Of a stretch of DNA of 64,000 nt, positions 1 to 64,000 are shown one piece after another; within the stretch, counting starts at the first letter, position 1, and every line of letters starts with the position of its first letter. Origin of the DNA: Serinicoccus hydrothermalis (GTDB lineage Bacteria; Actinomycetota; Actinomycetes; Actinomycetales; Dermatophilaceae); the NCBI RefSeq assembly GCF_001685415.1, contig NZ_CP014989.1:2914001-2978000 (forward strand), written 5' to 3'. The notes beneath the pieces were generated by a model. The model saw nothing but the letters and a program-made list of their open reading frames with translations. It did not search any database and was not told the DNA's origin. Position numbers and translations under genes: made by a program.

Positions 1-1461
1 GCACGTCGACGCCGGAAGCCGGTCATCATGCTCAAGGCCGGGGTCTCGGACGTCGGGGCAGCTGCCGCGAGCTCGCACACGGCTTCCCTCGTCGGTTCGG
101 ACGACGCCTACGACGCCCTGTTCCGGCAGTATGACGTGTGCCGGGTCACCTCGGTCTCCGAGCTGATGGACCTCAGTCACGCCCTCGCGCTGGGCGGGCT
201 GCCGCGGGGCGGCCAGGTCGCCATCTTCACGGGCTCCGGCGGCGCGGGCATCCTGATGGCCGACGCCGCCGAGGAGGCGGGCCTGCAGGTCACTCCGCTG
301 CCGCTCGGGGTGCAACAGCAGCTCAAGAGGATCTGGCCGCCCGCGGGGGTCACCAACCCAATCGACACGACGGCCCAGGTCACCAACGACCCCGCCCTCT
401 TCCCCGCCTTCCTCAATACGGTCATCGACGGCACGGACTACGACATGGTGCTCGTCTTCCTGACCTACCTGGGCCTGATGGAGCCGTGGGCCACCACCGT
501 CGTCGACTCGTTGCGCACGGTGCGTGAGGCCCACCCGGGGGCCCACATTATGGTCTCCTCGCTCACCAGTCCCGAGACCGCCCACGCGCTCAACACTTTG
601 GGGATGCCCCACTACGAAGACCTGCGCAGCATGGTGGAGACGGCCGGGCGTCTGGCCAGGCTCGGCTCGGTCCTGAGCGTCCCGATGGCCAAGGAGTTTC
701 GCCCCCTGTCCGCCTCGTCGGCCTCATTGACCGGGGAACTGACCGAGGACCGGGCCAAGAAGATCCTTCGTGACGCCGGTGTCCCGACGGTGCCCGATCG
801 TGTCGTGCAGTCGGCCGACCATGCGGTGCGTGCCGCGAAGGAGTTCGGTTACCCGGTGGCGCTCAAGATCGTCTCGCCTGACATCGCCCACAAGAGCGAC
901 GTCGGTGGCGTCCGACTCGACCTGACCGACGCAGCGCAGGTCGAGGCCGCCTACGCACAGATCCTCGCCTCGGCGCAGGCTGCGGTGCCGCAGGCACGCC
1001 TGTCCGGAGTCCTGGTGACCCCGATGGTCACGGGCGGGGTCGAGACCATTCTGGGCGTCAAGAACGACCCGTCGCTGGGGATGACCGTGGCCTTCGGCCT
1101 CGGCGGGGTCTTCGTCGAGGTGCTCCAGGACGTCACGCTGCGGCTGGCCCCTTTCGACGTCGCGACCGCCGCGGAGATGATCCGCGAGGTGCGCGGGTTC
1201 GAGCTCCTCGACGGGGCCCGCGGGACCGAGCCTGCGGACACAGAGGCACTCGCCCATGCGCTCAGCGACCTCTCGGCCTTTGCCGCCGCCCATGCCGACT
1301 CGATCGAGAGCATCGACGTGAACCCCTTCGTCGTCATGCCGCGTGGACAGGGCGCCTATGCGCTTGACGCCCTGATCAGCACCCACACACCAGGTCCGGA
1401 GCCAACTCCGGAGCCGGGGCCGCCGCCTCACGCCGTGGTCACCTCCCCTCAAAGAAGCTGA
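1..1461 (+). CDS. Acyl-CoA synthetase (ADP/NDP-forming), 5' end outside window
   Basis: The reading frame is open from the first base, and the visible 486 residues match the middle and C-terminal parts of the complete paralogue at 16248-18344, so the N-terminal CoA-binding domain lies upstream of the window. Visible are the second flavodoxin-like ligase domain (GSGGAGILMADAAEEAG near residue 80) and an ATP-grasp domain from about residue 240, with the conserved stretch IAHKSDVGGVRL. The family forms acyl-CoA from a free acid, CoA and ATP, releasing ADP. A proline-rich tail (TPGPEPTPEPGPPP) ends the protein. The TctC gene follows after 15 bp, which suggests uptake and activation of one substrate. 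Family is secure; substrate is unknown. Confidence 0.9.
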   Translation, partial: ARRRRKPVIMLKAGVSDVGAAAASSHTASLVGSDDAYDALFRQYDVCRVTSVSELMDLSHALALGGLPRGGQVAIFTGSGGAGILMADAAEEAGLQVTPLPLGVQQQLKRIWPPAGVTNPIDTTAQVTNDPALFPAFLNTVIDGTDYDMVLVFLTYLGLMEPWATTVVDSLRTVREAHPGAHIMVSSLTSPETAHALNTLGMPHYEDLRSMVETAGRLARLGSVLSVPMAKEFRPLSASSASLTGELTEDRAKKILRDAGVPTVPDRVVQSADHAVRAAKEFGYPVALKIVSPDIAHKSDVGGVRLDLTDAAQVEAAYAQILASAQAAVPQARLSGVLVTPMVTGGVETILGVKNDPSLGMTVAFGLGGVFVEVLQDVTLRLAPFDVATAAEMIREVRGFELLDGARGTEPADTEALAHALSDLSAFAAAHADSIESIDVNPFVVMPRGQGAYALDALISTHTPGPEPTPEPGPPPHAVVTSPQRS

Positions 1462-1476
1462 GAGATTGGAATACGC

Positions 1477-2463
1477 ATGTCCAAGAGCAAGGTTCTTGCT
1501 GCATTTGCCGCTGGTGCGTCACTCCTCGTGGTGACCGCCTGCGGTGGCTCCGACGGCGCGTCGTCATCCGACGAGTTCCCGTCCGATGACGTCAACATGA
1601 TCATCAGCTATGCCGCGGGAGGCCCCACCGACGTCGGCGGCCGCGCGATCGCTTCGTTCATGGAGAAGGACCTCGGCACCACGTTCGTCGTGGAGAACAA
1701 GGAAGGTGCCTCCGGGTCCGTCGGGACGGCGGACGTCGTCCGGTCTGAGCCAGACGGTTACACGATCGGGATGACCACTTCGTCAGCGGCGGGCCGGGTC
1801 CCCCTCATCGAGGACGTCGGCTACGACCTGGAGGACGTCCAGGCCATCGGCGTGGGCACCTTTGGCCCGGGCCTCATCATCGTGCCGGCCGACTCCGGCT
1901 ACAGCAGCATCGACGATCTGATCGAGGAGGCCAAGGCCAACCCGGGCGGGATCAAGGTAGGCACCGCGGGAGCGAGCTCGCCGCAGCACGTGGAACTAGT
2001 GCGGATGGCCGAAGAGTACGACGTGGAGTTGACCGCGGTGCCGTTCAAGGGCGAGGCCCCGGCGGTGACGGCGCTGCTCGGCGATAACGTCGACGCCTGT
2101 TTCTGCTCCAACGCGCAGACCACTATGGCGCAGGTGGATGCCGGTGAGTTCACCATCCTGGCGACCGGTGCGCCCGACCGGCTGGGCTGGATTCCTGACG
2201 TCCCCACGCTGGCGGAGTCGGGCTTCGAGAGCCTGATCTACGGGAACTCCTACTTCATCCTGGTGGCCCCCGCCGACATCCCCGAGGACGTCCTCGCCAC
2301 CCTGGAGGGATCGCTGGAGAAGGCTCTGCAGGACCCCGCGACCGTCGAGGTCATCGGTGAGGTCCGGCTTCTCGACGAGTTCATGGGCGCCGACGCGCTG
2401 CAGGAGATGATGGCCGACGAGCAGGAAACCCTGGGCCCGATCCTGACGGAACTGCTGGGCTGA
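1477..2463 (+). CDS. TctC/Bug-type tricarboxylate transporter solute-binding lipoprotein
   Basis: A 328-residue extracytoplasmic binding protein of the tripartite tricarboxylate transporter (TTT) family. A lipoprotein signal is clear: basic start, hydrophobic core, and a lipobox ending VTAC with Cys22 as the lipidated residue. The mature protein has the Bug fold signature YAAGGPTDVGGR near residue 45, which in this family binds carboxylate groups. It is followed by TctB-like and TctA-like membrane genes, so the transporter is complete. It lies just downstream of an acyl-CoA synthetase gene, which fits import of an organic acid that is then activated to its CoA thioester. The ligand cannot be deduced. 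Confidence 0.93.
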   Translation: MSKSKVLAAFAAGASLLVVTACGGSDGASSSDEFPSDDVNMIISYAAGGPTDVGGRAIASFMEKDLGTTFVVENKEGASGSVGTADVVRSEPDGYTIGMTTSSAAGRVPLIEDVGYDLEDVQAIGVGTFGPGLIIVPADSGYSSIDDLIEEAKANPGGIKVGTAGASSPQHVELVRMAEEYDVELTAVPFKGEAPAVTALLGDNVDACFCSNAQTTMAQVDAGEFTILATGAPDRLGWIPDVPTLAESGFESLIYGNSYFILVAPADIPEDVLATLEGSLEKALQDPATVEVIGEVRLLDEFMGADALQEMMADEQETLGPILTELLG

Positions 2464-2522
2464 CAGGCAACCGGAGCTGGCCGCTGGCATCAGCGGCCAG
2501 CTCCACCCCCCGAGGAGGATAG

Positions 2523-3020
2523 ATGGACTCTGAGCAGACCGCCGTGGCGACCCACAGCGTCAAGGACAAGATCTTCCAACGAGTCCCGTACGCGGTTGGC
2601 GCCCTCATCGGCCTCTACTTCCTCCTAGGGGCGATCGGCCTCGGCGTCGGCACACTGTCGGCCCCCGCGCCCGGCCTCTGGCCGAGCATCGTCGCGGTGG
2701 TCCTGATCGGCTGCTGCGTCCTCGGCATGCTGATCGGCGGCAACGGAGAAGACATCGAGGAGCTCGCCGGTCGCCTGCTGCGTCCCGCTATCGGTGTGGC
2801 GACGCTGTCGCTATTCATCCTCATGTTCTCCAGGTTCGGGCTGGTGCTGAGCGGCCTGGTGGTGCTCCTGATCTGGTTCCGGTTCCTGGCCCGCGAGACC
2901 TGGTTCATGTCCGTGGTCCTCGCGGTCGGGGCCACGGTGGTCACCTACCTGCTGTTCGTGCACCTGCTGGGTGCTCGCTTCCCCGACGACGTGATCGCCC
3001 AGCTGTGGGGAGGCCGCTGA
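2523..3020 (+). CDS. TctB-like small membrane subunit of TTT transporter
   Basis: A 165-residue protein with about four hydrophobic segments, the usual size and shape of the small TTT subunit. It lies between the TctC-like and TctA-like genes. A GAGGAGG-like ribosome site precedes the ATG by about 7 bases. TctB sequences are poorly conserved, so the call rests on size, hydrophobicity and position. It should pair with TctA in the cytoplasmic membrane. The stop codon lies 2 bp before the TctA start, which suggests coupled translation. Confidence 0.88.
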   Translation: MDSEQTAVATHSVKDKIFQRVPYAVGALIGLYFLLGAIGLGVGTLSAPAPGLWPSIVAVVLIGCCVLGMLIGGNGEDIEELAGRLLRPAIGVATLSLFILMFSRFGLVLSGLVVLLIWFRFLARETWFMSVVLAVGATVVTYLLFVHLLGARFPDDVIAQLWGGR

Positions 3021-3022
3021 CC

Positions 3023-4549
3023 ATGGACAGCCTGACAAACCTGATCGACGGTTTCGGCGTCATCCTGACGCCGGCCAATCTGCTGTACGTCCTCCTGGGC
3101 GTCATGATTGGCACCGTCATCGGCGTGCTGCCCGGTCTCGGGCCTACCGCCACCATCGCCCTGCTCCTGCCGTTCACCTACAGCATGGAGCCGACCTCGG
3201 CGATCATCATGCTCGCCGGCGTCTACTACGGGTCGATGTACGGCGGGACCATCACCTCGGTGCTCCTGCGGATCCCGGGAGAAGCCGCCAGCGCGGTCAC
3301 CGCGATCGACGGCTACGAGATGACGAAGGCGGGTCGGGCAGGGCCTGCCTTGGCGATCTCGGCCGTGGGCTCCTTCATCGGCGGCACAATCTCGATCATC
3401 GGCCTCATCCTGATCGCGCCGAGCCTCGCGGGCTTCGCCGTGCGGTTCGGTCCGCCCGAGTACGTGACGCTCACCGTGCTGGGCATCGTCATGGTGACCT
3501 ACTTAGGCACCAAGTCGACCCTCAAGAGCGTGATCGCCGCGGCGATCGGACTTCTCCTCGCCGTGGTGGGCACCGACCCCATCGCCGGCACCACGCGCTT
3601 CACCCTCGGCCTGCCGGGGCTGTTCTCGGGGATCGACCTGGTCGCCGTCGCGATGGGCCTGTTCGGCGTGAGCGAGATCCTCTATGTCATGGAGCGGAGC
3701 GGCCAGTCGCACGGCAAGATCGGCGAGGTCGGCCGCTTGACCTTCTCCCGCGAGGACTGGAAGGCATCCCGCGGACCGATCACCCGAGGGTCGCTCCTCG
3801 GCTTCCCTATCGGCGTGCTGCCCGGCGGGGGCGGCGTGCTGTCCTCCATCGCGTCCTACGGCGTCGAGAAGCGCCGTTCCAAGCATCCCGAGGAGTTCGG
3901 CAAGGGAGCGATCGAGGGCGTCGCCGGGCCGGAGACCGCCAACAACGCCTCCTCCATCTCGGCCTTCATCCCGCTGCTGACCCTCGGCCTGCCGTCCAAT
4001 GCCGTCCTGGCACTCATCCTGGGCGCGCTGATGGCGCAGAACATCACGCCCGGGCCGCAGCTGATCACGGCGCACCCGGAGCTGTTCTGGGGTGTGATCG
4101 CCTCGATGCTCGTCGGCAACCTCATCCTGCTCCTGCTCAACTGGCCAATGGTCGGCTTCTTCGTCCAACTGCTCCGGGTGCGGATCGGCATCATCGGCGG
4201 GATCGCGATGCTCATCACGCTCGTGGGCGTCTACACGCTGAACAACAGCACCTTCGACATGTGGGTGATGCTGATCATGGGCGTGCTCGGCTACTTCATG
4301 CGCAAGTTCGGCTTCGAGCCGGCGCCCCTCGTGCTGGCCTTCGTGCTGGGCGCGATCCTGGAGGAGTCGTTCCGCCAGTCGATGCTGCTCTCCGACGGGT
4401 CCCTGGCGATCTTTGCCACCCGGCCGATCTCCGCCGTGCTGTCTGTGTTCGTCCTGTTGTTCATCGCCTCCTCCATCTGGGGAGCGGTCCGCAAGGACAA
4501 GAAGCCCTCGATCATCGACCAGGCCAAGGAATTGGCGGGGGAGGACTAA
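3023..4549 (+). CDS. TctA-like large membrane subunit of TTT transporter
   Basis: A 508-residue polytopic membrane protein with about ten or more hydrophobic segments. It shows the TctA hallmarks GVLPGLGPTATIALLLPF near residue 35 and YYGSMYGGTITS near residue 70, repeated in weaker form in the second half (FPIGVLPGGGGVLSS). The ATG at 3023 is preferred over an in-frame GTG at 3005 because GGGAGG lies just upstream and the GTG overlaps the TctB end. TctA forms the proton- or sodium-coupled translocation channel that accepts substrate from TctC. The stop TAA shares its last base with the start of the acyl-CoA dehydrogenase gene, so transport and catabolism are one operon. Confidence 0.94.
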   Translation: MDSLTNLIDGFGVILTPANLLYVLLGVMIGTVIGVLPGLGPTATIALLLPFTYSMEPTSAIIMLAGVYYGSMYGGTITSVLLRIPGEAASAVTAIDGYEMTKAGRAGPALAISAVGSFIGGTISIIGLILIAPSLAGFAVRFGPPEYVTLTVLGIVMVTYLGTKSTLKSVIAAAIGLLLAVVGTDPIAGTTRFTLGLPGLFSGIDLVAVAMGLFGVSEILYVMERSGQSHGKIGEVGRLTFSREDWKASRGPITRGSLLGFPIGVLPGGGGVLSSIASYGVEKRRSKHPEEFGKGAIEGVAGPETANNASSISAFIPLLTLGLPSNAVLALILGALMAQNITPGPQLITAHPELFWGVIASMLVGNLILLLLNWPMVGFFVQLLRVRIGIIGGIAMLITLVGVYTLNNSTFDMWVMLIMGVLGYFMRKFGFEPAPLVLAFVLGAILEESFRQSMLLSDGSLAIFATRPISAVLSVFVLLFIASSIWGAVRKDKKPSIIDQAKELAGED

Positions 4550-5709
4550 TGGACCTCATGTTCAGCGACGACCTCGTCGCGTTCCGGGCCGAGGTGCGTG
4601 CCTGGCTCGAGAGCAACCGGCCCAAATGGCGGTTCCAGCCCTACTACACTGAGGATGGCCTGGCGCAGCACCTTGAGTGGGAGGCCAGGCTCTTCGCCGC
4701 CGGCTACTCCGCGCCCGGGTGGCCCAAAGAGTTCGGTGGGCTCGGGCTGGACCACTGGCACCAGCTCATCTACGACGAGGAGTACGCCCGGTTGAACCTG
4801 CCGGAGCGGGTCAACAAGATGGGCCTGCTGCACGGCGGGCCGACGGTCATGGCACACGGGACGCCGGAGCAGCAGGAGGCGTGGCTCCCCGGCATCCTGA
4901 ACAACTCCGATATCTGGTGTCAGGGCTTCTCCGAGCCCGACGCCGGCAGCGATCTGGCCGGGCTCCGCACGACCGGCCGGATCGAGGGCGACCAACTGGT
5001 CCTCAACGGACAGAAGACCTGGACGTCCTTCGGTGTGATCGCCACCAAGATGTTCGCGCTCGTCCGAACCGACCGTGAGGCGCCCAAGCACCGCGGCATC
5101 AGCTTCGTCATCCTCGACCTGGACACCGAGGGTGTCGAGGTCAGACCGCTGCGCCAGCTTCACGGCCACGCGGGGTTCGCCGAGGTGTTCCTCACCGAGG
5201 CGGCAGTTCCGCTGGCGAACGTCGTCGGCCCGCTCAACGAGGGGTGGCGGATCGCCCAGACGTCGCTGAAGCTCGAGCGGGGCATGGGGCGCGGCACCCA
5301 CACCAAGATGCTTCGCACCGTCGACGAGATCGCTCGGCGCCTGGGGGCCGACCCTGACACCGGATCACTCGAGCGCCTCGGGTCCCACCGTGCCTGGGCC
5401 TTCGCCTACGAGCAGGCCACGTACGAGCTGACCGACATCTTGTCCCGGGGCCGCGACGAGGGTGCGCTGCCCAGCGTCCTCAAACTGCGGCTCTCGGAGA
5501 TCCTGACCGGGATCCGCGAGGAGGAACGCAACCTCCTGGGTGAGCGGGCCGAACAAATCCCCGCCGGTCCCCCCGAGGCCCCGCTCCCCCCGACGCAGCG
5601 CGAGTACTGGCACGCCCGGGCCGGTGAGATCTACGCGGGCACCACCGAGATCCAGAAGAACATCATCAGCGAGACCGCGCTCGGACTGCCGAGGGAGCCC
5701 CGACCATGA
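4549..5709 (+). CDS. Acyl-CoA dehydrogenase, large (alpha-type) subunit
   Basis: A 386-residue flavoprotein of the acyl-CoA dehydrogenase family that introduces a C2-C3 double bond into an acyl-CoA. The FAD/substrate stretch FSEPDAGSDLAGL lies near residue 125 and the C-terminal YAGTTEIQKN near residue 362. The classical C-terminal catalytic Glu (EGT) is replaced by Ala; a Glu is instead present in LKLERG near residue 241, the position used by isovaleryl-CoA dehydrogenase. The start overlaps the TctA stop by one base, and the stop overlaps the next dehydrogenase gene by ATGA. The following gene encodes a smaller, apparently base-less partner, so an alpha/beta heteromer is likely. Confidence 0.92.
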   Translation: MDLMFSDDLVAFRAEVRAWLESNRPKWRFQPYYTEDGLAQHLEWEARLFAAGYSAPGWPKEFGGLGLDHWHQLIYDEEYARLNLPERVNKMGLLHGGPTVMAHGTPEQQEAWLPGILNNSDIWCQGFSEPDAGSDLAGLRTTGRIEGDQLVLNGQKTWTSFGVIATKMFALVRTDREAPKHRGISFVILDLDTEGVEVRPLRQLHGHAGFAEVFLTEAAVPLANVVGPLNEGWRIAQTSLKLERGMGRGTHTKMLRTVDEIARRLGADPDTGSLERLGSHRAWAFAYEQATYELTDILSRGRDEGALPSVLKLRLSEILTGIREEERNLLGERAEQIPAGPPEAPLPPTQREYWHARAGEIYAGTTEIQKNIISETALGLPREPRP

Positions 5710-6746
5710 GGTATGCCTTCTCCCCAGAGCAGCAGGCCTTCGGCGAGTCGGCCACGGACCTCTTCGCCAGGCACTGCTCGCCGGGTGCGCAGCGACTGTC
5801 ATGGACGGACGACTCCGGCCGGGACCCGTCGTTGTGGCGCGGGGTGGTCGATCTCGGGGCACCCGCGATCCTGGTCTCCGAGGAGTATGACGGGTTCGCA
5901 GGCACCGAGTGCGACCTCCTGCCCGTGCTGGAGGAAGCGGGCCGTCAGGCCGTGCCCGACGCCCTCCTCGAGTCGGTCTTCGTGGGTCCGTTCGCGCTCG
6001 TTGCCTGTGGCAGCGAGGATCAACGGCGCCGCTGGCTCCCGGCCATCGCCTCCGGCGAGTCACGGGTCACGATCGCGCTGTCCGAAGGCGGTCTGGTGCC
6101 CGACGCGCACGTGAGCGACCTGATCGTGCTGGCCCGGGATGGTCAGCTCCGGATCCACGAGGCCGGCGAGGTCGCCCTCGAGAGGGTCCACGTCGAGGAC
6201 CCGTCACGACGGTTGTTCCAGGTCACCCCCCGCACCGAGGGAGAGCTTCTCCCCGCCTCCGGAGACCTGCGCGACCAGGTGGTCGCCCGGGAGCTGGTGG
6301 GATCCGCGGCCGTGCTCAACGGCATCGCTAGCCACTTGCTGAGCGCCACGGTCGCCTACGCCAAGGAGCGCCAGCAGTTCGGTCGACTCATCGGGTCGTT
6401 CCAGGGCGTCAAGCACCTGCTGGCCGATGCGTTCTCCAAGGTGGAGCTCGCCACCACGGCCGCGCGGGCCGCGACCTGGCGGGTGGCCGCCGCGGATCCG
6501 GAAGGTCTGGCCTCCGCACGGCTGGCCAGGATCTGCGCCGTGGAGGCCGAGTTCGTCGCCAACAAGGTGGCGTTGCAGGTCCACGGAGGCATCGGCTTCA
6601 CCTTCGAGCACGACCTGCAGCTGTGGCTCAAGAGGGGCAAGGCGCTGGAACAGTCTCACGGCGGACGACACCGGGTCGCCCGCCTAGGAGGGCTCGACGC
6701 CGTGGCGTCCGCCCAGCGGGATCCGCAGAATGAGGAGGACGACTAG
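5706..6746 (+). CDS. Acyl-CoA dehydrogenase-like small (beta-type) subunit
   Basis: A 346-residue acyl-CoA dehydrogenase family member with a shortened middle domain. The C-terminal helical domain is recognisable (YAKERQQFGRLIGSFQGVKH and VHGGIGFTFEHDLQLWLKR), but the FSEPxAGSD stretch is degenerate, and neither the EGT motif nor the LERG-type Glu is present. Such partners, as in the heteromeric FadE/ChsE enzymes of steroid catabolism, complete the FAD site of an alpha subunit. It overlaps the alpha gene by four bases, and the next gene starts one base after its stop. It is unlikely to be active alone. Confidence 0.88.
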   Translation: MRYAFSPEQQAFGESATDLFARHCSPGAQRLSWTDDSGRDPSLWRGVVDLGAPAILVSEEYDGFAGTECDLLPVLEEAGRQAVPDALLESVFVGPFALVACGSEDQRRRWLPAIASGESRVTIALSEGGLVPDAHVSDLIVLARDGQLRIHEAGEVALERVHVEDPSRRLFQVTPRTEGELLPASGDLRDQVVARELVGSAAVLNGIASHLLSATVAYAKERQQFGRLIGSFQGVKHLLADAFSKVELATTAARAATWRVAAADPEGLASARLARICAVEAEFVANKVALQVHGGIGFTFEHDLQLWLKRGKALEQSHGGRHRVARLGGLDAVASAQRDPQNEEDD

Positions 6747-7543
6747 ATGGATGCCAACTACCAGGCCTGGAACGAGGGGAGCGTGCTCGCCAGTGAAGCG
6801 GGGCGGGTCCTGACGATCACCCTGAACCGGCCGGAGCGGAAGAACGCCATGGATCCGGCGTCCTGGGACCTGCTCTTCGACATACTGCGCACCGCCGAGG
6901 TCGACCCTTCGGTGCGGGTCGTCGTCATCACCGGGGCCGGAGATGCCTTCTGCGCCGGTGCCGACATCTCGTCCGCGCCCGTGGGTCATCCGGTCACCCG
7001 CGTCAGCAGGATCGCGAGGACGGCCGCGGCGCTGTTCGGCTTCCCCAAGCCGGTGATCGCCCGTGTCGACGGTGCGGCGGTCGGCGCCGGGTGGAACCTC
7101 GCGCTGTGCTGCGACTTCGTCGTCGCCTCGGACCGGTCCCGGTTCTCGGAGATCTTCGTGCGCCGCGGGCTGTCGGTCGACTTCGGGGGGTCGTGGCTGC
7201 TGCCGCAACTGGTCGGTCTGCAGCAGGCCAAGCGTCTGGCGCTGCTGGGCGACTTCGTTTCGGCGGCGGAGGCCAGGGAACTGGGGCTCGTCACTACGGT
7301 CTGTCCGGCGGAGAGGCTGGATGGCGCCGTCGCCGACCTCGCGGGCCGGCTCGCTGACGGGCCGCCCATCGCGCAGGCGCTCAACAAGGCGCTGCTCAAC
7401 GAGGGGACGCTGTCCACCTTCGAGGCCGCCCTTGCAGCCGAGGTGCGGGCGCAGGCCGTGAACTACGCGACTGCGGACGCGCGCTCCGCCCGCGAGGCGT
7501 TCGCGCAGAAGACGACCCCCAGCTTCTCGGGGGAGTGGGTCGG

Positions 7544-7547
<4 letters not shown>
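6747..7547 (+). CDS. Enoyl-CoA hydratase/isomerase family protein (crotonase fold)
   Basis: A 266-residue crotonase-superfamily protein. The CoA-binding and oxyanion-hole stretches are visible: FCAGADISS near residue 70 and DGAAVGAGWNLALCCDF near residue 110. SEIF near residue 133 supplies a Glu where the hydratase base normally lies. It would hydrate or isomerise the product of the upstream dehydrogenase pair. The gene begins immediately after the previous stop and overlaps the next crotonase gene by four bases (ATGA), so it belongs to the same transcription unit. The exact reaction could be hydration, isomerisation or C-C cleavage. Confidence 0.88.
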
Positions 7548-9482
<1,935 letters not shown>

Positions 9483-9608
9483 GGCTCCGGTCACGGCAGC
9501 GGGATCCCGCGTGCCAGTGGCCGTCCTGGCCGCCGAAGCAGACTGTGGCGTTCTCCGCCGCGTCAGGGGCCGTCCTGGTCGCTGACGACTCTGTCGCTCC
9601 TCGCCCCG

Positions 9609-10373
9609 TCAGCGTGCGTGGAATGTCGGCTGCTCCCGGCGGAGGTTGGCCTCGATGGCCGCCTTGCTGTCCTCCGTCTGCCACAGCCAGTCCTGCTCGC
9701 TGAGCTCCCGCTCGAGCACCGTCTCCACCCGGTCGGCGAGCCCGCCCCGGAGGGTGGCCTTCATGGAACGCACGGCGAGGGGAGCGGCCCTGGCGATCTC
9801 GTGGGCGTAGTCCAGGGCGCCGTTCCGTTCCTGCCCCGGCTCGACAAGTCGGTCCGCCAGCCCGATGTGGTGTGCAGCGACGCCGTCGAGGCGGCGGCTC
9901 GTGTAGAGCATGTCCAGGGCGTGCTGCTGACCCACGATCGACGGGAGCGACTCGCTGAGTGCGAAGCCCTGGTGGAAGCCGAGCATCGAGAAGTTGGCGT
10001 GGAAGCGCGATGCGGAGGAGGCCACCCGGAAGTCCGCGGCGCACGCTAGGCCGAGACCTCCGCCGACGGCCGACCCCTGCACCGCCGCGACCACCGGCAC
10101 GGGAGCACGGAAGAGCTTCATCGCCTCCCGGTAGAGCTTCGCCGAGGTCGCGGAGCGGTCCTGTGTCATCTCACCATGGGCGAAGTCCGCGCCGGCGCAG
10201 AAGTGCTTGCCCTCCGACGCGAGCACGATCGCCCTGGCGCCGCCGTCGGCGAGCTCGGTGAAGGTCGCGGCCAGCTCGGCGATCAGCGGGAAGTTGAAGT
10301 AGTTTGCGGGCGGTCGGTTGATGCTGACGAGCGCCACGTGGTCGTGATGCTCGACGAGTACGTCCCCACTCAT
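9609..10373 (-). CDS. Enoyl-CoA hydratase/isomerase family protein (third in cluster)
   Basis: A 254-residue crotonase-superfamily protein. HFCAGADFAHGEM near residue 60 and GSAVGGGLGLACAADFRVAS near residue 105 mark the oxyanion hole. It is the promoter-distal gene of a leftward operon that begins with the CoA-transferase at 13763: CoA-transferase, alpha dehydrogenase, beta dehydrogenase, hydratase. Its ATG overlaps the stop of the beta dehydrogenase (ATGA). This order forms a compact activation-oxidation-hydration module parallel to the one at 4549-8455. Confidence 0.9.
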   Translation of the reverse strand: MSGDVLVEHHDHVALVSINRPPANYFNFPLIAELAATFTELADGGARAIVLASEGKHFCAGADFAHGEMTQDRSATSAKLYREAMKLFRAPVPVVAAVQGSAVGGGLGLACAADFRVASSASRFHANFSMLGFHQGFALSESLPSIVGQQHALDMLYTSRRLDGVAAHHIGLADRLVEPGQERNGALDYAHEIARAAPLAVRSMKATLRGGLADRVETVLERELSEQDWLWQTEDSKAAIEANLRREQPTFHAR

Positions 10374-11425
10374 GCCTGCTCCATCGTTCCGGCGCTGGAG
10401 GTGATCAGTCGCGCGATCCCGTGCTCGGTCGCCGCGGCTCCGATGGCCTCCGCCAGGTCGGCGCTCGTGCCGACCTCTCCGAGCCAGCTGTTGAGGCGCC
10501 TTGTGAGCAGCTGGAGTCGATACTCCTGGGTCATTCCGATGGCGCCGTGAGCCTGGTGCGCGGCCCGGACGGCCAGCCGCGCGCCTTCGTTGGTGATGAG
10601 CTTCATCAGCTTGACCTCGAGCGCCGAGGGGTTGACCTCGGTCGCGGCGGCTGCGCGGTTGACTGCCAGCAGTGCGAGCGTCGCCTGCTGCTCGAGGCGG
10701 ACGACGTGCTCCTGGACGGCCTGGAAGCGCCCGACCGGACGACCGAACTGGACGCGCTCGCCGACATACTGCCGTGTGAGGTCCGCGACCTCCTCCAGCG
10801 CACCGGCCATCAGCGCGCCGCGCAGCAGCGTCAGCCGGGCCATCAACTCGTCCGACGCCCCCGGCCAGGGGGAGACTCCTACCCGGACGGCATCGATGCT
10901 GACCCTGTCCTTCGGCTGTCGCGCGAGGTCATAGCCGGTGCGCACGGAGGCGGACTCCAGGGGGATCGCCACCAGCACGGGGCCATGGTCGGTCGTCAGG
11001 ACCGTCACCGCGCATGTCGCGACCCGGGCCCACGGCACGTCGTGCACGACACCGTTCGCGACCCCGTCGGTGACCGTCAAGGTGTCGCGTGGGTCGCCCG
11101 GCACCACGGTGAGCAGATCACCGGAGACCCGGGCACCTGTGCGTGCCAGCGCCCAGGAAGCCGCGGCGGTCTCGGCGAGCGGGACCGGCGCGCATGCGCG
11201 ACCCGCGGCCGCCAGGACGACAAGCAACTCACCGATGGTGCCGCCCGAGCCGCCGAGCGCCTCGTCGACACCGATCAGCGGAAGGCCCATCTCCGTCACC
11301 TGCGCCCACAAGGACTCGTCGAGGTCCCGCTGCTCCGCGGCGGAGACCCGCTCTGGCGGGGATTGCTCCCGGAAGAACTGCGCCATCAGCGGAGCGAAGC
11401 TGGGGTCGACGTCCTGTGAGGTCAT
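10370..11425 (-). CDS. Acyl-CoA dehydrogenase-like small (beta-type) subunit, second pair
   Basis: A 351-residue acyl-CoA dehydrogenase family protein. The ATG at 11425 is chosen because it overlaps the stop of the upstream alpha gene (ATGA). The C-terminal helical domain is clear (YVGERVQFGRPVGRFQAVQE and AHGAIGMTQEYRLQLLTRR), while the middle beta domain is short and no EGT or LERG-type Glu is seen. It resembles the beta-type protein at 5706-6746 in architecture but not closely in sequence. It likely forms a heteromer with the preceding alpha protein. Confidence 0.88.
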   Translation of the reverse strand: MTSQDVDPSFAPLMAQFFREQSPPERVSAAEQRDLDESLWAQVTEMGLPLIGVDEALGGSGGTIGELLVVLAAAGRACAPVPLAETAAASWALARTGARVSGDLLTVVPGDPRDTLTVTDGVANGVVHDVPWARVATCAVTVLTTDHGPVLVAIPLESASVRTGYDLARQPKDRVSIDAVRVGVSPWPGASDELMARLTLLRGALMAGALEEVADLTRQYVGERVQFGRPVGRFQAVQEHVVRLEQQATLALLAVNRAAAATEVNPSALEVKLMKLITNEGARLAVRAAHQAHGAIGMTQEYRLQLLTRRLNSWLGEVGTSADLAEAIGAAATEHGIARLITSSAGTMEQA

Positions 11426-12552
11426 GCTTGGGCCAGTCCTTTGCTGACGATGTTGCGGAGGATCTCGACGGTCCCGCCCCGGATGGACCACGACGGGGAG
11501 ACGAGGATGGCGCGGGCCAGGAGCGACTCGTAGGGGTCGTCACTGGTCAGGTCGGGGGTGCGGCCGTAGTGGCGGGTCACGATCTCCACGCAGTCCTGCT
11601 CGAAGCGGGTCGCCATCTCCTTGGCCAGCGCGGCCTCGATCGAGGGTGACTTGCCGGAGTCCACCATCCGCGCTATCGCGAGGGAGACTCCGCGGAAGGC
11701 CCAGCAGCGGGCCGTGATCTGGCCGGCGTCCGCGGTGGCGGCGGCCCCGAGCGGACCCCAGCCCCCGCGTGCCCAGTGGTCGAGCACGGCCATCAGTGAC
11801 ATCCACCGGTCGACCCCACCGCGCTCCAGCGCCAGCTCGGCCGTGTTCTGCCCCCATCCGGCGCCGACCTCACCAAGCACCATCTCGTCCGGGATGAAGA
11901 CGTCCTCGAACGCTAGCTCGCAGAACTCACGGGTCCCGTCGATGAACGGGATGGGGGAGACGGTAAGCCCGTCCAGGTCGCGCTCGACGATGAACTGGGT
12001 GAGCCCGTGGTGGCGGTCGTCGGACGTGCGGAACAGCGCGAGGATGTGCGTGGCCTGCGCGGCCCCCGTGGTCCAGATCTTGGTCCCGTTGACGCGCCAC
12101 CCACCGGGGACGCGCTCGGCACGGGTGCGCAGGCTGGCCAGGTCCGAGCCGGAGTCGGGCTCGGACATGCCGATGGAGAAGGAGAGCTCCCCGCTGGCGA
12201 TCCCCGGGAGCAGCGCCCGCTTCTGCTCCTCGGTGCCGTTGGCCGCGATATTCGGCCCCGACTGTCGGTCACCGATCCAGTGGTAGGCGACCGGTGCCCC
12301 GACCGCGAGCAGCTCCTCAACGACCACCAGGCGCTCGACAGCAGTGCGCCCACCTCCGCCGTACTCCGGCGGGAGCGACATCCCCAGCCATCCGCGGGCC
12401 CCCAGGTCCCGCGAGAACTGCGGGTCGGAGGCGCCAGTCATCCCCAGCCCCACGTCATACGAACCGGGTGGGAGCCGTTCGGCGAGGAACTCCCTGACCT
12501 CCTGCTGGAGCCGGATCTCGGACTCGCTCAGATCGGTGGCGTCGAGGTGCAT
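11422..12552 (-). CDS. Acyl-CoA dehydrogenase, large (alpha-type) subunit, second pair
   Basis: A 376-residue acyl-CoA dehydrogenase. The start is the ATG at 12552 with AGGAGTG just upstream. GMSEPDSGSDLASL near residue 125 is the flavin/substrate motif. ALERGGVDR near residue 240 carries the Glu expected as catalytic base, whereas the C-terminal motif reads RGGTVEILRN, so the usual EGT Glu is missing, as in the other alpha subunit of this cluster. It lies 2 bp after the CoA-transferase stop and overlaps the beta gene. Both alpha proteins share this base relocation, common in the heteromeric FadE type. Confidence 0.91.
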   Translation of the reverse strand: MHLDATDLSESEIRLQQEVREFLAERLPPGSYDVGLGMTGASDPQFSRDLGARGWLGMSLPPEYGGGGRTAVERLVVVEELLAVGAPVAYHWIGDRQSGPNIAANGTEEQKRALLPGIASGELSFSIGMSEPDSGSDLASLRTRAERVPGGWRVNGTKIWTTGAAQATHILALFRTSDDRHHGLTQFIVERDLDGLTVSPIPFIDGTREFCELAFEDVFIPDEMVLGEVGAGWGQNTAELALERGGVDRWMSLMAVLDHWARGGWGPLGAAATADAGQITARCWAFRGVSLAIARMVDSGKSPSIEAALAKEMATRFEQDCVEIVTRHYGRTPDLTSDDPYESLLARAILVSPSWSIRGGTVEILRNIVSKGLAQA

Positions 12553-12554
12553 GG

Positions 12555-13763
12555 TCACTCCTGTCGCGTCGCTGGCTGAGGGGCCCGCGGCGAGGCGGAG
12601 ACCTCGTCCAGCACCTCCTCGGTGTGCTCGCCGATCAACGGTGCTGGCCGGCGGACTGTGGGCGGAGTCAGGCTGAAGTTGGCCAGGTGCGGCGTGACCC
12701 GGTAGCTTCCGACGGCGGGGTGGTGCTCGAGCGGGAGCTCGTCCACGAGGTCCTGGATGGTCGCCACCCGGGTGGCTGGGATCCCTGCGGTGCGGCAGTA
12801 GTCCAGCCACTCCTCCGTCGTGCGGGAGGGGCAGAGCGCCCGGATGTCCCGGTAGAGCGAGTCGGAGTTGGCGAGTGTTGCGCGTTGATCGACGTAGCGC
12901 GGGTCATCCGCCGCGCCCTCGACCCCGGCCTCGGTGAAGAGATCCACATAATGCTTGGGGAGGTAGGGGAACAGGTGGATCCACCCGTCCTTCGTGCGGT
13001 GCGGCCGACGCTCCTGGGACAGGATCCGGGGGTAACCGCTGGCTACCTGACCCTCCGCGGGAGTTGGTGGCTCGGCGATGGCCCCGCTGCCGTGCTCGGC
13101 GAGCATGAAGGCGCTCATCGCCTGCAGCATCGGCACCTCGATGTGCTGACCCTCGCCGGTCCGGGCATGGTGAAACAGTGCTGCCGTGATCGCCTCGGCC
13201 ATCACCAGCCCACACACCTTGTCGGCAAAGATCGTGGGGATCAGGCCAGGCTCCCCGTAGATGCGCTCCATCACGTCCGAGACCCCGCTCGCGGCCTGGA
13301 TGATGTCGTCGTAGGCAGGCTCCGAGGCGCGCTCGCTGGCCAGCGGGAACCCTTGAGCCTGGCAGTAGACGACATCCGGCCGGAGCTCCCGCACGCTCTC
13401 GTAGTCCAACCCCAGCTTGGTCAGGGCCTGGGGGCGCATGGTGCTCACCACGACGTCACACGTCGGGATGAGGGCCCTCACGACGGCCGCGCCGTCCGGC
13501 GACTTCAGATCGACGTCGATCGACCGCTTGTTCCGCAGCAGGTTCAGAGCGATGCCGGACAGCTCGGGGTGCGGGCCCGGTCCCATGACCCGGTTGGTGT
13601 CCCCGCCGTTGGCCTCCACGAGAATGACGTCGGCTCCCTGGTCCGCAAGCAGCTGCGTGCACAGTGGTCCCATCACCACGCGCGTCAGGTCCAGGACCCG
13701 CACTCCCGCCAGTGGCCCGACGCGATGCGCCTGCTCGGCGACTTCGGCAGAGCGGTCCGGCAT
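12555..13763 (-). CDS. Class III (CaiB/BaiF family) CoA-transferase
   Basis: A 402-residue family III CoA-transferase that moves CoA between carboxylic acids through enzyme-bound anhydride intermediates. The N-terminal GVRVLDLTRVVMGPLC and the central catalytic Asp (Asp181 in FADKVCGLVMAEA) are present. It is the first gene of the leftward operon and is divergent from the DUF35 gene, sharing a 114-bp control region. It gives the pathway a second way to make CoA thioesters besides the ADP-forming synthetases, perhaps recycling CoA from a product to the incoming acid. Confidence 0.92.
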   Translation of the reverse strand: MPDRSAEVAEQAHRVGPLAGVRVLDLTRVVMGPLCTQLLADQGADVILVEANGGDTNRVMGPGPHPELSGIALNLLRNKRSIDVDLKSPDGAAVVRALIPTCDVVVSTMRPQALTKLGLDYESVRELRPDVVYCQAQGFPLASERASEPAYDDIIQAASGVSDVMERIYGEPGLIPTIFADKVCGLVMAEAITAALFHHARTGEGQHIEVPMLQAMSAFMLAEHGSGAIAEPPTPAEGQVASGYPRILSQERRPHRTKDGWIHLFPYLPKHYVDLFTEAGVEGAADDPRYVDQRATLANSDSLYRDIRALCPSRTTEEWLDYCRTAGIPATRVATIQDLVDELPLEHHPAVGSYRVTPHLANFSLTPPTVRRPAPLIGEHTEEVLDEVSASPRAPQPATRQE

Positions 13764-13795
13764 CCTGGCTCCTCACGACAGCGGCGGTCACGGTC

Positions 13796-13829
13796 TTGAC
13801 GATGACTGTATGTCTAAATGTATACTAAA
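13796..13829. promoter_or_regulatory. Divergent control region with GTATAC-centred operator and direct repeat
   Basis: An AT-rich stretch in the gap between the CoA-transferase (leftward) and DUF35 (rightward) genes. TTGACG (13796) is followed after 17 bp by TGTATA, or after 19 bp by TATACT, a plausible rightward promoter. TGTATGTCTAAA (13807) and TGTATACTAAA (13819) form a near-perfect direct repeat, and GTATAC (13820-13825) is palindromic. GTATAC cores are common in operators of GntR-FCD regulators, and the only other GTATAC noticed in the window lies before the GntR gene near 32374. Confidence 0.5.
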
Positions 13830-13877
13830 GTGAATGCATCAGTCCAGTCCGGTTGGTCCAGGCACCGAGGAGAATGT

Positions 13878-14288
13878 GTGATCGACAACGTCCACACTGA
13901 TGTGGAATCCCTGTCGGCGGAAACTGCGCCCGGCACCGTATTCGATCAGTACGCCGCCGAGGGCGTGCTCGCCTACCAGCGGTGCGGAGGTTGCCGCCAC
14001 GCGGTGTTCCCGCCCCGAGTGCTCTGCCCGTCCTGCGGCTGCGACGACCTGGCCTGGCAACCCTCGGCCGGCCACGGGACCGTCTACTCCGCCACAGTCA
14101 TCGCCCCGCGGGGGAAGGAGCCGTACACCGTGGCCCTCATCGACCTCGACGAGGGGTTCCGGATGATGAGCACCGTCACGGCCGGTGACGGCAGCGCAGT
14201 CGCGATCGACGACCACGTGCGGGTCGAGTTCCGGCCGGCGGGGGAGGACGCGCCGCTTCCGGTGTTCGTCCTGGAGACCGCCCGATGA
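13878..14288 (+). CDS. DUF35/OB-fold Zn-ribbon acyl-CoA-associated protein
   Basis: A 136-residue protein with an N-terminal rubredoxin-like zinc ribbon (CGGC near residue 36 and CPSC near residue 52) followed by an OB-fold (GTVYSATVIAPRGKEP). The GTG at 13878 is preferred because GAGGAGAA lies 5 bases upstream. DUF35 proteins partner thiolase-like lipid-transfer proteins; in steroid side-chain degradation the DUF35 part of ChsH2 binds Ltp2 to form a retro-aldolase. Here the thiolase-like gene follows with a four-base overlap, supporting a physical complex. Confidence 0.9.
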   Translation: MIDNVHTDVESLSAETAPGTVFDQYAAEGVLAYQRCGGCRHAVFPPRVLCPSCGCDDLAWQPSAGHGTVYSATVIAPRGKEPYTVALIDLDEGFRMMSTVTAGDGSAVAIDDHVRVEFRPAGEDAPLPVFVLETAR

Positions 14289-15454
14289 GCACCTCGGAGC
14301 GGGCGCTGCGCGGCCGGGCCGCCATCGTCGGGGTCGCCGAGTCCAGCCTCGGAGAGGTGGGTCCGGGGATCTCGTCGCTGGACCTCATCGGCCAGGCCAC
14401 CGTGCGGGCACTCGCCGACGCGGGGCTCAGCAAGCACGACATCGACGGACTGTTCACCCACTCCGCCTTCTTCTCCCAGCCGGTCCTCACGACCGCGGAG
14501 TACCTGGGAATCCGGCCGCGCTTTGCGGACGGGACGGCCACCGGTGGGTCCTCCTTCGTGGGGCATCTGTGGCACGCGGCCGCCGCGATCGAGGCCGGCC
14601 TGTGCGAGGTCGCGCTCATCGCCTACGGCTCCACCCAGCGATCCAACGGGGGCGGGCTCGTGGCCTCCGGGGCGGCGCTTACCCGGTCCTGGGAGACCCC
14701 CTACGGCCCGCGCATGCCAGCGTCGGCCTACGCACTGGCGGCCGCGCGCCACATGCACGAGTTCGGCACCACCCGGGAGCAGCTTGCCGAGGTCGCAGTC
14801 GCGGCCCGTCAGTGGGCCAAGCTCAACCCGCAGGCCTTCGTGCAGGACGACCTGACTGTCGACGACGTCCTGTCCTCGCGCATGGTCTCCAGCCCCCTCA
14901 CCGTGCGGGACTGCTGCCTGGTGACGGACGGCGGCGGTGCCGTGATCGTGACCTCCGCCGAGCGCGCCCGCGACCTGCCCAAGCCCCCGGCATACATCCT
15001 CGGGGCGGGCGAGGCCACCTGGCACATGAACATCTCCCAGATGCCCGATCTCACCACCACGGCGGCGCAGGACTCCGGCCGTCGGGCCTTCGACATCGCC
15101 GGGGTCGGTCCGCAGGACATCGACCTCGTGGAGCTCTACGACGCCTTCACCATCAACCCGATCCTCTTCCTGGAGGATCTCGGGTTCTGCGCCAAGGGTG
15201 AGGGTGGGGCGTTCGTCTCCGACGGTGCCATCGCGCCCGGCGGGTCGCTCCCGGTGAACACCAACGGCGGCGGCCTGTCCTACTGCCACCCGGGGATGTA
15301 CGGCATCCTCCTGGTGATCGAGGCGGTCCGGCAGCTGCGTGGCGAGGCCGGGGCGCGCCAGGTCGACCGCCACAGCCTCGCCCTCGCGCACGGCAACGGC
15401 GGGACCCTGTCCAGCCAGGTCACCGCCATCCTCGGTGACGAGAGCACCCTCTGA
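14285..15454 (+). CDS. Thiolase-like (lipid-transfer/SCP2-thiolase type) protein
   Basis: A 389-residue thiolase-fold protein. The segment that carries the nucleophilic Cys in true thiolases reads DGTATGGSSFVGHLWHAA (from about residue 79), with no Cys, so classical thiolysis is unlikely. The C-terminal NTNGGGLSYCHPGMYG and LALAHGNGGTLSSQ are typical of the lipid-transfer subgroup. With the overlapping DUF35 gene it resembles the Ltp/DUF35 retro-aldolases that shorten steroid side chains, or an uncharacterised C-C lyase or transferase. Assignment to the fold is firm; the reaction is inferred. Confidence 0.87.
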   Translation: MSTSERALRGRAAIVGVAESSLGEVGPGISSLDLIGQATVRALADAGLSKHDIDGLFTHSAFFSQPVLTTAEYLGIRPRFADGTATGGSSFVGHLWHAAAAIEAGLCEVALIAYGSTQRSNGGGLVASGAALTRSWETPYGPRMPASAYALAAARHMHEFGTTREQLAEVAVAARQWAKLNPQAFVQDDLTVDDVLSSRMVSSPLTVRDCCLVTDGGGAVIVTSAERARDLPKPPAYILGAGEATWHMNISQMPDLTTTAAQDSGRRAFDIAGVGPQDIDLVELYDAFTINPILFLEDLGFCAKGEGGAFVSDGAIAPGGSLPVNTNGGGLSYCHPGMYGILLVIEAVRQLRGEAGARQVDRHSLALAHGNGGTLSSQVTAILGDESTL

Positions 15455-15492
15455 CCACCTTCAACCCACCCGGAGAGCACAGGAGCACCACC

Positions 15493-16251
15493 ATGAGTGA
15501 AGGCAAGCTGCAGGACCGCGTCGCCGTCGTCACTGGCGCAGGCCAGGGCATCGGCGAGGGCGTGGCCCGACTCTATGCGGCCGAGGGCGCCCAGGTCGCC
15601 GTCGTCGACATCAACCAGGAGGCCGCCCAGGCCGTCGCGGACAGCATCGTCGCCGATGGCGGCCAGGCGGTCGCGGTCGTCTGCGACGTGGGCAACCGTG
15701 CCAGCGTCGACGAGGCTGCGGCGACCGTGGTCGAGCAGCTCGGCGTCATTGACATCCTGGTCAGCAACGCGGGCGTGACCCGCCCGGCCATGCTCTGGAA
15801 GATGACCGACGACGAATGGAACATGGTCCTGGACACCCACCTCGGTGGCAGCTTCTACTGGCTGCAGGCCGTGGCCGGGGGGATGCGTGAGCAGAAGTAC
15901 GGCCGCATCATCTTCACGACGTCGGCCGCCGGCATCATCGGCACTATCGGACAGATCAACTACTCCGTCGCCAAGGCCGGCCTGCTCGGCATGACCCGGT
16001 CTGCCGCCCGCGAGCTGGCGGACTCGAAGATCACCGTCAACGCGATCGCGCCCGCGGCGTCGACGCCGATGACCGAGGTGATCCGCACGGACGAGCGCTT
16101 CAAGGACACCTACCTGCAGTCGATCCCGCTCAAGCGCTGGGCCGAGCCCGACGAGGTGGCCGCCTCCTACCTCTTCCTGGCCACCGAGGAAGCCGGCTAC
16201 CTCACCGGTCAGTGCCTGTCGGTCGACGGCGGCCGGGTCATGGTGCGATGA
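15493..16251 (+). CDS. Short-chain dehydrogenase/reductase (FabG-like)
   Basis: A 252-residue SDR. TGAGQGIGEGVAR near residue 14 is the nucleotide-binding glycine motif, NAGV near residue 93 and the catalytic YSVAK near residue 157 are intact, and the C-terminus has the usual LTGQCLSVDGG. It most likely oxidises a 3-hydroxyacyl-CoA (or reduces a 3-keto intermediate) produced in this cluster. An AGGAGCACC site precedes the ATG. Its stop overlaps the following acyl-CoA synthetase start (ATGA). Confidence 0.92.
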   Translation: MSEGKLQDRVAVVTGAGQGIGEGVARLYAAEGAQVAVVDINQEAAQAVADSIVADGGQAVAVVCDVGNRASVDEAAATVVEQLGVIDILVSNAGVTRPAMLWKMTDDEWNMVLDTHLGGSFYWLQAVAGGMREQKYGRIIFTTSAAGIIGTIGQINYSVAKAGLLGMTRSAARELADSKITVNAIAPAASTPMTEVIRTDERFKDTYLQSIPLKRWAEPDEVAASYLFLATEEAGYLTGQCLSVDGGRVMVR

Positions 16252-18344
16252 CTCTGCCCGACCTCGACCCGCTGCTCCGCCCGCGGTCGGTAGCGGTCGT
16301 CGGCGCCTCCCTGACCAACCCCACCAACGTCGGGTCACGCACCCTCCACCAACTGCGTCGCTTCTTTGCGGGCCGGACCTACCTGGTCCACCCCCGGGGG
16401 ACCGGCGAGGACACGGTGACCGACCTCGCCTCACTCCCGGAGATCGTGGATCTGCTCGTAGTGGCCGTCCCGGCGCCCGCCGTGGTGCCGGTCGTCGCGG
16501 AGGGTGCCCGGCTGGGCATACGGGCCGCCCTGATCTTCACCTCTGGCTTCGCCGAGGGAGGGGCCGAGGGCGCGGCAGCCCAGGCCCAGTTGCAGCGCAT
16601 CGCGGCGGAGACGGGGATGCTGATTAACGGGCCCAACACCATCGGCTTCATGAACCTTCACGACCGTACCCTTGCCACCTTCTTCCTGCCTCCGGACATT
16701 GAGCTGCCCGCGGCGGGGCCAGTAGCGATCGTCTCTCAGAGCGGTGCCCTGGCCACCTACATAGACGAGATGGCCCGGGACCGGGGCATCGCCCCCGGGT
16801 GGCTCGTGACGACCGGAAACGAGGCCGGAGTCACCGTGACGGACTGTTTGGCCTACCTGGTCGAGCGTCCGGAGGTCGCCGTTCTCGCCGCGACCAGCGA
16901 GGGCATGCGCGACCCGCAAGTTTTTGTTCGGGTGGCCACGCGGGCCGCGCAGCTGAATAAGCCCTTCGTCTTCGTGAAGGCTGGCCGCTCGGCGGCGGGG
17001 AGGGCGGCCGCGCAGTCGCACACCGCGTCCATCTCCGGCGGGGACGAAGTCTTCGACGCCGTCTGCCGGCAGTATGGCGTGCTGCGTGCGGACAGCTTGG
17101 AGCAGGCTCTTGACTGGCTGAGCGTCTTCCAAACCCAGCGGCGGCTGGCCGGCGAGCGGATTGGGCTGCTAACCGGGTCGGGCGGAGGCGGCGTCATGAT
17201 GGCGGACGTAGCGCATGACGTCGGGCTGGACGTGGCCACGACTCCGCCTGCCGACCAGGAGCTCATCGAGCAGTGGATCCCAAGCTTCGGCTCGGCTGTC
17301 AACCCCGTAGACGTCACGGCTCAGGCCATCGCGTCAGGGGTCGGTAACTATCGGCGGATCCTCCAGACTCTCGTCCACTCGACCGGTTTCGACTGCGTAG
17401 CCGTTGGGTCGGGCCTGCGCGGCCCGCAGGCTGTCGAGGTCGCGGAGAAGGTCGCGGCCACGTACTTGGAGACCGACAAGCCCTTCGCTCTAACCTGGTA
17501 CAGCACCAACCAGGACTCCCGCCGCATCATGGTAGATGCTGGAGTGCCGACCTACCAGGACCCGACCCGCGCGATCGGCGCGTTGGGTGCGCTGCGCCGG
17601 TTCCAGGAGCAGTTGGGCCGAATCACCGAGGAACCGGTGAGAGTGCCGGACCGGGCTCGTGCGGCCCGGGCGCGGACGCTCCTCGGCGATGACCCCGCCC
17701 TTACCGAGGCTGCTTCCAAATCGCTGCTTGGTCTCTATGGCCTGCCCGTGGTGCAGGAGTCGGTGGCGACCACCGTTGAGGGCGCGGTGGCGGCTGCGGA
17801 AGCGATGGCTGCCTACCCGGTGGCGGTCAAAGTGCTCTCGGTGGACCTGCCACATAAGTCGGATGTGGGCGGTGTGCGCCTCGGCGTGGCCGACGCGGCA
17901 GGTGTCCGTCATGCGAGTGAGGGCATCCTCGCCGACGTCGCCGAGCGTCGACCCGACGCGCGGATCGAAGGCCTTGTGGTCCAGCAGATGGCCCCTAGCG
18001 GGGTGGAGCTGGTCTGTGGCATGCATCGGGATCCGGTTTTCGGACCTGTGGTAACTGTTGGTCTGGGCGGAGTGTTGGTTGAGCTTTTCGCGGACGTCGC
18101 CCTATGCAAGGCGCCCCTGACGAGGCAACACGCACAGTCCGCGCTCGCGGAGGTGGCCGGCGGCCGCCTGATGAGCAACTCCCGTGGGATCTCCCCCGAT
18201 CAGGCGGATGCGATTGCCGACATCATGGTGCGGCTCGGAGACCTAGCGGTGGAACTCCCTGAGATCGCGGAGATCGACGTCAACCCCTTGATCGTCTCCC
18301 GCTCGGGTGTCGTTGCCGCCGACGCTTTGGTGGGTTTGTCCTGA
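16248..18344 (+). CDS. Acyl-CoA synthetase (ADP/NDP-forming), full length
   Basis: A 698-residue fused synthetase. It has an N-terminal CoA-binding Rossmann domain (LRPRSVAVVGASLTNPTNVG, residues 7-26), two succinyl-CoA-ligase-like domains including the SHTASISGG loop near residue 265, and a C-terminal ATP-grasp domain from about residue 485 with LPHKSDVGGVRLG. It converts a carboxylate to its CoA thioester with ADP release. Its start overlaps the SDR stop. It is a paralogue of the protein cut by the left window edge. Base usage drifts slightly more AT-rich towards its 3' half than in the neighbours. Confidence 0.92.
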   Translation: MTLPDLDPLLRPRSVAVVGASLTNPTNVGSRTLHQLRRFFAGRTYLVHPRGTGEDTVTDLASLPEIVDLLVVAVPAPAVVPVVAEGARLGIRAALIFTSGFAEGGAEGAAAQAQLQRIAAETGMLINGPNTIGFMNLHDRTLATFFLPPDIELPAAGPVAIVSQSGALATYIDEMARDRGIAPGWLVTTGNEAGVTVTDCLAYLVERPEVAVLAATSEGMRDPQVFVRVATRAAQLNKPFVFVKAGRSAAGRAAAQSHTASISGGDEVFDAVCRQYGVLRADSLEQALDWLSVFQTQRRLAGERIGLLTGSGGGGVMMADVAHDVGLDVATTPPADQELIEQWIPSFGSAVNPVDVTAQAIASGVGNYRRILQTLVHSTGFDCVAVGSGLRGPQAVEVAEKVAATYLETDKPFALTWYSTNQDSRRIMVDAGVPTYQDPTRAIGALGALRRFQEQLGRITEEPVRVPDRARAARARTLLGDDPALTEAASKSLLGLYGLPVVQESVATTVEGAVAAAEAMAAYPVAVKVLSVDLPHKSDVGGVRLGVADAAGVRHASEGILADVAERRPDARIEGLVVQQMAPSGVELVCGMHRDPVFGPVVTVGLGGVLVELFADVALCKAPLTRQHAQSALAEVAGGRLMSNSRGISPDQADAIADIMVRLGDLAVELPEIAEIDVNPLIVSRSGVVAADALVGLS

Positions 18345-18450
18345 CCTGAATCTTCGTTATTGGCGCGCCCCCCGACGTCAACAGAGAGCGATGGTGCTTA
18401 GGCGGCGGTCGCACTCAAAGGGTTTCCTGCAGCACTAAGGAGAGGTAGAC

Positions 18451-19239
18451 GTGAACATCGTCGTCTGTGTGAAGTACGTGCCGGACGCCCAGGGTGACCG
18501 GGGCTTCGAGGCTGACAACACCACCGACCGCCAGGGGGTGGACGGGCTGCTCTCGGAGCTGGACGAGTATGCGGTGGAGGCCGCGCTGCAGCTGTTCGAG
18601 GCCGGCGAGGGTGAGGTCACGGTCCTGACCATGGGCCCGGAGGACGCGGTCGCGGCGGTGAAGAAGTCCCTGCAGATGGGTGCGGACAAGGGGGTCGTGG
18701 TCACCGACGAGGCGATCGCCGGGTCGGACTCGGTGGCGACCTCGCTGGTGCTGGCCGAGGCGATTCGCAAGATCGGTGAGGAGGCGCCGGTGGACCTGGT
18801 GCTGACCGGCCTGGCCTCGACCGACGGTGTGATGTCGGTGGTGCCGGCGATGCTGGCCGAGCGTCTGGGCCTGCCGCAGGTGACCTTCGCCTCCGAGCTG
18901 GCCGTGGAGGGCTCCACGGTGCGGATCCGCCGTGACGACGAGACCGCCAGCGAGACCATCGAGTCGAGCCTGCCGGCCGTGGTCAGCGTGACCGACCAGA
19001 TCAACGAGCCGCGCTACCCCTCCTTCAAGGGGATCATGGCGGCGAAGAAGAAGCCGGTGCAGACCTGGGGCCTGGCCGACCTGGGCGTGGACGCCGCGCA
19101 GGTCGGGCTGGACGCCGCCTGGTCCACGGTGGTCGAGGTCACCGCCCGGCCGCCGCGCACGGCCGGTGAGGTCGTCACCGACGAGGGCGAGGGCGGCACG
19201 AAGCTGGCGCAGTTCCTCGCCTCCCGCAAGTTCGTCTGA
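18451..19239 (+). CDS. etfB: Electron transfer flavoprotein beta subunit
   Basis: A 262-residue ETF beta subunit. The start is GTG at 18451 with AAGGAGAGG upstream. The N-terminus NIVVCVKYVPDAQGDRGF and the AMP-binding segment LVLTGLASTDGVMSVVPAM near residue 110 are typical. ETF accepts electrons from acyl-CoA dehydrogenases and passes them to ETF:quinone oxidoreductase. It lies 106 bp after the synthetase and 29 bp before etfA, so the two form their own operon. Codon usage is strongly biased to GC-ending codons, as expected for a well-expressed gene. Confidence 0.96.
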   Translation: MNIVVCVKYVPDAQGDRGFEADNTTDRQGVDGLLSELDEYAVEAALQLFEAGEGEVTVLTMGPEDAVAAVKKSLQMGADKGVVVTDEAIAGSDSVATSLVLAEAIRKIGEEAPVDLVLTGLASTDGVMSVVPAMLAERLGLPQVTFASELAVEGSTVRIRRDDETASETIESSLPAVVSVTDQINEPRYPSFKGIMAAKKKPVQTWGLADLGVDAAQVGLDAAWSTVVEVTARPPRTAGEVVTDEGEGGTKLAQFLASRKFV

Positions 19240-19268
19240 GCCGACCAGTAGACAAGGTGCAATGACAG

Positions 19269-20240
19269 ATGGCTGAAGTTCTCGTCCTGGTCGACCACGT
19301 CGACGGCGACGTCCGCAAGTCCACCCTCGAGGCCCTGACCGCCGCCGCCCGCCTGGGCGAGCCGGCCGCGGTCTTCGTCGGTGCCGGCGCGCAGGGCGCC
19401 GCCGAGGTCCTCGGCCGCCACGGTGCCACCACGGTGTATGCCGTGGAGTCGGCGGAGGTGAGCGACCACCTGGTCGCCCCGACGGCCGAGGTGCTGGCGC
19501 AGCTGGTGGGCCAGTCCTCCCCGGCCGCGGTCCTGCTGCCCTCCTCCAACGACGGCAAGGAGATCGCCGCCCGCCTGGCGATCAAGACCTCCTCGGGCCT
19601 GGTCACCGACGCCGTCGACGTCGCCCCGGCCGACGGCGGCGGCGTGCAGACCGTGCAGTCCGTCTTCGCCGGGTCGTACACGGTGACCTCGGTGGTGACC
19701 CAAGGCTGCCCGGTGGTGACGCTCAAGCCCAACTCCATCCCCGTGGAGGAGACCGGCGGGGCCGCCCCGGCCGCCCCGGCCGTCCAGGCGGTCGAGGCGC
19801 AGGTGTCCGAGGCGGCGAGGGCGGCGCGGATCACCGAGCGCACGGAGAAGGCCGCCTCCGGGCGCCCGTCGCTGACCGAGGCCGCGATCGTGGTCTCCGG
19901 CGGCCGCGGCACCGGTGGCGACTTCGCCCCCGTGGAGGCCCTGGCCGACTCCCTCGGCGCGGCCGTGGGTGCGTCCCGGGCGGCGGTCGACGCGGGCTGG
20001 TACCCGCACTCGAGCCAGGTCGGGCAGACCGGTGTGTCGGTCTCCCCGCAGCTCTACGTCGCCGTGGGGATCTCCGGGGCGATCCAGCACCGCGCCGGGA
20101 TGCAGACCTCCAAGACGATCGTCGCGGTCAACAAGGACCCCGAGGCCCCGATCTTCGAGCTGGTCGACTACGGCGTCGTCGGCGACCTCTTCACCGTCCT
20201 GCCCCAGGCCACCGAGGAGATCAGCGGACGGACCGGCTGA
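19269..20240 (+). CDS. etfA: Electron transfer flavoprotein alpha subunit
   Basis: A 323-residue ETF alpha subunit. The C-terminal FAD domain is intact: [10 protein letters not shown] near residue 210, [19 protein letters not shown] near residue 255 and the [20 protein letters not shown] ending. A linker rich in Ala and Pro ([16 protein letters not shown], near residue 160) joins the two domains. It pairs with EtfB to take electrons from the four dehydrogenase subunits encoded nearby. No strong terminator was seen in the 90 bp between its stop and the tRNA-derived repeat. Confidence 0.96.
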
Positions 20241-20330
20241 CGCCTAGGGGGCCTCTGGGTATCGCCGTGTTTCACCTTGGACTCAAGGGTCTTCCGTGAG
20301 AGGCACAGACGGACACGAACGGGCACCCAT

Positions 20331-20622
20331 GATGCACGTATGTTGCACGGAGTGGCCCAAACGGCACTGTGATGTGCGATATCCGCAGGTCAGCGAGTTT
20401 CACCTGGATGTCTTGTAAACAGGTGGTTGAGGGTTCGAGTCCCTTCGCCAGCTCTGAAATCGCTTGTGTCGCAGGCGATCTGGGCTCTGCCGTCTCCATT
20501 ACAGTCTGCTGTTCAGAACACAGGTAAGTCGGCCTGCGCAAAGTCACTGACCTGCGGTTTGTGGTGCAGGGCAGGTCGAGGGTGCTTTGGTCATCCGAGT
20601 CACTGATGCCCGTATGTTGCAC
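20331..20622 (+). repeat. Copy 1 of ~290-bp direct repeat with tRNA-Thr 3' half and two 18-bp motifs
   Basis: This 292-bp stretch matches 27284-27575 in the same orientation. Both ends carry the motif GATGCACGTATGNTGCAC: 20331-20348 exact, 20605-20622 with one change (GATGCCC). The motif start-to-start distance is 274 bp in both copies, and the tRNA-like segment begins 78 bp after the first motif in both, so they are colinear. The downstream part (TGTGTCGCAGGCGA, then ACAGGTAAGTC, then GAGGGTGCT) also aligns. It has the look of an integrase attachment region with arm sites around a tRNA-derived core, but no integrase is encoded nearby. No gene is supported in 20241-20788. Confidence 0.8.
20409..20455 (+). 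pseudogene. tRNA-Thr(TGT) 3'-half fragment
   Basis: From TCTTGTAAACAGGTGG onward the sequence reads as the anticodon loop (CTTGTAA, anticodon TGT), 3' anticodon strand, variable loop, a complete T arm (GAGGG-TTCGAGT-CCCTT) and the acceptor 3' strand CGCCAGC. The 5' side does not continue as a tRNA: CACCTG is followed by extra bases before TCTTG, and no D arm or 5' acceptor GCTGGCG is found. It is therefore a tRNA 3' fragment, as left at integration sites, not a working tRNA. Confidence 0.75.
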
Positions 20623-20788
20623 CTCGACGGATGGGGAGCAGGAGTGATTGCTCCCCTCGGCGCCCAGCTGCGGAGGTTGGGCGCGCTGCGCATCCGTCAG
20701 CATCACAGTTCCGCCGCCATCTGCAGCAGCCCCGTCGCGTTCAGCCACCCAAGTGCTTTCGGGTCCAGAGTGCGTGGCGGGTGTTCGG

Positions 20789-21304
20789 TCAGAGGGTCGC
20801 CAGGAGATATGACAGGACGAAGCCGGCTGCGGTCGCGAGGGCCACCGTGGGACCTCCTTCTTCGCCACCTGTGCCTTCGCCCAGGGACACGCCCAGCGCG
20901 ACATTCTCGGGTACGCCGTCGAGGGTGACCGCGGCGAGCAGCGCCATCCCGGCAGCCCCTTTCACTGAGGGTGCCGCGGCACGTTGTCCTTCCGTGGCAG
21001 CTTGCTTGTCCAGCTTGTCGCTGCCGCGGTCGGTGTCGTCACCCGTTCCGGCGGCGGCCCAGTCCAGCCATGCGCTGAGGAAGGTGAAGACCACCGCCCC
21101 CACGATCAGGCCTAGTCGCCACAGGCCGCCCTGCTCGTGCGCGTCCTCGAAGAGCTCGAACGCCAGCGCCGTGATGAGCGCCCCGGAGGCGAAGGCCAGC
21201 ATCGCGGCCAGCACCCGCTTGGGGATCTGGAACCGTCACCCGACCACGGCACCCAGCACGAGCGCGCTGGACCCGAGCAGACCGAGAGTCACTGCCTGCG
21301 TCAC
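20789..21304 (-). pseudogene. ZIP-like metal transporter gene with in-frame stop
   Basis: From a GTG at 21304 with GGGGAGGA upstream, the frame encodes 22 hydrophobic residues (TLGLLGSSALVLGAVVG), then TGA at 21236-21238, then continues in the same frame to 20789 with RFQIPKRVLAAMLAFASGA. The combined 170 residues resemble a short ZIP-family membrane protein with LDGVPENVALGVSL, a variant of the HxxPE metal-site motif. A 141-residue product could restart at the ATG at 21214, but it would lack the first membrane helix. A single-base nonsense mutation or a sequencing error explains it best. Confidence 0.65.
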
Positions 21305-21351
21305 GACTCACGTCCTCCCCTGCCTTGCGCTACCTCACCTGAGCACGGATA

Positions 21352-22431
21352 TCAGCGGGTCTGGTCGGGGTCGGTGGTGTCCCCTCCGCTGTGGCGCAGG
21401 GCGCGGGCCTTGTCCTCGTCCTCCTGCTCCTTCTCCTGCGCCGCGCGGATCTTGGCGTCGTCACGGGCGGGCAGTTGGATGTCCTTCTCGGCCTCGATGC
21501 CGGCGATGAGCTGACGGGACCGTTCCAGCTCGGCATCGACCTCGGCCCCGAGCAGCAGCGCGAGGTTGGTGATCCACAGGTAGAGCAGGAAGATGATCAC
21601 CCCGGCGAACGAACCGTAGGTGGCGCCGTAGCTGGAGAAGTTGGCGATGTAGAAGCCGAACGCGACCGAGATGAGGACCCAGACCAGGATCGCGAACGCG
21701 GCCCCGATGCTCAGCCACCGGAACTTCGGCTGCTTCACGTTGGGCGTGCTGTAGTACAGCAGCGCCACGAGCAGCATGACCAGGACCAGCACGACCGGCC
21801 ACTTGGCGATCTGCCACACGGTGACCACGGTCGACCCCAGGCCGATCGCCTCGCCGAGCGCCGTCGCCACCGGACCGGACACGATGAGCATGAGGGCGAT
21901 GAGCACCACCATGAGCACCATGACCAGGGTGATCAGGAGCATGACCGGGCGCAGCTTCCACACCGGCCGACCCTCCTCGATCTCATAGACCCGGTTCGTC
22001 GCGCGGCTGAACGCGGTGACGTAGCCCGAGGCCGACCACAGCGCGGTCGCCAGACCGATGACCAGGGCGAGCCCGGCACCCGGGGAGGTGGCCAACGACT
22101 GCACCACCGGCTCCAGGGTGGAGGACCCGGACTCGCCCAGCACGCTGCTCAGCACGGGCATCACCGCGCTGACGACCTGCTGGCTCTGCCCGACCAGTCC
22201 CAGCAGGGAGAAGATCGCGATGAGCGCCGGGAAGATGGCCAGCACGGCGTAGTACGTCAGCGCGGCCGCGAGGTCGGTGCACTCGTCGTCCAGGAACTCC
22301 CGGAACGCCTTGCCCGCGGTGTACTTCCACGCCGGCCCGGTCATCTGCGCCGGCGTGTCCGGCTTGTCCTCCCGCTCGGGCTCCGGGGCGTCCGCCTGCG
22401 CGGCCCTGCGTTCTGATGCCCTAGAGCTCAC
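21352..22431 (-). CDS. YihY/BrkB-family inner membrane protein
   Basis: A 359-residue YihY/BrkB (formerly RNase BN) family protein with about six membrane helices and hydrophilic ends. FLDDECTDLAAALTYYAVLAIFPA near residue 45 is the family signature (split here at the D/L boundary when read), and TYGSFAGVIIFLLYLWIT near residue 275 is the late conserved helix. The start is a GTG overlapping the DUF3618 stop (GTGA). It is the last intact gene of a leftward operon of small envelope proteins. Its molecular function is unsettled in the family. Confidence 0.9.
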   Translation of the reverse strand: MSSRASERRAAQADAPEPEREDKPDTPAQMTGPAWKYTAGKAFREFLDDECTDLAAALTYYAVLAIFPALIAIFSLLGLVGQSQQVVSAVMPVLSSVLGESGSSTLEPVVQSLATSPGAGLALVIGLATALWSASGYVTAFSRATNRVYEIEEGRPVWKLRPVMLLITLVMVLMVVLIALMLIVSGPVATALGEAIGLGSTVVTVWQIAKWPVVLVLVMLLVALLYYSTPNVKQPKFRWLSIGAAFAILVWVLISVAFGFYIANFSSYGATYGSFAGVIIFLLYLWITNLALLLGAEVDAELERSRQLIAGIEAEKDIQLPARDDAKIRAAQEKEQEDEDKARALRHSGGDTTDPDQTR

Positions 22432-22757
22432 CGCCGCACCCGCCGGGCGACCCCGATGATCAGCACCACTGCGGCCACGGCACCCAGCGCGGGGGCCAGC
22501 ACGCTGAGCACGTCCCGGTGGTCATCACTGTTCAACCTGGTCTTAACCTCACCCAGCCCGGCGTTGGCGCGGGTCTTGATCGACTCGACCTTGTCCCGGG
22601 CCTGCTTCTTCACGTCCAGGCGTTCGGTGAGCTCGTCGACGGTGTCGCCGAGCTCCTGCCGGTGCCGGGCGATGTCGGCCTCGATCTGTGCCGGGTCGCT
22701 GCTGGCCTCGTCCTGGGTGTTGTCGCTGTCGGGGTTCTCATGCGGTGTGGCGCTCAT
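22428..22757 (-). CDS. DUF3618 domain membrane-anchored protein
   Basis: A 109-residue protein. It has an acidic N-terminus, then the DUF3618 core (IEADIARHRQELGDTVDELT, residues 29-48), an amphipathic helical region, and a single C-terminal transmembrane segment (LAPALGAVAAVVLIIG) ending in arginines. The ATG at 22757 overlaps the Holin-X stop (ATGA), and its own stop overlaps the YihY start. The architecture suggests a membrane-tethered coiled helix facing the cytoplasm. Function is unknown, but the family commonly co-occurs with Holin-X and YtxH-like genes in actinobacteria. Confidence 0.88.
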   Translation of the reverse strand: MSATPHENPDSDNTQDEASSDPAQIEADIARHRQELGDTVDELTERLDVKKQARDKVESIKTRANAGLGEVKTRLNSDDHRDVLSVLAPALGAVAAVVLIIGVARRVRR

Positions 22758-23164
22758 GACTGGGCTGCCCCCTTGACCTGCTCGATGTCCTGCTTGACGT
22801 TGTCCACGGCACGTTCGGGCGCGGCCGGGGTGGCCTCCTGCACGCGTTTCTTGCCCACCAGCGACACCACCGCCGCTGCCGCGAACAGCAGCAGTGTCAC
22901 GATGCCGGCGGCGGCCCACGGGGGCAGCACCAGGGCGAGGGCCAGGATGGCCGTCGTGATCAGGGCGGCGATGCCGAAGAAGGCGAGCAGGCCACCGGCG
23001 CCGAACATGCCGATGCCCACGCCCGCGTTCTTGGCCTTGGCGCTCAGCTCAGCCTGCGCCAGGCGCATCTCGTCCCGGATGAGCGTGCTCGTCTGCTCGC
23101 TCATCCGCGCGATGAGCTCGCCCGTGGACGCATGATCGGTGTCGGGGGTGAACCTCTCAGCCAC
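22754..23164 (-). CDS. Actinobacterial Holin-X (phage holin superfamily III) protein
   Basis: A 136-residue protein with an N-terminal amphipathic helix (RMSEQTSTLIRDEMRLAQAE) and two hydrophobic hairpin segments from about residue 50, the layout of Holin-X proteins. The GTG at 23164 is chosen: AGGAGG lies upstream and it overlaps the end of the YtxH-like gene. Despite the name, such chromosomal copies are not linked to lysis; an envelope-stress role is more likely here. It sits in a four-gene operon with overlapping stops and starts. Confidence 0.87.
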   Translation of the reverse strand: MAERFTPDTDHASTGELIARMSEQTSTLIRDEMRLAQAELSAKAKNAGVGIGMFGAGGLLAFFGIAALITTAILALALVLPPWAAAGIVTLLLFAAAAVVSLVGKKRVQEATPAAPERAVDNVKQDIEQVKGAAQS

Positions 23165-23447
23165 GAGGCCCCTCCTGGTCATCACCCGCGAGGGCGGTGT
23201 CGGTGTCGACCTCCCACGGATCATCCATGCTGTCCCGGTCGCCGTCCTGGGCGTCGCTCAGCCGGCCCTTGGCCTGCTCGGTCACCCTCCCGGCCTGCTG
23301 CTTGGCCTTGTCCGCCTGCTCCTGCACCTTCGGGTGCCCCCACAGCTCCTGCGCCTTGGCGCTGATCTGCTCATACCTCTCCCGGCCCGCCCTGGCGCCC
23401 AGGACGTACCCGGCCCCGAAGGCGGTCGCCATCATGATCTTGCTCAT
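23157..23447 (-). CDS. YtxH-like general stress protein
   Basis: A 96-residue protein starting MSKIMMATAFGAGYVLGARAG, a short membrane helix with glycine-rich YtxH-like character, followed by the charged helical stretch ISAKAQELWGHPKVQEQADK. It is the first gene of the leftward operon, preceded by tandem operator-like sites at 23528-23553. YtxH-like proteins are linked to general stress in Gram-positive bacteria, but their function is not defined. The assignment rests on the N-terminal helix, size and gene context. Confidence 0.8.
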   Translation of the reverse strand: MSKIMMATAFGAGYVLGARAGRERYEQISAKAQELWGHPKVQEQADKAKQQAGRVTEQAKGRLSDAQDGDRDSMDDPWEVDTDTALAGDDQEGPRG

Positions 23448-23527
23448 CGTCTGCTCCTGACTGCAGAGGGGGTGTCGCGCGGACCCCGGACTGGGGCCGC
23501 GTCGCCTTGCTGTGGTGCCCAGCATGC

Positions 23528-23553
23528 GAATACGGTGTAAACGTACGGCGTAA
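23528..23553. promoter_or_regulatory. Tandem TetR-operator-like sites upstream of divergent stress genes
   Basis: GAATACGGTGTAAAC (23528-23542) is an imperfect version of the palindrome GTTTACGGTGTAAAC found at 25534. It overlaps a second TACGGCGTA core at 23544-23552. Both lie between the leftward YtxH operon and the rightward DUF4235 gene. The TetR regulator encoded 400 bp downstream is the obvious candidate to bind them. Confidence 0.6.
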
Positions 23554-23615
23554 TCGGAAGCCGTGCAAGCATGGCCTCGAGGGTCCGGGCCAAGACCAGG
23601 AAGTGGTGAGTTCCA

Positions 23616-23888
23616 GTGGGCGACAAGATGTGGAGTCTGGCGACGACGGCGGCGGCGATCGGTGGTGGGGTGATGGCCAAGAACGTCATCGAGACGACGT
23701 GGAAGTTCGTCACCGGCAGCAACTCCCCGAGCAACCCCGAGGACCCGGAGGTGGACTGGGGTGAGGCCATGGCTTTCGCGCTGGTCTCGGGGGCGATCGT
23801 GCAGCTGGTGCGGGTCAGCATCAACCACAAGTCCACGCAGGCGTTCGCCAAGCGCAAGGGACGCCTGCCCGAGTCGGTCGCGAGTTGA
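23616..23888 (+). CDS. DUF4235 membrane protein
   Basis: A 90-residue protein starting with GTG. DUF4235 features are visible: an N-terminal glycine/alanine helix (SLATTAAAIGGGVMAK), TWKFVTG near residue 28, and a second helix from about residue 48 (WGEAMAFALVSGAIVQLVR). It should have two membrane segments. It is divergent from the YtxH operon across the TetR-like sites and is followed after 66 bp by the TetR gene. Function of the family is unknown. Confidence 0.87.
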   Translation: MGDKMWSLATTAAAIGGGVMAKNVIETTWKFVTGSNSPSNPEDPEVDWGEAMAFALVSGAIVQLVRVSINHKSTQAFAKRKGRLPESVAS

Positions 23889-23954
23889 CCGCGACGGGGA
23901 CGACGAGCCGACACGCGGGGCGTGTGACAGGCTGGACTCCCAGGAGGTGTGCCG

Positions 23955-24677
23955 ATGAGCCCAGAGGAGCCGGACGAGGCGGGGTCCACGCGGCCGCCAC
24001 GCCTCAGCCGCGAGCGCATCGTCGAAGCTGGCCTGGCCAGTATCGAGGCTCATGGTGTGGACCAGATGACCATGCGCAGCCTGGGCCGCGACCTCGGGGT
24101 TGAGGCGATGGCCCTGTACCGGTACGTCTCCGGGCGAGAAGATCTGCTGGAGGCGGTCGTGGAGAGCCTCCTGGACGGGCTCATCGAGCGCGTGGAGGCC
24201 GCGCAGACCACCAGCTGGCAGGAATACCTGCAGCACGTCGCGCACGAGATCCGCCAGATGGCCCTGGCCAACCCCACGGCGTTCCCCCTGGTGGTCTCGC
24301 GGCACCCAGCGGCGCCCTGGCTGCGACCGCCCTTGCGCGACATCGCCATGGTCGAGCACCTCCTGGCCACCCTGTGCGAGCGAGGCTTCAGCGACGACCA
24401 AGCGGTGGACACCTACAAGGCCTTCACCAGCTTCCTCGTCGGGTATCTACTCTTGGAGGTTTCCACCCAGGTCGAGAATGTTGCCGCCGTGGACGAACCG
24501 ATGAACGAGGGCAGCGCCGACATCCCAGAGCAAGACACGAGGGAAGATGTCGACTTCGGGCAGGCGCCGCACGTGGTGCGGATGCGCGACCGCCTCAGCC
24601 AGGACCACAGCGAGGCCGAGTTCGAGACCGGCCTCGAGAGCCTGCTCAACCGCATCGAGAACACCGTCTCGCACTAG
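23955..24677 (+). CDS. TetR-family transcriptional regulator
   Basis: A 240-residue regulator with an N-terminal TetR helix-turn-helix: RLSRERIVEAGLASIEAHG, then TMRSLGRDLGVEAMALYRYV (residues 40-60), followed by an all-helical ligand/dimer domain of the TetR_C class. The ATG at 23955 follows AGGAGG by 7 bases and is preferred over a GTG six bases earlier. Three operator-like sites (23528, 24813, 25534) surround it, each before another gene of this island, so it is probably the local repressor of the envelope/stress set. Its inducer is unknown. Confidence 0.93.
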   Translation: MSPEEPDEAGSTRPPRLSRERIVEAGLASIEAHGVDQMTMRSLGRDLGVEAMALYRYVSGREDLLEAVVESLLDGLIERVEAAQTTSWQEYLQHVAHEIRQMALANPTAFPLVVSRHPAAPWLRPPLRDIAMVEHLLATLCERGFSDDQAVDTYKAFTSFLVGYLLLEVSTQVENVAAVDEPMNEGSADIPEQDTREDVDFGQAPHVVRMRDRLSQDHSEAEFETGLESLLNRIENTVSH

Positions 24678-24812
24678 CCCCCGGTCCGGCTGGGGTGCCC
24701 GCGATGGGCGCATCGGGCCACCCGCGGGTCAGGCGGCCGTCTGTACGCCCCTGAACCCACCCCGATGCCTCGGGTCTTTACCACCGCCGAGGTTGCGGTC
24801 TAACCTGTCGAT

Positions 24813-24827
24813 GTTTACAGCGTAAGC
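24813..24827. promoter_or_regulatory. TetR-operator-like site before glycosyltransferase-like gene
   Basis: GTTTACAGCGTAAGC matches the palindrome at 25534 with three differences and keeps the TAC/GTA half-site spacing. It lies 43 bp upstream of the ATG at 24870, within reach of a promoter for that gene. Confidence 0.55.
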
Positions 24828-24869
24828 AGTTCGTTCATTCGGCTGCGCCAGGCAGGGGTAGGAGGGCTC

Positions 24870-25436
24870 ATGGCCGTCGCGTGCAGTGAGTTCGTCCCGT
24901 CAGTCCGGCCGGCGCGTCCGCGGGTCGCGGTCGTGACGGTGGTCCGAGGCGAGCATGGGGCGCTGTTGGCCCAGGTCGACGGACTGTCGGCGAGCACGTG
25001 GCCCCCCGACGTGCATGTCACCCTCGCGGTCGCGGATCGAGAGCTGAACCGCAACAAGCTGCCGATACGGTCCGACCGGTGGGAGACCTTCATCGTCTCA
25101 GGCGGGGACCTGCGACGAGCTCCCAGGGCCGCCTTCCAGTCCTCGGTGATGCATGCCTGCGACGTGGCAATGAACGCTGGTGCTGAAGTGCTCGTGTTCG
25201 TCGATGTCCGGTGCCTGCCAGGCCGGCGCCTGCTGCAGACCTACGCCGAGCACGCCGCCAACAGTACCCAGACAACCCCAGTCCTGTGGAGCGCCGCCGA
25301 GGCCGTGCAGCTGGACGTACCACCGGGGACCGTGTATCCCGTCTCGGGCGGGCTGGGGTCCCTCATCACATCAACACCGGTCCTCACCCACCCGAGCCCG
25401 ACGACGGGACCGGCGATCGCGGTGGCAGGGTCCTAG
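24870..25436 (+). CDS. Glycosyltransferase family 2-like protein, apparently truncated
   Basis: A 188-residue protein. The N-terminal half resembles a GT-A glycosyltransferase: a strand followed by VVTVVRGEHGALLAQVDGLS, an NRNKLP segment like those seen in polyprenyl-type family 2 enzymes, and AGAEVLVFVDVRCLPGRRL near residue 104, where a DxD-type acidic motif would sit (here DVR). Related proteins usually continue for another 80-120 residues; this one ends soon after PVSGGLGSLIT. It may be a truncated remnant or a short variant. A TetR-like operator precedes it. Confidence 0.6.
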   Translation: MAVACSEFVPSVRPARPRVAVVTVVRGEHGALLAQVDGLSASTWPPDVHVTLAVADRELNRNKLPIRSDRWETFIVSGGDLRRAPRAAFQSSVMHACDVAMNAGAEVLVFVDVRCLPGRRLLQTYAEHAANSTQTTPVLWSAAEAVQLDVPPGTVYPVSGGLGSLITSTPVLTHPSPTTGPAIAVAGS

Positions 25437-25533
25437 GCCGCCGCTAACCGCCATGCGGTGGTTCACGTGGTCCTCGAGCCGAGCGGTGGCACGGTGCTCG
25501 TCTGGGTTGCGGGGTCATCGTCGGGGCGCTTAC

Positions 25534-25548
25534 GTTTACGGTGTAAAC
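25534..25548. promoter_or_regulatory. Perfect palindromic TetR-type operator
   Basis: GTTTACGGTGTAAAC is a perfect 6+3+6 palindrome; with the flanking C and G it extends to 17 bp. It lies 46 bp upstream of the PRC-barrel/DUF2382 start codon and is the best of three related sites around the island's TetR gene. Confidence 0.7.
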
Positions 25549-25593
25549 GGACGGTGCATCAGGGCGCCGGCCACCATCACAGGAGGTTTCCAC

Positions 25594-26445
25594 ATGTGGA
25601 ACGAGGAACAGATCCAGTCCCTGCACAACGACGGTGTGGTCGTCGACCAGGATGGGGAGAAGGTCGGCAAGGTCGGCCAGGTCTACCTGGAGGACTCGAC
25701 CGGTGAGCCCGCATGGGTGACGGTCAAGACTGGGCTCTTCGGCACCTCGGAGTCCTTCGTGCCCCTGCAGGGCGCCACCGTGCAGGACCAGGAGGTCCGG
25801 GTGCCGTACACCAAGGACCAGGTCAAGGACGCCCCCCGGGTCGAGGAAGACGGCCATATCTCCGTGGAGGAAGAGCGCGAGCTGTACTCCTACTACGGCG
25901 GCCGGGACGGCCAGAAGAACGCGAACAACGGCGCACCAGCCACCCGCGACCAGGAAGACACCCGCACCGGCACCACTAGCCGAACCGACACCGCAACGGG
26001 CATGACCGACAGGACGGATACCGCCGCAGGCGCCGACGACACTGGGCGCGGCACCTACGACACCGACTCGGACGCCAGCATGGTCCGCTCCGAGGAGCAG
26101 CTGAACGTCGGCACCGAGAAGGTCACCACCGGCAAGGCCCGCCTGCGCAAGTACGTCGTCACCGAGCACGTCACCAAGACCGTCCCCGTCCAGCGTGAGG
26201 AGGTCCGCATCGAACGCGAGCCCCTCGATCAGCAGGACCGGGACCGCCTGTCCGGGGCCGACCTCGTCGAGGACGAGCAGGAAGTCACCCTCACCGAGGA
26301 CCAGGTCGTCGTCGACAAGGAGACCGTTCCCGTGGAAGAGGTCCGTCTCGACACTGACACCGTCACCGAGGAGCAGCAGGTCAGCGACGAGGTCCGCAAG
26401 GAGCAGATCGACACCGACCTGCCCGACCAGCACCGCAACCACTGA
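25594..26445 (+). CDS. PRC-barrel and DUF2382 (YsnF/AvaK-type) stress protein
   Basis: A 283-residue, very hydrophilic protein. Residues 1-100 form a PRC-barrel (GVVVDQDGEKVGKVGQVYLE). A Thr/Asp-rich linker follows (TGTTSRTDTATGMTDRTDT), then DUF2382 from about residue 165 to the end (RSEEQLNVGTEKVTTGKARL and KYVVTEHVTKTVPVQREEVR). The ATG at 25594 follows AGGAGG by 7 bases. YsnF-type proteins are general stress proteins of unknown mechanism. The perfect TetR-type palindrome just upstream suggests tight control by the neighbouring regulator. Confidence 0.92.
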   Translation: MWNEEQIQSLHNDGVVVDQDGEKVGKVGQVYLEDSTGEPAWVTVKTGLFGTSESFVPLQGATVQDQEVRVPYTKDQVKDAPRVEEDGHISVEEERELYSYYGGRDGQKNANNGAPATRDQEDTRTGTTSRTDTATGMTDRTDTAAGADDTGRGTYDTDSDASMVRSEEQLNVGTEKVTTGKARLRKYVVTEHVTKTVPVQREEVRIEREPLDQQDRDRLSGADLVEDEQEVTLTEDQVVVDKETVPVEEVRLDTDTVTEEQQVSDEVRKEQIDTDLPDQHRNH

Positions 26446-26451
26446 CCCACA

Positions 26452-26500
26452 CCCCACCCGCGTCGGCCCTATCCCAACTGGGGGTGGGGCTGACGCGTGC
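26452..26500 (+). terminator. Possible terminator after DUF2382 gene
   Basis: CCCCACCC (26452-26459) can pair with GGGTGGGG about 30 bases later, and CGCGTC with GACGCG, giving two competing GC-rich stems just after the DUF2382 stop. No long T tract follows, so the call is tentative. Confidence 0.35.
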
Positions 26501-26635
26501 GTTCCTGGGCATGAGGCGGCACACCGCCGGGCCGCCCTGATGCTCTCACCAGGCTCATTCGCGGATGCGCGGATTGAAAACTCAACGTTCGAGGTCAGGT
26601 CGTGCAGGACAGCAGAACCAGCTGCGCTTCCGGAC

Positions 26636-26922
26636 ATGAAGTAGGCAATCCGCGGCTGCATCACCGAGTCCAGAAGCACGCCGGGCTGCCTGTCCCGTTA
26701 GGCAGAGGTTCTCGACGAGGTCACCAACGACCGCGAGAGGAGGTCGTCGTCACGCGCGCCGGCCACGAGCCGGTCGTCATCGTCTCGCTGGCGGACTACG
26801 AGTCGTTGCGCGAGACGGCATACCTCATGCGCTCACCCGCCAACGCCCGACGGCTGCTCGACGCCATGGAGCGCCTCGAGGCTGGCGGTGGGTAGACGCA
26901 CGAGCTGATCGAGGCGGACTGA
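26636..26922 (+). pseudogene. Decayed YefM/Phd-family antitoxin gene
   Basis: The frame from ATG 26636 reaches ITESR, then AEVLDEVTNDRE, then in a shifted frame EEVVVTRAGHEPVVIVSLAD and SPANARRLLDAMERLEAGGG, finally THELIEAD: in order, a YefM-type antitoxin. It carries a stop at codon 3, an 18-bp extra segment containing another stop before AEVL, a 2-bp frameshift near 26735 (an extra AG), and a stop at 26893 before THELIEAD. The toxin-like gene follows immediately. No functional antitoxin can be made. Confidence 0.75.
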
Positions 26923-26927
26923 CCGGG

Positions 26928-27183
26928 GTGCTGCTGGTCTGGGACGAGCACGCCTGGGAGGACTACCTCTGGTGGCAGTCGCAGGACCACAAAGTCCTCA
27001 AACGCATCAACCTGCTCCTGAAGGACATCCAGCGCAACGGCCATGCGGGGATCGGCAAACCCGAAGCGCAAGCACGACGTCGCCGACTACTGGTCACGGC
27101 GGATCACCGACGAGCACCGACTCATCTACAAGATCGCCGCGCACGAGATCCGCATCGCCGCCTGCCGCTACCACTACGGATAG
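26928..27183 (+). pseudogene. Frameshifted YoeB/Txe-type toxin gene
   Basis: From GTG 26928 the product starts LLVWDEHAWEDYLWWQSQD and KVLKRINLLLKDIQRNGHAG, a clear YoeB-family mRNA interferase. Near 27063 the frame breaks, and the remainder (KHDVADYWSRRITDEHRLIY, then RIAACRYHYG and stop) lies in another frame. About two bases are missing relative to the family. The C-terminal catalytic His/Tyr segment is thus separated from the N-terminus. Together with the decayed antitoxin this is a dead toxin-antitoxin module at the island edge. Confidence 0.78.
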
Positions 27184-27283
27184 GCGCTACCAGCGGCACG
27201 ACGTTGATGTACCGACCGCCTGCTCGAGGGGGACGACCTCTGGGTGGCACAGCGGCCACGAGGAGCCAAGACGGTCCTCTCCT

Positions 27284-27575
27284 GATGCACGTATGATGCA
27301 CGACACCGTCGAAACGCCTCTATGTGGACGATGTGCGCAGGTCAGCGCGCTATGGCTGGGAGTCTTGTCAATAGGCGGTTGAGGGTTCGCGCCCCTTCGC
27401 CAGCTCTGAGATCGCCTGTGTCGCAAGCGAGTTGGGCTTTGAGGTCTCTACCTCGGTCTTCGGTGCGAAAAACAGGTGAGTCCGGCAGTCGGGCATCTCT
27501 GAGCTGCGATTTCGTGACCCAGTACAGTGCGAGGGTGCTGGCCCCATTTTAGTTGCCGATGCACGTATGCTGCAC
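27284..27575 (+). repeat. Copy 2 of ~290-bp direct repeat with tRNA-Thr 3' half and two 18-bp motifs
   Basis: Same layout as 20331-20622: the motif GATGCACGTATGNTGCAC at 27284-27301 (N=A) and 27558-27575 (N=C), with the tRNA-derived core beginning 78 bp after the first. The two copies have diverged noticeably but stay colinear, so they are old. Together they bracket the ZIP-to-YoeB island. The gap 27184-27726 holds this repeat and a short AT-richer stretch ending in a run of T (about 27703-27709); no gene is supported there. Confidence 0.8.
27362..27407 (+). pseudogene. Degenerate tRNA-Thr 3'-half fragment
   Basis: GTCTTGTCAATAGGCGG, then TTGAGGGTTCGCGCCCC, then TTCGCCAGCTCT follows the tRNA-Thr 3' half of copy 1, with changes in the anticodon loop (CTTGTCA) and T loop. 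No 5' half is present. It is more decayed than copy 1 and cannot be a working tRNA. Confidence 0.7.
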
Positions 27576-27726
27576 GCGCGACGGGGCGAGGGCAGGGGCT
27601 CGAGCCTGCAGTGCCGACACCGCACACTTTTCATTAGCTTACAGGTCGACATGCGGGTGTCACCGGCCCGTGCAGTGGTCCCCAACTTCCCGATATTCTT
27701 TTTTTCTCACTGCTCAGCGGTCCAGT

Positions 27727-28443
27727 TCAGCGTGTAGGCGCGCCCCCAGCGATGGGGGTCGTGATACGCCCGTCGACGACCGTGACGAGATCATCCAGGG
27801 TGTCGCGGTGCCCGAGGTCGTGGGTGACGAGCAGGGTGGCGGTGTCGCGTTCGTGGGTGAGGCGAGAGATGAGTTCCATGATCTTCGCTCCGCGTTCTTG
27901 ATCCAGGGCGCTGGTCGGCTCATCAACGAGGAGGACTTCGGGTTCGTGGACGAGGCCGCGGGCGATCGCGACCCGTTGCCGTTCCCCGCCGGAGAGCTGG
28001 TGCGTGCGCTTGCCTGCGTGCTCGGTGAGGCCGACGGCGTCGAGGAGTTCGTCGGCACGGGCGTCGATCTTCGCTCGCTGGTTCCGGCTGGTGCCGCCGC
28101 CGAGCCTGGCCATGACCTGCAACTGCTCGCGCGCCGTGAGCGCGGGCAGCAGGTTGGACTGCTGGAACACGATGCCGATGCGCTCACGGCGCAGTTGCGT
28201 GGCCTCGTGCTTCGAGAGCTGGGCGGCGTCGGTCATGTCGCTGCTGTTGCCGATGAGAACTCCGCCAGAGTCGGGGCGAAGAAGGGTCGCGGCGACGGCG
28301 AGGATGCTGGACTTGCCCGACCCGGAGGGGCCGGTGATGCCGGTGACGGTGCCGTTGGTCCCGCGGAGGGTGACGTTGTCAACGGCGGTGATGCGGTTCT
28401 CCCCGTCGGGGAAGGTGAGGGTGACGTTCTGTAGTTGAATCAT
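27727..28443 (-). CDS. ABC transporter ATP-binding protein (MacB/LolD-like)
   Basis: A 238-residue ATPase. Walker A GPSGSGKS near residue 38, Q-loop FQQSNLLP near residue 92, signature LSGGERQRVAIARGL near residue 147 and Walker B VLLVDEPTSALD near residue 168 are all intact. The sequence type is that of lipoprotein-release and antimicrobial-peptide exporters that pair with FtsX-like permeases. Its ATG overlaps the stop of the permease gene upstream (ATGA), so the two form one transporter. A two-component system is divergently encoded. Confidence 0.93.
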   Translation of the reverse strand: MIQLQNVTLTFPDGENRITAVDNVTLRGTNGTVTGITGPSGSGKSSILAVAATLLRPDSGGVLIGNSSDMTDAAQLSKHEATQLRRERIGIVFQQSNLLPALTAREQLQVMARLGGGTSRNQRAKIDARADELLDAVGLTEHAGKRTHQLSGGERQRVAIARGLVHEPEVLLVDEPTSALDQERGAKIMELISRLTHERDTATLLVTHDLGHRDTLDDLVTVVDGRITTPIAGGAPTR

Positions 28444-29531
28444 CGGTTGCTCCCAAGGGCGGTGAGGGGGTCGGCTTTGGTGACGGAGCGCAGCGCGAAC
28501 GCGCCTCCTGCGAGGCCGAGGACCGCCATCACGACGGCTGGGGCGACAGTGGTGATCGGGCTGATGATGAACGGGAGCGCCTGCCCCGCGAGGGTGCCGA
28601 GCCCGATCACGGCGGCGAGGCCGACACCGATCCCGGCGACCAGAACGATGGACGCCTGGCCGAGTGAGTCGCGCACGAGCGACCCGGTGGTCGCACCGAG
28701 GGCTTTGAGCACGGCCATGTCGCTGGCACGCTGCATCGTCCAGACCGTGAAGAACGCGCCTACGACGAGGGCGGAGATCCCGAACAGCATCGCGATCATC
28801 AGCCCGAGCGACCCGATCTCGGATCGGAACGCTTCCAGGGCGGTCAAGCTCGCCAGCGGTGTTTCGGCGACCGTGCCGGTTGCTGCACCTATGGCCTCCC
28901 AGTCTGCGTTGCCGGTGACGGCGAGCACCGTCGCTTCGCCGGTGCCGCCGACGCGCTGACTTGCCTCGCTCCACGCCTCCGGGGTCAAGACGATGACCGG
29001 GGTGTGGCTGTACCAAAGATCATCGCCGACGACGCTGACGGTGAAATCAGTGCCGGTGATCGAGATCGTGTCACCAGTCTCGACGCCGAGACCATCGGCG
29101 GCCCCGGAGGAGACACCGACCTGGTCGTCGTGAACCGGGGCGAGGGCGAACAGCGGGTTCGACTGGGCACCCGAAGCACGCTGCGGCAGCCCGTAGAGCG
29201 CAACCCCGGTCGGGTCGTCGGTGCCGCTGGCCGAGGCCCGCGATTGGACGATCCCGATGGGTGTCACCGACTCGACCCCGTCCGCCTGTTCCCATGCCGT
29301 GACCGTGTTCTCGTCGAGGGAGGAGGTTGCGTAGCTAGGGTCGCTGCTCTCGGGCTGCTGCAGCACGAGCCGGTCCCCGGGCAACTGCAGCACGGAGGAG
29401 ATGTTCTGTGCGGCCAGACCCCCGGTGAGGCCGGAGAGGAAGCCGACGAGCAGGGTGATCAGGGCGACGACGGCCCCGATGAGGAGAAATCGGCCGCGGG
29501 CGAACCGCAACTCTCTCCACGCGACGAACAC
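28440..29531 (-). CDS. FtsX-like ABC transporter permease (MacB type)
   Basis: A 363-residue permease starting at GTG 29531. One N-terminal membrane helix (LLIGAVVALITLLVGFLSGL) precedes a periplasmic-type domain of about 200 residues, then three C-terminal helices with the FtsX pattern (MQRASDMAVLKALGATTGSL). With the downstream ATPase it forms a MacB/LolCDE-like mechanotransmission exporter. The divergent histidine kinase/response regulator pair probably controls it, as in envelope-stress and antibiotic-sensing modules of Gram-positive bacteria. Confidence 0.9.
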   Translation of the reverse strand: MFVAWRELRFARGRFLLIGAVVALITLLVGFLSGLTGGLAAQNISSVLQLPGDRLVLQQPESSDPSYATSSLDENTVTAWEQADGVESVTPIGIVQSRASASGTDDPTGVALYGLPQRASGAQSNPLFALAPVHDDQVGVSSGAADGLGVETGDTISITGTDFTVSVVGDDLWYSHTPVIVLTPEAWSEASQRVGGTGEATVLAVTGNADWEAIGAATGTVAETPLASLTALEAFRSEIGSLGLMIAMLFGISALVVGAFFTVWTMQRASDMAVLKALGATTGSLVRDSLGQASIVLVAGIGVGLAAVIGLGTLAGQALPFIISPITTVAPAVVMAVLGLAGGAFALRSVTKADPLTALGSNR

Positions 29532-29612
29532 GATGATGCCTTTCCGCTCGCGCACTCTGCCCGAGCTACCCTCCAACTCTCCTTCGCGCAGGCAGGGCCG
29601 GGCATCGCCCAA

Positions 29613-29629
29613 ACCGTGGGATTCACGGT
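29613..29629. promoter_or_regulatory. Inverted repeat between ABC exporter and two-component genes
   Basis: ACCGTGGGATTCACGGT is a perfect 6-bp inverted repeat with a 5-bp spacer, midway in the 150-bp divergent region. On the leftward strand, TATGAC preceded 16 bp upstream by TTGCCC abuts it; on the rightward strand, TTGATG (29641) and CATAGG (29665) precede the kinase ATG closely. It is a candidate binding site for the LuxR-type response regulator. Confidence 0.45.
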
Positions 29630-29681
29630 CATACTTTCGGTTGATGGCCGGGCAACACCGCTCGCATAGGCTTGGAGCGTC

Positions 29682-30878
29682 ATGTCGCATTCGACCCTCG
29701 CCCCGGTGTTCACCGGTCTCCGGTTCGGCCTGCACACCCTCCTGATCGGGCTCGCGGGCTTCACGGTTGTGCGCGCATACGTCGTCTCCTCGCCGGCTGC
29801 GACATGGACGCTGGTCATGGGGATCGCGTTCGTCGCGGTGTATCTCGCGGGTGCATGGGCGGCGCGGGCACAAGGCGAGTCAGGAGTGTCCCGGCGCGGT
29901 GACGCCGTCGGCTGGATCGCCGCGCTCACGCTGTTGTGGGCGGTGCTGACGTGGCTGAGCCCCGAGGGGGCCTACCTCGTCTTCCCGCTGTTCTTCCTCT
30001 ACCTCCACGTCCTGCCCGGACGTGGAGGGGTCGCGGCGATCGTGGTCACGACCGCGTTCGCGATCCTCGCCCTCGGCCTCCATCTAGGGTTCAGCGTCGG
30101 CGGGGTGATCGGCCCACTGGTGGGCGCCGGCGTCGCCCTACTGATCGGGCTCGCCTACCGTGCGCTTCGGCGTGAAGCCGAAGAGCGCGAACGGCTCGTT
30201 GCCGAGCTGATCCGCACTCGGCAACACCTCGCCCAGACCGAACGCGAACAGGGCGCACTGGCGGAGCGCGCCCGACTCGCTCGTGAAATTCATGACACCG
30301 TCGCCCAGGGCCTGTCCTCGATCCAGATGCTGTTGCGTGCCGCTGAACGCGACACCCCCGAACCCGGTGCCGGGTACGTGCGGCTCGCCCGCGAGACCGC
30401 GGCCGACAGCCTCGCGGACACGAGGCAGATCATCCGCGAGCTCACCCCGACCCGCCTCGGCGACGGACTCGCCCCCGCCCTGCACCGCCTCGGTCAGGAA
30501 CAGTCCGACCGCGCGTCCATCCCTGTCGAGGTGAGTGCCGAGGAACTCGACTTGCCGATGGGAACCCAGATCGCGCTGTTGCGGATCTTTCAGGGCGCGC
30601 TTTCGAACACGATCCGCCACGCGAATGCCACCCGCATCACCGCCGAACTCACCCGAGGCAACGCCACGGTATCTCTGGTGGTACGCGATGACGGCCGCGG
30701 CTTTGAGGTGTCCTCCGCGGTCGCCGACTCGCACGAGGCCGACTCCTTCGGGTTGCACGCCATGCGTGAGCGCCTCGAACAACTCGACGGCACCCTCACC
30801 ATCGCCTCGGCCCCCCAACAGGGCACCACGGTCACCGCGCGACTGCCGCTCCTCCCCGGAAGCGAGGCGGCATCGTGA
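29682..30878 (+). CDS. Sensor histidine kinase (HisKA_3, NarL/LiaS type)
   Basis: A 398-residue membrane sensor kinase. About five hydrophobic segments fill residues 10-165 with no large extracellular domain. A charged coiled region follows (EAEERERLVAELIRTRQHLA), then HisKA_3 with the phospho-acceptor His204 in AREIHDTVAQGLSS, and a HATPase domain with NTIRHAN near residue 309 and DDGRGFEV near residue 340. Intramembrane-sensing kinases of this layout often respond to envelope stress. Its stop overlaps the response-regulator start. Confidence 0.94.
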   Translation: MSHSTLAPVFTGLRFGLHTLLIGLAGFTVVRAYVVSSPAATWTLVMGIAFVAVYLAGAWAARAQGESGVSRRGDAVGWIAALTLLWAVLTWLSPEGAYLVFPLFFLYLHVLPGRGGVAAIVVTTAFAILALGLHLGFSVGGVIGPLVGAGVALLIGLAYRALRREAEERERLVAELIRTRQHLAQTEREQGALAERARLAREIHDTVAQGLSSIQMLLRAAERDTPEPGAGYVRLARETAADSLADTRQIIRELTPTRLGDGLAPALHRLGQEQSDRASIPVEVSAEELDLPMGTQIALLRIFQGALSNTIRHANATRITAELTRGNATVSLVVRDDGRGFEVSSAVADSHEADSFGLHAMRERLEQLDGTLTIASAPQQGTTVTARLPLLPGSEAAS

Positions 30879-31495
30879 TCCGGATCGTGCTTGCCGATGA
30901 CCACCCCGTCGTCCGCACGGGCTTGCGGGCGATGCTCTCAGGCGACCCCGACCTCGACGTGATCGGGGAAGCGGCAACCCCTGACGATGTCGTCGCCCTC
31001 GCGAGCGATCTGATACCGGACGTGGTGCTCATGGACTTGCAGTTCGGCACCGACCAGACCGGAGCCGACGCGACCCGCCGCATCCGCGCACTCCACCATC
31101 CGCCTGCCGTGCTGGTGCTCACGAACTACGACACCGACAGCGACATCCTCGGCGCCGTCGAAGCCGGAGCCAGCGGCTACCTCCTCAAAGACGCCCCACT
31201 CGAGGAGCTCATCGCTGCAATCCGCGCCGCAGCCGCAGGCGAGACCGCCCTCGCCCCCGCGATCGCGGGACGACTGCTCGCCCGGATGCGTTCCCCGCAA
31301 CCCAACCTCAGCGCCCGCGAGACCGAAGTGCTGCGACTCGTCGCAAACGGCGCGACGAACAACGACATCGCGGCACGACTGCATATCAGCGACGCGACAG
31401 TGAAATCACACCTCGTGCACATCTACACCAAGCTCGGCGTCTCCTCCCGCACCGCCGCCGTCGCTTCTGCACGTGACTCCGGCCTACTGTGGTGA
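30875..31495 (+). CDS. LuxR-family (NarL-type) response regulator
   Basis: A 206-residue response regulator beginning at a GTG that overlaps the kinase stop. The receiver domain has the acidic pair near residue 9 (LADDHP), phospho-acceptor Asp54 (VVLMDLQFG) and Lys near residue 104 (YLLKDAP). A LuxR-type helix-turn-helix spans about 145-200 (LSARETEVLRLVANG, then HISDATVKSHLVHIYTKLGV). It pairs with the upstream kinase and likely regulates the divergent ABC exporter through the inverted repeat at 29613. Confidence 0.95.
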   Translation: MIRIVLADDHPVVRTGLRAMLSGDPDLDVIGEAATPDDVVALASDLIPDVVLMDLQFGTDQTGADATRRIRALHHPPAVLVLTNYDTDSDILGAVEAGASGYLLKDAPLEELIAAIRAAAAGETALAPAIAGRLLARMRSPQPNLSARETEVLRLVANGATNNDIAARLHISDATVKSHLVHIYTKLGVSSRTAAVASARDSGLLW

Positions 31496-31605
31496 AGGCA
31501 TACCCGGGGTCAACCCCAAGGTCGAACGAGCGGCGGCCACAGAAGAGCGCTGCCTGTTAGGCCGCTTCGCAGTCAGGGTGGTTCACTGGATGGTCAACGG
31601 GCATC

Positions 31606-32286
31606 TCAGTTGGCTCCTGGACGGGCCGAGCGGTCAGTCGTCTCGACCGAGGGTCGGATCGTTGCGTAGGCGAAGTCGACGAGGTACCTGTTGAGATTCT
31701 CTACGGCCTGCTCGGCGGCCTTCGGGTCTGTCGTGACGATGGCGGTCAAGATCGCGCGGTGCAGCCGGGCGCCGGCGTGGATCTCGGCTGCGTGGTCTTT
31801 GACGTGGGCGAACCAGAACCGTCTGGAGAGTCCCTGCAAAGGTGCGATCGCGTCCGCGAGGTAGTTGTTATGCGAGGCGCGCACGATCAGACCGTGGGTG
31901 TCCCGGACGGTCCCGGCGTACTCGTCCATGGTGAAGTCGTCGCGCTCGAGAGTGGAGGCCATCTCCTCCATATGACGGCGGTCTGACGCGGTTGCGCGTT
32001 CGCAGGCGAGGCACACCGCGAGCTTTTCGAGGCTGAGCCGTAGCTCGAGCAGGCGCAGCTGTTCCTCGACCGAGGTGGCCGGGATGAGCACACCCCGGTT
32101 GGGGTAGATGTGCACCATGCGGTGCCGCGCCAGGCGCTGCAAGGCCTCCCGGACCGGGGTGCGTCCTAGGCCGGTGAGCTCGGTGAGCTGGGTCTCAGAC
32201 ACGAGCGTGCCTGGCTCGAGGCGCTGGAAGACGATCAGTTCTTCCAGCGCCTGGTAGGCCTCTTCTGCCTTGGCACCGCTGCCCAT
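31606..32286 (-). CDS. GntR-family regulator with FCD ligand domain
   Basis: A 226-residue regulator starting at ATG 32286 (AGGAG upstream). The N-terminal winged helix has the GntR pattern (LEPGTLVSETQLTELTGLG, then TPVREALQRLARHRMV). An all-helical FCD domain follows with metal-type ligands spread through it (His in RDTHGLIVRASHN near residue 147). It is divergent from the flavin-reductase/MFS pair. A GTATAC element lies in the shared 138-bp region, and a second GTATAC lies before the catabolic operons at 13820, so it may control both. Confidence 0.93.
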   Translation of the reverse strand: MGSGAKAEEAYQALEELIVFQRLEPGTLVSETQLTELTGLGRTPVREALQRLARHRMVHIYPNRGVLIPATSVEEQLRLLELRLSLEKLAVCLACERATASDRRHMEEMASTLERDDFTMDEYAGTVRDTHGLIVRASHNNYLADAIAPLQGLSRRFWFAHVKDHAAEIHAGARLHRAILTAIVTTDPKAAEQAVENLNRYLVDFAYATIRPSVETTDRSARPGAN

Positions 32287-32357
32287 GTGGCTCCTCTCGC
32301 CTCGTGCCGCAGTGTAGGACGACAAGGCACCGAATCTGCCGCAGCCTCTTGCCAAGC

Positions 32358-32380
32358 AACCAATATGTTGGTTGTATACC
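32358..32380. promoter_or_regulatory. Operator-like palindromes between GntR gene and flavin-reductase gene
   Basis: AACCAATATGTTGGTT (32358-32373) is a perfect 6-bp inverted repeat around TATG, directly followed by GTATAC (32374-32379). Both types of element suit GntR-FCD autoregulation and control of the divergent operon. Confidence 0.5.
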
Positions 32381-32424
32381 GGTCATCCCACGGGGCGTCG
32401 CCCCGTCCGCGATCGGCTGGAGAG

Positions 32425-33084
32425 ATGATGAAGTACGACCCCACCCGCGAAAAGAGCCCTCTGCCCTACTCCCCGTTCAAGAGCTGCACGGTCCCGCGCC
32501 CGATTGGCTGGCTCTCGACGATCAGCAGCGAGGGCGTCGAGAACCTCGCGCCCTACAGCCAGTGGCAGAACCTCACGTTCGACCCCCCCATGGTGATGTT
32601 CTCGGCGAACCACTACCCGGACGGTCGCCGCAAGGACACCGTCCTCAACGCAGAGGAGACCGGTTGGTTCGTCTGGAACATGGCGACCTGGGACCTTCGG
32701 GAGGCGGTGAACATCAGCGCGATGGCGCTGCCGGCCGGGGAGAGTGAGTTCGAGCGCGCCGGAGTCCGGCGAGCCAGCGCCGACTTGGCTCCCGCGCCGA
32801 TGGTCGCTGACAGCCCCTGCCACTTTGAGGTCCGCTACCTCTCCACACACCGCCTCCCAGGCAACACACCCGTCGGCTCCATCGACATCGTCTTCGGCCG
32901 GGTCGAGCGCATCCACGTTGAGGACGAGGTCGTCACCCCCGAGGGCAAGCTCGACATCCCACGCATCAGGCCGCTAGCGCGCCTTGGCTACTACGACTAC
33001 ACCACCGTGACAGAGACCTTCGAGATGCGCGTACCCGGAGCCGACGAGGCCGCTGCCATGGGCCTCGAGGGCGCCCCGGCCTGA
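32425..33084 (+). CDS. Flavin reductase-like (FMN-binding split-barrel) protein
   Basis: About 219 residues. The start is one of two adjacent ATGs (32425 or 32428); spacing from GGAG favours the second. The DIM6/NTAB-type flavin reductase fold is suggested by PFKSCTVPRPIGWLSTISSE near residue 15, NLAPYSQWQNLTFDPPMVMF near residue 41 and GETGWFVWNMA-like features near residue 85. Members reduce FMN for monooxygenases or have other FMN chemistry. No partner oxygenase is adjacent; an MFS transporter follows after 30 bp. Confidence 0.87.
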   Translation: MMKYDPTREKSPLPYSPFKSCTVPRPIGWLSTISSEGVENLAPYSQWQNLTFDPPMVMFSANHYPDGRRKDTVLNAEETGWFVWNMATWDLREAVNISAMALPAGESEFERAGVRRASADLAPAPMVADSPCHFEVRYLSTHRLPGNTPVGSIDIVFGRVERIHVEDEVVTPEGKLDIPRIRPLARLGYYDYTTVTETFEMRVPGADEAAAMGLEGAPA

Positions 33085-33114
33085 CACGCCCCCACACACC
33101 GAACAGGAACCGAC

Positions 33115-34434
33115 ATGACCAGCAACTCCGACAGCGCCGTCGGCCCCGGCACCACCCTGGTCGACACCCAGGGACACCGGGCCCGCGACCTTATCGCCGT
33201 CAACGCCGGCAACACCCTCGAGTGGTACGACTGGACGATCTACACCATCTTCGCCCCCTACTTCGCCAGCCAGTTCTTCCGCTCCGACGACTCCGTCTCC
33301 GCGCTGCTCGCTACCCTGGCCGTCTTCGCGGTCGGCTTCATCACACGCCCCCTGGGTGGATGGCTCTTCGGCAGGTACGCCGACCGACGCGGCCGCAAAA
33401 CCGCGCTCACCCTGGCCATGGCCATCGTCGCCATCGGCAGCCTGGTGATCGCCGTCTCACCCACCTACGGGGCAGTCGGCGTACTCGCCTCGGTCATTCT
33501 GCTCCTGGCCCGTCTCGTCCAGGGCCTCGCGCACGGAGGCGAGATGGGCACAGCCGTCACCTACCTGGTCGAACGCGCCCCCGAGGGCCGGCGCGCCCTG
33601 TGGGGCAGCTCCTCATGGGTCAGCGTCATCATCGGCACCATCCTCGCCACCCTGACCGGCCTGGCAGTGACGAGCCTGCTCACCGAGGCACAGATCGAGT
33701 CCTGGGGGTGGCGAGTCGCGTTCGGCCTTGGCGGCATCCTCGGTCTCTACGCCCTATGGCTGCGCCGCCAGATCCAGGAAACCGCCAAGGTCGAGACGGA
33801 CGCTGCCCCCGCGCCCGGTCCCCGGAAGCCGATCTCGGAGCGGCTCCGCCCGCACCTGTCCGGTGTAGCCATCGTGATGGGCCTGTCCGCAGGCGGATCC
33901 ATCATGTTCTACACCTGGCTGATCTTTGCCCCGACCTACGCCCAGGTCGCACGCGGGCAGGACCCCGACAGTGCCCTGGCCGCGGCTCTCCTTGCACAGG
34001 TCGTCTTCCTCGCCGCGCTCCCGCTCATGGGCCTGCTCGGTGACCGAGTGGGCCGCCGGCCCATGATCATCGCCTTCGGGGCCGGGTTCCTCGCCCTCTC
34101 GTTCCCCCTCAACCGCATGATCGACGGCAGCTTCGGCGGACTCTTCCTCGCTATGACCATCGCGCTCCTGCTGCTCGCGTGCCTCTTCGCAGTCAACGGA
34201 GCCGTGTGGGCCGAGGTGTTCCCCACCGCAGTCCGCGCCGCTGGCGTCGCAGCCCCGCTCTCCCTTGCCACGGCCATCTTCGGCGGCACCGCTCCCTACC
34301 TGAACACCTGGTTCGCCAGCAACAACCTCCAGGACGTCTTCATCTGGTACCTCATGGGCATCACCGCCATCACCCTGCTCACCGGTCTCCTTGCCCCGGA
34401 GACCCGCCACTGGAGGCTAGACCGCACCACCTGA
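33115..34434 (+). CDS. MFS transporter of metabolite:H+ symporter (MHS) type
   Basis: A 439-residue, twelve-helix MFS protein. GNTLEWYDWTIYTIFAPYFA near residue 31 is characteristic of the MHS group (ShiA, KgtP, ProP), and the loop 2-3 motif GRYADRRGRKTAL near residue 88 is intact. These symporters import small organic acids or osmolytes. It follows the flavin reductase-like gene and is probably controlled by the divergent GntR regulator. A terminator hairpin lies 22 bp after the stop. Confidence 0.93.
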   Translation: MTSNSDSAVGPGTTLVDTQGHRARDLIAVNAGNTLEWYDWTIYTIFAPYFASQFFRSDDSVSALLATLAVFAVGFITRPLGGWLFGRYADRRGRKTALTLAMAIVAIGSLVIAVSPTYGAVGVLASVILLLARLVQGLAHGGEMGTAVTYLVERAPEGRRALWGSSSWVSVIIGTILATLTGLAVTSLLTEAQIESWGWRVAFGLGGILGLYALWLRRQIQETAKVETDAAPAPGPRKPISERLRPHLSGVAIVMGLSAGGSIMFYTWLIFAPTYAQVARGQDPDSALAAALLAQVVFLAALPLMGLLGDRVGRRPMIIAFGAGFLALSFPLNRMIDGSFGGLFLAMTIALLLLACLFAVNGAVWAEVFPTAVRAAGVAAPLSLATAIFGGTAPYLNTWFASNNLQDVFIWYLMGITAITLLTGLLAPETRHWRLDRTT

Positions 34435-34456
34435 TCACGACTCCACCAACACGAGT

Positions 34457-34491
34457 AGGGCCGCCATCACCGCAAGGATGACGGCGGCCCT
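34457..34491 (+). terminator. Hairpin terminator after MFS gene, abutting SDR remnant
   Basis: AGGGCCGCC (34457-34465) pairs perfectly with GGCGGCCCT (34483-34491), giving a 9-bp GC-rich stem. The following bases TTGTC offer only a short T run. It ends within two bases of the point where SDR homology begins. Confidence 0.65.
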
Positions 34492-34492
34492 T

Positions 34493-34849
34493 GTCAACGG
34501 CACGCGGATGTTCTCCAACTCCGGCGCCACGGCATACTCCGCCAGCAAGGCAGGCCAGGTCGCCATGACCAAGCTGCTGGCCGTCGAGCTCGGGCCGCGC
34601 GGCATCCGCCTCAACGTGGTGTGCCCCGGGGCGATCGACACCGAGATCGACGACAACACGCGGGCGGCGAACGAGGACGTGAAGATCCCGGTCGAGTTCC
34701 CGCAGGGCGAGATCCCACTCACTCAGGGGACTCCTGGCTCGGCGCAGCAGGTGGCCGAGCTCGTGACCTTCCTCGCCTCGGACGCGGCCGGCCACCTCAG
34801 CGGCACCGAGGTGTGGGTCGACGGGGCGCAGTCGCTGCTGCAGGGGTGA
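34493..34849 (+). pseudogene. C-terminal remnant of a short-chain dehydrogenase gene
   Basis: From GTC at 34493 the frame reads VNGTRMFSNSGATAYSASK, which carries the catalytic YxxxK, then AVELGPRGIRLNVVCPGAID and ends SGTEVWVDGAQSLLQG: about 118 residues, the back half of a roughly 250-residue SDR. The Rossmann dinucleotide-binding half is absent; the upstream sequence is the terminator hairpin of the MFS gene. An artificial ATG at 34478 lies inside that hairpin. The gene was cut, marking a recombination or insertion junction near 34492. Confidence 0.85.
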
Positions 34850-34927
34850 CCGGGGGGACCGGCAGCACTCAGCGCCGCAGTCCTTCCTGGACCCACGGGC
34901 CGGTGTCGACCTGATCAGGCACTGACG

Positions 34928-35371
34928 GTGGCGTGCGGCAGCGCCACGATCGGGCTCGTGGACGGTGATCCAGCACTGCACGCCTATCTCAGCTACTCGG
35001 ACGCCCAGGCCGGGCTGAGATGGCTGGGGCAGGTGAGGTTCAGCGTCGTCGCGCGCCAGGACGGCGACGGCGGTGCGGTGCCCCACGCGGAGGTGCGCTG
35101 GGGAGACGTGGTGCTGATGGTCGCCAGTGCTGATGACGACTATGACGTCCCCCGTCTCCTGGGTCGCAGCACGGGCGGCGGCCTGTACTTCTGGCTCTCC
35201 GAGCCGAGCCAGGTCGACGAGTGGTATGCCCGAGCGCTGCAGGCGGGTGGCACCCAGGTGTTCGCTCCCGAGGAGACCGAGTGGGGGACCCGACGTGCGC
35301 GGGTCGTCGACCCAGAGGGCCACGAGTGGAGCGTCGGGACATACCGACCGGGCGCTTCCTGGGAACAGTGA
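34928..35371 (+). CDS. VOC-superfamily (glyoxalase-like) protein
   Basis: A 147-residue protein with the paired beta-alpha-beta VOC fold: HAYLSYSDAQAGLRWLGQVR near residue 18, GDVVLMVASADDD in the middle, and the C-terminal RRARVVDPEGHEWSVGTY, which carries the acidic/His metal-type residues. The start is a GTG without a strong ribosome site; no better one was found. Members range from lyases to antibiotic-binding proteins, so the function is open. Confidence 0.8.
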   Translation: MACGSATIGLVDGDPALHAYLSYSDAQAGLRWLGQVRFSVVARQDGDGGAVPHAEVRWGDVVLMVASADDDYDVPRLLGRSTGGGLYFWLSEPSQVDEWYARALQAGGTQVFAPEETEWGTRRARVVDPEGHEWSVGTYRPGASWEQ

Positions 35372-35426
35372 TGCGCTCCATCCGCCGATAGCCGAGCTTG
35401 ATCCTCGGTGCCCGGTATGCGGTGAG

Positions 35427-36890
35427 TCAGGTGCCGCAGTACGTCCGGTATAGACCGAAGTCGGCCGGCGCAGGCTCGGCATACCGCTCGAGGCCGGGGC
35501 GCTCCCGGTAGGGGTCGGTGACGGCGTGCAGGAGCCGGACCACCGGCCCGAGGTCGCCGTCGCTGCCGGCTGCGAGAGCTTCCTCGACCAGGTGGTTGCG
35601 GGGGATGTAGACGGGGTTGACCCGATCCATCAGCTCGGCGTGCGGACCGAGGGCGAGCCACCGCCCGACCCACGCGTCGAAACCCGCCAGATCGACGAAG
35701 AGGCTGCGGGCCGGCTCGGCGTCGCCGCGGACCGCGTCACCGAGGCGGCGGTAGAAGGAGGTGTGGTCGACGTGGTTGTCCTGCAGCAGGCTCAGCAGCT
35801 CGGCGACCAGAGGCTCGACGACCTCGGCGCTCACCGTGTCCGCCAGGCCGAGCTTGGCCCTCATGCCGCTCGACCAGGCCGACGCGAACTGCGCGGAGAA
35901 CGTGCCGAGGGAGCCCATCGCCAGCTCGACCGCCTGCTCCTCCTCGGTGTGCAAGAGGGGGAGCAGCGCCTCGGCGAGGCGGGCGAGGTTCCACTGGGCG
36001 ACGTCGGGCTGGTTGCCGTAGGCATACCGTCCGCCGGTGTCGATCGAGCTGTAGACCGTCGCCGGGTCGACAGCCTCCATGAACGCGCACGGTCCGTAGT
36101 CGATGGTCTCGCCACAGATCGTCATGTTGTCCGTGTTCATCACCCCGTGGACGAACCCGACCAGCATCCACCGCGCGACGAGCTGCGCCTGGCCGGCGAC
36201 GACCGCCTCGAACAGCGCGAGGTAGCGGTTCTCGGCCGCGGCGGCGTCGGGGTGGTGACGGCTGATCGCGTGGTCGGCCAGGCGGCGCAGGAGATCGATG
36301 TCGCCGGTGGCGCGGGCGTACTGGAAGGTGCCGACGCGCAGATGGCTGGAAGCCACCCGCGTGAGCACCGCGCCGGGCAGCAGCGTCTCCCGCTGCACCG
36401 GGCGGCCGGTGCCCACCACGGCCAGCGACCGGGTGGTCGGGATGCCCAGGGCGTGCATCGCCTCGCTGATGACGTACTCGCGCAGCATCGGACCGACCGC
36501 TGCCAGTCCGTCACCGCCCCGGGCGAAGGGCGTGCGACCGGAGCCCTTGAGGGCGATGTCGACCTTCCGCCCCGCCGTGTCGTCGACCTCGCCGAGCAGG
36601 AGGGCGCGGCCGTCGCCCAGGCGGGGGGAGTAGCCGCCGAACTGGTGCCCGGCGTAGGCCTGCGCCACCGGGGTGGCGCCGTCGGGGACGAGGTGACCCG
36701 TCAGCAGGCGCAGACCCTCGGGACTGCGCAGCCAGGACGGCTCGAGGTCCAGCTCGGCAGCCAGCGACTCGTTGAGGAGCAGGAGCCGGGGGTCCGGGGT
36801 GTCGTCGGCCTGCCACGGCACGGCGAGCTCCCCCAGCTCTCGGGCGAACTGGTGGTCGAAGGACACGGTCTGCCGGGGCACGACACTCAT
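35427..36890 (-). CDS. selO: SelO-family protein adenylyltransferase (YdiU/UPF0061)
   Basis: A 487-residue pseudokinase-fold protein, near the normal family length. [21 protein letters not shown] near residue 78 (here crossing the GY/SP boundary), the Lys of [18 protein letters not shown] and [20 protein letters not shown] near residue 250 are the SelO hallmarks. The family transfers AMP from ATP to protein hydroxyls, linked to redox homeostasis. The start is ATG at 36890. The C-terminus ends in YRTYCGT; the Cys is near the position of the selenocysteine or Cys found in relatives. Confidence 0.94.
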
Positions 36891-36915
36891 CCATCGAGCG
36901 TAGGCGAGAGACCGC

Positions 36916-38265
36916 TCAGGGGCGGAAGGCGGAGCTCGCGCCGTCCAGCGCACCCTCCGGGACGGGGAGCTCGCCGCGGGTGACCGCGGCCAGCAGCTGC
37001 TCGTGGTCGGCCTCGGTCTGGTCGGCATACAGCCGGGCGAACCTGCTCAGGGCGACGTCCACCTTGTCCGAGCCGCCGACATACCCCGCGATCATCGATG
37101 CTCCGCTGGTGCGGGCGTGGCCTTTGGCGAGCAGGTGACCGACGATGCCGGCGTAGTCGGCCAGGGCCGGCGCGTCGATCGCGTCCAGGGGGATGGTGCC
37201 CTTGCTTTTGCGGAATTGTCGGACGTAGTAGGTGTAGTCGTCGCCGACGGTCGCCCACCCCAGCAGCGGGTCGCTGACCGTCTGCAGCGCCTGCTGGTAC
37301 TCGACCACCCGCTGGCCCTGGTGCTCGTGCAGGGCGGAGTCGCCGTGCACGTGGCGGGCGATGACCGAGCGGCGGGCCTGCTTGAGCTGGAGGAACAGCA
37401 CGTCGTCGGGGGTGCTGCCCTCCAGCAGCGCGACGTAGGCGCGCAGCCCCACGCTGCCGACCCCGACCACCTTGTGGGCGATGTCGACCAGGGTGTAGCC
37501 GCCGACCACCCGGCGCCAGTGCGGGGCGAGGGGCAGGAGGTAGCCGTCGAGCGCCTCGGCCAGGGCGTCCCGCTCCTGGTCGCTGACCCGGGTGATCGTG
37601 GGCGGGTCCTCGACGATCACCCGGCGTCCGGCCTGCTCGGTCGTGAACTTCGGGAGCGCGCGATCACTCGTGCGCTTGCGGGCGCGCTTGGCCGACCGAT
37701 GGATCTCCTTGCGCAGGGTCTTCTCGGTCGCGGTCTCGTGCAGGCGGTTCACGTCGAGCCGGTTGTAGGAGCGCATGAGGAGCGGCTGCTCGGCCAGGAA
37801 CCTCAGCTCGCCGCGGTATGCCGCGACGCAGGCGCGCACGGCGGCCTCGCACTGCTGCTCGGACAGGCCGTTCGCGCGCCCGGCGACGTGGATGCTGGCG
37901 ACCAGGCGGCGCAGGTCCCACTCCCAGCACCCGGGGTGGGCCTCGTCGAAGTCGTTGAGGTCGATGACCAGCTCGCCCTCGGGGGAGGCGTAGAACCCGA
38001 AGTTGCCGAAGTGCGCGTCGCCGCTGATCACCGGCATGATCCCGGTCGCCGGCAGATGCGCGACGTCGTCGGCCATGACCACGGCGGTGCCCCGCAGGAA
38101 GCCGTAGGGGTTGGTGACCATCCGACCCACGCGCACCGGGACCAGCTCGCTGCGCCGCCCCTCGTGCGACTCCTGGATGAGCGCCACCGGGTCCGGCCGC
38201 CCCGCCCGGGGAGTCCAGTCACCCAGGCTTTTGCGCGGGACCTCCTTGCGCAGCGCCTTGCCCAT
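36916..38265 (-). CDS. DUF2252 family protein (kinase-like fold)
   Basis: A 449-residue DUF2252 protein. [16 protein letters not shown] near residue 80 and [20 protein letters not shown] near residue 98 resemble the catalytic loop and metal-binding segments of aminoglycoside-phosphotransferase-like kinases. [19 protein letters not shown] near residue 275 is also conserved in the family. The biochemical role is unknown. It stands 25 bp upstream of the SelO gene on the same strand and is probably cotranscribed. Confidence 0.92.
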
Positions 38266-38490
38266 GGCGTAGCGCTCCGCGCGCGAGGTGGGCCGCTTGC
38301 GGATGGAGGCGTATGTCGGGTGGCACAGACGTCACCCTCGCGGGTCCGCGCCGTTGGTGCAACACCTGGCCGGGGCGGAGGGAGGTCGTGCGCTGAAACG
38401 GGGGGCAGCACTACGCTGACACTGTCGCGACCCCGGTGGGGAGCACCCCATACGGGCTGACACGTCGACCTTCACCGAAAGGACGACACC

Positions 38491-39288
38491 ATGTCGCGAG
38501 CGACGCCTCCCGCCCCACCCCTGCACCCCACCCTGCTGCGGCTGGACGACTTCGCAGCCCACCTGGCACACGACGACGACGTCCTGGCCGTCCTCGGCCT
38601 GGGGTCGGCGGGGCAGGAGACCCACCGCTTCGACGAGCACTCCGACATCGACGTCTTCGTCGTCGTCGACAGCGCCACGGCCAAGCAGCGCTACCTGCAG
38701 GACCCGGGCTGGCTCGCCGGCTTCGGCGGCCACGTCGCGTTCAGCTTCGTCAACGACCCGAACGGCCGCAAGGCGCTGTTCGAGGACGGGCTCTTCGTCG
38801 AGTACGCCGTCTTCACCCCCGACGAGCTCGCCGCCCTGGCCGTCGTCGGCGCCCGGGTGGTCTGGTCCCGCGACGGCCGCGACCTCCTGACGAGCGAGCC
38901 GCCGCCGAGCCCGACCGCCCTCGACACCGTCGACTTCCACGTCAACGAGGCGCTCACCAACCTCTACGTCGGGCTCCACCGCGAGCTGCGAGGCGAGCGC
39001 CTGACCGCGATGCGCTTCATCCAGGTGTATGCCGTGGACCGCGTCCTCGCGCTCGTGCGCCTCGACCCCGCCTCGCGGCTCGACCACCCCGACCGCTTCG
39101 AGTCGACCCGCCGGATCGAGCAGGCCGACCTGCGCACCGACCTCCCGCTGGCCCGGATGGTCCCGGGCTACGAGCACAACGCGGACGCCGCCCGGGCCGT
39201 CCTGGGCTGGCTGACCACCCATCACGCCACAGACCCCAGCATCACCCGGGCGATCCGACAGCTGCTGGACCAGCACGACCAGGCCTGA
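38491..39288 (+). CDS. Nucleotidyltransferase-fold protein
   Basis: A 265-residue protein. LGLGSAGQETHRFDEHSDID then VFVVV (residues 36-60) is the GSx(n)DxD nucleotidyltransferase motif, here with SDIDVF supplying two acidic residues. The third acidic residue probably lies near DGLFVEYAVF. It resembles aminoglycoside adenylyltransferase-like and MNT-type proteins, but the substrate is unknown. It has a good ribosome site (GAAAGGACG) and stands alone, 225 bp from the divergent DUF2252 gene. Confidence 0.85.
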   Translation: MSRATPPAPPLHPTLLRLDDFAAHLAHDDDVLAVLGLGSAGQETHRFDEHSDIDVFVVVDSATAKQRYLQDPGWLAGFGGHVAFSFVNDPNGRKALFEDGLFVEYAVFTPDELAALAVVGARVVWSRDGRDLLTSEPPPSPTALDTVDFHVNEALTNLYVGLHRELRGERLTAMRFIQVYAVDRVLALVRLDPASRLDHPDRFESTRRIEQADLRTDLPLARMVPGYEHNADAARAVLGWLTTHHATDPSITRAIRQLLDQHDQA

Positions 39289-39332
39289 CCACCTGCTTGT
39301 CGGGAGGATCGCGGCAGGAGCACACTCCGGAG

Positions 39333-40721
39333 ATGAGCTCCTACTCCCGGGCGCTGGAGGTCGCGCACGAGCACGCCCTCCACTGGCTGGGCTCGCTGGG
39401 GGACCGGCCGGTGCCCCCGCAGGCGTCCATCGAGGAGCTCATCACCGCGCTCGGGCCCGACCTGCCGCAGCGAGGCTGCCCGCCGGAGGAGGCCGTCGCG
39501 CTCCTCGCGGAGGCCAGCGACGCCGGGCTGACCGCCACGGCCTCGGGCCGCTTCTTCGGGTTCGTCGTCGGCGGCACGCACCCGGCCGCGATGGCGGCGG
39601 ACTGGTTGGTCAGCGCCTGGGACCAGAACACCGGGCTGCGCACGGTCACGCCGGCCCACAGCGCGGTCGAGGACATCGCCAGTGCCTGGCTGCTCGACCT
39701 GCTGGGCCTCCCCACGGAGAGCGCCGTCGGCTTCACGACCGGCGCCACCATGGCCAACTTCACCGGGCTCGCCGCCGGGCGCGAGGCGGTGCTCCGCCGG
39801 GCGGGGTGGGACGTCGCGCGCCACGGGCTGGCCGGCGGCCCGCCCGTCCGGGTGCTCGTCGGCGCCGAGCGGCACGACACCGTCGACGTCGCGCTGCGTT
39901 ACCTCGGCCTCGGTGCCCCCGAGACGGTGGCCGTCGACGACCAGGGACGGGTGCGGCCCGACGCGCTCGAGCAGGCCCTGGCCGAGGGAGGGCACGGACC
40001 GGTCCTGGTGTCCCTGCAGGCCGGCAACATCCACTCCGGCGCGAGTGACCCTTTCGAGGAGACGGTCGCCGCCGCGCACCGGCACGGCGCCTGGGTGCAC
40101 GTCGACGGCGCCTTCGGGCTCTGGGCCGCCGCGTCACCGGCATACCGGCATCTCGTGCGCGGACACGAGAGCGCCGACTCGTGGGCGACCGACGCCCACA
40201 AGACCCTCAACGTGCCTTACGACAGCGGCCTGTGCATCGTGCGCGACCCCGCGGCGCTCCAGGCGGCCATGGGGGTCCAGGGTGCCTACCTGCTGCGCGA
40301 CGAGGTGTGTCAGCCGCTGGACAAGGTGCCCGAGCTGTCCCGGCGTGGCCGCGCGGTCCCGGTGTGGGCGGTGCTCCGGTGCCTCGGTCGCGACGGGGTC
40401 GCCGAGCTGGTCGAGCGGCTGTGCCACCACGCCTCCACCTTCGCCGAGGCCCTCCGCGCCATACCCGGCGTCACCGTGCTCAACGACGTGGTGTTCACCC
40501 AGGTCTGCGCGACGTTCGGCTCGGACGAGCGCACCGACGAGGTGGTCCGGCGGCTCCTCGCGGACGGCACCACCTGGATGACCGGCTCCACGTGGCACGG
40601 GCAACGGGTGCTGCGGATCTCGGTCAGCAACTGGTCGACCACGGAGGACGACGTCGAGCTGAGCGTCGACGCGGTACGCCGGGTCGCCCGCGAGGTCGGG
40701 GGCGCAGGCGCTCGCGCCTGA
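39333..40721 (+). CDS. PLP-dependent decarboxylase (group II, AADC/GAD-like)
   Basis: A 462-residue pyridoxal-phosphate enzyme of the aromatic-amino-acid/glutamate decarboxylase superfamily. GRFFGFVVGGTHPAAMAADW near residue 71, FTTGATMANFTGLAAGREAV near residue 134, WVHVDGAFGLWA near residue 255 and the Schiff-base Lys290 in ATDAHKTLNVPYD are intact. The start is ATG 39333; the open frame upstream overlaps the previous gene and is not coding. Substrate is not predictable; members decarboxylate amino acids or cleave other amines. Confidence 0.92.
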   Translation: MSSYSRALEVAHEHALHWLGSLGDRPVPPQASIEELITALGPDLPQRGCPPEEAVALLAEASDAGLTATASGRFFGFVVGGTHPAAMAADWLVSAWDQNTGLRTVTPAHSAVEDIASAWLLDLLGLPTESAVGFTTGATMANFTGLAAGREAVLRRAGWDVARHGLAGGPPVRVLVGAERHDTVDVALRYLGLGAPETVAVDDQGRVRPDALEQALAEGGHGPVLVSLQAGNIHSGASDPFEETVAAAHRHGAWVHVDGAFGLWAAASPAYRHLVRGHESADSWATDAHKTLNVPYDSGLCIVRDPAALQAAMGVQGAYLLRDEVCQPLDKVPELSRRGRAVPVWAVLRCLGRDGVAELVERLCHHASTFAEALRAIPGVTVLNDVVFTQVCATFGSDERTDEVVRRLLADGTTWMTGSTWHGQRVLRISVSNWSTTEDDVELSVDAVRRVAREVGGAGARA

Positions 40722-40734
40722 CTACCGCGCCTGA

Positions 40735-41130
40735 CTACCGCGCCTCGCCCGCCGGTTCGCCGGCCTCGCCGTCGGCCGGCCCGAAGGCCGCGGCGAGCAC
40801 CTGCCAGCGGCCGTCTGCCCACACCCACAGCCGGGTGTAGCGGAACCGCACGGCTGCCGGCACGCCGTCCTGCACCGCCTCGATGTCGGCGACGGTGCGG
40901 GTCACCCCGGTCGGTCCGTCCTGCTGAACGTCGACCGAGCGCTCGACGAGGGACACGATGCGCAGGGCCCCCGACCGGTGGGTCTCGAGGTCAGCTTCCT
41001 TGGTGAAGGTCGACCCGTCCGGGCCCATCGCGACGACGTCGGTATGCCGCAGCTGGTCCAGGGCCTCGACGTCACCGGCGCTCTGGGCGGCCTGGAGACA
41101 GCGCTCCGCCTCGAGGAGGTCCTCCATCAC
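40735..41130 (-). CDS. SnoaL/DUF4440-like NTF2-fold protein
   Basis: A 131-residue protein with the NTF2-like alpha+beta pattern: an N-terminal helix (MEDLLEAERCLQAAQSAGD), ALDQLRHTDVVAMGPDGS, and the C-terminal strand YTRLWVWADGRWQVLAAAFG typical of DUF4440. It is convergent with the decarboxylase gene, only 13 bp away, across a short duplicated sequence (GCGCCTGACTACC). Such proteins may be small enzymes or binding proteins; no catalytic set can be assigned. Confidence 0.85.
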   Translation of the reverse strand: MMEDLLEAERCLQAAQSAGDVEALDQLRHTDVVAMGPDGSTFTKEADLETHRSGALRIVSLVERSVDVQQDGPTGVTRTVADIEAVQDGVPAAVRFRYTRLWVWADGRWQVLAAAFGPADGEAGEPAGEAR

Positions 41131-41189
41131 GGCTATCCTGCCACAGCCGCGTCCCGGGAGGTGTCACTTCCGATTGCCGCTCCGGAGAA

Positions 41190-41216
41190 GTGCTGTTGAC
41201 ATTCTGCTGACAGCAC
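41190..41216. promoter_or_regulatory. Inverted repeat and -35-like element before sugar ABC operon
   Basis: GTGCTGT (41190-41196) and ACAGCAC (41210-41216) form a perfect 7-bp inverted repeat with a 13-bp spacer containing TTGACA (41196-41201). This looks like an operator overlapping a promoter of the binding-protein gene, whose ATG is 18 bp further. No clear -10 was found. Confidence 0.45.
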
Positions 41217-41234
41217 CCGACCGAGAGGACACCG

Positions 41235-42611
41235 ATGATGAGGACGTCAGGGGCAGCAGCAGTCGTGGCCACCCTCGCGCTGGGGGCGTGCGCCACCGGG
41301 CAGACGCAGGCGCCGGAGGGGGGTACCGACTTCGCCGAGGAGACGGCCTCCGGTGTCCTGAGCATCATGGGCTTCGGCCTCGACGACGAGATCGGCCAGG
41401 TGCGCTACGACCTGGCGGAGGAGGCCGTCCCCGAGGTCGACGTGCAGCTCACCGAGGGCGGTCTGGACATGCAGCAGTTCCTGTCCTCGGTGGCTGCGGG
41501 CGAGGAGCCGGGGCTCATCAGGGTCGACCGCACCCAGGTCGGCACGCTGGCCTCCCGCGGCGCCATCATGCCGCTCACGGACTGCGTCGAGACCGAGGAG
41601 GTCGACACGTCGGTGTTCGTCGAGAGCGCCCTGTCCCAGGTCACCTTCGACGGCGAGGTCTACGGCATACCGGAGTTCAACACGGTGCAGCTCACGATGG
41701 CCAACCAGGAGCTCCTGGACGAGGCGGGGCTGAGCGTCGAGGACGTCAACGGCTCGGACCGCGAGGCGGTCGCGGAGGCGAACGAACAGCTGCATGAGAG
41801 CGAGGGCGGCAGCATCGAGGTCATCGGCTACGACAGCAAGCTGCCGGAGTTCCTGCCGCTGTGGGCGAAGGCCGGTGGGGCCGACCTGCTGTCCGAGGAC
41901 GGCCGCACCGCCCAGCTCGACGACCCGGCGGTGCTGGAGGCGCTGGAGTGGGCGGTCGGCATCTACGACGCCCAGGGCGGCTTCGGCGAGGTCAAGGCGT
42001 TCCGCGACTCCGCCGACTTCTTCGGCTCGGGCAACCAGTTCGCCTCCGGCACCCTCGGGGCGATGCCGATGGAGCAGTGGTACGTCAACGTGCTCAACGA
42101 GGTCTCGCCCGACGCACCCATGGCCTTCGACACCGTCCGGGACGGAGACGGCGAGCCGCTGGCATACGCCTCCGGGTCGGCCTGGGCCATCCCCAGCGGC
42201 AGCGACAACCCGGTGGGAGCCTGCCGGTTCGCCGCCGAGATGGTCCGGACGGAGTCGTGGATGGCGGCCGCGCAGGAGCGGGTCCGGCTGCGCGAGGAGG
42301 ACGGTCTGCAGTTCACCGGCCTGCTCACCGGCAACGCCGAGGCGGACGAGCGGATCCGTAAGGAGCTGGTGACCCCGTCCGGTGAGGGCCCCTGGGATGC
42401 CGCGGTGGAGGCGCTCTACGAGGCCAACGAGCACACCTTCGCGCTGCCGGCCAACCCCGCCGACGCCGAGTTCAAGCAGGCGTGGATGGACGCGGTCAAC
42501 CGGGTGCTCAACGGCCAGCAGGAGCCGGCCGAGGCGCTCGAGCAGGCACAGGAGGAGGCGCAGGAGGCACTGGACGAGGCCTGGTCGACCTGGGACGAGC
42601 AGGAGGGCTGA
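41235..42611 (+). CDS. ABC transporter sugar-binding lipoprotein (family 1)
   Basis: A 458-residue extracellular solute-binding protein. The lipoprotein signal ends LGAC with Cys19. The mature part has the family 1 pattern: YGIPEFNTVQLTMANQELLD near residue 145, GTLGAMPMEQWYVN near residue 275 and AWAIPSGSDNP near residue 318. An acidic, Gln/Ala/Glu-rich helical tail ends the protein (EPAEALEQAQEEAQEALDEA). The two permease genes follow directly, giving a carbohydrate importer of the CUT1 class. The sugar is not predictable. Confidence 0.93.
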   Translation: MMRTSGAAAVVATLALGACATGQTQAPEGGTDFAEETASGVLSIMGFGLDDEIGQVRYDLAEEAVPEVDVQLTEGGLDMQQFLSSVAAGEEPGLIRVDRTQVGTLASRGAIMPLTDCVETEEVDTSVFVESALSQVTFDGEVYGIPEFNTVQLTMANQELLDEAGLSVEDVNGSDREAVAEANEQLHESEGGSIEVIGYDSKLPEFLPLWAKAGGADLLSEDGRTAQLDDPAVLEALEWAVGIYDAQGGFGEVKAFRDSADFFGSGNQFASGTLGAMPMEQWYVNVLNEVSPDAPMAFDTVRDGDGEPLAYASGSAWAIPSGSDNPVGACRFAAEMVRTESWMAAAQERVRLREEDGLQFTGLLTGNAEADERIRKELVTPSGEGPWDAAVEALYEANEHTFALPANPADAEFKQAWMDAVNRVLNGQQEPAEALEQAQEEAQEALDEAWSTWDEQEG

Positions 42612-43598
42612 GTGGCGAGCCAGACCCAGGACCCGGCGCTGACCCGGCTGGCCGACCCCACGGTCGCGGACACCGACCGGAGCCGGCGACGACGGCAGCA
42701 GCACTACCGGTGGCGTGAGCTCCGCCCCGCGCTGCTGTTCCTCAGCCCCTGGCTGGTCGGGTTCACCGTCTTCACGGCGTGGCCCGTGCTCTACTCGGGG
42801 TACCTGTCGCTGACCGACTACGACGTCCTCACCGACGCGCAGTGGATCGGGCTGGACAACTACGAGCGCATGCTCGAGGACCCCAAGGTCCGGCTGTCGC
42901 TGTGGAACACCGTCGTCTACACGGTGATCCAGGTCCCGGCCTACGTCGCGGTCTCGCTCGGGCTGGCCCTGCTGCTCAACCGGGCCAAGCGCGCCTCCGG
43001 CTTCTTCCGCACCGTCTTCTTCCTGCCCAACATGACTCCTCCCGTCGCGACCGGGGTCCTGCTGCTGCTGCTCTTCAACGGGCAGAACGGCCTGGTCAAC
43101 ACGGTCCTGGGCTGGGTCGGCATCGAGGGGCCGAACTGGACCACGGACCCCGACTGGATCAAGCCCGGTCTGGTCATGATGAGCCTGCTCAGCGTCGGCG
43201 GCTCGGTCATCATCCTGCTCGCGGCGCTGCGCAACGTGCCGCAGGAGCTGCACGACGCGGCGCGGGTGGACGGTGCGGGCTCGTGGCGACGCACCTGGCA
43301 CGTCACCGTCCCGATGATCTCGGGTGCGCTCTTCTTCGTGTTCATCGTCAACACCATCGCGGCCCTGCAGTCCTTCACCGAGGCCTACACGGCGTTCTTC
43401 GGCGTCGGCAACACCACCTACTCCAACGACGCCGCGCTGTTCTACGTCATCCACCTGTTCCGGCAGGCCTTCGAGTCGCTCAACATGGGGTATGCCTCGG
43501 CCATGGCCTGGGTGCTCTTCGTCGTCATCATGGTCATCACCGCGATCCAGGTCACCGTCTCCCGACGGTTCGTCTTCTACGAGGGTGACCAGCGGTGA
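42612..43598 (+). CDS. Carbohydrate ABC transporter permease (MalF-like)
   Basis: A 328-residue CUT1 permease with a charged N-terminus of about 40 residues and six membrane helices. The EAA-type loop is ELHDAARVDGAGSWRRTWHV near residue 215, followed by VPMISGALFFVFIVN. The GTG start comes directly after the binding-protein stop with GGAGG-like sequence inside its end. It overlaps the second permease by four bases. No ATPase gene lies in this operon, so a shared MsiK-type ATPase elsewhere is likely. Confidence 0.94.
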   Translation: MASQTQDPALTRLADPTVADTDRSRRRRQQHYRWRELRPALLFLSPWLVGFTVFTAWPVLYSGYLSLTDYDVLTDAQWIGLDNYERMLEDPKVRLSLWNTVVYTVIQVPAYVAVSLGLALLLNRAKRASGFFRTVFFLPNMTPPVATGVLLLLLFNGQNGLVNTVLGWVGIEGPNWTTDPDWIKPGLVMMSLLSVGGSVIILLAALRNVPQELHDAARVDGAGSWRRTWHVTVPMISGALFFVFIVNTIAALQSFTEAYTAFFGVGNTTYSNDAALFYVIHLFRQAFESLNMGYASAMAWVLFVVIMVITAIQVTVSRRFVFYEGDQR

Positions 43599-44500
43599 GC
43601 GCCGTCGCCGAGCGGCAGGGGACCGAGCAGCAGGGCACCGAGAAGCAGGCCGCCGAGCGGCGGCGTCGCCGGCTGCCAGGGGTGGGCACCGTCGTGGTCA
43701 CGACGGTGCTCCTCGCCCTGAGCGTGCTCTTCCTCTACCCCTTCGTCTGGCTGGTCAGCGCCTCGTTCAAGCCGCGCGGCGAGGTCTTCGACAACAGGCT
43801 GATCCCGCGGACCCCGACCTTCGAGAACTACATCAACGTCTGGCAGGAAGCGCCCATGCTCCTCTGGCTGGGCAACACGGTGCTCGTCACCGTGCTGGCG
43901 GCCGTGGCGGTCACCATCAGCAGCTCGATGGTCGCGTGGGGCTTCGCCTACTACCGCTTCCCGGGCCGCAACGCCCTCTTCGCCCTCGTCCTGGGGTCGA
44001 TGATGCTCCCCGGGGCGGTGACGATGATCCCGGTCTTCCTCATCTGGAACTCCCTCGGGCAGGTCGACACCCTGACGCCGTTGTGGGCCGGCAATCTCTT
44101 CGGCAGCGCGTTCTACATCTTCCTGCTGCGGCAGTTCTTCCTCGGCCTGCCGCGCGAGCTCTTCGACGCGGCCAAGGTCGACGGCGCGGGGCACTGGACG
44201 ATGTTCACCCGGATCGCGCTGCCCCTGTGCAAGCCGGCCCTCATCGTGACCCTGCTCTTCGAGTTCCAGGCGACCTGGACCGACCTCATGCGTCCCCTGA
44301 TCTACCTGCGCGACTCCGCCAACTTCACCGTCCCCCGCGGCCTGAAGGCGCTGCTGGACCGCTACGGCTTCGGCGGGGAGTGGCACTGGGAGATCATCGT
44401 GACCGCCAGCGTCATCACGACGCTGCCGATGATCATCCTGTTCTTCGTCGGCCAGCGGCACTTCGTCGAGGGCATCGCCACCACCGGCTCCAAGGGCTGA
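43595..44500 (+). CDS. Carbohydrate ABC transporter permease (MalG-like)
   Basis: A 301-residue CUT1 permease with a Gln/Glu-rich N-terminus and six membrane helices. The EAA loop is ELFDAAKVDGAGHWTMFTRI near residue 189. MLPGAVTMIPVFLIWNSLG near residue 137 and the C-terminal RHFVEGIATTGSKG are typical. The GTG start overlaps the preceding stop (GTGA). It completes the membrane part of the sugar importer; the ATP-binding subunit is missing from the window. Confidence 0.94.
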   Translation: MSAVAERQGTEQQGTEKQAAERRRRRLPGVGTVVVTTVLLALSVLFLYPFVWLVSASFKPRGEVFDNRLIPRTPTFENYINVWQEAPMLLWLGNTVLVTVLAAVAVTISSSMVAWGFAYYRFPGRNALFALVLGSMMLPGAVTMIPVFLIWNSLGQVDTLTPLWAGNLFGSAFYIFLLRQFFLGLPRELFDAAKVDGAGHWTMFTRIALPLCKPALIVTLLFEFQATWTDLMRPLIYLRDSANFTVPRGLKALLDRYGFGGEWHWEIIVTASVITTLPMIILFFVGQRHFVEGIATTGSKG

Positions 44501-44708
44501 GCGCCGCCTCCGCCGAGCGGTCGGCCAGAGCCGGCGTGTCCTCGGTGACGAGGAACCGTGGTGGCCGTTGGAGTTGCCGTCCCCCGGGGGCGCCCTAGGT
44601 TGGCAGCAGTGGCGCCTCTCGGCGTCCGAGCCGAGGTCAAGCAGAGCGCTTCGGCATCCCGATGCCGTCTGCGCCCGAGCCGGGCGGCTCCCCTCGAAGG
44701 AGACGCCC

Positions 44709-45590
44709 ATGTTCTTCCACCGTCAAGAGCTCCAGTTCTCGTCCACCCCCGACAAGCCGGACGCCGTGTTCGCCCGGAAGCTGCAGGAGGTGCTCGGGGG
44801 CCAGTACGGCGAGATCACCGTGGCCATGCAGTACGGCTTCCAGTCGTGGAACGCCCACATCCCGGGCAAGTACCGCGACCTGCTGTTCGGGATCGGTGCC
44901 GAGGAGTTCGGGCACGTCGAGATGCTGGCCACGATGATCGCCCAGCTGCTCGAGGACGCACCCCTGGGCGTCACCGGTGACGCCGTCCAGGACGACCCCG
45001 CCGTGGCCGCGATCGTCGGGGGCACCGACGTGCAGCACGCGATCGTCGCGGGCGCCGGCGCCCGCCCGGTGGACTCCAACGGCAACCCGTGGTCGGCGGC
45101 ATACGTCACCGCGAGCGGCAACCTCCTGGCCGACTTCCACGCCAACGCCAACGCCGAGATGCAGGGCCGCGTCCAGGTCGCCCGGCTCTACCACATGACC
45201 GAGGACAAGGGGGTGCGGGACATGCTCGGCTTCCTGCTGGCGCGGGACACCATGCACCAGAACCAGTGGCTGCGGGCGATCGAGCAGCTCAAGGAGGACG
45301 GGCTGGAGCAGCTGCCGGTGCCCAGCAACTTCCCGCAGAAGAAGGAGCACACCGACGTGTCCTACCAGTACCTCAACTTCTCCGACGGGGCGGCCGCCGC
45401 CGACGGGCCGTGGGCGCAGGGGCCGACACCGGACGGGAACGGCACCTTCAGCTACCACGACGGGCCGACGACCAGCGCCCCGATGCCGGAGCCGACCCGA
45501 CCCGACGCCCGCCTGTTCGGGACCACGGACGCGCCCAACCCCGTCGAGAAGGGGGCCGCCCGGGTCCAGGACGTCCTGCACAAGGAGTGA
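44709..45590 (+). CDS. Manganese catalase (KatN-type)
   Basis: A 293-residue ferritin-like dimanganese catalase. Expected Mn ligands are visible: Glu in GEITVAMQYGFQSW near residue 36, GAEEFGHVEMLATMI near residue 64, Glu in NAEMQGRVQVARLYH near residue 150, and His in ARDTMHQNQWLRA near residue 184. The C-terminal part is long, polar and Pro-rich. It removes hydrogen peroxide in the cytoplasm. AAGGAG precedes the ATG by 7 bases. Its last 143 bp overlap the convergent PAP2 gene. Confidence 0.95.
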   Translation: MFFHRQELQFSSTPDKPDAVFARKLQEVLGGQYGEITVAMQYGFQSWNAHIPGKYRDLLFGIGAEEFGHVEMLATMIAQLLEDAPLGVTGDAVQDDPAVAAIVGGTDVQHAIVAGAGARPVDSNGNPWSAAYVTASGNLLADFHANANAEMQGRVQVARLYHMTEDKGVRDMLGFLLARDTMHQNQWLRAIEQLKEDGLEQLPVPSNFPQKKEHTDVSYQYLNFSDGAAAADGPWAQGPTPDGNGTFSYHDGPTTSAPMPEPTRPDARLFGTTDAPNPVEKGAARVQDVLHKE

Positions 45591-46317
45591 CGCGGAGACG
45601 GCGCTCCCGCTCGACCGGCCCCCAGAAGGCGGCCGCGAGCAGGAGCGCCACGGCGCTCCCGATCAGGACGCCGCCCAGGGTGTCGGACAGCCAGTGGACG
45701 TGCAGGTAGGCGCGGCTCCAGGCCATGAGCGCCACGGCGACGACGCCCACGACCCGCACCCAGAGCGCCGGGAACAGCAGCACCGCCACGACGGCGAGGG
45801 TGGCCGCGTTGGCGGTGTGGCCCGAGGGGAAGGACCCCTCGTCGACGGTGACGAGCAGGCCGTCGGGCCGTGTCCTGTCGAAGGCGTGCTTGAGGGCCTG
45901 CACCAGGAGGGCGCTCACGATCAGCGCGACGAGGAGGTATGCCGCGGACCAGCGTCGGCCGGAGACGGCCAGGGCCACGGCCGCGCCGAGGGGTATGACG
46001 TAGACCCCGACGACCCCGGCGCCCAGCCGGTCCAGCACGAGCGCTGCGTCGAGCAACAGCGGCAGTCGCACATCGGTGACCACGCTGTTCCACCAGAGGT
46101 CCACGGGCAGGGGGCCACCCTCCACGGACGTCCACCACCCGAGGCCGCAGCCGAGCGTCATGAGGATCACCGCGACGGCGACCATGACCGTCCGCGGGTG
46201 CCGGGCGCCGAGGCCGCTCTCCGCCGTCACTCCCGCTGTCCCTGTCGTCCTCGTCGCATCCGGTCCATTCTGTCCACGCGCTGCAAGCCGCACCCTCCGG
46301 GACGGCACGGCATACAC
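45448..46317 (-). CDS. PAP2-family membrane phosphatase
   Basis: A 289-residue membrane phosphatase with six helices. The PAP2 motifs are complete: KHAFDRTRP near residue 139, PSGHTAN near residue 163 and SRAYLHVHWLSDTLGG near residue 200. It likely dephosphorylates lipid phosphates such as undecaprenyl pyrophosphate or phosphatidic acid. The conserved part ends at about residue 243, exactly where the catalase stop lies on the other strand; the last 46 residues, rich in Arg, Gly and Pro, are antisense to the catalase gene and may be dispensable. The start could also be an internal GTG. Confidence 0.88.
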   Translation of the reverse strand: MYAVPSRRVRLAARGQNGPDATRTTGTAGVTAESGLGARHPRTVMVAVAVILMTLGCGLGWWTSVEGGPLPVDLWWNSVVTDVRLPLLLDAALVLDRLGAGVVGVYVIPLGAAVALAVSGRRWSAAYLLVALIVSALLVQALKHAFDRTRPDGLLVTVDEGSFPSGHTANAATLAVVAVLLFPALWVRVVGVVAVALMAWSRAYLHVHWLSDTLGGVLIGSAVALLLAAAFWGPVERERRLRVTPCAGRPGPGRPPSRRGWARPWSRTGGRRVGSAPASGRWSSARRGS

Positions 46318-46455
46318 CCCTGACGGTGGCGGCTCGGGTTGCCAGACCCGGACGGCTGCCTAGGGTCGAGGGGTGAGGACACAGCGGGGAGAGAGTCGGT
46401 CCGGCCGTGCGCGTGGGCTCAGCCCGCGGGGCCCGGTGCGACAGGAGGGGCGGCC

Positions 46456-46986
46456 ATGAGGTCGTCAGGACAGCGGGCGGAGGACCTGCCCGAGCGGGAG
46501 CTGCTGCAGATCTACCTGGAGGATCACCTGACGGGTGCCACGGGGATGGTGCAGCGGCTCACGATGATGCACCAGAACTACGGTGACCTGCCGGTCGCCG
46601 GGGAGATCGCCCAGCTGCTGCAGGAGGTGAGCGAGGACCGCAGCCGGCTCGTGGAGGTCATCGGGTCCTTGGGCCTGCAGCGCAGCGGCGCCAAGCTGCT
46701 GCTGGCCCGCACCGGGGAGCTCGTCGGGAGGCTCAAGACGAACGGCCGCCTCCGGCGGCGCTCACCCCTGACGCCCCTGCTGGAGCTCGAGCTGGTCCAG
46801 TCGGGCATCAGCGGCAAGTCCGGGCTGTGGCGCTCGTTGACCGTCCATGCCGACAGCCTGGGTCTGGACGCAGAGGAGTTCAGGAGCCTGGAGGAGCGGG
46901 CCTACCGGCAGCTCCACGACGTTGTCGCCGCCCACCGCCGGCTCACCCGCGAGGCGTTCAGGGCGGACAGCTCGGCCGCAGGCTGA
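46456..46986 (+). CDS. Uncharacterised helical protein
   Basis: A 176-residue protein, probably all-helical and cytoplasmic, with no signal or membrane segment. The ATG follows AGGAGGGG by 5 bases. YLEDHLTGATGMVQRLTMMH near residue 22 and RSRLVEVIGSLGLQRSGAKL near residue 62 are amphipathic helices, a pattern reminiscent of ferritin-like DUF892 or bacterioferritin-associated proteins, but no metal ligand set is seen. Position next to Mn-catalase and PAP2 hints at stress function. The family was not recognised. Confidence 0.7.
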   Translation: MRSSGQRAEDLPERELLQIYLEDHLTGATGMVQRLTMMHQNYGDLPVAGEIAQLLQEVSEDRSRLVEVIGSLGLQRSGAKLLLARTGELVGRLKTNGRLRRRSPLTPLLELELVQSGISGKSGLWRSLTVHADSLGLDAEEFRSLEERAYRQLHDVVAAHRRLTREAFRADSSAAG

Positions 46987-47085
46987 GTGACGGCCGGCAC
47001 CGGTCGTGATCCCGTCCGGCCCGCCCCGCCGGCCCGCCCGGTCGAGGACCGTTCACACACCTCGGAGCGTCGTCGTCCTTGGCCT

Positions 47086-47124
47086 GTGTGCGGTCGTGGC
47101 CCCTCAAGGGCCACCACCGCACAC
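47086..47124. terminator. Strong bidirectional hairpin between convergent genes
   Basis: A 17-bp stem with a single mismatch and a CTCAA loop: GTGTGCGGTCGTGGCCC pairs with GGGCCACCACCGCACAC. It lies between the rightward orphan gene (46456-46986) and the leftward GH16-like gene. T tracts are absent on both sides. Confidence 0.7.
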
Positions 47125-47183
47125 GGACCCAGCTCTTCGAGCACCTACCGAGCGCCACCGCGCCCGGACGGGCCGGCCAGCGC

Positions 47184-47987
47184 TCAGGCCGGGGTGAACC
47201 CGAAGCTGGTGACGGTGACCTCGCAGGGCGCAGTCGCGGTCTCGTCGTCCTCGTCGGCCGAGGTCACCCACAGGTTGACGTGCACGCGCTCGGCGGCCGG
47301 GACCGGCAGGGCCGAGCTGTCCATGCGGGAGGAGGCGATGAGCGTGGTCGCTGCGGTGGCACCGGCATACGTCGCGAAGGACACCGAGCCCGACCCCCAC
47401 GTCATCGTCGACCGGAAGACCCGCGGGCCCGTGGGCAGGGACTCGTTGTGGCTGAGCACGTTGGTCGGTCCCGGCAGCCAGTAGCCGGCCGTCAGCCGCG
47501 GGGCGATGCCCGGGACTCCCCAGGCCGAGATCTCGCCGGCGTCGATCTCGTTGTGGCTCGCGTCCCACGGCTGGGTCGAGTCGTAGGTGAAGAGGTTGCC
47601 CCACACCACCGACTGCGACACCACGTCGAAGTCGGCCCGGAAGTCGAGCGAGTAGCTGCCGTAGCCCCAACCGGTGCGCGTCGACAGCAGCTCGGCCGCC
47701 ACCGGCGACCCACCCGGGTTGGTGAGCCGCAACGTCACCGTCCCGTCGCCGTTGTGCACGACGTTGTCGCCGGACCACTGGCCGTTGTAGTGCGGTGCAC
47801 CCGGCCAGGTGCGGCGCAGCCAGTTGTAGCCGCTGAAGGAGAGGTCGCCGGTCGGCCCCGGGTCGGTGGGCGACGGGGTGGGGCTGGGGCTCTCCTTCAC
47901 GCCGCCGTGCCCGTTGCGGTGATGAGCGGGCAGGACGATCGGTGCCAGGCCGGCAGCCTGCGGCAGGGTTCGGCGGGAGGGGGCCAT
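47184..47987 (-). CDS. GH16-like secreted glycosidase with Tat-type signal
   Basis: A 267-residue protein. The start MAPSRRTLPQAAGLAPIVLP carries a twin-arginine motif (SRRTL) and a weak hydrophobic region, so Tat export is plausible. A Ser/Thr/Pro linker follows (ESPSPTPSPTDPGPTG). The catalytic part resembles GH16 beta-glucanase-type enzymes: GYGSYSLDFRADFD near residue 115 and HNEIDAGEIS near residue 145, matching ExDxxE. No carbohydrate-binding module is seen. Substrate could be a beta-glucan or related polysaccharide. Confidence 0.78.
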   Translation of the reverse strand: MAPSRRTLPQAAGLAPIVLPAHHRNGHGGVKESPSPTPSPTDPGPTGDLSFSGYNWLRRTWPGAPHYNGQWSGDNVVHNGDGTVTLRLTNPGGSPVAAELLSTRTGWGYGSYSLDFRADFDVVSQSVVWGNLFTYDSTQPWDASHNEIDAGEISAWGVPGIAPRLTAGYWLPGPTNVLSHNESLPTGPRVFRSTMTWGSGSVSFATYAGATAATTLIASSRMDSSALPVPAAERVHVNLWVTSADEDDETATAPCEVTVTSFGFTPA

Positions 47988-48251
47988 CTCGTCCTCATCT
48001 CTGCCCTGGGGCGGTGGACCCCGGACGGGGTGGCGGCGCACCTGCCCGGCAGGGCAGCGGTCTTCGAGGCAGCCGCACGACGACCAGAAAAGTGTGGCTT
48101 CACCCGGAGGGCGGGACAAGTAGTTGACGGGTAAAGTTTTGTCCAAGAAATGCGTCTCTTCATGACAGCCGGACGGTAGCGTCTGCTCGATGTGCCACCG
48201 CCGACCAGGTTGTCGGGCCCCGTCGGTGGACCGGAGGAGGGGAGCGGGACG

Positions 48252-48656
48252 GTGAGCGAGGTCAGTGACGAGGTGCAGGTATGGCGTCAGCTGAGCCGTG
48301 GGTGGACGCGCCTCCTGTGGGGGTTGCTCGTGGTCGCGGTGGTGTTCTTCGTCGTCGCCGTCGCGACGGACGTCCATTGGGGCACGCGGGTCTCCACCGT
48401 CTGCAACATGGTGGTGGCCTCCTGCTGGTTGATCGTGGCGCGGAGTCGCACGGTCGTCGACGGCGAGGGGATCGTCGTGCGACAGCTGCGCCAGCGGCGC
48501 ATCCCGTGGAGCGAGGTCGCGGCGACCCAGGCCGCCGGTGACCGCGTCCTGGGGCCGACCCGGGTCCGGCTGCGGGACGGCGACGTGGTCGGTCTGCCGG
48601 GGGTGAGGGGCAGGGACCTCGACCGGCTCGAGCAGATCCGGCGCGGCGGGCGTTGA
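48252..48656 (+). CDS. Small PH-domain-like membrane protein (A)
   Basis: A 134-residue protein with two membrane segments (RLLWGLLVVAVVFFVVAVA and a second near residue 50), then a short cytoplasmic PH-like beta domain (TVVDGEGIVVRQLRQRRIPW). The C-terminus reads VGLPGVRGRDLDRLEQIRR, similar to the ends of the proteins at 51514 and 52164. The start is a GTG with GGAG upstream. Function of this family is unknown. The long gap 47988-48251 before it contains no gene. Confidence 0.8.
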   Translation: MSEVSDEVQVWRQLSRGWTRLLWGLLVVAVVFFVVAVATDVHWGTRVSTVCNMVVASCWLIVARSRTVVDGEGIVVRQLRQRRIPWSEVAATQAAGDRVLGPTRVRLRDGDVVGLPGVRGRDLDRLEQIRRGGR

Positions 48657-48773
48657 CCCGGTCGCCCACCCATCGAGCGCCAACCGGGTGAGCGCCGCCT
48701 CGCGTCCCCGACGAGTCGGTACGCCTCACCCCGAGGGGTGGACGGCCGCGCCGGACCGGCCCAGACTTCGGCC

Positions 48774-49766
48774 ATGAGACAGGCGTTGGCCGTCACGGCC
48801 GAGGACATCGACCGCATCACCGGACGGCTCTTCCTGACCCTGGGGGACCGGTTCCGCAACCTCACGGCCTTCTGGGTGCTGCTCGTCCTGGCCGGCATCA
48901 TCGCCTCGGCCGGGGTGGTGGCCGACTCCACCGCGACCGTCATCGGCGCCATGATCGTCGCGCCCCTCATGACCCCCATCCTGGGGACCGCGGTGGCGGT
49001 CGTGCTGGCCGACCGCCGGCAGCTGGTGGTCAACATCCTCACCGTCCTCGGGGCCTCCCTCGCCGTCGTGGTCATCGGCTATCTCGTGGGCCTCGTCGTC
49101 CTGACCGACGTCGTGGCCGCGACCAACAGCCAGGTCTCCGGACGGGTGAGCCCCCGCCTCATCGACCTCCTCGCGGCGATCGCCACGGGCATGGTCGGCG
49201 CCTTCGCGCTCGTCCGGTCCGACGTCTCGGACACGCTGCCGGGCGTCGCCATCGCTATCTCCCTCGTGCCGCCGCTGGCCGTCGTCGGGCTGACGCTGGA
49301 GTCGGGGGCGCCCGGGGAGGCTGTCGGGGCGCTCCTCCTCTTCGGCACCAACGTCGCCGCGATCATCGCGACGGGAACGCTGGTGATGCTCCTGGCCGGG
49401 GTGCGCCAAGCGGCCATGGAGGCAGGGGTGGCGGTCGCCCGGCTTGGGGGCCGCTCGCTGGTGGCGGTCGCGGTCTCTCTCGTCCTCGTGGCGGTGCCCC
49501 TGGGCATCGGCTCCTTCAAGGTCATCCAGGAACAGCGCCTCGTCGCGGCGGCCGAGCCGGTGGCGGACGCCTGGGCCGAGGAGGCCGGGTGGCAGGTCTC
49601 CCAGATCTCTCTGCAGGGGTCCACCCTGCAGATCGTCGTCATCGGTGACCCGCCGCGGCCTGGCACCGACCAGCTGCGGGAGGCGCTGGACGCGGCCCGT
49701 CTGGCCGGCGTCGACGTCGAGCTCACCCTGGTGGTGGGCGGTTCGCAGCGGCTCGACGGCGAGTGA
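48774..49766 (+). CDS. DUF389/TIGR00341 family membrane protein
   Basis: A 330-residue polytopic protein. ADSTATVIGAMIVAPLMTPI near residue 55 and VRSDVSDTLPGVAIAISLVP near residue 143 are the DUF389 signatures, with GTNVAAIIATGTLVML further on. About seven helices are followed by a soluble C-terminal domain of 80 residues. The family has no confirmed function. The ATG at 48774 lacks a strong ribosome site; upstream in-frame codons offer nothing better. Confidence 0.9.
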   Translation: MRQALAVTAEDIDRITGRLFLTLGDRFRNLTAFWVLLVLAGIIASAGVVADSTATVIGAMIVAPLMTPILGTAVAVVLADRRQLVVNILTVLGASLAVVVIGYLVGLVVLTDVVAATNSQVSGRVSPRLIDLLAAIATGMVGAFALVRSDVSDTLPGVAIAISLVPPLAVVGLTLESGAPGEAVGALLLFGTNVAAIIATGTLVMLLAGVRQAAMEAGVAVARLGGRSLVAVAVSLVLVAVPLGIGSFKVIQEQRLVAAAEPVADAWAEEAGWQVSQISLQGSTLQIVVIGDPPRPGTDQLREALDAARLAGVDVELTLVVGGSQRLDGE

Positions 49767-49867
49767 GGCGCTGGCCTCCGCTGCCGCTGACTCGCGCTGC
49801 GAGAAGGGCGGCCACGGGTGACGATGGTCTCTCCCAACCCCGCGCCCCCTACCCAAGGAGACGCACC

Positions 49868-50092
49868 ATGATCAGCACCCTTTCCTCCGTCGGCCTCCGC
49901 TCCGATCACTGCTACGCCGCCGGCTTGGCCTCGATCGGGCTGTCCTTCGTCAGCCACTTCGTGTCCCGCGGCGCGGCTGACGACAGCAAGGCGCAGGCTG
50001 ACCGGTGGGGTCTCTTCGTCGGCGAGTGGGCACCCACCTTCTTCGCCCTCGGAGTGGCCCTCAAGCTCGAGGAGTCGACGACCGTCGTCTGA
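49868..50092 (+). CDS. Conserved small protein, 74 residues, unknown function
   Basis: A 74-residue protein with AAGGAG 7 bases before the ATG. It begins MISTLSSVGLRSDHCYAAGL and has a central hydrophobic segment (ASIGLSFVSHFVS) and a second apolar stretch near the C-terminus (WAPTFFALGVAL). It may be a small membrane-associated protein. It stands alone between DUF389 and a VOC gene. The strong start site and lack of an alternative reading support real coding. Confidence 0.7.
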   Translation: MISTLSSVGLRSDHCYAAGLASIGLSFVSHFVSRGAADDSKAQADRWGLFVGEWAPTFFALGVALKLEESTTVV

Positions 50093-50173
50093 TGCTGACC
50101 CGGTCCCCGGGGCGGACCTCCGCCCCGGGGCCGGCTGGTGGACGACTCGTGACGCGAGTCGCAGACTGTCGTC

Positions 50174-50536
50174 ATGGACATCCGCGCGCGGGTCGTCGTC
50201 TTCGACGCGGCGGACCCGGAGACCGAGGCCACGTTCTGGGCCACCCTGCTGGGCGGCACGGTCGACCACGAGGACGACGATTGGTGGTCGGTCCGGGTGG
50301 GCGACGACGAGCCGGTCTGCGTCCAGCTCGCGCCCGACCACCAGCCGCCGCAGTGGCCCGACGGCCTGCCCCAGCAGGTCCACCTCGACCTCGTCGTCCC
50401 GGCGCTCGGTCCCGCGCACGACGAGGCCATGGCCGTCGGCGCGACGCTGCTCCAGGCGGCCGACGACCGCGACGCCGAGCACGGCTTCCAGGTGTATGCC
50501 GACCCCGCCGGCCACCCCTTCTGCCTCTGCTGGTGA
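50174..50536 (+). CDS. VOC-superfamily (glyoxalase-like) protein
   Basis: A 120-residue two-module VOC protein: VVVFDAADPETEATFWATLL near residue 8, VHLDLVVPALGPAHDEAMAV near residue 74, and the C-terminal VYADPAGHPFCLCW with a typical DPxGHxFxLC ending. This ending is common in actinobacterial glyoxalase-like proteins of unknown activity. It is followed by an alpha/beta hydrolase gene after 66 bp. Confidence 0.88.
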   Translation: MDIRARVVVFDAADPETEATFWATLLGGTVDHEDDDWWSVRVGDDEPVCVQLAPDHQPPQWPDGLPQQVHLDLVVPALGPAHDEAMAVGATLLQAADDRDAEHGFQVYADPAGHPFCLCW

Positions 50537-50602
50537 GCCGGTGACCCGCCTCGGCGACGAGGAACGGCCGAGGGTGCGCGGCCACGCGCATACCCTGTCC
50601 GC

Positions 50603-51517
50603 ATGGACATCCGCGACCTCCGCCCGGAGGACGACGAGGGCTTCAGCCCGCCGCCGACCCACCTGCCGCCCCTCACCGGACAACACGTCGCGGGTGCGCG
50701 CAGCTGGACCGGCCTGACCTACGCGATCCTCTACGGCCACCGCTACCTCACCCTCGACGTGCACGTCCCCGAGGGCGTCGAGCGGCCACCGCTCGTCGTG
50801 TGGATCCACGGCGGCGGGTGGAACGAGGGCGACCGCCGCTACCTCCCGCTGTGGTGGCCGCAGCAGTCGCTCTTCGAGAAGGTCGTCGCCGCGGGCATGG
50901 CCGTCGCGACGGTCGACTACCGGCACCTCGGCGAGGCGCACTTCCCGGCGTGCGTCCACGACGTGCACGCGGCGGTGCGCTACCTCGTCCGGTATGCCGA
51001 CACCCTCGGCGTCGACGCCTCGCGCCTCGGGTTGTGGGGCGAGTCGGCGGGGGGTCACCTCGCGTGCCTCGCCTCCTACGCCCCGGTGCGGGCCGCCCGC
51101 GGCGAGGTCGTCGACGGCGTCGAGCTCGTCGGGCAGGTGGGCGTCGACGGGCCGCAGCCGGTGCCCGACGCGCTGGTGTCGTGGTACACCCCCAACGAGC
51201 AGTTCCACGACTTCCTCGCCGCGCAGGGGGAGCGGGTCGCAGACCCGGCGATCGTGCCCGCGCTGCTGCCGGTGTCGCAGATCGGGCCGGGGGCGCCGCC
51301 GACGCTGGTCGTGCACGGCAGCGTCGACCAGGTCGTCTCCGTCGACGACGCGCACCAGATCCATGACGCGCTCGTGGCGGCCGGTGTCGAGACCGAGCTG
51401 ACGATCGTCGACGACGCCGACCACTGCTTCGTGGGCCGGCCGATCGGGCCGATCCTGGACGAGGCGGTGGCCTTCCTCGCGCGCCACCTGCTGGCGGGAG
51501 AGGGGCATACCCGATGA
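50603..51517 (+). CDS. Alpha/beta-hydrolase (HSL/BD-FAE type esterase)
   Basis: A 304-residue esterase-type hydrolase. The oxyanion motif IHGGGWNEGDRR lies near residue 70, the nucleophile Ser148 is in LWGESAGGHLACL, an acidic residue lies in VHGSVDQVVSVDDAH, and His274 is in DDADHCFVGRP. It likely hydrolyses small esters. No signal peptide is visible, so it is cytoplasmic. Its stop overlaps the next small membrane-protein gene (ATGA). Confidence 0.92.
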   Translation: MDIRDLRPEDDEGFSPPPTHLPPLTGQHVAGARSWTGLTYAILYGHRYLTLDVHVPEGVERPPLVVWIHGGGWNEGDRRYLPLWWPQQSLFEKVVAAGMAVATVDYRHLGEAHFPACVHDVHAAVRYLVRYADTLGVDASRLGLWGESAGGHLACLASYAPVRAARGEVVDGVELVGQVGVDGPQPVPDALVSWYTPNEQFHDFLAAQGERVADPAIVPALLPVSQIGPGAPPTLVVHGSVDQVVSVDDAHQIHDALVAAGVETELTIVDDADHCFVGRPIGPILDEAVAFLARHLLAGEGHTR

Positions 51518-51906
51518 CCTGGACCCGCCACCGCCCCAAGGCGCTCTCCTGGGTGCTGCTGCTCGCCTTCGTCCTCGTCATCGGGTTCACCATTGCGCGC
51601 TACGTCGGCGGCGAGGTCGCCGTGCAGAACGACGTGCTCGGCCTGGTGCTGCGCCTCGCGGTGCTCGTGGTGGTCGTGCTCGCCTACCTGCGCACCGGCG
51701 GCAGCACGACCGCGTCCAAGGACGGGCTGGTCGTGCACAACGGTCTGCGGGCCACCGAGGTCCCCGCCGCCCTGGTCAGGAACATCGACGAGGACGCGCG
51801 CCGGGGCGGCGCCGTGGCCATGCTCACCACCGGCGAGGCCGTCGAGCTGCCCGGCGTCCCGGCCACCGACGTGCGGCAGGTGCGGCGCGCGCTCAAGGGG
51901 CGCTGA
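51514..51906 (+). CDS. Small PH-domain-like membrane protein (B)
   Basis: A 130-residue protein with two membrane helices (LSWVLLLAFVLVIGFTIA and LVLRLAVLVVVVLAYL) followed by a PH-like beta segment (KDGLVVHNGLRATEVPAALV). The ending ELPGVPATDVRQVRRALK resembles those of the proteins at 48252 and 52164. It overlaps the hydrolase gene by four bases. Function unknown. Confidence 0.8.
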   Translation: MTWTRHRPKALSWVLLLAFVLVIGFTIARYVGGEVAVQNDVLGLVLRLAVLVVVVLAYLRTGGSTTASKDGLVVHNGLRATEVPAALVRNIDEDARRGGAVAMLTTGEAVELPGVPATDVRQVRRALKGR

Positions 51907-51951
51907 CGCCGCTCCGGGAGCACACTGGGAGCCCCGAGGACAGGAGTGGTC

Positions 51952-52167
51952 ATGGCGATCAGGAAAGGCACGACGGTGCGCTGGGAGTGGGGCGACTCGC
52001 ACGCCGAGGGCAAGGTCACCGAGGTGCACCACGACAAGGTCAGCCGCACCACCAAGGGCAGCACGATCACGCGCGACGGCAGCGAGGACGGCCCCGCCTA
52101 CGTGATCGAGCAGGACGACGGCACCACCGTGCTCAAGCTGCGCAGCGAGGTCGAGCGCGCCGGGTGA
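51952..52167 (+). CDS. DUF2945 (hypervirulence-associated, TUDOR-like) small protein
   Basis: A 71-residue protein with the DUF2945/HVA1 pattern: RKGTTVRWEWGDSHAEGKVT, then TKGSTITRDGSEDGPAYVIE and VLKLRSEVERAG. The ATG at 51952 follows AGGAG by 6 bases. It is a single SH3-like barrel of unknown role found widely as a stand-alone protein. Its stop overlaps the next gene by GTGA. Confidence 0.88.
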   Translation: MAIRKGTTVRWEWGDSHAEGKVTEVHHDKVSRTTKGSTITRDGSEDGPAYVIEQDDGTTVLKLRSEVERAG

Positions 52168-52586
52168 GCGAGCTCGGTCCACCCCGCGAGTGGCTCATGC
52201 AGCCCCGCTGGCTGCCGACGCTGCGCGCCTCGATCGGGATCGCCGTGATCCTCAGCGCCGTCCTGGCGCTCGCCCTCACCTGGCCCTGGCGGGTCGTCGA
52301 GGTGCTGCTGGCCCTGCTCTGGCTCGGGTATGGCGTCTTCCTGGTCTGGGCGAGCCGGCGCGAGCACAGCGGCACCCGGCTGGAGCAGGACGCGCTGCTG
52401 GTGACCTCCGGCAAGGAGGTGGAGCGGCTGACCCGGGCCGACATCCTCGACCTGCGGACCGACCAGCCGGGGAGACGCGCTTGGCGGGTCCAGGCCGTCC
52501 ACCGCGACGGGCGCCGGGTGACCCTGCTCGGCGTGCCGCCCGGCGAGCTCGACCGGCTGCGCCGCTGGCACGTGGGTGCCGGGTGA
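52164..52586 (+). CDS. Small PH-domain-like membrane protein (C)
   Basis: A 140-residue protein starting at a GTG that overlaps the DUF2945 stop. Two membrane helices lie in residues 20-65 (ASIGIAVILSAVLALALTW, then VVEVLLALLWLGYGVFLVW). The beta domain follows (GTRLEQDALLVTSGKEVERL), and the ending TLLGVPPGELDRLRRWH matches the two other PH-like proteins. It is the last core gene before the McrBC insert. Confidence 0.8.
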   Translation: MSELGPPREWLMQPRWLPTLRASIGIAVILSAVLALALTWPWRVVEVLLALLWLGYGVFLVWASRREHSGTRLEQDALLVTSGKEVERLTRADILDLRTDQPGRRAWRVQAVHRDGRRVTLLGVPPGELDRLRRWHVGAG

Positions 52587-52640
52587 CGCGTCGGTAGAGG
52601 GCTATTTCGGGCCGTGCAGTGACGCTCTACGCAGGCGGCT

Positions 52641-53837
52641 TCACCTCGCCGAAAAGTCGCCCTGGTGGGCGATGTCACGGGCCAGCGTTGCCACCTGCGC
52701 CTGAAGCTCTGGGACCGGACGGTGCAGTTGGAGTACATGGCGCCGGATCACGATGTCGGAATTGCGGACCATCACGGGGGACTGGTCCGCGTCGCCCTCC
52801 GCGTAGACCAGGTGACCGATCCTCAGGGCGGTGGCGGTGCAGTACGCCAGCAACTGATAGAGGTCCGCGTAGGGGAACCCAGCGGGTGACTCGGCTTTGT
52901 ACTTGGCGTCGACCACGGCTCGAACAGCCCCACTCGGGGCGTACCACACGAGGTCGGGGCGCAGCCTGATGGCGCCGTCTTCGTCCATAGGGTGACTCTG
53001 GTCCTGCGGTGCGCAGCGACCGCCGGAAGTCTGCAAAGCCTGTGTCAGGGCAGTGGTGACGAAGTCTTCGAAGGCGGTGTTCATGTTGACGAGGAACCCC
53101 GTGGCGCGCACGCCGGCGTTGGCGATGTCGATCGATCGAGTGGCCAGCACCATGCGTGCGAGCGTCAGCGCTGGCTGGTAGTGCTGGTTGAGCCTGCTCT
53201 GGGTGACGTGGGGCAGCCGCTGACCAGGGACCAGACGGCCCACGTCGTGAAGTCTGCTGATCAGATGCCGTAGGCGCCGAACGATGACCGGCGGGTGGTC
53301 CGGAGACTTGAGGAGTCGCTCCGCTGCTGCACGCAGGATCTGGTTCTCGGGTACGTCGACGTCGTACTCGTCATACCGGAGTTCGAGAGGGGTCGCGATC
53401 CCGGCGCGTGTGCGCAGTTGATCCGCAGCACGAAGTCTTCCGCGCAGCACTGGCAGAGCGGACTCCTCGGTGCGATACCCCTGAAGGATGCCGCGTTCCG
53501 TGGCTTTCTCTGCCTGGCGGACGAAGACCTGCGCCATGGCGGGCCACAGGTCGGGTTGGTCGTCCAGGTCGACAGGATCCTCTGTCCACACCCTCGGGTT
53601 CTGTGCGTAGCCAAGCAAGTACAGAAGGCGTGCGACGGGGATCCTCGGGCGGATGCGGATCTCGGTCTCACCGGCGCGCAGGACACCGACGAAGGAACTG
53701 GCGCGCACGGTCCACGTTCCCGCCTGCCACCCCGGTGACACGTCGACGGCACGCGACGCGGCGAGCGCTCGGACATCGCTCTGGTCAAGGCCTGTCGCTT
53801 GGGTAGCACCCCAGGCCTCCAGTTCGAGACGTGTCAT
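52641..53837 (-). CDS. mcrC: McrC-like endonuclease subunit of McrBC restriction system
   Basis: A 398-residue McrC-family protein. ETEIRIRPRIPVARLLYLLG near residue 56 is the typical N-terminal beta region; the C-terminal nuclease core shows RPDLVWYAPSGAVRAVVDAK, then YKAE, a PD-(D/E)xK arrangement. McrC cleaves DNA when activated by the McrB GTPase bound at modified cytosines. Its ATG overlaps the McrB stop (ATGA). The base composition is less GC-rich than flanking genes, as for McrB. Confidence 0.92.
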   Translation of the reverse strand: MTRLELEAWGATQATGLDQSDVRALAASRAVDVSPGWQAGTWTVRASSFVGVLRAGETEIRIRPRIPVARLLYLLGYAQNPRVWTEDPVDLDDQPDLWPAMAQVFVRQAEKATERGILQGYRTEESALPVLRGRLRAADQLRTRAGIATPLELRYDEYDVDVPENQILRAAAERLLKSPDHPPVIVRRLRHLISRLHDVGRLVPGQRLPHVTQSRLNQHYQPALTLARMVLATRSIDIANAGVRATGFLVNMNTAFEDFVTTALTQALQTSGGRCAPQDQSHPMDEDGAIRLRPDLVWYAPSGAVRAVVDAKYKAESPAGFPYADLYQLLAYCTATALRIGHLVYAEGDADQSPVMVRNSDIVIRRHVLQLHRPVPELQAQVATLARDIAHQGDFSAR

Positions 53838-55690
53838 GCCTCGGGGTCGAGCTGGGCATCGGGAGGGATGTCGGCTTCTTCGCTCTCACTGGGCACCTCA
53901 GCAGGGTGGGCTGCTGTGCGGCGTCGCAGGCCAGCGAGTCCGAACTCGGCGTTGATGTCGCGCCCCTCACCGAAGAAGTGTTCCTCGAGGAGAGGGAGGA
54001 TCGCCGTGCGCCAGATCCGTTCGAGGCCAGCCTCATGGCCGACCCGTGTGGTCATCAGGTAAGACGGGCCGATGGCGAAGTCTGGATCTCCGATCGCGTT
54101 GTTCAGCGCCTCGAGCAATACCGCGGGCTCATTGGGCAAGCCCTTACGGTCGAGCCATGCTCCGAGTATGCCCTTGATGGGCTGCTCGGTCGGGAACAAC
54201 CTCTGGAAGTAGAACCGCCGTCTCATGGCGGCGTCGACCAGGGCGATAGAGCGGTCTGCTGTGTTCATCGTGCCGATGATGAAGAGGTTTCGCGGCAAGG
54301 AGAACGGCTCCTCCGAGTACTGGAGTGCTACCGAAGTACCGCGATACTCCAGCAGGAAGTACAGCTCACCGAAGACCTTGGCGAGGTTGGCGCGGTTGAT
54401 CTCGTCGATGATCAGGACGAAGGGAGATCTCGGATCGTCGGCGGCTCGCTGGGCCATGCGGCGAAGCGGGCCAGGGATGAGGTCGAAGGCGATGCTCCCG
54501 CCGCTGTCCTTGTCGAGTCTAGGGCGCAGGCCTTCGAAGAAGTCCTCATAAGAGTAGGACGGGTGGAACTGGACGACCTCGTACTCGCCACCTGCGGACT
54601 CCACGAGAGACTTGCACAACTCCATCGCCAGGTAGGTCTTCCCTGTTCCCGGCGGTCCGTAGAGCACGACCTGCCGTTTCTCGTTGAGCAGGTCGACGGT
54701 GTCGTGGAGCCAGTCGAGGGGAAGGAGCAGAGAATCCGCCAATGCCTGTGTGGGGGCGTCCAGGGCGACGTCCAGCGCTGGGAGGTCGACGGCGTCTTCG
54801 AATCCGCCGAGGGTGGCGAACTCATCAAGGTGAGACGTGAGCTCACTGACGGTGAGTTGACCGCGCAGGCCGTCGGCAGCGTCAGAGGACAACCTTGATC
54901 TGACGAAGGGTGAGTCGGCATTGATCCAGCTCACCGGCCTTCGCCGCGTCACGAGTGGCTCGCCGGTGTAGATCGCATCACCGAGGATCTCACCCACGAC
55001 GACATCAGCTCCGTCGACAGTCACGACGAGGTCATCGACCGAGATCTCGTTGAGGAACCGGTGCAGGTTGCCGACCATCACTCGGCGCGTTCCCACACTG
55101 GCATCGGGATAGCCCCTCTGCACCGCCTCGGCGATATCTGCGCGCTTCACGCCCGCCGGGATGTCACCCAGCTCGGTCCAGCCCACGGAGCAGAAACCGT
55201 CATCGAACCACTGCCGCAGCACGTTCACGCCGTCGACGTTCGCCCCGCGCACCAACCATGCACGGCGCTTCTCGTCGCTCTTCTCGAGCTGAGCGGCTTC
55301 GGCATCCTCCGCGTCGTCCGCCGAGTCGAACTGAGCGCTCGGCTGTTGAGCCCGCCATTCTTGATACCGGAGGCGAGCTTCCTTCTCGAAGGCCGTCGGA
55401 TCAGGCAGTCGCTCGAACGCCTCCCTGCCGGCTGCGGTCAGACGCCATGTGCCGTTGTCCTTCGTCAACCAGCCCGCCTTGACGGTGGCGATCGTGGCGA
55501 AGCGCTGCACCTTCGGATATCGACGGACACCTGGCTTGCCTTCATAGTCCTGATCTTCCGAAGGATTGGCCGGCAAGATCTCCTCAGCCCGCGCCAGCAC
55601 CTCGCCAACCGGCATTCCCTCGGACTCTTCCAGCAGTGCCTCGAAGATCGATCGCTGGATCTCTCCCCGTCTCCGCGCCTTATCCGCCAT
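53834..55690 (-). CDS. mcrB: McrB-like AAA+ GTPase with unusual N-terminal modules
   Basis: A 618-residue AAA+ protein of the McrB family. Residues 1-95 form a winged-helix module like the N-terminus of Mrr (IFEALLEESEGMPVGEVLAR). Residues 143-270 form a beta-rich module (RAWLVRGANVDGVNVLRQWF, then LVVTVDGADVVVGEI) that may read modified DNA, perhaps a PUA/EVE-like fold. The AAA+ core has Walker A GPPGTGKT near residue 347, Walker B LIIDEINRAN near residue 427 and the McrB motif MNTADRSIALVDAAMRRRF near residue 485. The start could also be an ATG at 55699. Confidence 0.93.
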   Translation of the reverse strand: MADKARRRGEIQRSIFEALLEESEGMPVGEVLARAEEILPANPSEDQDYEGKPGVRRYPKVQRFATIATVKAGWLTKDNGTWRLTAAGREAFERLPDPTAFEKEARLRYQEWRAQQPSAQFDSADDAEDAEAAQLEKSDEKRRAWLVRGANVDGVNVLRQWFDDGFCSVGWTELGDIPAGVKRADIAEAVQRGYPDASVGTRRVMVGNLHRFLNEISVDDLVVTVDGADVVVGEILGDAIYTGEPLVTRRRPVSWINADSPFVRSRLSSDAADGLRGQLTVSELTSHLDEFATLGGFEDAVDLPALDVALDAPTQALADSLLLPLDWLHDTVDLLNEKRQVVLYGPPGTGKTYLAMELCKSLVESAGGEYEVVQFHPSYSYEDFFEGLRPRLDKDSGGSIAFDLIPGPLRRMAQRAADDPRSPFVLIIDEINRANLAKVFGELYFLLEYRGTSVALQYSEEPFSLPRNLFIIGTMNTADRSIALVDAAMRRRFYFQRLFPTEQPIKGILGAWLDRKGLPNEPAVLLEALNNAIGDPDFAIGPSYLMTTRVGHEAGLERIWRTAILPLLEEHFFGEGRDINAEFGLAGLRRRTAAHPAEVPSESEEADIPPDAQLDPEA

Positions 55691-55821
55691 GAAAGACATG
55701 GAACCCAATCGACGTGGCATGTGACAAGGCCTGCCTGGTCCTGGGCGTCGAGATCCAGCCCGTCGACTCCCTGCCCGCGAAATCGTTCTACAGCGCTTAC
55801 AGCCGGAGTAGGGTGTCGCAG

Positions 55822-57171
55822 ATGCAGCAGGAGACACCCCCGATCTCGACCGCCTTCCTCGACGAGCTCGAGCGGCAGACCCGCGCCACGGTCGCCGCCG
55901 CCGAGCCCCCGGAGAGCCCCTTCGACGGCGCCCCGCAGGCCGACCTCGACCGGCTCACCGAGCTCGTCGAGGAGAGCCGCGAGGACCTCGTCGGCGTCGT
56001 CCGGAAGCTTCACGTCGACCCCGAGCTGGCCTACGAGGAGCACCGCTCGGCCGCCCTGCTCGCCGAGCTCGTCACCGAGCGCACGGGCATACCCGTCGAG
56101 GTGGGTGCCCACGGGGTCGAGACCGCGCTGCGCGCCGAGGTCGCCACGCCCGGCTTCGACCCGGAGCGGCACCGGACCGTGGCCGTGCTCAGCGAGTACG
56201 ACGCGCTGCCCGGCATCGGCCACGCCTGCGGGCACAACGTCATCGCCGCGACCGGGGTCGGCGCCTTCGTCGCGCTCGCCGGCCTCGTCGCCGACGGCAG
56301 CAGCGGGGTCGAGGGGCGCGTCGTCTTCCTCGGCACCCCGGCGGAGGAGGGGCACACCGGCAAGGAGGTCATGGCCGCCGGCGGCGCCTGGGAGGGGCTG
56401 GACGCCGCCGTCATGACGCACCCGTTCGGGTATGACGTCGTCGACACCCTCTTCATCGGCCGCCGGCTGCTGCGCGCGACCTGGACCGGCCACCCCGCGC
56501 ACGCCTCGGCCCAGCCGTTCCAGGGCCGCAACGCCCTCGACGCCGCGGCGCTCGCCTACCAGGGCATCGGCCTGCTGCGCCAGCAGATGCCGCCCTCGGA
56601 CCGGGTGCACGCCGTCATCACCGAGGGCGGCACCCGCCCCTCCATCATCACCGGCAGCGCGACGATGCAGCTCTACGTCCGCTCCGCCTACCCGGAGACG
56701 CTCGTCGACCTCTCCGGCCGCGTCGAGCGCATCCTGCACGGTGCGGCGATGATGACCGACACCGCAGTGGAGCTGGAGTGGGACCACTACCCGCCCTCCC
56801 TGCCGGTGCGCGGCAACGCGGCGCTCGGCGGGCGCTGGGTCAGGAGCCTGGGGGAGCGGGGCCGGCCGGTGCTGCCCGCCGGGACCGTGCCGGACGTGCT
56901 CGCGGGCTCCACCGACTTCGGCAACGTCAGCGTCCGGGTCCCGGGCATCCACCCGATGATCGCCATCGCCGGCCCGGACGCCGCGCTGCACACCGAGGAG
57001 TTCGCCGCCGCCGCGGCCACCGAGGCGGCCGAGAAGGCCGCCGTGGACGGCGCGGTCGGGCTCGCCCACACGGCGTGGGACTTCCTCGCCGACGACGAGC
57101 TCGCGCGGGCCGCGCGGGAGGAGTTCGAGGCGGCCGGAGGCGCCCTCGACCCGGCCACCTACTTCGACTGA
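55822..57171 (+). CDS. M20-family amidohydrolase (AbgB-like)
   Basis: A 449-residue metallopeptidase/amidohydrolase of the M20 family. Metal-site motifs are visible: SEYDALPGIGHACGHN near residue 120, TPAEEGHTGKEVM near residue 172 and the C-terminal His region near ALHTEEFA. It resembles AbgB/aminobenzoyl-glutamate hydrolases and other N-acyl amino acid amidohydrolases. The ATG at 55822 is selected because homology starts at TAFLDELERQT. An AbgT-type transporter gene follows after 43 bp, which supports a p-aminobenzoyl-glutamate-like substrate. Confidence 0.9.
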   Translation: MQQETPPISTAFLDELERQTRATVAAAEPPESPFDGAPQADLDRLTELVEESREDLVGVVRKLHVDPELAYEEHRSAALLAELVTERTGIPVEVGAHGVETALRAEVATPGFDPERHRTVAVLSEYDALPGIGHACGHNVIAATGVGAFVALAGLVADGSSGVEGRVVFLGTPAEEGHTGKEVMAAGGAWEGLDAAVMTHPFGYDVVDTLFIGRRLLRATWTGHPAHASAQPFQGRNALDAAALAYQGIGLLRQQMPPSDRVHAVITEGGTRPSIITGSATMQLYVRSAYPETLVDLSGRVERILHGAAMMTDTAVELEWDHYPPSLPVRGNAALGGRWVRSLGERGRPVLPAGTVPDVLAGSTDFGNVSVRVPGIHPMIAIAGPDAALHTEEFAAAAATEAAEKAAVDGAVGLAHTAWDFLADDELARAAREEFEAAGGALDPATYFD

Positions 57172-57214
57172 TCCTCGCCGCGCCACCCGGCCGACGACAT
57201 ACCGGAGGGAACCC

Positions 57215-58879
57215 ATGACCGCCACCACCCAGGAGCGCCGCGGCCTCGGCGACCGGCTGCTCACCACGATCGAGCGGTGGGGCAACAAGCTCCCCGAGCC
57301 GTTCACCCTCTTCGTCATCCTCTTCCTGCTCACCGGGGCGGTCTCCACCGCGATGGCGCTCGCCGACGTATCGGTGACCGTGCCCGGCACCGAGGACGGG
57401 CCGATCGAGATCCGCGGGCTCTTCACCGGCGAGGGCATGGCGTGGTTCACCAGCAACCTGGGGACCAACTACGTCGAGTTCCCGCCGCTGAAGACGGTCA
57501 TCACGATCCTGCTCGCGGTCGGCATCGCGGAGAAGACGGGGATGCTCGCGGCGGTCGTGCGCAAGACCTTCGGCTCGGCGCCGCGCTGGATGCTGCCGTA
57601 TGTCGTCGGCCTGGTCGGCGTGACCGGCTCGGTCATGGCCGACTCGGCCTTCGTCGTCATCCCGCCGCTGGCCGCGCTCGTCTTCCGGGCCGCGGGGCGG
57701 CACCCCGTGGCGGGCCTGCTCGGCGGCTTCGCGGCGGTGGGCGCGGGCTACTCGACCGCGCTGGTGCCGACCTCGCTGGACGCGCTCTTCGCCGGCATCA
57801 CGACCGGGGTCATGGAGGCGCTGCCGGGCATCGAGACCAGCCCGGTCAACCCCATCTCCAACTACTACTTCAACATCGTCGCCGCGCTGCTGCTGGGCAT
57901 CGTCTGCGGCTTCATCATCGACCGGATACTCGAGCCGCGGATGGAGAAGCAGGGCGTCACCCGCGAGCAGGTGCAGGAGGGCGAGGACGGCGCCGGCGGA
58001 GCGGGCGAGGCGACCCCGGACGAGCGCTCCGCGCGCTCCGGGCGACGCAGCGAGGCCGTCGAGGCCGAGGACCCGGACGACCTGGAGCCCGGGGAGGAGA
58101 TCTCGGCCGAGCTCAGCGCCAAGGAGGAGCAGGGGCTGTGGCGCTCGCTGGCGGCCGCGGGCATACTCACCGCGATCCTGCTCGTGGCGGTGCTCGTGCC
58201 CGCCTCGCCGTGGCGCAACGAGGAGGGTGGCTTCCTGCCGTCCTCGCCGCTGCTGGACTCGATCGTCTTCATCGTCTTCGCCTACTTCGCGACGATGGGC
58301 GTGGTCTACGGCGCCGTCGTAGGCACGGTGACGGGGATGAACGACGTCGTGCGGATGATGGGCTCGGCGCTCAACGACATGATGAGCTTTCTCGTGCTGG
58401 CCTTCATCCTGGGTCAGTTCATCGCGCTCTTCAGCTGGACCGGTATCGGCTCGTGGATCGCGGTGCGCGGGGCCTCGGGGCTGGAGGCGACCGGGATGAC
58501 CGGCTTCCCGGCTGTCATCGGCTTCATCCTGCTCGCCTCCTGCCTCAACCTCTTCATCGTCTCGGGGTCCTCGATGTGGACGATCATGGGCGCGGTCTTC
58601 GTGCCGATGTTCGCCCTCATCGGGCTGGAGCCGGCCTTCACCCAGGCGGCCTTCCGCGTCGGTGACTCGGCCACCCAGATCATCACCCCGCTCAACCCCT
58701 ACATGATCGTCATCCTGGGGCTGCTGCGGCGCTACGAGCCGGACGCCGGCCTGGGCACGGTCATCTCCCGGCTCATCGTCTTCGTCATCCCGTTCTGGCT
58801 GTCCTGGGCCGGGCTGGTCGCGGTCTGGTACTTCCTCGACCTGCCGCTCGGGCCGGGCAACGGGATCTTCCTGCCCTGA
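57215..58879 (+). CDS. AbgT-family transporter
   Basis: A 554-residue polytopic protein of the AbgT family. It starts with a short cytoplasmic segment (RWGNKLPEPFTLFVILFLLT) and has PYVVGLVGVTGSVMADSAFV near residue 127 and FLVLAFILGQFIALFSWTGI near residue 390. A highly charged insert of about 70 residues lies near residues 245-310. AbgT proteins were first named for p-aminobenzoyl-glutamate uptake and some export sulfonamides. GGAGG precedes the ATG. It forms an operon with the M20 amidohydrolase. Confidence 0.93.
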   Translation: MTATTQERRGLGDRLLTTIERWGNKLPEPFTLFVILFLLTGAVSTAMALADVSVTVPGTEDGPIEIRGLFTGEGMAWFTSNLGTNYVEFPPLKTVITILLAVGIAEKTGMLAAVVRKTFGSAPRWMLPYVVGLVGVTGSVMADSAFVVIPPLAALVFRAAGRHPVAGLLGGFAAVGAGYSTALVPTSLDALFAGITTGVMEALPGIETSPVNPISNYYFNIVAALLLGIVCGFIIDRILEPRMEKQGVTREQVQEGEDGAGGAGEATPDERSARSGRRSEAVEAEDPDDLEPGEEISAELSAKEEQGLWRSLAAAGILTAILLVAVLVPASPWRNEEGGFLPSSPLLDSIVFIVFAYFATMGVVYGAVVGTVTGMNDVVRMMGSALNDMMSFLVLAFILGQFIALFSWTGIGSWIAVRGASGLEATGMTGFPAVIGFILLASCLNLFIVSGSSMWTIMGAVFVPMFALIGLEPAFTQAAFRVGDSATQIITPLNPYMIVILGLLRRYEPDAGLGTVISRLIVFVIPFWLSWAGLVAVWYFLDLPLGPGNGIFLP

Positions 58880-58925
58880 GCGACCCGGGCAGGCGTCTGT
58901 CGGTGCCCCGACCTAGGCTCGGCGC

Positions 58926-59345
58926 ATGAGCTTCGGGAGCATCGCGCGGACCGTCGGCCGGATCGCGCTCGGCGGGACCTTGATCTTCACCGGGACCTCG
59001 CACCTGACGGTGGCGCGCGAGGAGTTCCAGGCGCAGGTGCCCTCCTGGGTGCCGCTCGACCCGGACCTCGTCGTCGTGCTGTCCGGCATCGCCGAGGTCG
59101 GGCTCGGGGCGGCGCTGGTCGCGCTGCCGCGGTGGAAGGTGCCGGTCGGGTGGGCCGCCGGCGCCTTCTTCGTCGCGATCTTCCCGGGCAACATCGCCCA
59201 GTACGTCGAGGGCAAGGACGGCTTCGGCCTCGACACCGACCAGGCACGGCTCACCCGGCTCTTCTTCCAGCCGGTGCTCGTCGCCTGGGCGCTCTGGTCG
59301 ACCGAGGCGTGGAAGACCTGGCGGGAGTCCCGCCGGGAGAGCTGA
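58926..59345 (+). CDS. DoxX-like small membrane protein
   Basis: A 139-residue protein with about four hydrophobic segments. The start RIALGGTLIFTGTSHLTVAR near residue 12, SGIAEVGLGAALVALPRWKV in the middle and ALWSTEAWKTW at the end match the DoxX-like layout. Members are poorly characterised; some take part in redox complexes. It is 47 bp from AbgT and convergent with the next gene. Confidence 0.82.
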   Translation: MSFGSIARTVGRIALGGTLIFTGTSHLTVAREEFQAQVPSWVPLDPDLVVVLSGIAEVGLGAALVALPRWKVPVGWAAGAFFVAIFPGNIAQYVEGKDGFGLDTDQARLTRLFFQPVLVAWALWSTEAWKTWRESRRES

Positions 59346-59363
59346 GGGTATGCCGTTCGCGCG

Positions 59364-59711
59364 TCAGCGCCGGTCGATGACCAGCGCTGCCGCGTTGAGC
59401 GCGGCCCAGGTCAGCGGGACGCCGGCGAGCTTGGCCCGCCCGGACTCCGGCCCGGTGGCGCCGAGGATGGCGGCGTCCCCCAGATCACCGGTGATCCGCA
59501 GCAGTCCGGCCACCGGCGCCAGACCCGGCACGAAGGCGAGGGCGCTGGTGCTGAGGTCGCGCACGGTGTAGGTCCACGCCAGCCGGTCGGTGGCCTGCGC
59601 CGCCGCACCGCTCTCGTCGAGCGCGGAGGACAGGTGACCCGGGCGGACGGCGGCGAAGACGGCATACCCGGCGGTCAGCGCCGCCATGGTCTTGGTGAGG
59701 GGGTAGCTCAT
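59364..59711 (-). CDS. Small membrane protein, unknown
   Basis: A 115-residue protein with hydrophobic segments at both ends and in the middle (ALTAGYAVFAAVRPGHLSSA near the N-terminus, TSALAFVPGLAPVAGLLRIT in the middle). No family was recognised beyond a general four-helix DUF-like layout. It is convergent with the DoxX-like gene and lies downstream of the SDR/dehydrogenase pair on the same strand, 55 bp away. Confidence 0.7.
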   Translation of the reverse strand: MSYPLTKTMAALTAGYAVFAAVRPGHLSSALDESGAAAQATDRLAWTYTVRDLSTSALAFVPGLAPVAGLLRITGDLGDAAILGATGPESGRAKLAGVPLTWAALNAAALVIDRR

Positions 59712-59765
59712 CCCTCGACCCTAGGTGCCCGGTCCGTGCGTCGCGAGGCAGGCGGCCAGGCCGGC

Positions 59766-60554
59766 TCAGCGCGGGGGCATGCGCAGCGCGCCGTCGAGGC
59801 GGATGACCTCGCCGTTGAGCATGGGGTTCTCCACGATGTGGGCGACGAGCGCGGCATACTCCTCCGGCTTCCCGAGCCGCGAGGGGTGCGGGACCATCGC
59901 CTCGAGCGAGTCCTTCACCTCGTCGCCGAGGCCGGCCATCATCGGCGTCTCGAAGACGCCGGGCGCGATGGTCATGACGCGGATGCCCTTGTCCGCGAGG
60001 TCGCGGGCGGCGGGCAGGGTGAGGCCCGCGACGCCGGCCTTGGAGCTGGCGTAGGCCGCCTGCCCGATCTGGCCGTCGAAGGCGGCGACGCTGGCCGTCA
60101 TGACGACGACGCCCCGGTCGCCGTGCTCGGCGACGTCCGGCTCGTTGGCGGCCATCGCCTCGGCCGCGAGGCGCAGGACGTTGAAGGTGCCGATGAGGTT
60201 GATCTCGACGACGGTGCGGTATGCCTCGAGGTCGTGCACGCCGCGGCGCGACAGGATCCGGCCCGGGGTGGCGACGCCGGCGCAGTTGACGACGATCCGC
60301 AGTTCGCCGAGGTCGGTCGCGGCCCGGACGGCAGCGGCGACCTGGTCGGCGTCGCGGACGTCCGCGGGCGCGAAGGCGACGCGGTCCCCGCCGTGCTCCC
60401 CGGAGAGCTCCTCGGCCAGATCTTCCCCACGGCCGCCGGGCAGGTCGACGAGCAGGACCCTGGCGCCCGCGTCGAGCAGTCGGCGGGCGCTCTGCTCACC
60501 GAGGCCGCTGGCGGCTCCGGTGACGAGGGCGACGGTGCTGTCGGTGATCTGCAT
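59766..60554 (-). CDS. 3-hydroxyacyl-CoA dehydrogenase of SDR family (HSD10-like)
   Basis: A 262-residue [23 protein letters not shown] near residue 14 binds the dinucleotide, NCAGVATPG near residue 89 and the catalytic YASSK near residue 163 are intact. The ending [13 protein letters not shown] and the loop [16 protein letters not shown] match HSD17B10-type 3-hydroxyacyl-CoA dehydrogenases. It starts one base after the stop of the acyl-CoA dehydrogenase, so the pair would carry out two steps of beta-oxidation together. Confidence 0.92.
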
Positions 60555-60555
60555 G

Positions 60556-61800
<1,245 letters not shown>

Positions 61801-61840
61801 ACCTCGCACGCTAACCGTGGACGCCACGTCACCCCCTAAC

Positions 61841-62033
61841 CGACCGGCCGCACGCTTTGCGTCGACCGGCCGCGCGATTTGTTGCGACTGGCCGCACGGT
61901 TTGCTTCGACTGGCCGCACGGTTTGCTTCGACCGGCCGCACGGTTTGCTTCGACCGGCCGCACGGTTTGCCTGTCCGCGCGGCCGGTATGCGCAAAGTGT
62001 GCGGTCGGTCAACGCAAACCGTGCGGCCGGTCG
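61841..62033. repeat. 22-bp repeat array: six tandem units plus two inverted units
   Basis: Six contiguous 22-bp units follow the consensus CGACCGGCCGCACGGTTTGC plus TT (61841, 61863, 61885, 61907, 61929, 61951). Units 3 and 4 are identical (CGACTGG variant). A 17-bp spacer (61973-61989) is followed by two inverted units (61990-62011 and 62012-62033). Unit 6 and the last inverted unit are 19-bp perfect complements (GACCGGCCGCACGGTTTGC), so a long hairpin can form. The array fills most of the gap between the acyl-CoA dehydrogenase start and the ModC stop. There are no spacers, so it is not a CRISPR array. Confidence 0.9.
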
Positions 62034-62054
62034 GGAAAGAGAGGGAGGTGTGAG

Positions 62055-63161
62055 TCAGGCGGGGTAAGTGTGGATCTCGGTCGCCTTGACCGCGGCCCAG
62101 AGCTGCTGGCCGGTGGTGATGCCGAGGGCGGCGACGGCGCCGAGGGTCACCTCGGCGACCAGGGACACCTCGCCGGAGAGGTGGATGCGTGCTCGCTGGC
62201 CGGTGACCGTCACCGAGTCGACGGTCAGCCGCCACAGGTTGCGGGCCGAGGTCTCCGGGCGGTCGGTGAACAGCGCCACGGCCTCGGGGTTGACCGTCGC
62301 CCAGACCTCGTCGCCCTCACCGGCGCCGGCCGGGGGGTCGGCGAGCGCCAGCTCCGAGCTCGCGAGGCGCACCGCCCAGCCCGGATCCTTCTGCACCAGG
62401 ATCCCGGAGAGCAGGTTGAGCCCCACGAGCGAGGCGACGTATGCCGTCCGCGGCCGCCCGACGACCTCGCCCGGCGTGCCGGTCTGGGTGACCCGGCCGC
62501 CCTCGAGGAAGACGAGCTGGTCGGCGAGGGTCAGCGCGTCGAGCGGGTCGTGCGTGGTGAGCACGGTGACGCCGGGGTAGTCCCGCAGCCGGTGGGACAG
62601 GTCGGCCCGGGTCCGGGAGCGCGTCTCGGGGTCCAGCGCGGACAGCGGCTCGTCGAGCAGCAGCAGCTCGGGGTCCGTGGCCAGGGCCCGGGCCAGTGCC
62701 GCGCGCTGCGCCTGCCCGCTCGACACCTCGCCCGGCCGCCGTCGCGCCAGGTCGGCGAGGCCGACCCGACCCAGCTCCTCCCGGGCGCGCTCGCGGGCCC
62801 GGGCACGGGGCATACCCCGGGCCCGGGGGCCGAAGGCGACGTTGTCGAGCAGGGTGAGGTGCGGGAAGAGCATCGGCTCGGCGAGCACGAGGCCGACGCT
62901 GCGCTGCTCCGGCGCCCGGCCGCGCGCGTCGCCCTCCCACTGCTCCTCACCGAGCCGGACGTGGCCCCGCGCGAGTCCCACCAGTCCCGCGAGCCCCAGC
63001 AGCGCGGTCGTCTTGCCCGACCCGTTGGGCCCGAGCAGCGCGGTCACGCCCAGCGGCGCCCGCAGCTCGGCGTCGAGGACGAACTCGCCACGGTCCACCA
63101 CCACGTGGGCGTCGAGCACCGCCGCCGGTATGCCCGTGGTCGCGGCCGGCGCGCCGCTCAC
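62055..63161 (-). CDS. modC: Molybdate-type ABC transporter ATPase (ModC)
   Basis: A 368-residue ATPase. Walker A GPNGSGKTTALLG near residue 44, Walker B ELLLLDEPLSALD near residue 163 and a C-terminal TOBE/MOP region from about residue 295 (RARIHLSGEVSLVAEVTLGA) support ModC. The signature motif reads VSSGQAQRAALARAL where LSGGQ is usual. The GTG at 63161 overlaps the permease stop (GTGA). Tungstate or sulfate specificity is possible, but the MOP-like C-terminus favours molybdate. Confidence 0.9.
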   Translation of the reverse strand: MSGAPAATTGIPAAVLDAHVVVDRGEFVLDAELRAPLGVTALLGPNGSGKTTALLGLAGLVGLARGHVRLGEEQWEGDARGRAPEQRSVGLVLAEPMLFPHLTLLDNVAFGPRARGMPRARARERAREELGRVGLADLARRRPGEVSSGQAQRAALARALATDPELLLLDEPLSALDPETRSRTRADLSHRLRDYPGVTVLTTHDPLDALTLADQLVFLEGGRVTQTGTPGEVVGRPRTAYVASLVGLNLLSGILVQKDPGWAVRLASSELALADPPAGAGEGDEVWATVNPEAVALFTDRPETSARNLWRLTVDSVTVTGQRARIHLSGEVSLVAEVTLGAVAALGITTGQQLWAAVKATEIHTYPA

Positions 63162-63985
63162 CGCAGCCACCGGGTGCGCAGCGCGCCCAGGACCACGACG
63201 CTGATCGTGAGCATGACGACCGACAGCGCGATGGCCGCCTGCGGGTCCTGCTCGAGCGCGGCATACACCCCGAGCGGTGCCGTCTGGGTCCGACCCGGGA
63301 AGCTCCCGGCGAAGGTGATGGTGGCCCCGAACTCGCCGAGCGCGCGGGCCCACGCCAGGGCCGAGCCGGCCGCGATGCCGGGCAGGACCATCGGGACGAC
63401 CACGGTGAGGAAGGTCCGCAGCGGACCGGCGCCGAGGGTGGCCGCGACCTGGTCGTAGCGGCGGTCCAAGCCCCGCATCGCGCCCTCGACGGCGACGACG
63501 TAGAACGGGAGCGCGACGAAGAGCTCGGCCATGACGACCGCGACCGTCGTGAACGGCACGGTGATCCCGAACCACGCCTCCAGCGGCCCGCCCAGCACCC
63601 CGCGCCGCCCCCACGCGAGCAGCAGCGCCACGCCGCCGACGACCGGCGGCAGCACCAGCGGCACCGTGACGAGCGCGCGCGCCCAGGCGGTGAGACGGCT
63701 CTCCGACCGGGCCAGCAGCCAGGCCAGCGGCGTCCCCAGCAGCCACACGAGCACCATCGTGGCGCTCGTGGTCACGGCCGACAGCCGCAGCGACTGCCCG
63801 ACGACCGGCGCCGACAGGTGGGTGGTCAGGTCGGCCCAGTCGGTGCGCAGGAGCAGCGCCAGCAGCGGGAGGACGATGAACGCCAGCCCGAGACCGGCGG
63901 GTATGCGCAGCGACCAGGCCCCGCGGCGGCGCGCCGGGGCGGCGGCGGGTCCGGTCGGCGGGCGGCGGGTGGTCGTCGCCGTCAC
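63158..63985 (-). CDS. modB: Molybdate ABC transporter permease (ModB)
   Basis: A 275-residue permease with about six helices. The EAA loop AATLGAGPLRTFLTVVVPMV near residue 185 and the ModB-typical ALGEFGATITFAGSFPGRTQ near residue 217 are clear. The N-terminus is Thr/Arg/Pro-rich. The start is GTG 63985, overlapping the stop of the upstream gene, whose last codons are at the window edge. It forms the channel for molybdate uptake with ModC. Confidence 0.93.
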   Translation of the reverse strand: MTATTTRRPPTGPAAAPARRRGAWSLRIPAGLGLAFIVLPLLALLLRTDWADLTTHLSAPVVGQSLRLSAVTTSATMVLVWLLGTPLAWLLARSESRLTAWARALVTVPLVLPPVVGGVALLLAWGRRGVLGGPLEAWFGITVPFTTVAVVMAELFVALPFYVVAVEGAMRGLDRRYDQVAATLGAGPLRTFLTVVVPMVLPGIAAGSALAWARALGEFGATITFAGSFPGRTQTAPLGVYAALEQDPQAAIALSVVMLTISVVVLGALRTRWLR

Positions 63986-64000
63986 GGGTCGGTGGGCGCG
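63982..64000 (-). CDS. 3' end of an upstream gene (probably modA), cut by window edge
   Basis: The last 19 bases on the minus strand read as codons for APTDP followed by TGA, and this stop overlaps the ModB GTG (GTGA), the coupling style used throughout this operon. In modABC order the missing gene would encode the molybdate-binding protein. Only five residues are visible, so identity rests on position alone. Confidence 0.4.

Follow-up and report, generated by a model that had tools for sequence, protein, structure and literature searches.

Paired tRNA-Thr repeats in Serinicoccus hydrothermalis as likely joints in a tandem array with integrase-less cassettes

Results

The window (the whole analysed stretch of 64,000 nt, positions 2,914,001-2,978,000 of the forward strand of NZ_CP014989.1, Serinicoccus hydrothermalis) contains two colinear repeats, R1 (20331-20622) and R2 (27284-27575), which align over about 300 bp with 73% identity. 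A first, sequence-only reading had seen in them paired repeats with tRNA-Thr(TGT) 3' halves and four copies of an 18-bp motif, 274 bp apart within each pair, and we find cores and motifs as it described them (motifs at 20331, 20605, 27284 and 27558). The motif is a paired arm-type site with two TGCAC boxes 11 bp apart; the distance of 78 bp from the start of the first motif to the 3' half, given for both repeats, is correct in R1 but is 77 bp in R2. An intact tRNA-Thr(TGT) lies 39.6 kb upstream; the R1 core is identical to its 3' half at 47 of 47 positions, and the R2 core has six mismatches to that half, one of them in the anticodon loop (CTTGTCA for CTTGTAA). The 6.9 kb between R1 and R2, with attL and attR at its ends, are called here cassette A (a stress operon), and the operon to the right of R2 cassette B (an ABC/two-component operon). 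The features are as follows.

20331-20348, plus: R1 P-arm motif; as P arm it belongs to the integrase element (39.6 kb) to the left, with a geometry of integrase type (78 bp before the core, which begins TGTCTTG)
20385-20395, plus: conserved GCAGGTCAGCG block left of the R1 core (GCAGGTCAGC, 92% over 11 P arms)
20409-20455, plus: R1 core, 3' half of tRNA-Thr(TGT), 47/47 against the intact gene at genome position 2894786
20459-20479, no strand: imperfect inverted repeat ATCGC..GCGAT just 3' of the R1 core, conserved in cassette P' arms
20545-20555, minus: inverted partner of the GCAGGTCAG block in the P' arm (CTGACCTGC on the plus strand)
20605-20622, plus: motif with one mismatch in the P' arm of cassette A, 149 bp 3' of the R1 core
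20789-21214, minus: 141-aa protein, no Pfam match
21352-22431, minus: YihY/BrkB-family membrane protein (PF03631, 8e-65)
22428-22919, minus: ORF holding a DUF3618 protein (PF12277)
22754-23224, minus: Actinobacterial Holin-X family protein (PF07332)
23616-23888, plus: DUF4235 protein (PF14019)
23949-24677, plus: TetR-family regulator (Pfam search)
24870-25436, plus: 188-aa protein, no Pfam match
25594-26445, plus: PRC-barrel/DUF2382 protein (PF05239, PF09557)
26602-26895, plus: Phd/YefM-type antitoxin, followed by a partner ORF that looks disrupted
27284-27301, plus: R2 P-arm motif, right arm of cassette A
27337-27347, plus: conserved GCAGGTCAGCG block left of the R2 core
27361-27407, plus: R2 core, six mismatches to the tRNA 3' half
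27558-27575, plus: P'-arm motif of cassette B
27727-28443, minus: ABC transporter ATPase
28440-29873, minus: MacB/FtsX-like permease (ORF taken from its first start codon)
29682-30878, plus: histidine kinase
30875-31495, plus: LuxR-type response regulator

With up to three mismatches allowed, the motif has four matches in the window against 0.11 expected, and none of 100 shuffles reaches four. No intact tRNA lies in the window, and no further core or motif, sought as the chromosomal end of an array, was found elsewhere in it. The right flank of the tRNA in one relative (G016) matches pieces of the window within 52188-63901; native chromosomal sequence probably begins by about 52 kb, a boundary that no att site marks. 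A third paired copy, R3, is present on the minus strand of the same chromosome (2306278-2306581), with no tRNA in the 18 kb examined around it. R1 as a query had no match among plasmid sequences.

The earlier reading had proposed a search for an intact tRNA-Thr next to an integrase gene, and there is one outside the window: at genome positions 2894758-2896095 the tRNA-Thr(TGT) is followed by a gene for a 374-aa tyrosine integrase, with one motif between them. This integrase is at best 58% identical to a phage record (MT835972), and 41% identical to mycobacteriophage integrases such as that of Georgie2. It belongs to an element of 39.6 kb, with the integrase next to the intact tRNA and the displaced 3' fragment at the far end, in R1. 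For a related integrase element a clean empty site is available, since the right flank of the tRNA in G020 matches, from the core on, the right flank of attR in G008 (88.8% identity in the first 286 bp, followed by discontinuous matches across about 3.3 kb); a pair of core SNPs puts the crossover left of the T arm; for the 39.6-kb element itself, the empty-site comparison is only with the joint between tRNA and cassette A in G030. R1 and R2 were also considered as attL and attR of one element, and this was rejected: the left arm of R1 has the geometry of integrase elements and is that of the left element, and the right end of cassette A is R2.

The earlier reading would have been contradicted by a motif scattered at random without tRNA cores. 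This is not what is seen: of the 52 exact matches in the genus of the motif's 16-base form, 51 (as judged by eye) are located either immediately ahead of an integrase or inside an att region that a similarity search had identified. The motif read backwards has no match in 186 genomes. The paired boxes precede all 13 distinct integrases of the tRNA-Thr type and two of eight distinct relatives at 50-57%; in two other genera (one genome each) the same motif lies between a tRNA-Thr(TGT) and an integrase. A looser search (18 bases, two mismatches, 58 relatives) matched in 21 of the relatives, with one match of the backwards control, in G012. Several two-mismatch matches of this search had no att context. 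A single AT-rich match in viral contigs, beside a DNA-polymerase-like gene, was judged to be due to chance.

Among 31 genomes of Ornithinimicrobium, the genus as delimited in GTDB, we counted 17 cassette-type P' sites in seven, three of them in the present genome and 14 in six others. Eleven of the 31 genomes, with no site preceded by a tRNA 5' half, are outside the locus counts; one of these, G018, still has an integrase-type P' arm. In G029, two more places are not counted among the 17: C15:78, a P'-like stretch lying at the edge of its contig, and C6:293507, which resembles a cassette site and has no motif. The units are about 4-20 kb long and their cargo includes the stress operon, the ABC/two-component operon, nitrate reductase, complex I and TerC. 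None of the 60 PF00589 matches in the seven cassette genomes lies within any cassette stretch that can be delimited, neither an integrase nor an integrase remnant was found behind the 17 P' arms, and in five of these genomes (G011, G026, G028, G029 and G030) the locus is without a tRNA-Thr-type integrase. The P' motif is 148-152 bp after the core in cassettes, versus 104-107 bp in integrase elements; the P motif of cassettes is 76-78 bp before the core.

The P' arms follow the cargo on their right (83-91% identity for A, 77-97% for B), with one exception, site 110057 of G029, whose P' arm is closer to other cassettes than to the copy with the same cargo, and the 75 nt left of the core follow the left neighbour, not the cargo on the right. 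What stands on the left changes: before the P' arm of A, the tRNA (G030), an integrase element (the present genome, G000) or the nuo cassette (G021); before that of B, the tRNA (G026), the nar cassette C (G011), A (G000, G021, G030) or other cargo (G029). Cassette order varies between genomes, with the switch at the core. Transposase genes were seen by eye in several arrays.

The kinase gene of cassette B is present in six of the 31 genomes, this one included, each time to the right of a cassette-type core, and its product is 98-99% identical in the other five. The sequence common with other genomes stops at about 31500, and no P arm was found at the right end of B in the six genomes, some of which have IS-like sequence there. 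In four distant genomes the kinase gene is 97-98% identical at the nucleotide level versus 91.7-92.5% for recA; because the operon is so much closer than recA (97-98% against 92%), it has spread horizontally between species. As for cassette A, diverged clusters of similar genes (about 75-85% nucleotide identity) occur elsewhere in four relatives, where the repeat search found nothing. This goes part of the way towards what the earlier reading took as an argument against a mobile unit, namely relatives with the genes of 20.6-27.3 kb and no flanking repeats.

Discussion

Such clusters at other chromosomal places would suit the view that the repeats are chance or functionless sequences around an ordinary chromosomal operon. 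We give this view almost no credence, in the light of four motif copies for 0.11 expected, a silent backwards control, R3, and 14 further cassette sites in six other genomes; the comparison with relatives already refutes it.

We think it likely that R1 and R2 are junction att sites within a tandem array of integrative elements at tRNA-Thr(TGT), among them integrase-less cassettes that are moved in trans, or were until recently. As read from the sequences, an element has the layout P' arm, cargo, P arm, and brings with it the 3' half of the tRNA, starting near the anticodon loop, which leaves the tRNA intact. Each joint has the form P(left)-core-P'(right); in this genome the tRNA-Thr is followed first by the 39.6-kb integrase element, then, after R1, by the 6.9-kb cassette A and, after R2, by cassette B. 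A and B belong to one integrase-less family with its own arm geometry and several different operons. The sequence-only reading, in calling the repeats attP-like (arm-core-arm) sites, saw their form rightly and missed that each is a joint common to two neighbours. The conservation of both arms, which seemed unusual for attL/attR, is real, and elements stacked in tandem account for it: what looked like an oddity of a single genome is the signature of stacking. The proposed mobile, or formerly mobile, unit of 20.6-27.3 kb gains support as a 6.9-kb unit to which the left arm of R1 does not belong, and the proposed family of short tRNA-bearing elements exists as a family. We rejected the idea that its members carry whole tRNAs: they carry only the restoring 3' half.

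Several islands carry useful operons and have no recombinase themselves, so that a helper integrase probably moved them. This helper would be a tRNA-Thr-type tyrosine integrase that binds the paired TGCAC boxes with its N-terminal part, exchanges strands in the anticodon loop and inserts and excises cassettes in trans, or did so until recently. The copy of cassette A studied here is probably stuck, its R2 core being altered within the presumed crossover region. Points against this reading are the five cassette genomes whose locus has no such integrase, the missing P arm at the right end of B, the P' arm in G029 that does not follow its cargo, the A-like clusters without repeats, and the degraded R2 core.

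This degraded core may also be read otherwise, each cassette being a tRNA-Thr element that was once autonomous, lost its integrase where it stands and is now immobile. The definition of CIMEs, ICEs or IMEs without their integration and transfer genes that retain attL and attR (PMC5704250), fits such a decay, as do the lack of a P motif at site 110057 and of a P' motif at C6:293507 (both in G029), and the transposase genes noted above. We nevertheless consider it rather unlikely, since neither an integrase nor a remnant of one was found behind any of the 17 P' arms, and cassette arms are consistently spaced in another way than those of integrase elements. The motifs are, moreover, conserved in diverged flanks: over nine cassettes the motif is 93.8% identical and the P' arm outside it 58.1% (0 of 20000 draws). 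The motif value is favoured by the definition of the 17 sites by the motif itself (at most four mismatches); it becomes 89.2% with the worst copy of B, and 76.2% versus 53.9% (1 of 20000 draws) once the motif-less site is added, another 18-base block then reaching 81.0%. The argument is therefore weaker when this bias is undone.

It is improbable, in our opinion, that homologous recombination between joints reshuffled the cassettes with no role for an integrase after the first insertion. The joints do offer a 47-bp core within about 290 bp of related sequence, and cassette orders differ; but at first placement beside a bare tRNA only about 46 bp are common, which is little for homologous exchange, and such reshuffling alone leaves the conservation of the motif in arms otherwise 58% identical unexplained.

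Beyond the trans movement that we favour, we would suggest, more tentatively and with doubt still outweighing belief, a non-autonomous cargo family in which six or more dissimilar sets of operons, for respiration, stress and transport, have acquired the same double-armed tRNA-Thr ends and no integrase, and which the integrases of passing elements would insert, excise and reorder in an array anchored at the tRNA: an operon-scale tRNA counterpart of the integron array. If cassettes do move in trans, one tRNA gene is a docking station where species exchange whole operons for respiration and stress, and islands whose want of an integrase makes them look immobile are not so. The system offers a testable case, with attachment sites, a candidate integrase and natural junction variants all in hand.

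Comparison with known systems

We found no paper on this cassette system in the open-licence literature, including that on genomic islands of Ornithinimicrobium. In integrons, gene cassettes form a modular cargo array that depends on one recombinase, and the arrays described here would work somewhat alike, with cores that are instead tRNA halves and units that are operons of about 4-20 kb.

In the attP of the mycobacteriophages CrimD, L5 and Giles, a core from a tmRNA or tRNA gene is described as flanked left and right by pairs of arm-type sites (11 bp in CrimD; PMC3203893), as here, but these phages have their own integrase, which most cassette joints lack. The Dehalococcoides ssrA islands, as far as described in PMC3146451, are likewise stacked behind one RNA gene with its 3' fragment between them, carry respiratory genes, and lack an integration module in 15 of 31 cases; they differ by a serine recombinase and a 20-bp repeat, whereas the present system has a tyrosine integrase and, at most joints, paired arm sites to the left and right. 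Additive flexible genomic islands (PMC10872708; in Actinomarinales, PMC7771536) also have variable cassettes at a tRNA, marked by repeated tRNA fragments, whereas the accounts drawn on describe no arm sites or matching integrase. Tycheposons, as presented in PMC10872708, are bounded by tRNAs and carry their own tyrosine recombinase with cargo; our cassettes have none and fall outside this class.

Cassette A has features of a CIME: attL and attR flank it, and tyrosine recombinase genes are absent. A CIME derives from an ICE or IME by deletion; in the cassettes no integrase remnant was found that would point to such descent. The tandem accretion of ICEs, IMEs and CIMEs, as outlined in PMC5704250, similarly yields tandem elements with common att cores, some without an integrase. 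Unlike single decayed ICE copies, however, the cassettes here are an integrase-less family, present in seven of 31 genomes, with a conserved geometry and varied operons.

Results

Repeats, tRNA and integrase in the source genome

The four copies of the 18-bp motif (two TGCAC boxes 11 bp apart) described in the sequence-only reading are present in the window, with 274 bp between the members of each pair; 0.11 copies would be expected by chance. Both repeats (73% identical across ~300 bp) contain a tRNA-Thr(TGT) 3' half and lack the 5' half. The intact tRNA with an adjoining integrase that the same reading had suggested seeking lies outside the window (genome 2914001-2978000), on the same single 3.6-Mb contig.

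20331-20622 (window): R1, motif copies at 20331 and 20605
27284-27575 (window): R2, motif copies at 27284 and 27558
2306278-2306581 (genome, minus strand; L013:8279-8582): R3, a third such joint, both motifs present
2894758-2894831 (genome): intact tRNA-Thr(TGT)

A 374-aa tyrosine integrase (PF00589 and N-terminal domains in Pfam) starts 140 bp past the last base of this tRNA, with one motif copy in between. Since the 47-bp core of R1 is identical to the 3' half of the intact tRNA, we read the 39.6-kb stretch from the tRNA to R1 as an integrase-bearing element whose right end is R1; the R2 core has six mismatches. Judged by eye, this element carries, in window positions 1-20240, fatty-acid or aromatic degradation-like genes (CoA ligases, SDR, electron transfer flavoproteins) as well as a gene resembling a tricarboxylate-type transporter. 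Beside R3 are complex I genes and one that looks like a transposase, with no tRNA in the 18 kb examined around it. In G021, a close relative, these complex I genes are part of the tRNA-Thr array, which suggests a rearrangement.

Two arm geometries

Arm distances were measured at core sites gathered from the loci examined in the genus Ornithinimicrobium (GTDB sense, 31 genomes). In integrase elements the left-arm (P) motif precedes the core by 78 bp and the right-arm (P') motif follows it at 104-107 bp, with an integrase gene or its fragments behind (13 P' sites). Cassettes, which have no integrase, show the P motif, where present, at 76-78 bp and the P' motif at 148-152 bp; 17 such P' sites, defined by a motif with at most four mismatches at that distance, occur in 7 genomes (G000, the source genome, 3; G011 2; G021 2; G026 1, with four mismatches; G028 4; G029 3; G030 2). 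Among the 20 of 31 genomes in which the tRNA 5' half was found in front of a site, 12 have an integrase-type arm beside the tRNA, five a cassette-type arm and three none. R1 combines the two kinds, with an integrase-type P arm on one side of the core and a cassette-type P' arm on the other; the joint of two stacked elements must have this form. The earlier remark that each copy conserves both arms stands, and what changes is its reading: the form that had seemed unusual is the one expected at such a joint.

Cassettes with no integrase found

The island had been described as lacking an integrase, and none was found in the other cassettes either: the seven cassette genomes give 60 PF00589 matches, all of them outside the cassette stretches that could be delimited (several arrays are split over contigs, and the right end of cassette B is not delimited). 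A tblastn search of 18 loci with the integrase gave matches in L012 and L116 only; these recombinase searches covered tyrosine recombinases.

Twenty proteins, including the integrase and a second recombinase, were submitted to Pfam. Cassette A, between R1 and R2, carries YihY/BrkB, DUF3618, Holin-X, DUF4235, TetR, PRC/DUF2382 and Phd/YefM; cassette B, right of R2, an ABC transporter, permease, histidine kinase and regulator; other cassettes nitrate reductase beta, multicopper oxidase domains, an NADH dehydrogenase subunit, TerC and a Cthe_2159-type protein. Further genes in the operons of these other cassettes were assigned by eye from their ORFs. G020 (L143) and G008 (L162) have a diverged YihY cluster (71-76% nt) several kilobases to the right of the tRNA-Thr locus, with no joints found around it; perhaps it is an older or native version.

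The apparent second tyrosine recombinase is common, along with small partner genes, to the integrase elements of G000, G010 and G008 (L014:5380-6495 and neighbours, L144, L145). Two of these have, by eye, a cadmium transporter-like neighbour, and the recombinase and its partners are perhaps a nested transposon.

Switching of neighbours at the core

Across 17 compared sites, the sequence to the right of the core (145 nt) clusters by right-hand cargo (A 83-91%, B 77-97%) and that to its left (75 nt) by left neighbour. The P' arm of A is joined to the tRNA in G030, to the integrase element in G000 and to the complex I (nuo) cassette in G021; that of B is joined to the tRNA in G026, to a 14.6-kb nitrate reductase (nar) cassette in G011, to A in G000, G021 and G030, and to another cargo in G029. 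By comparison with G026, two different integrase-less cassettes have therefore come to lie between the tRNA and B, joined at the core. The exception is G029:C11:110057 (L109:16058), whose P' arm is 83% identical to other cassettes' arms versus 66% to its same-cargo counterpart, as would be seen if arms and cargo, too, recombined. For the integrase elements, the empty tRNA flank of G020 matches the right flank of the G008 attR, and a pair of core SNPs locates the crossover to the left of the T arm, which fits exchange in the anticodon loop.

The motif as an arm-type site

Far from being randomly scattered, 51 of 52 genus hits of the motif in its exact 16-base form fall within att regions identified by similarity or stand ahead of an integrase; the remaining one (G026 C34:19538) precedes a cassette with no core found. 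In the family, the same form occurs in 27 of 186 genomes (backwards control, 0). Five of nine hits in other genera were inspected: two are a tRNA-Thr(TGT) with motif and integrase, one is an integrase and two are tRNA-Pro. In the latter two genomes the motif lies ~50 bp behind a tRNA-Pro(GGG) (L192:1501-1516, L195:1501-1516), with no related integrase detected within these short loci.

After removal of 12 duplicates and 5 partial-length rows from 38, paired boxes stand 30-41 bp before the start of all 13 distinct tRNA-Thr-type integrases. They stand 34 bp before two of eight distinct relatives of 50-57% identity; two more have a one-mismatch form and four none. A second integrase lineage (52-54% identity) in G026, G028, G029 and G030 has the box pair CCTGCACGTATCCTGCAC in front (L184:6386, L185:6016, L190:6458, L191:1690).

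In the P' arms of nine cassettes whose adjoining cargo is unlike (46-63% over nt 170-420; the two nitrate-reductase cassettes entered separately), motif identity is 93.8% versus 58.1% in the remainder of the arm (0 of 20000 random column draws). For 11 P arms the values are 93% versus 55.8%, and a second block, GCAGGTCAGC, reaches 92%. Because sites had been picked for having a motif, the P' values were recomputed: with the worst B copy they are 89.2% versus 57.2%; once a cassette-like site that has no motif is included, they fall to 76.2% versus 53.9% (1 of 20000 draws), another block then ranking above the motif at 81.0%. On sequence grounds the motif is a predicted arm-type site. Its conservation argues that the arm sites of integrase-less units may still be in use, an argument weakened by common descent of the ends and by site choice.

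Spread of cassette B

The B kinase occurs in 6 of the 31 genus genomes, always right of a cassette-type core; the five besides G000 have it at 98-99% aa identity, and one further match, the seventh, reaches no more than 54%. At the nucleotide level the B kinase gene is 97-98% identical between G000 and G011, G026, G029 and G030, for which recA gives 91.7-92.5% and the tRNA-neighbour gene 85-87%: B has spread horizontally. The shared block stops sharply at ~31500, with different or IS-like sequence beyond it in other genomes; in G011, G021 and G029 the same IS-looking sequence begins directly after the B response regulator (window about 31500).

Discussion

We consider the architecture, the switching at the core, the association of motif and integrase and the horizontal spread of B to be established. 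As for mechanism, a tRNA-Thr-type integrase would bind the paired boxes on both arms, exchange strands in the anticodon loop and act on the cassettes in trans. The sequence CTTGTAA is retained in 15 of 17 cassette cores; the R2 core of cassette A has CTTGTCA, a change shared by the G021 copy only, so that cassette A of the source genome is probably immobile.

Judging from the parts of the literature compared (also PMC10872708, PMC7771536 and PMC11389934), tandem accretion with CIMEs (PMC5704250) and the Dehalococcoides ssrA islands (PMC3146451) come closest, and in the layout of the arms there is a resemblance to the attP sites of mycobacteriophages (PMC3203893). What distinguishes the present system from these is an integrase-less family with a double-arm geometry of its own.
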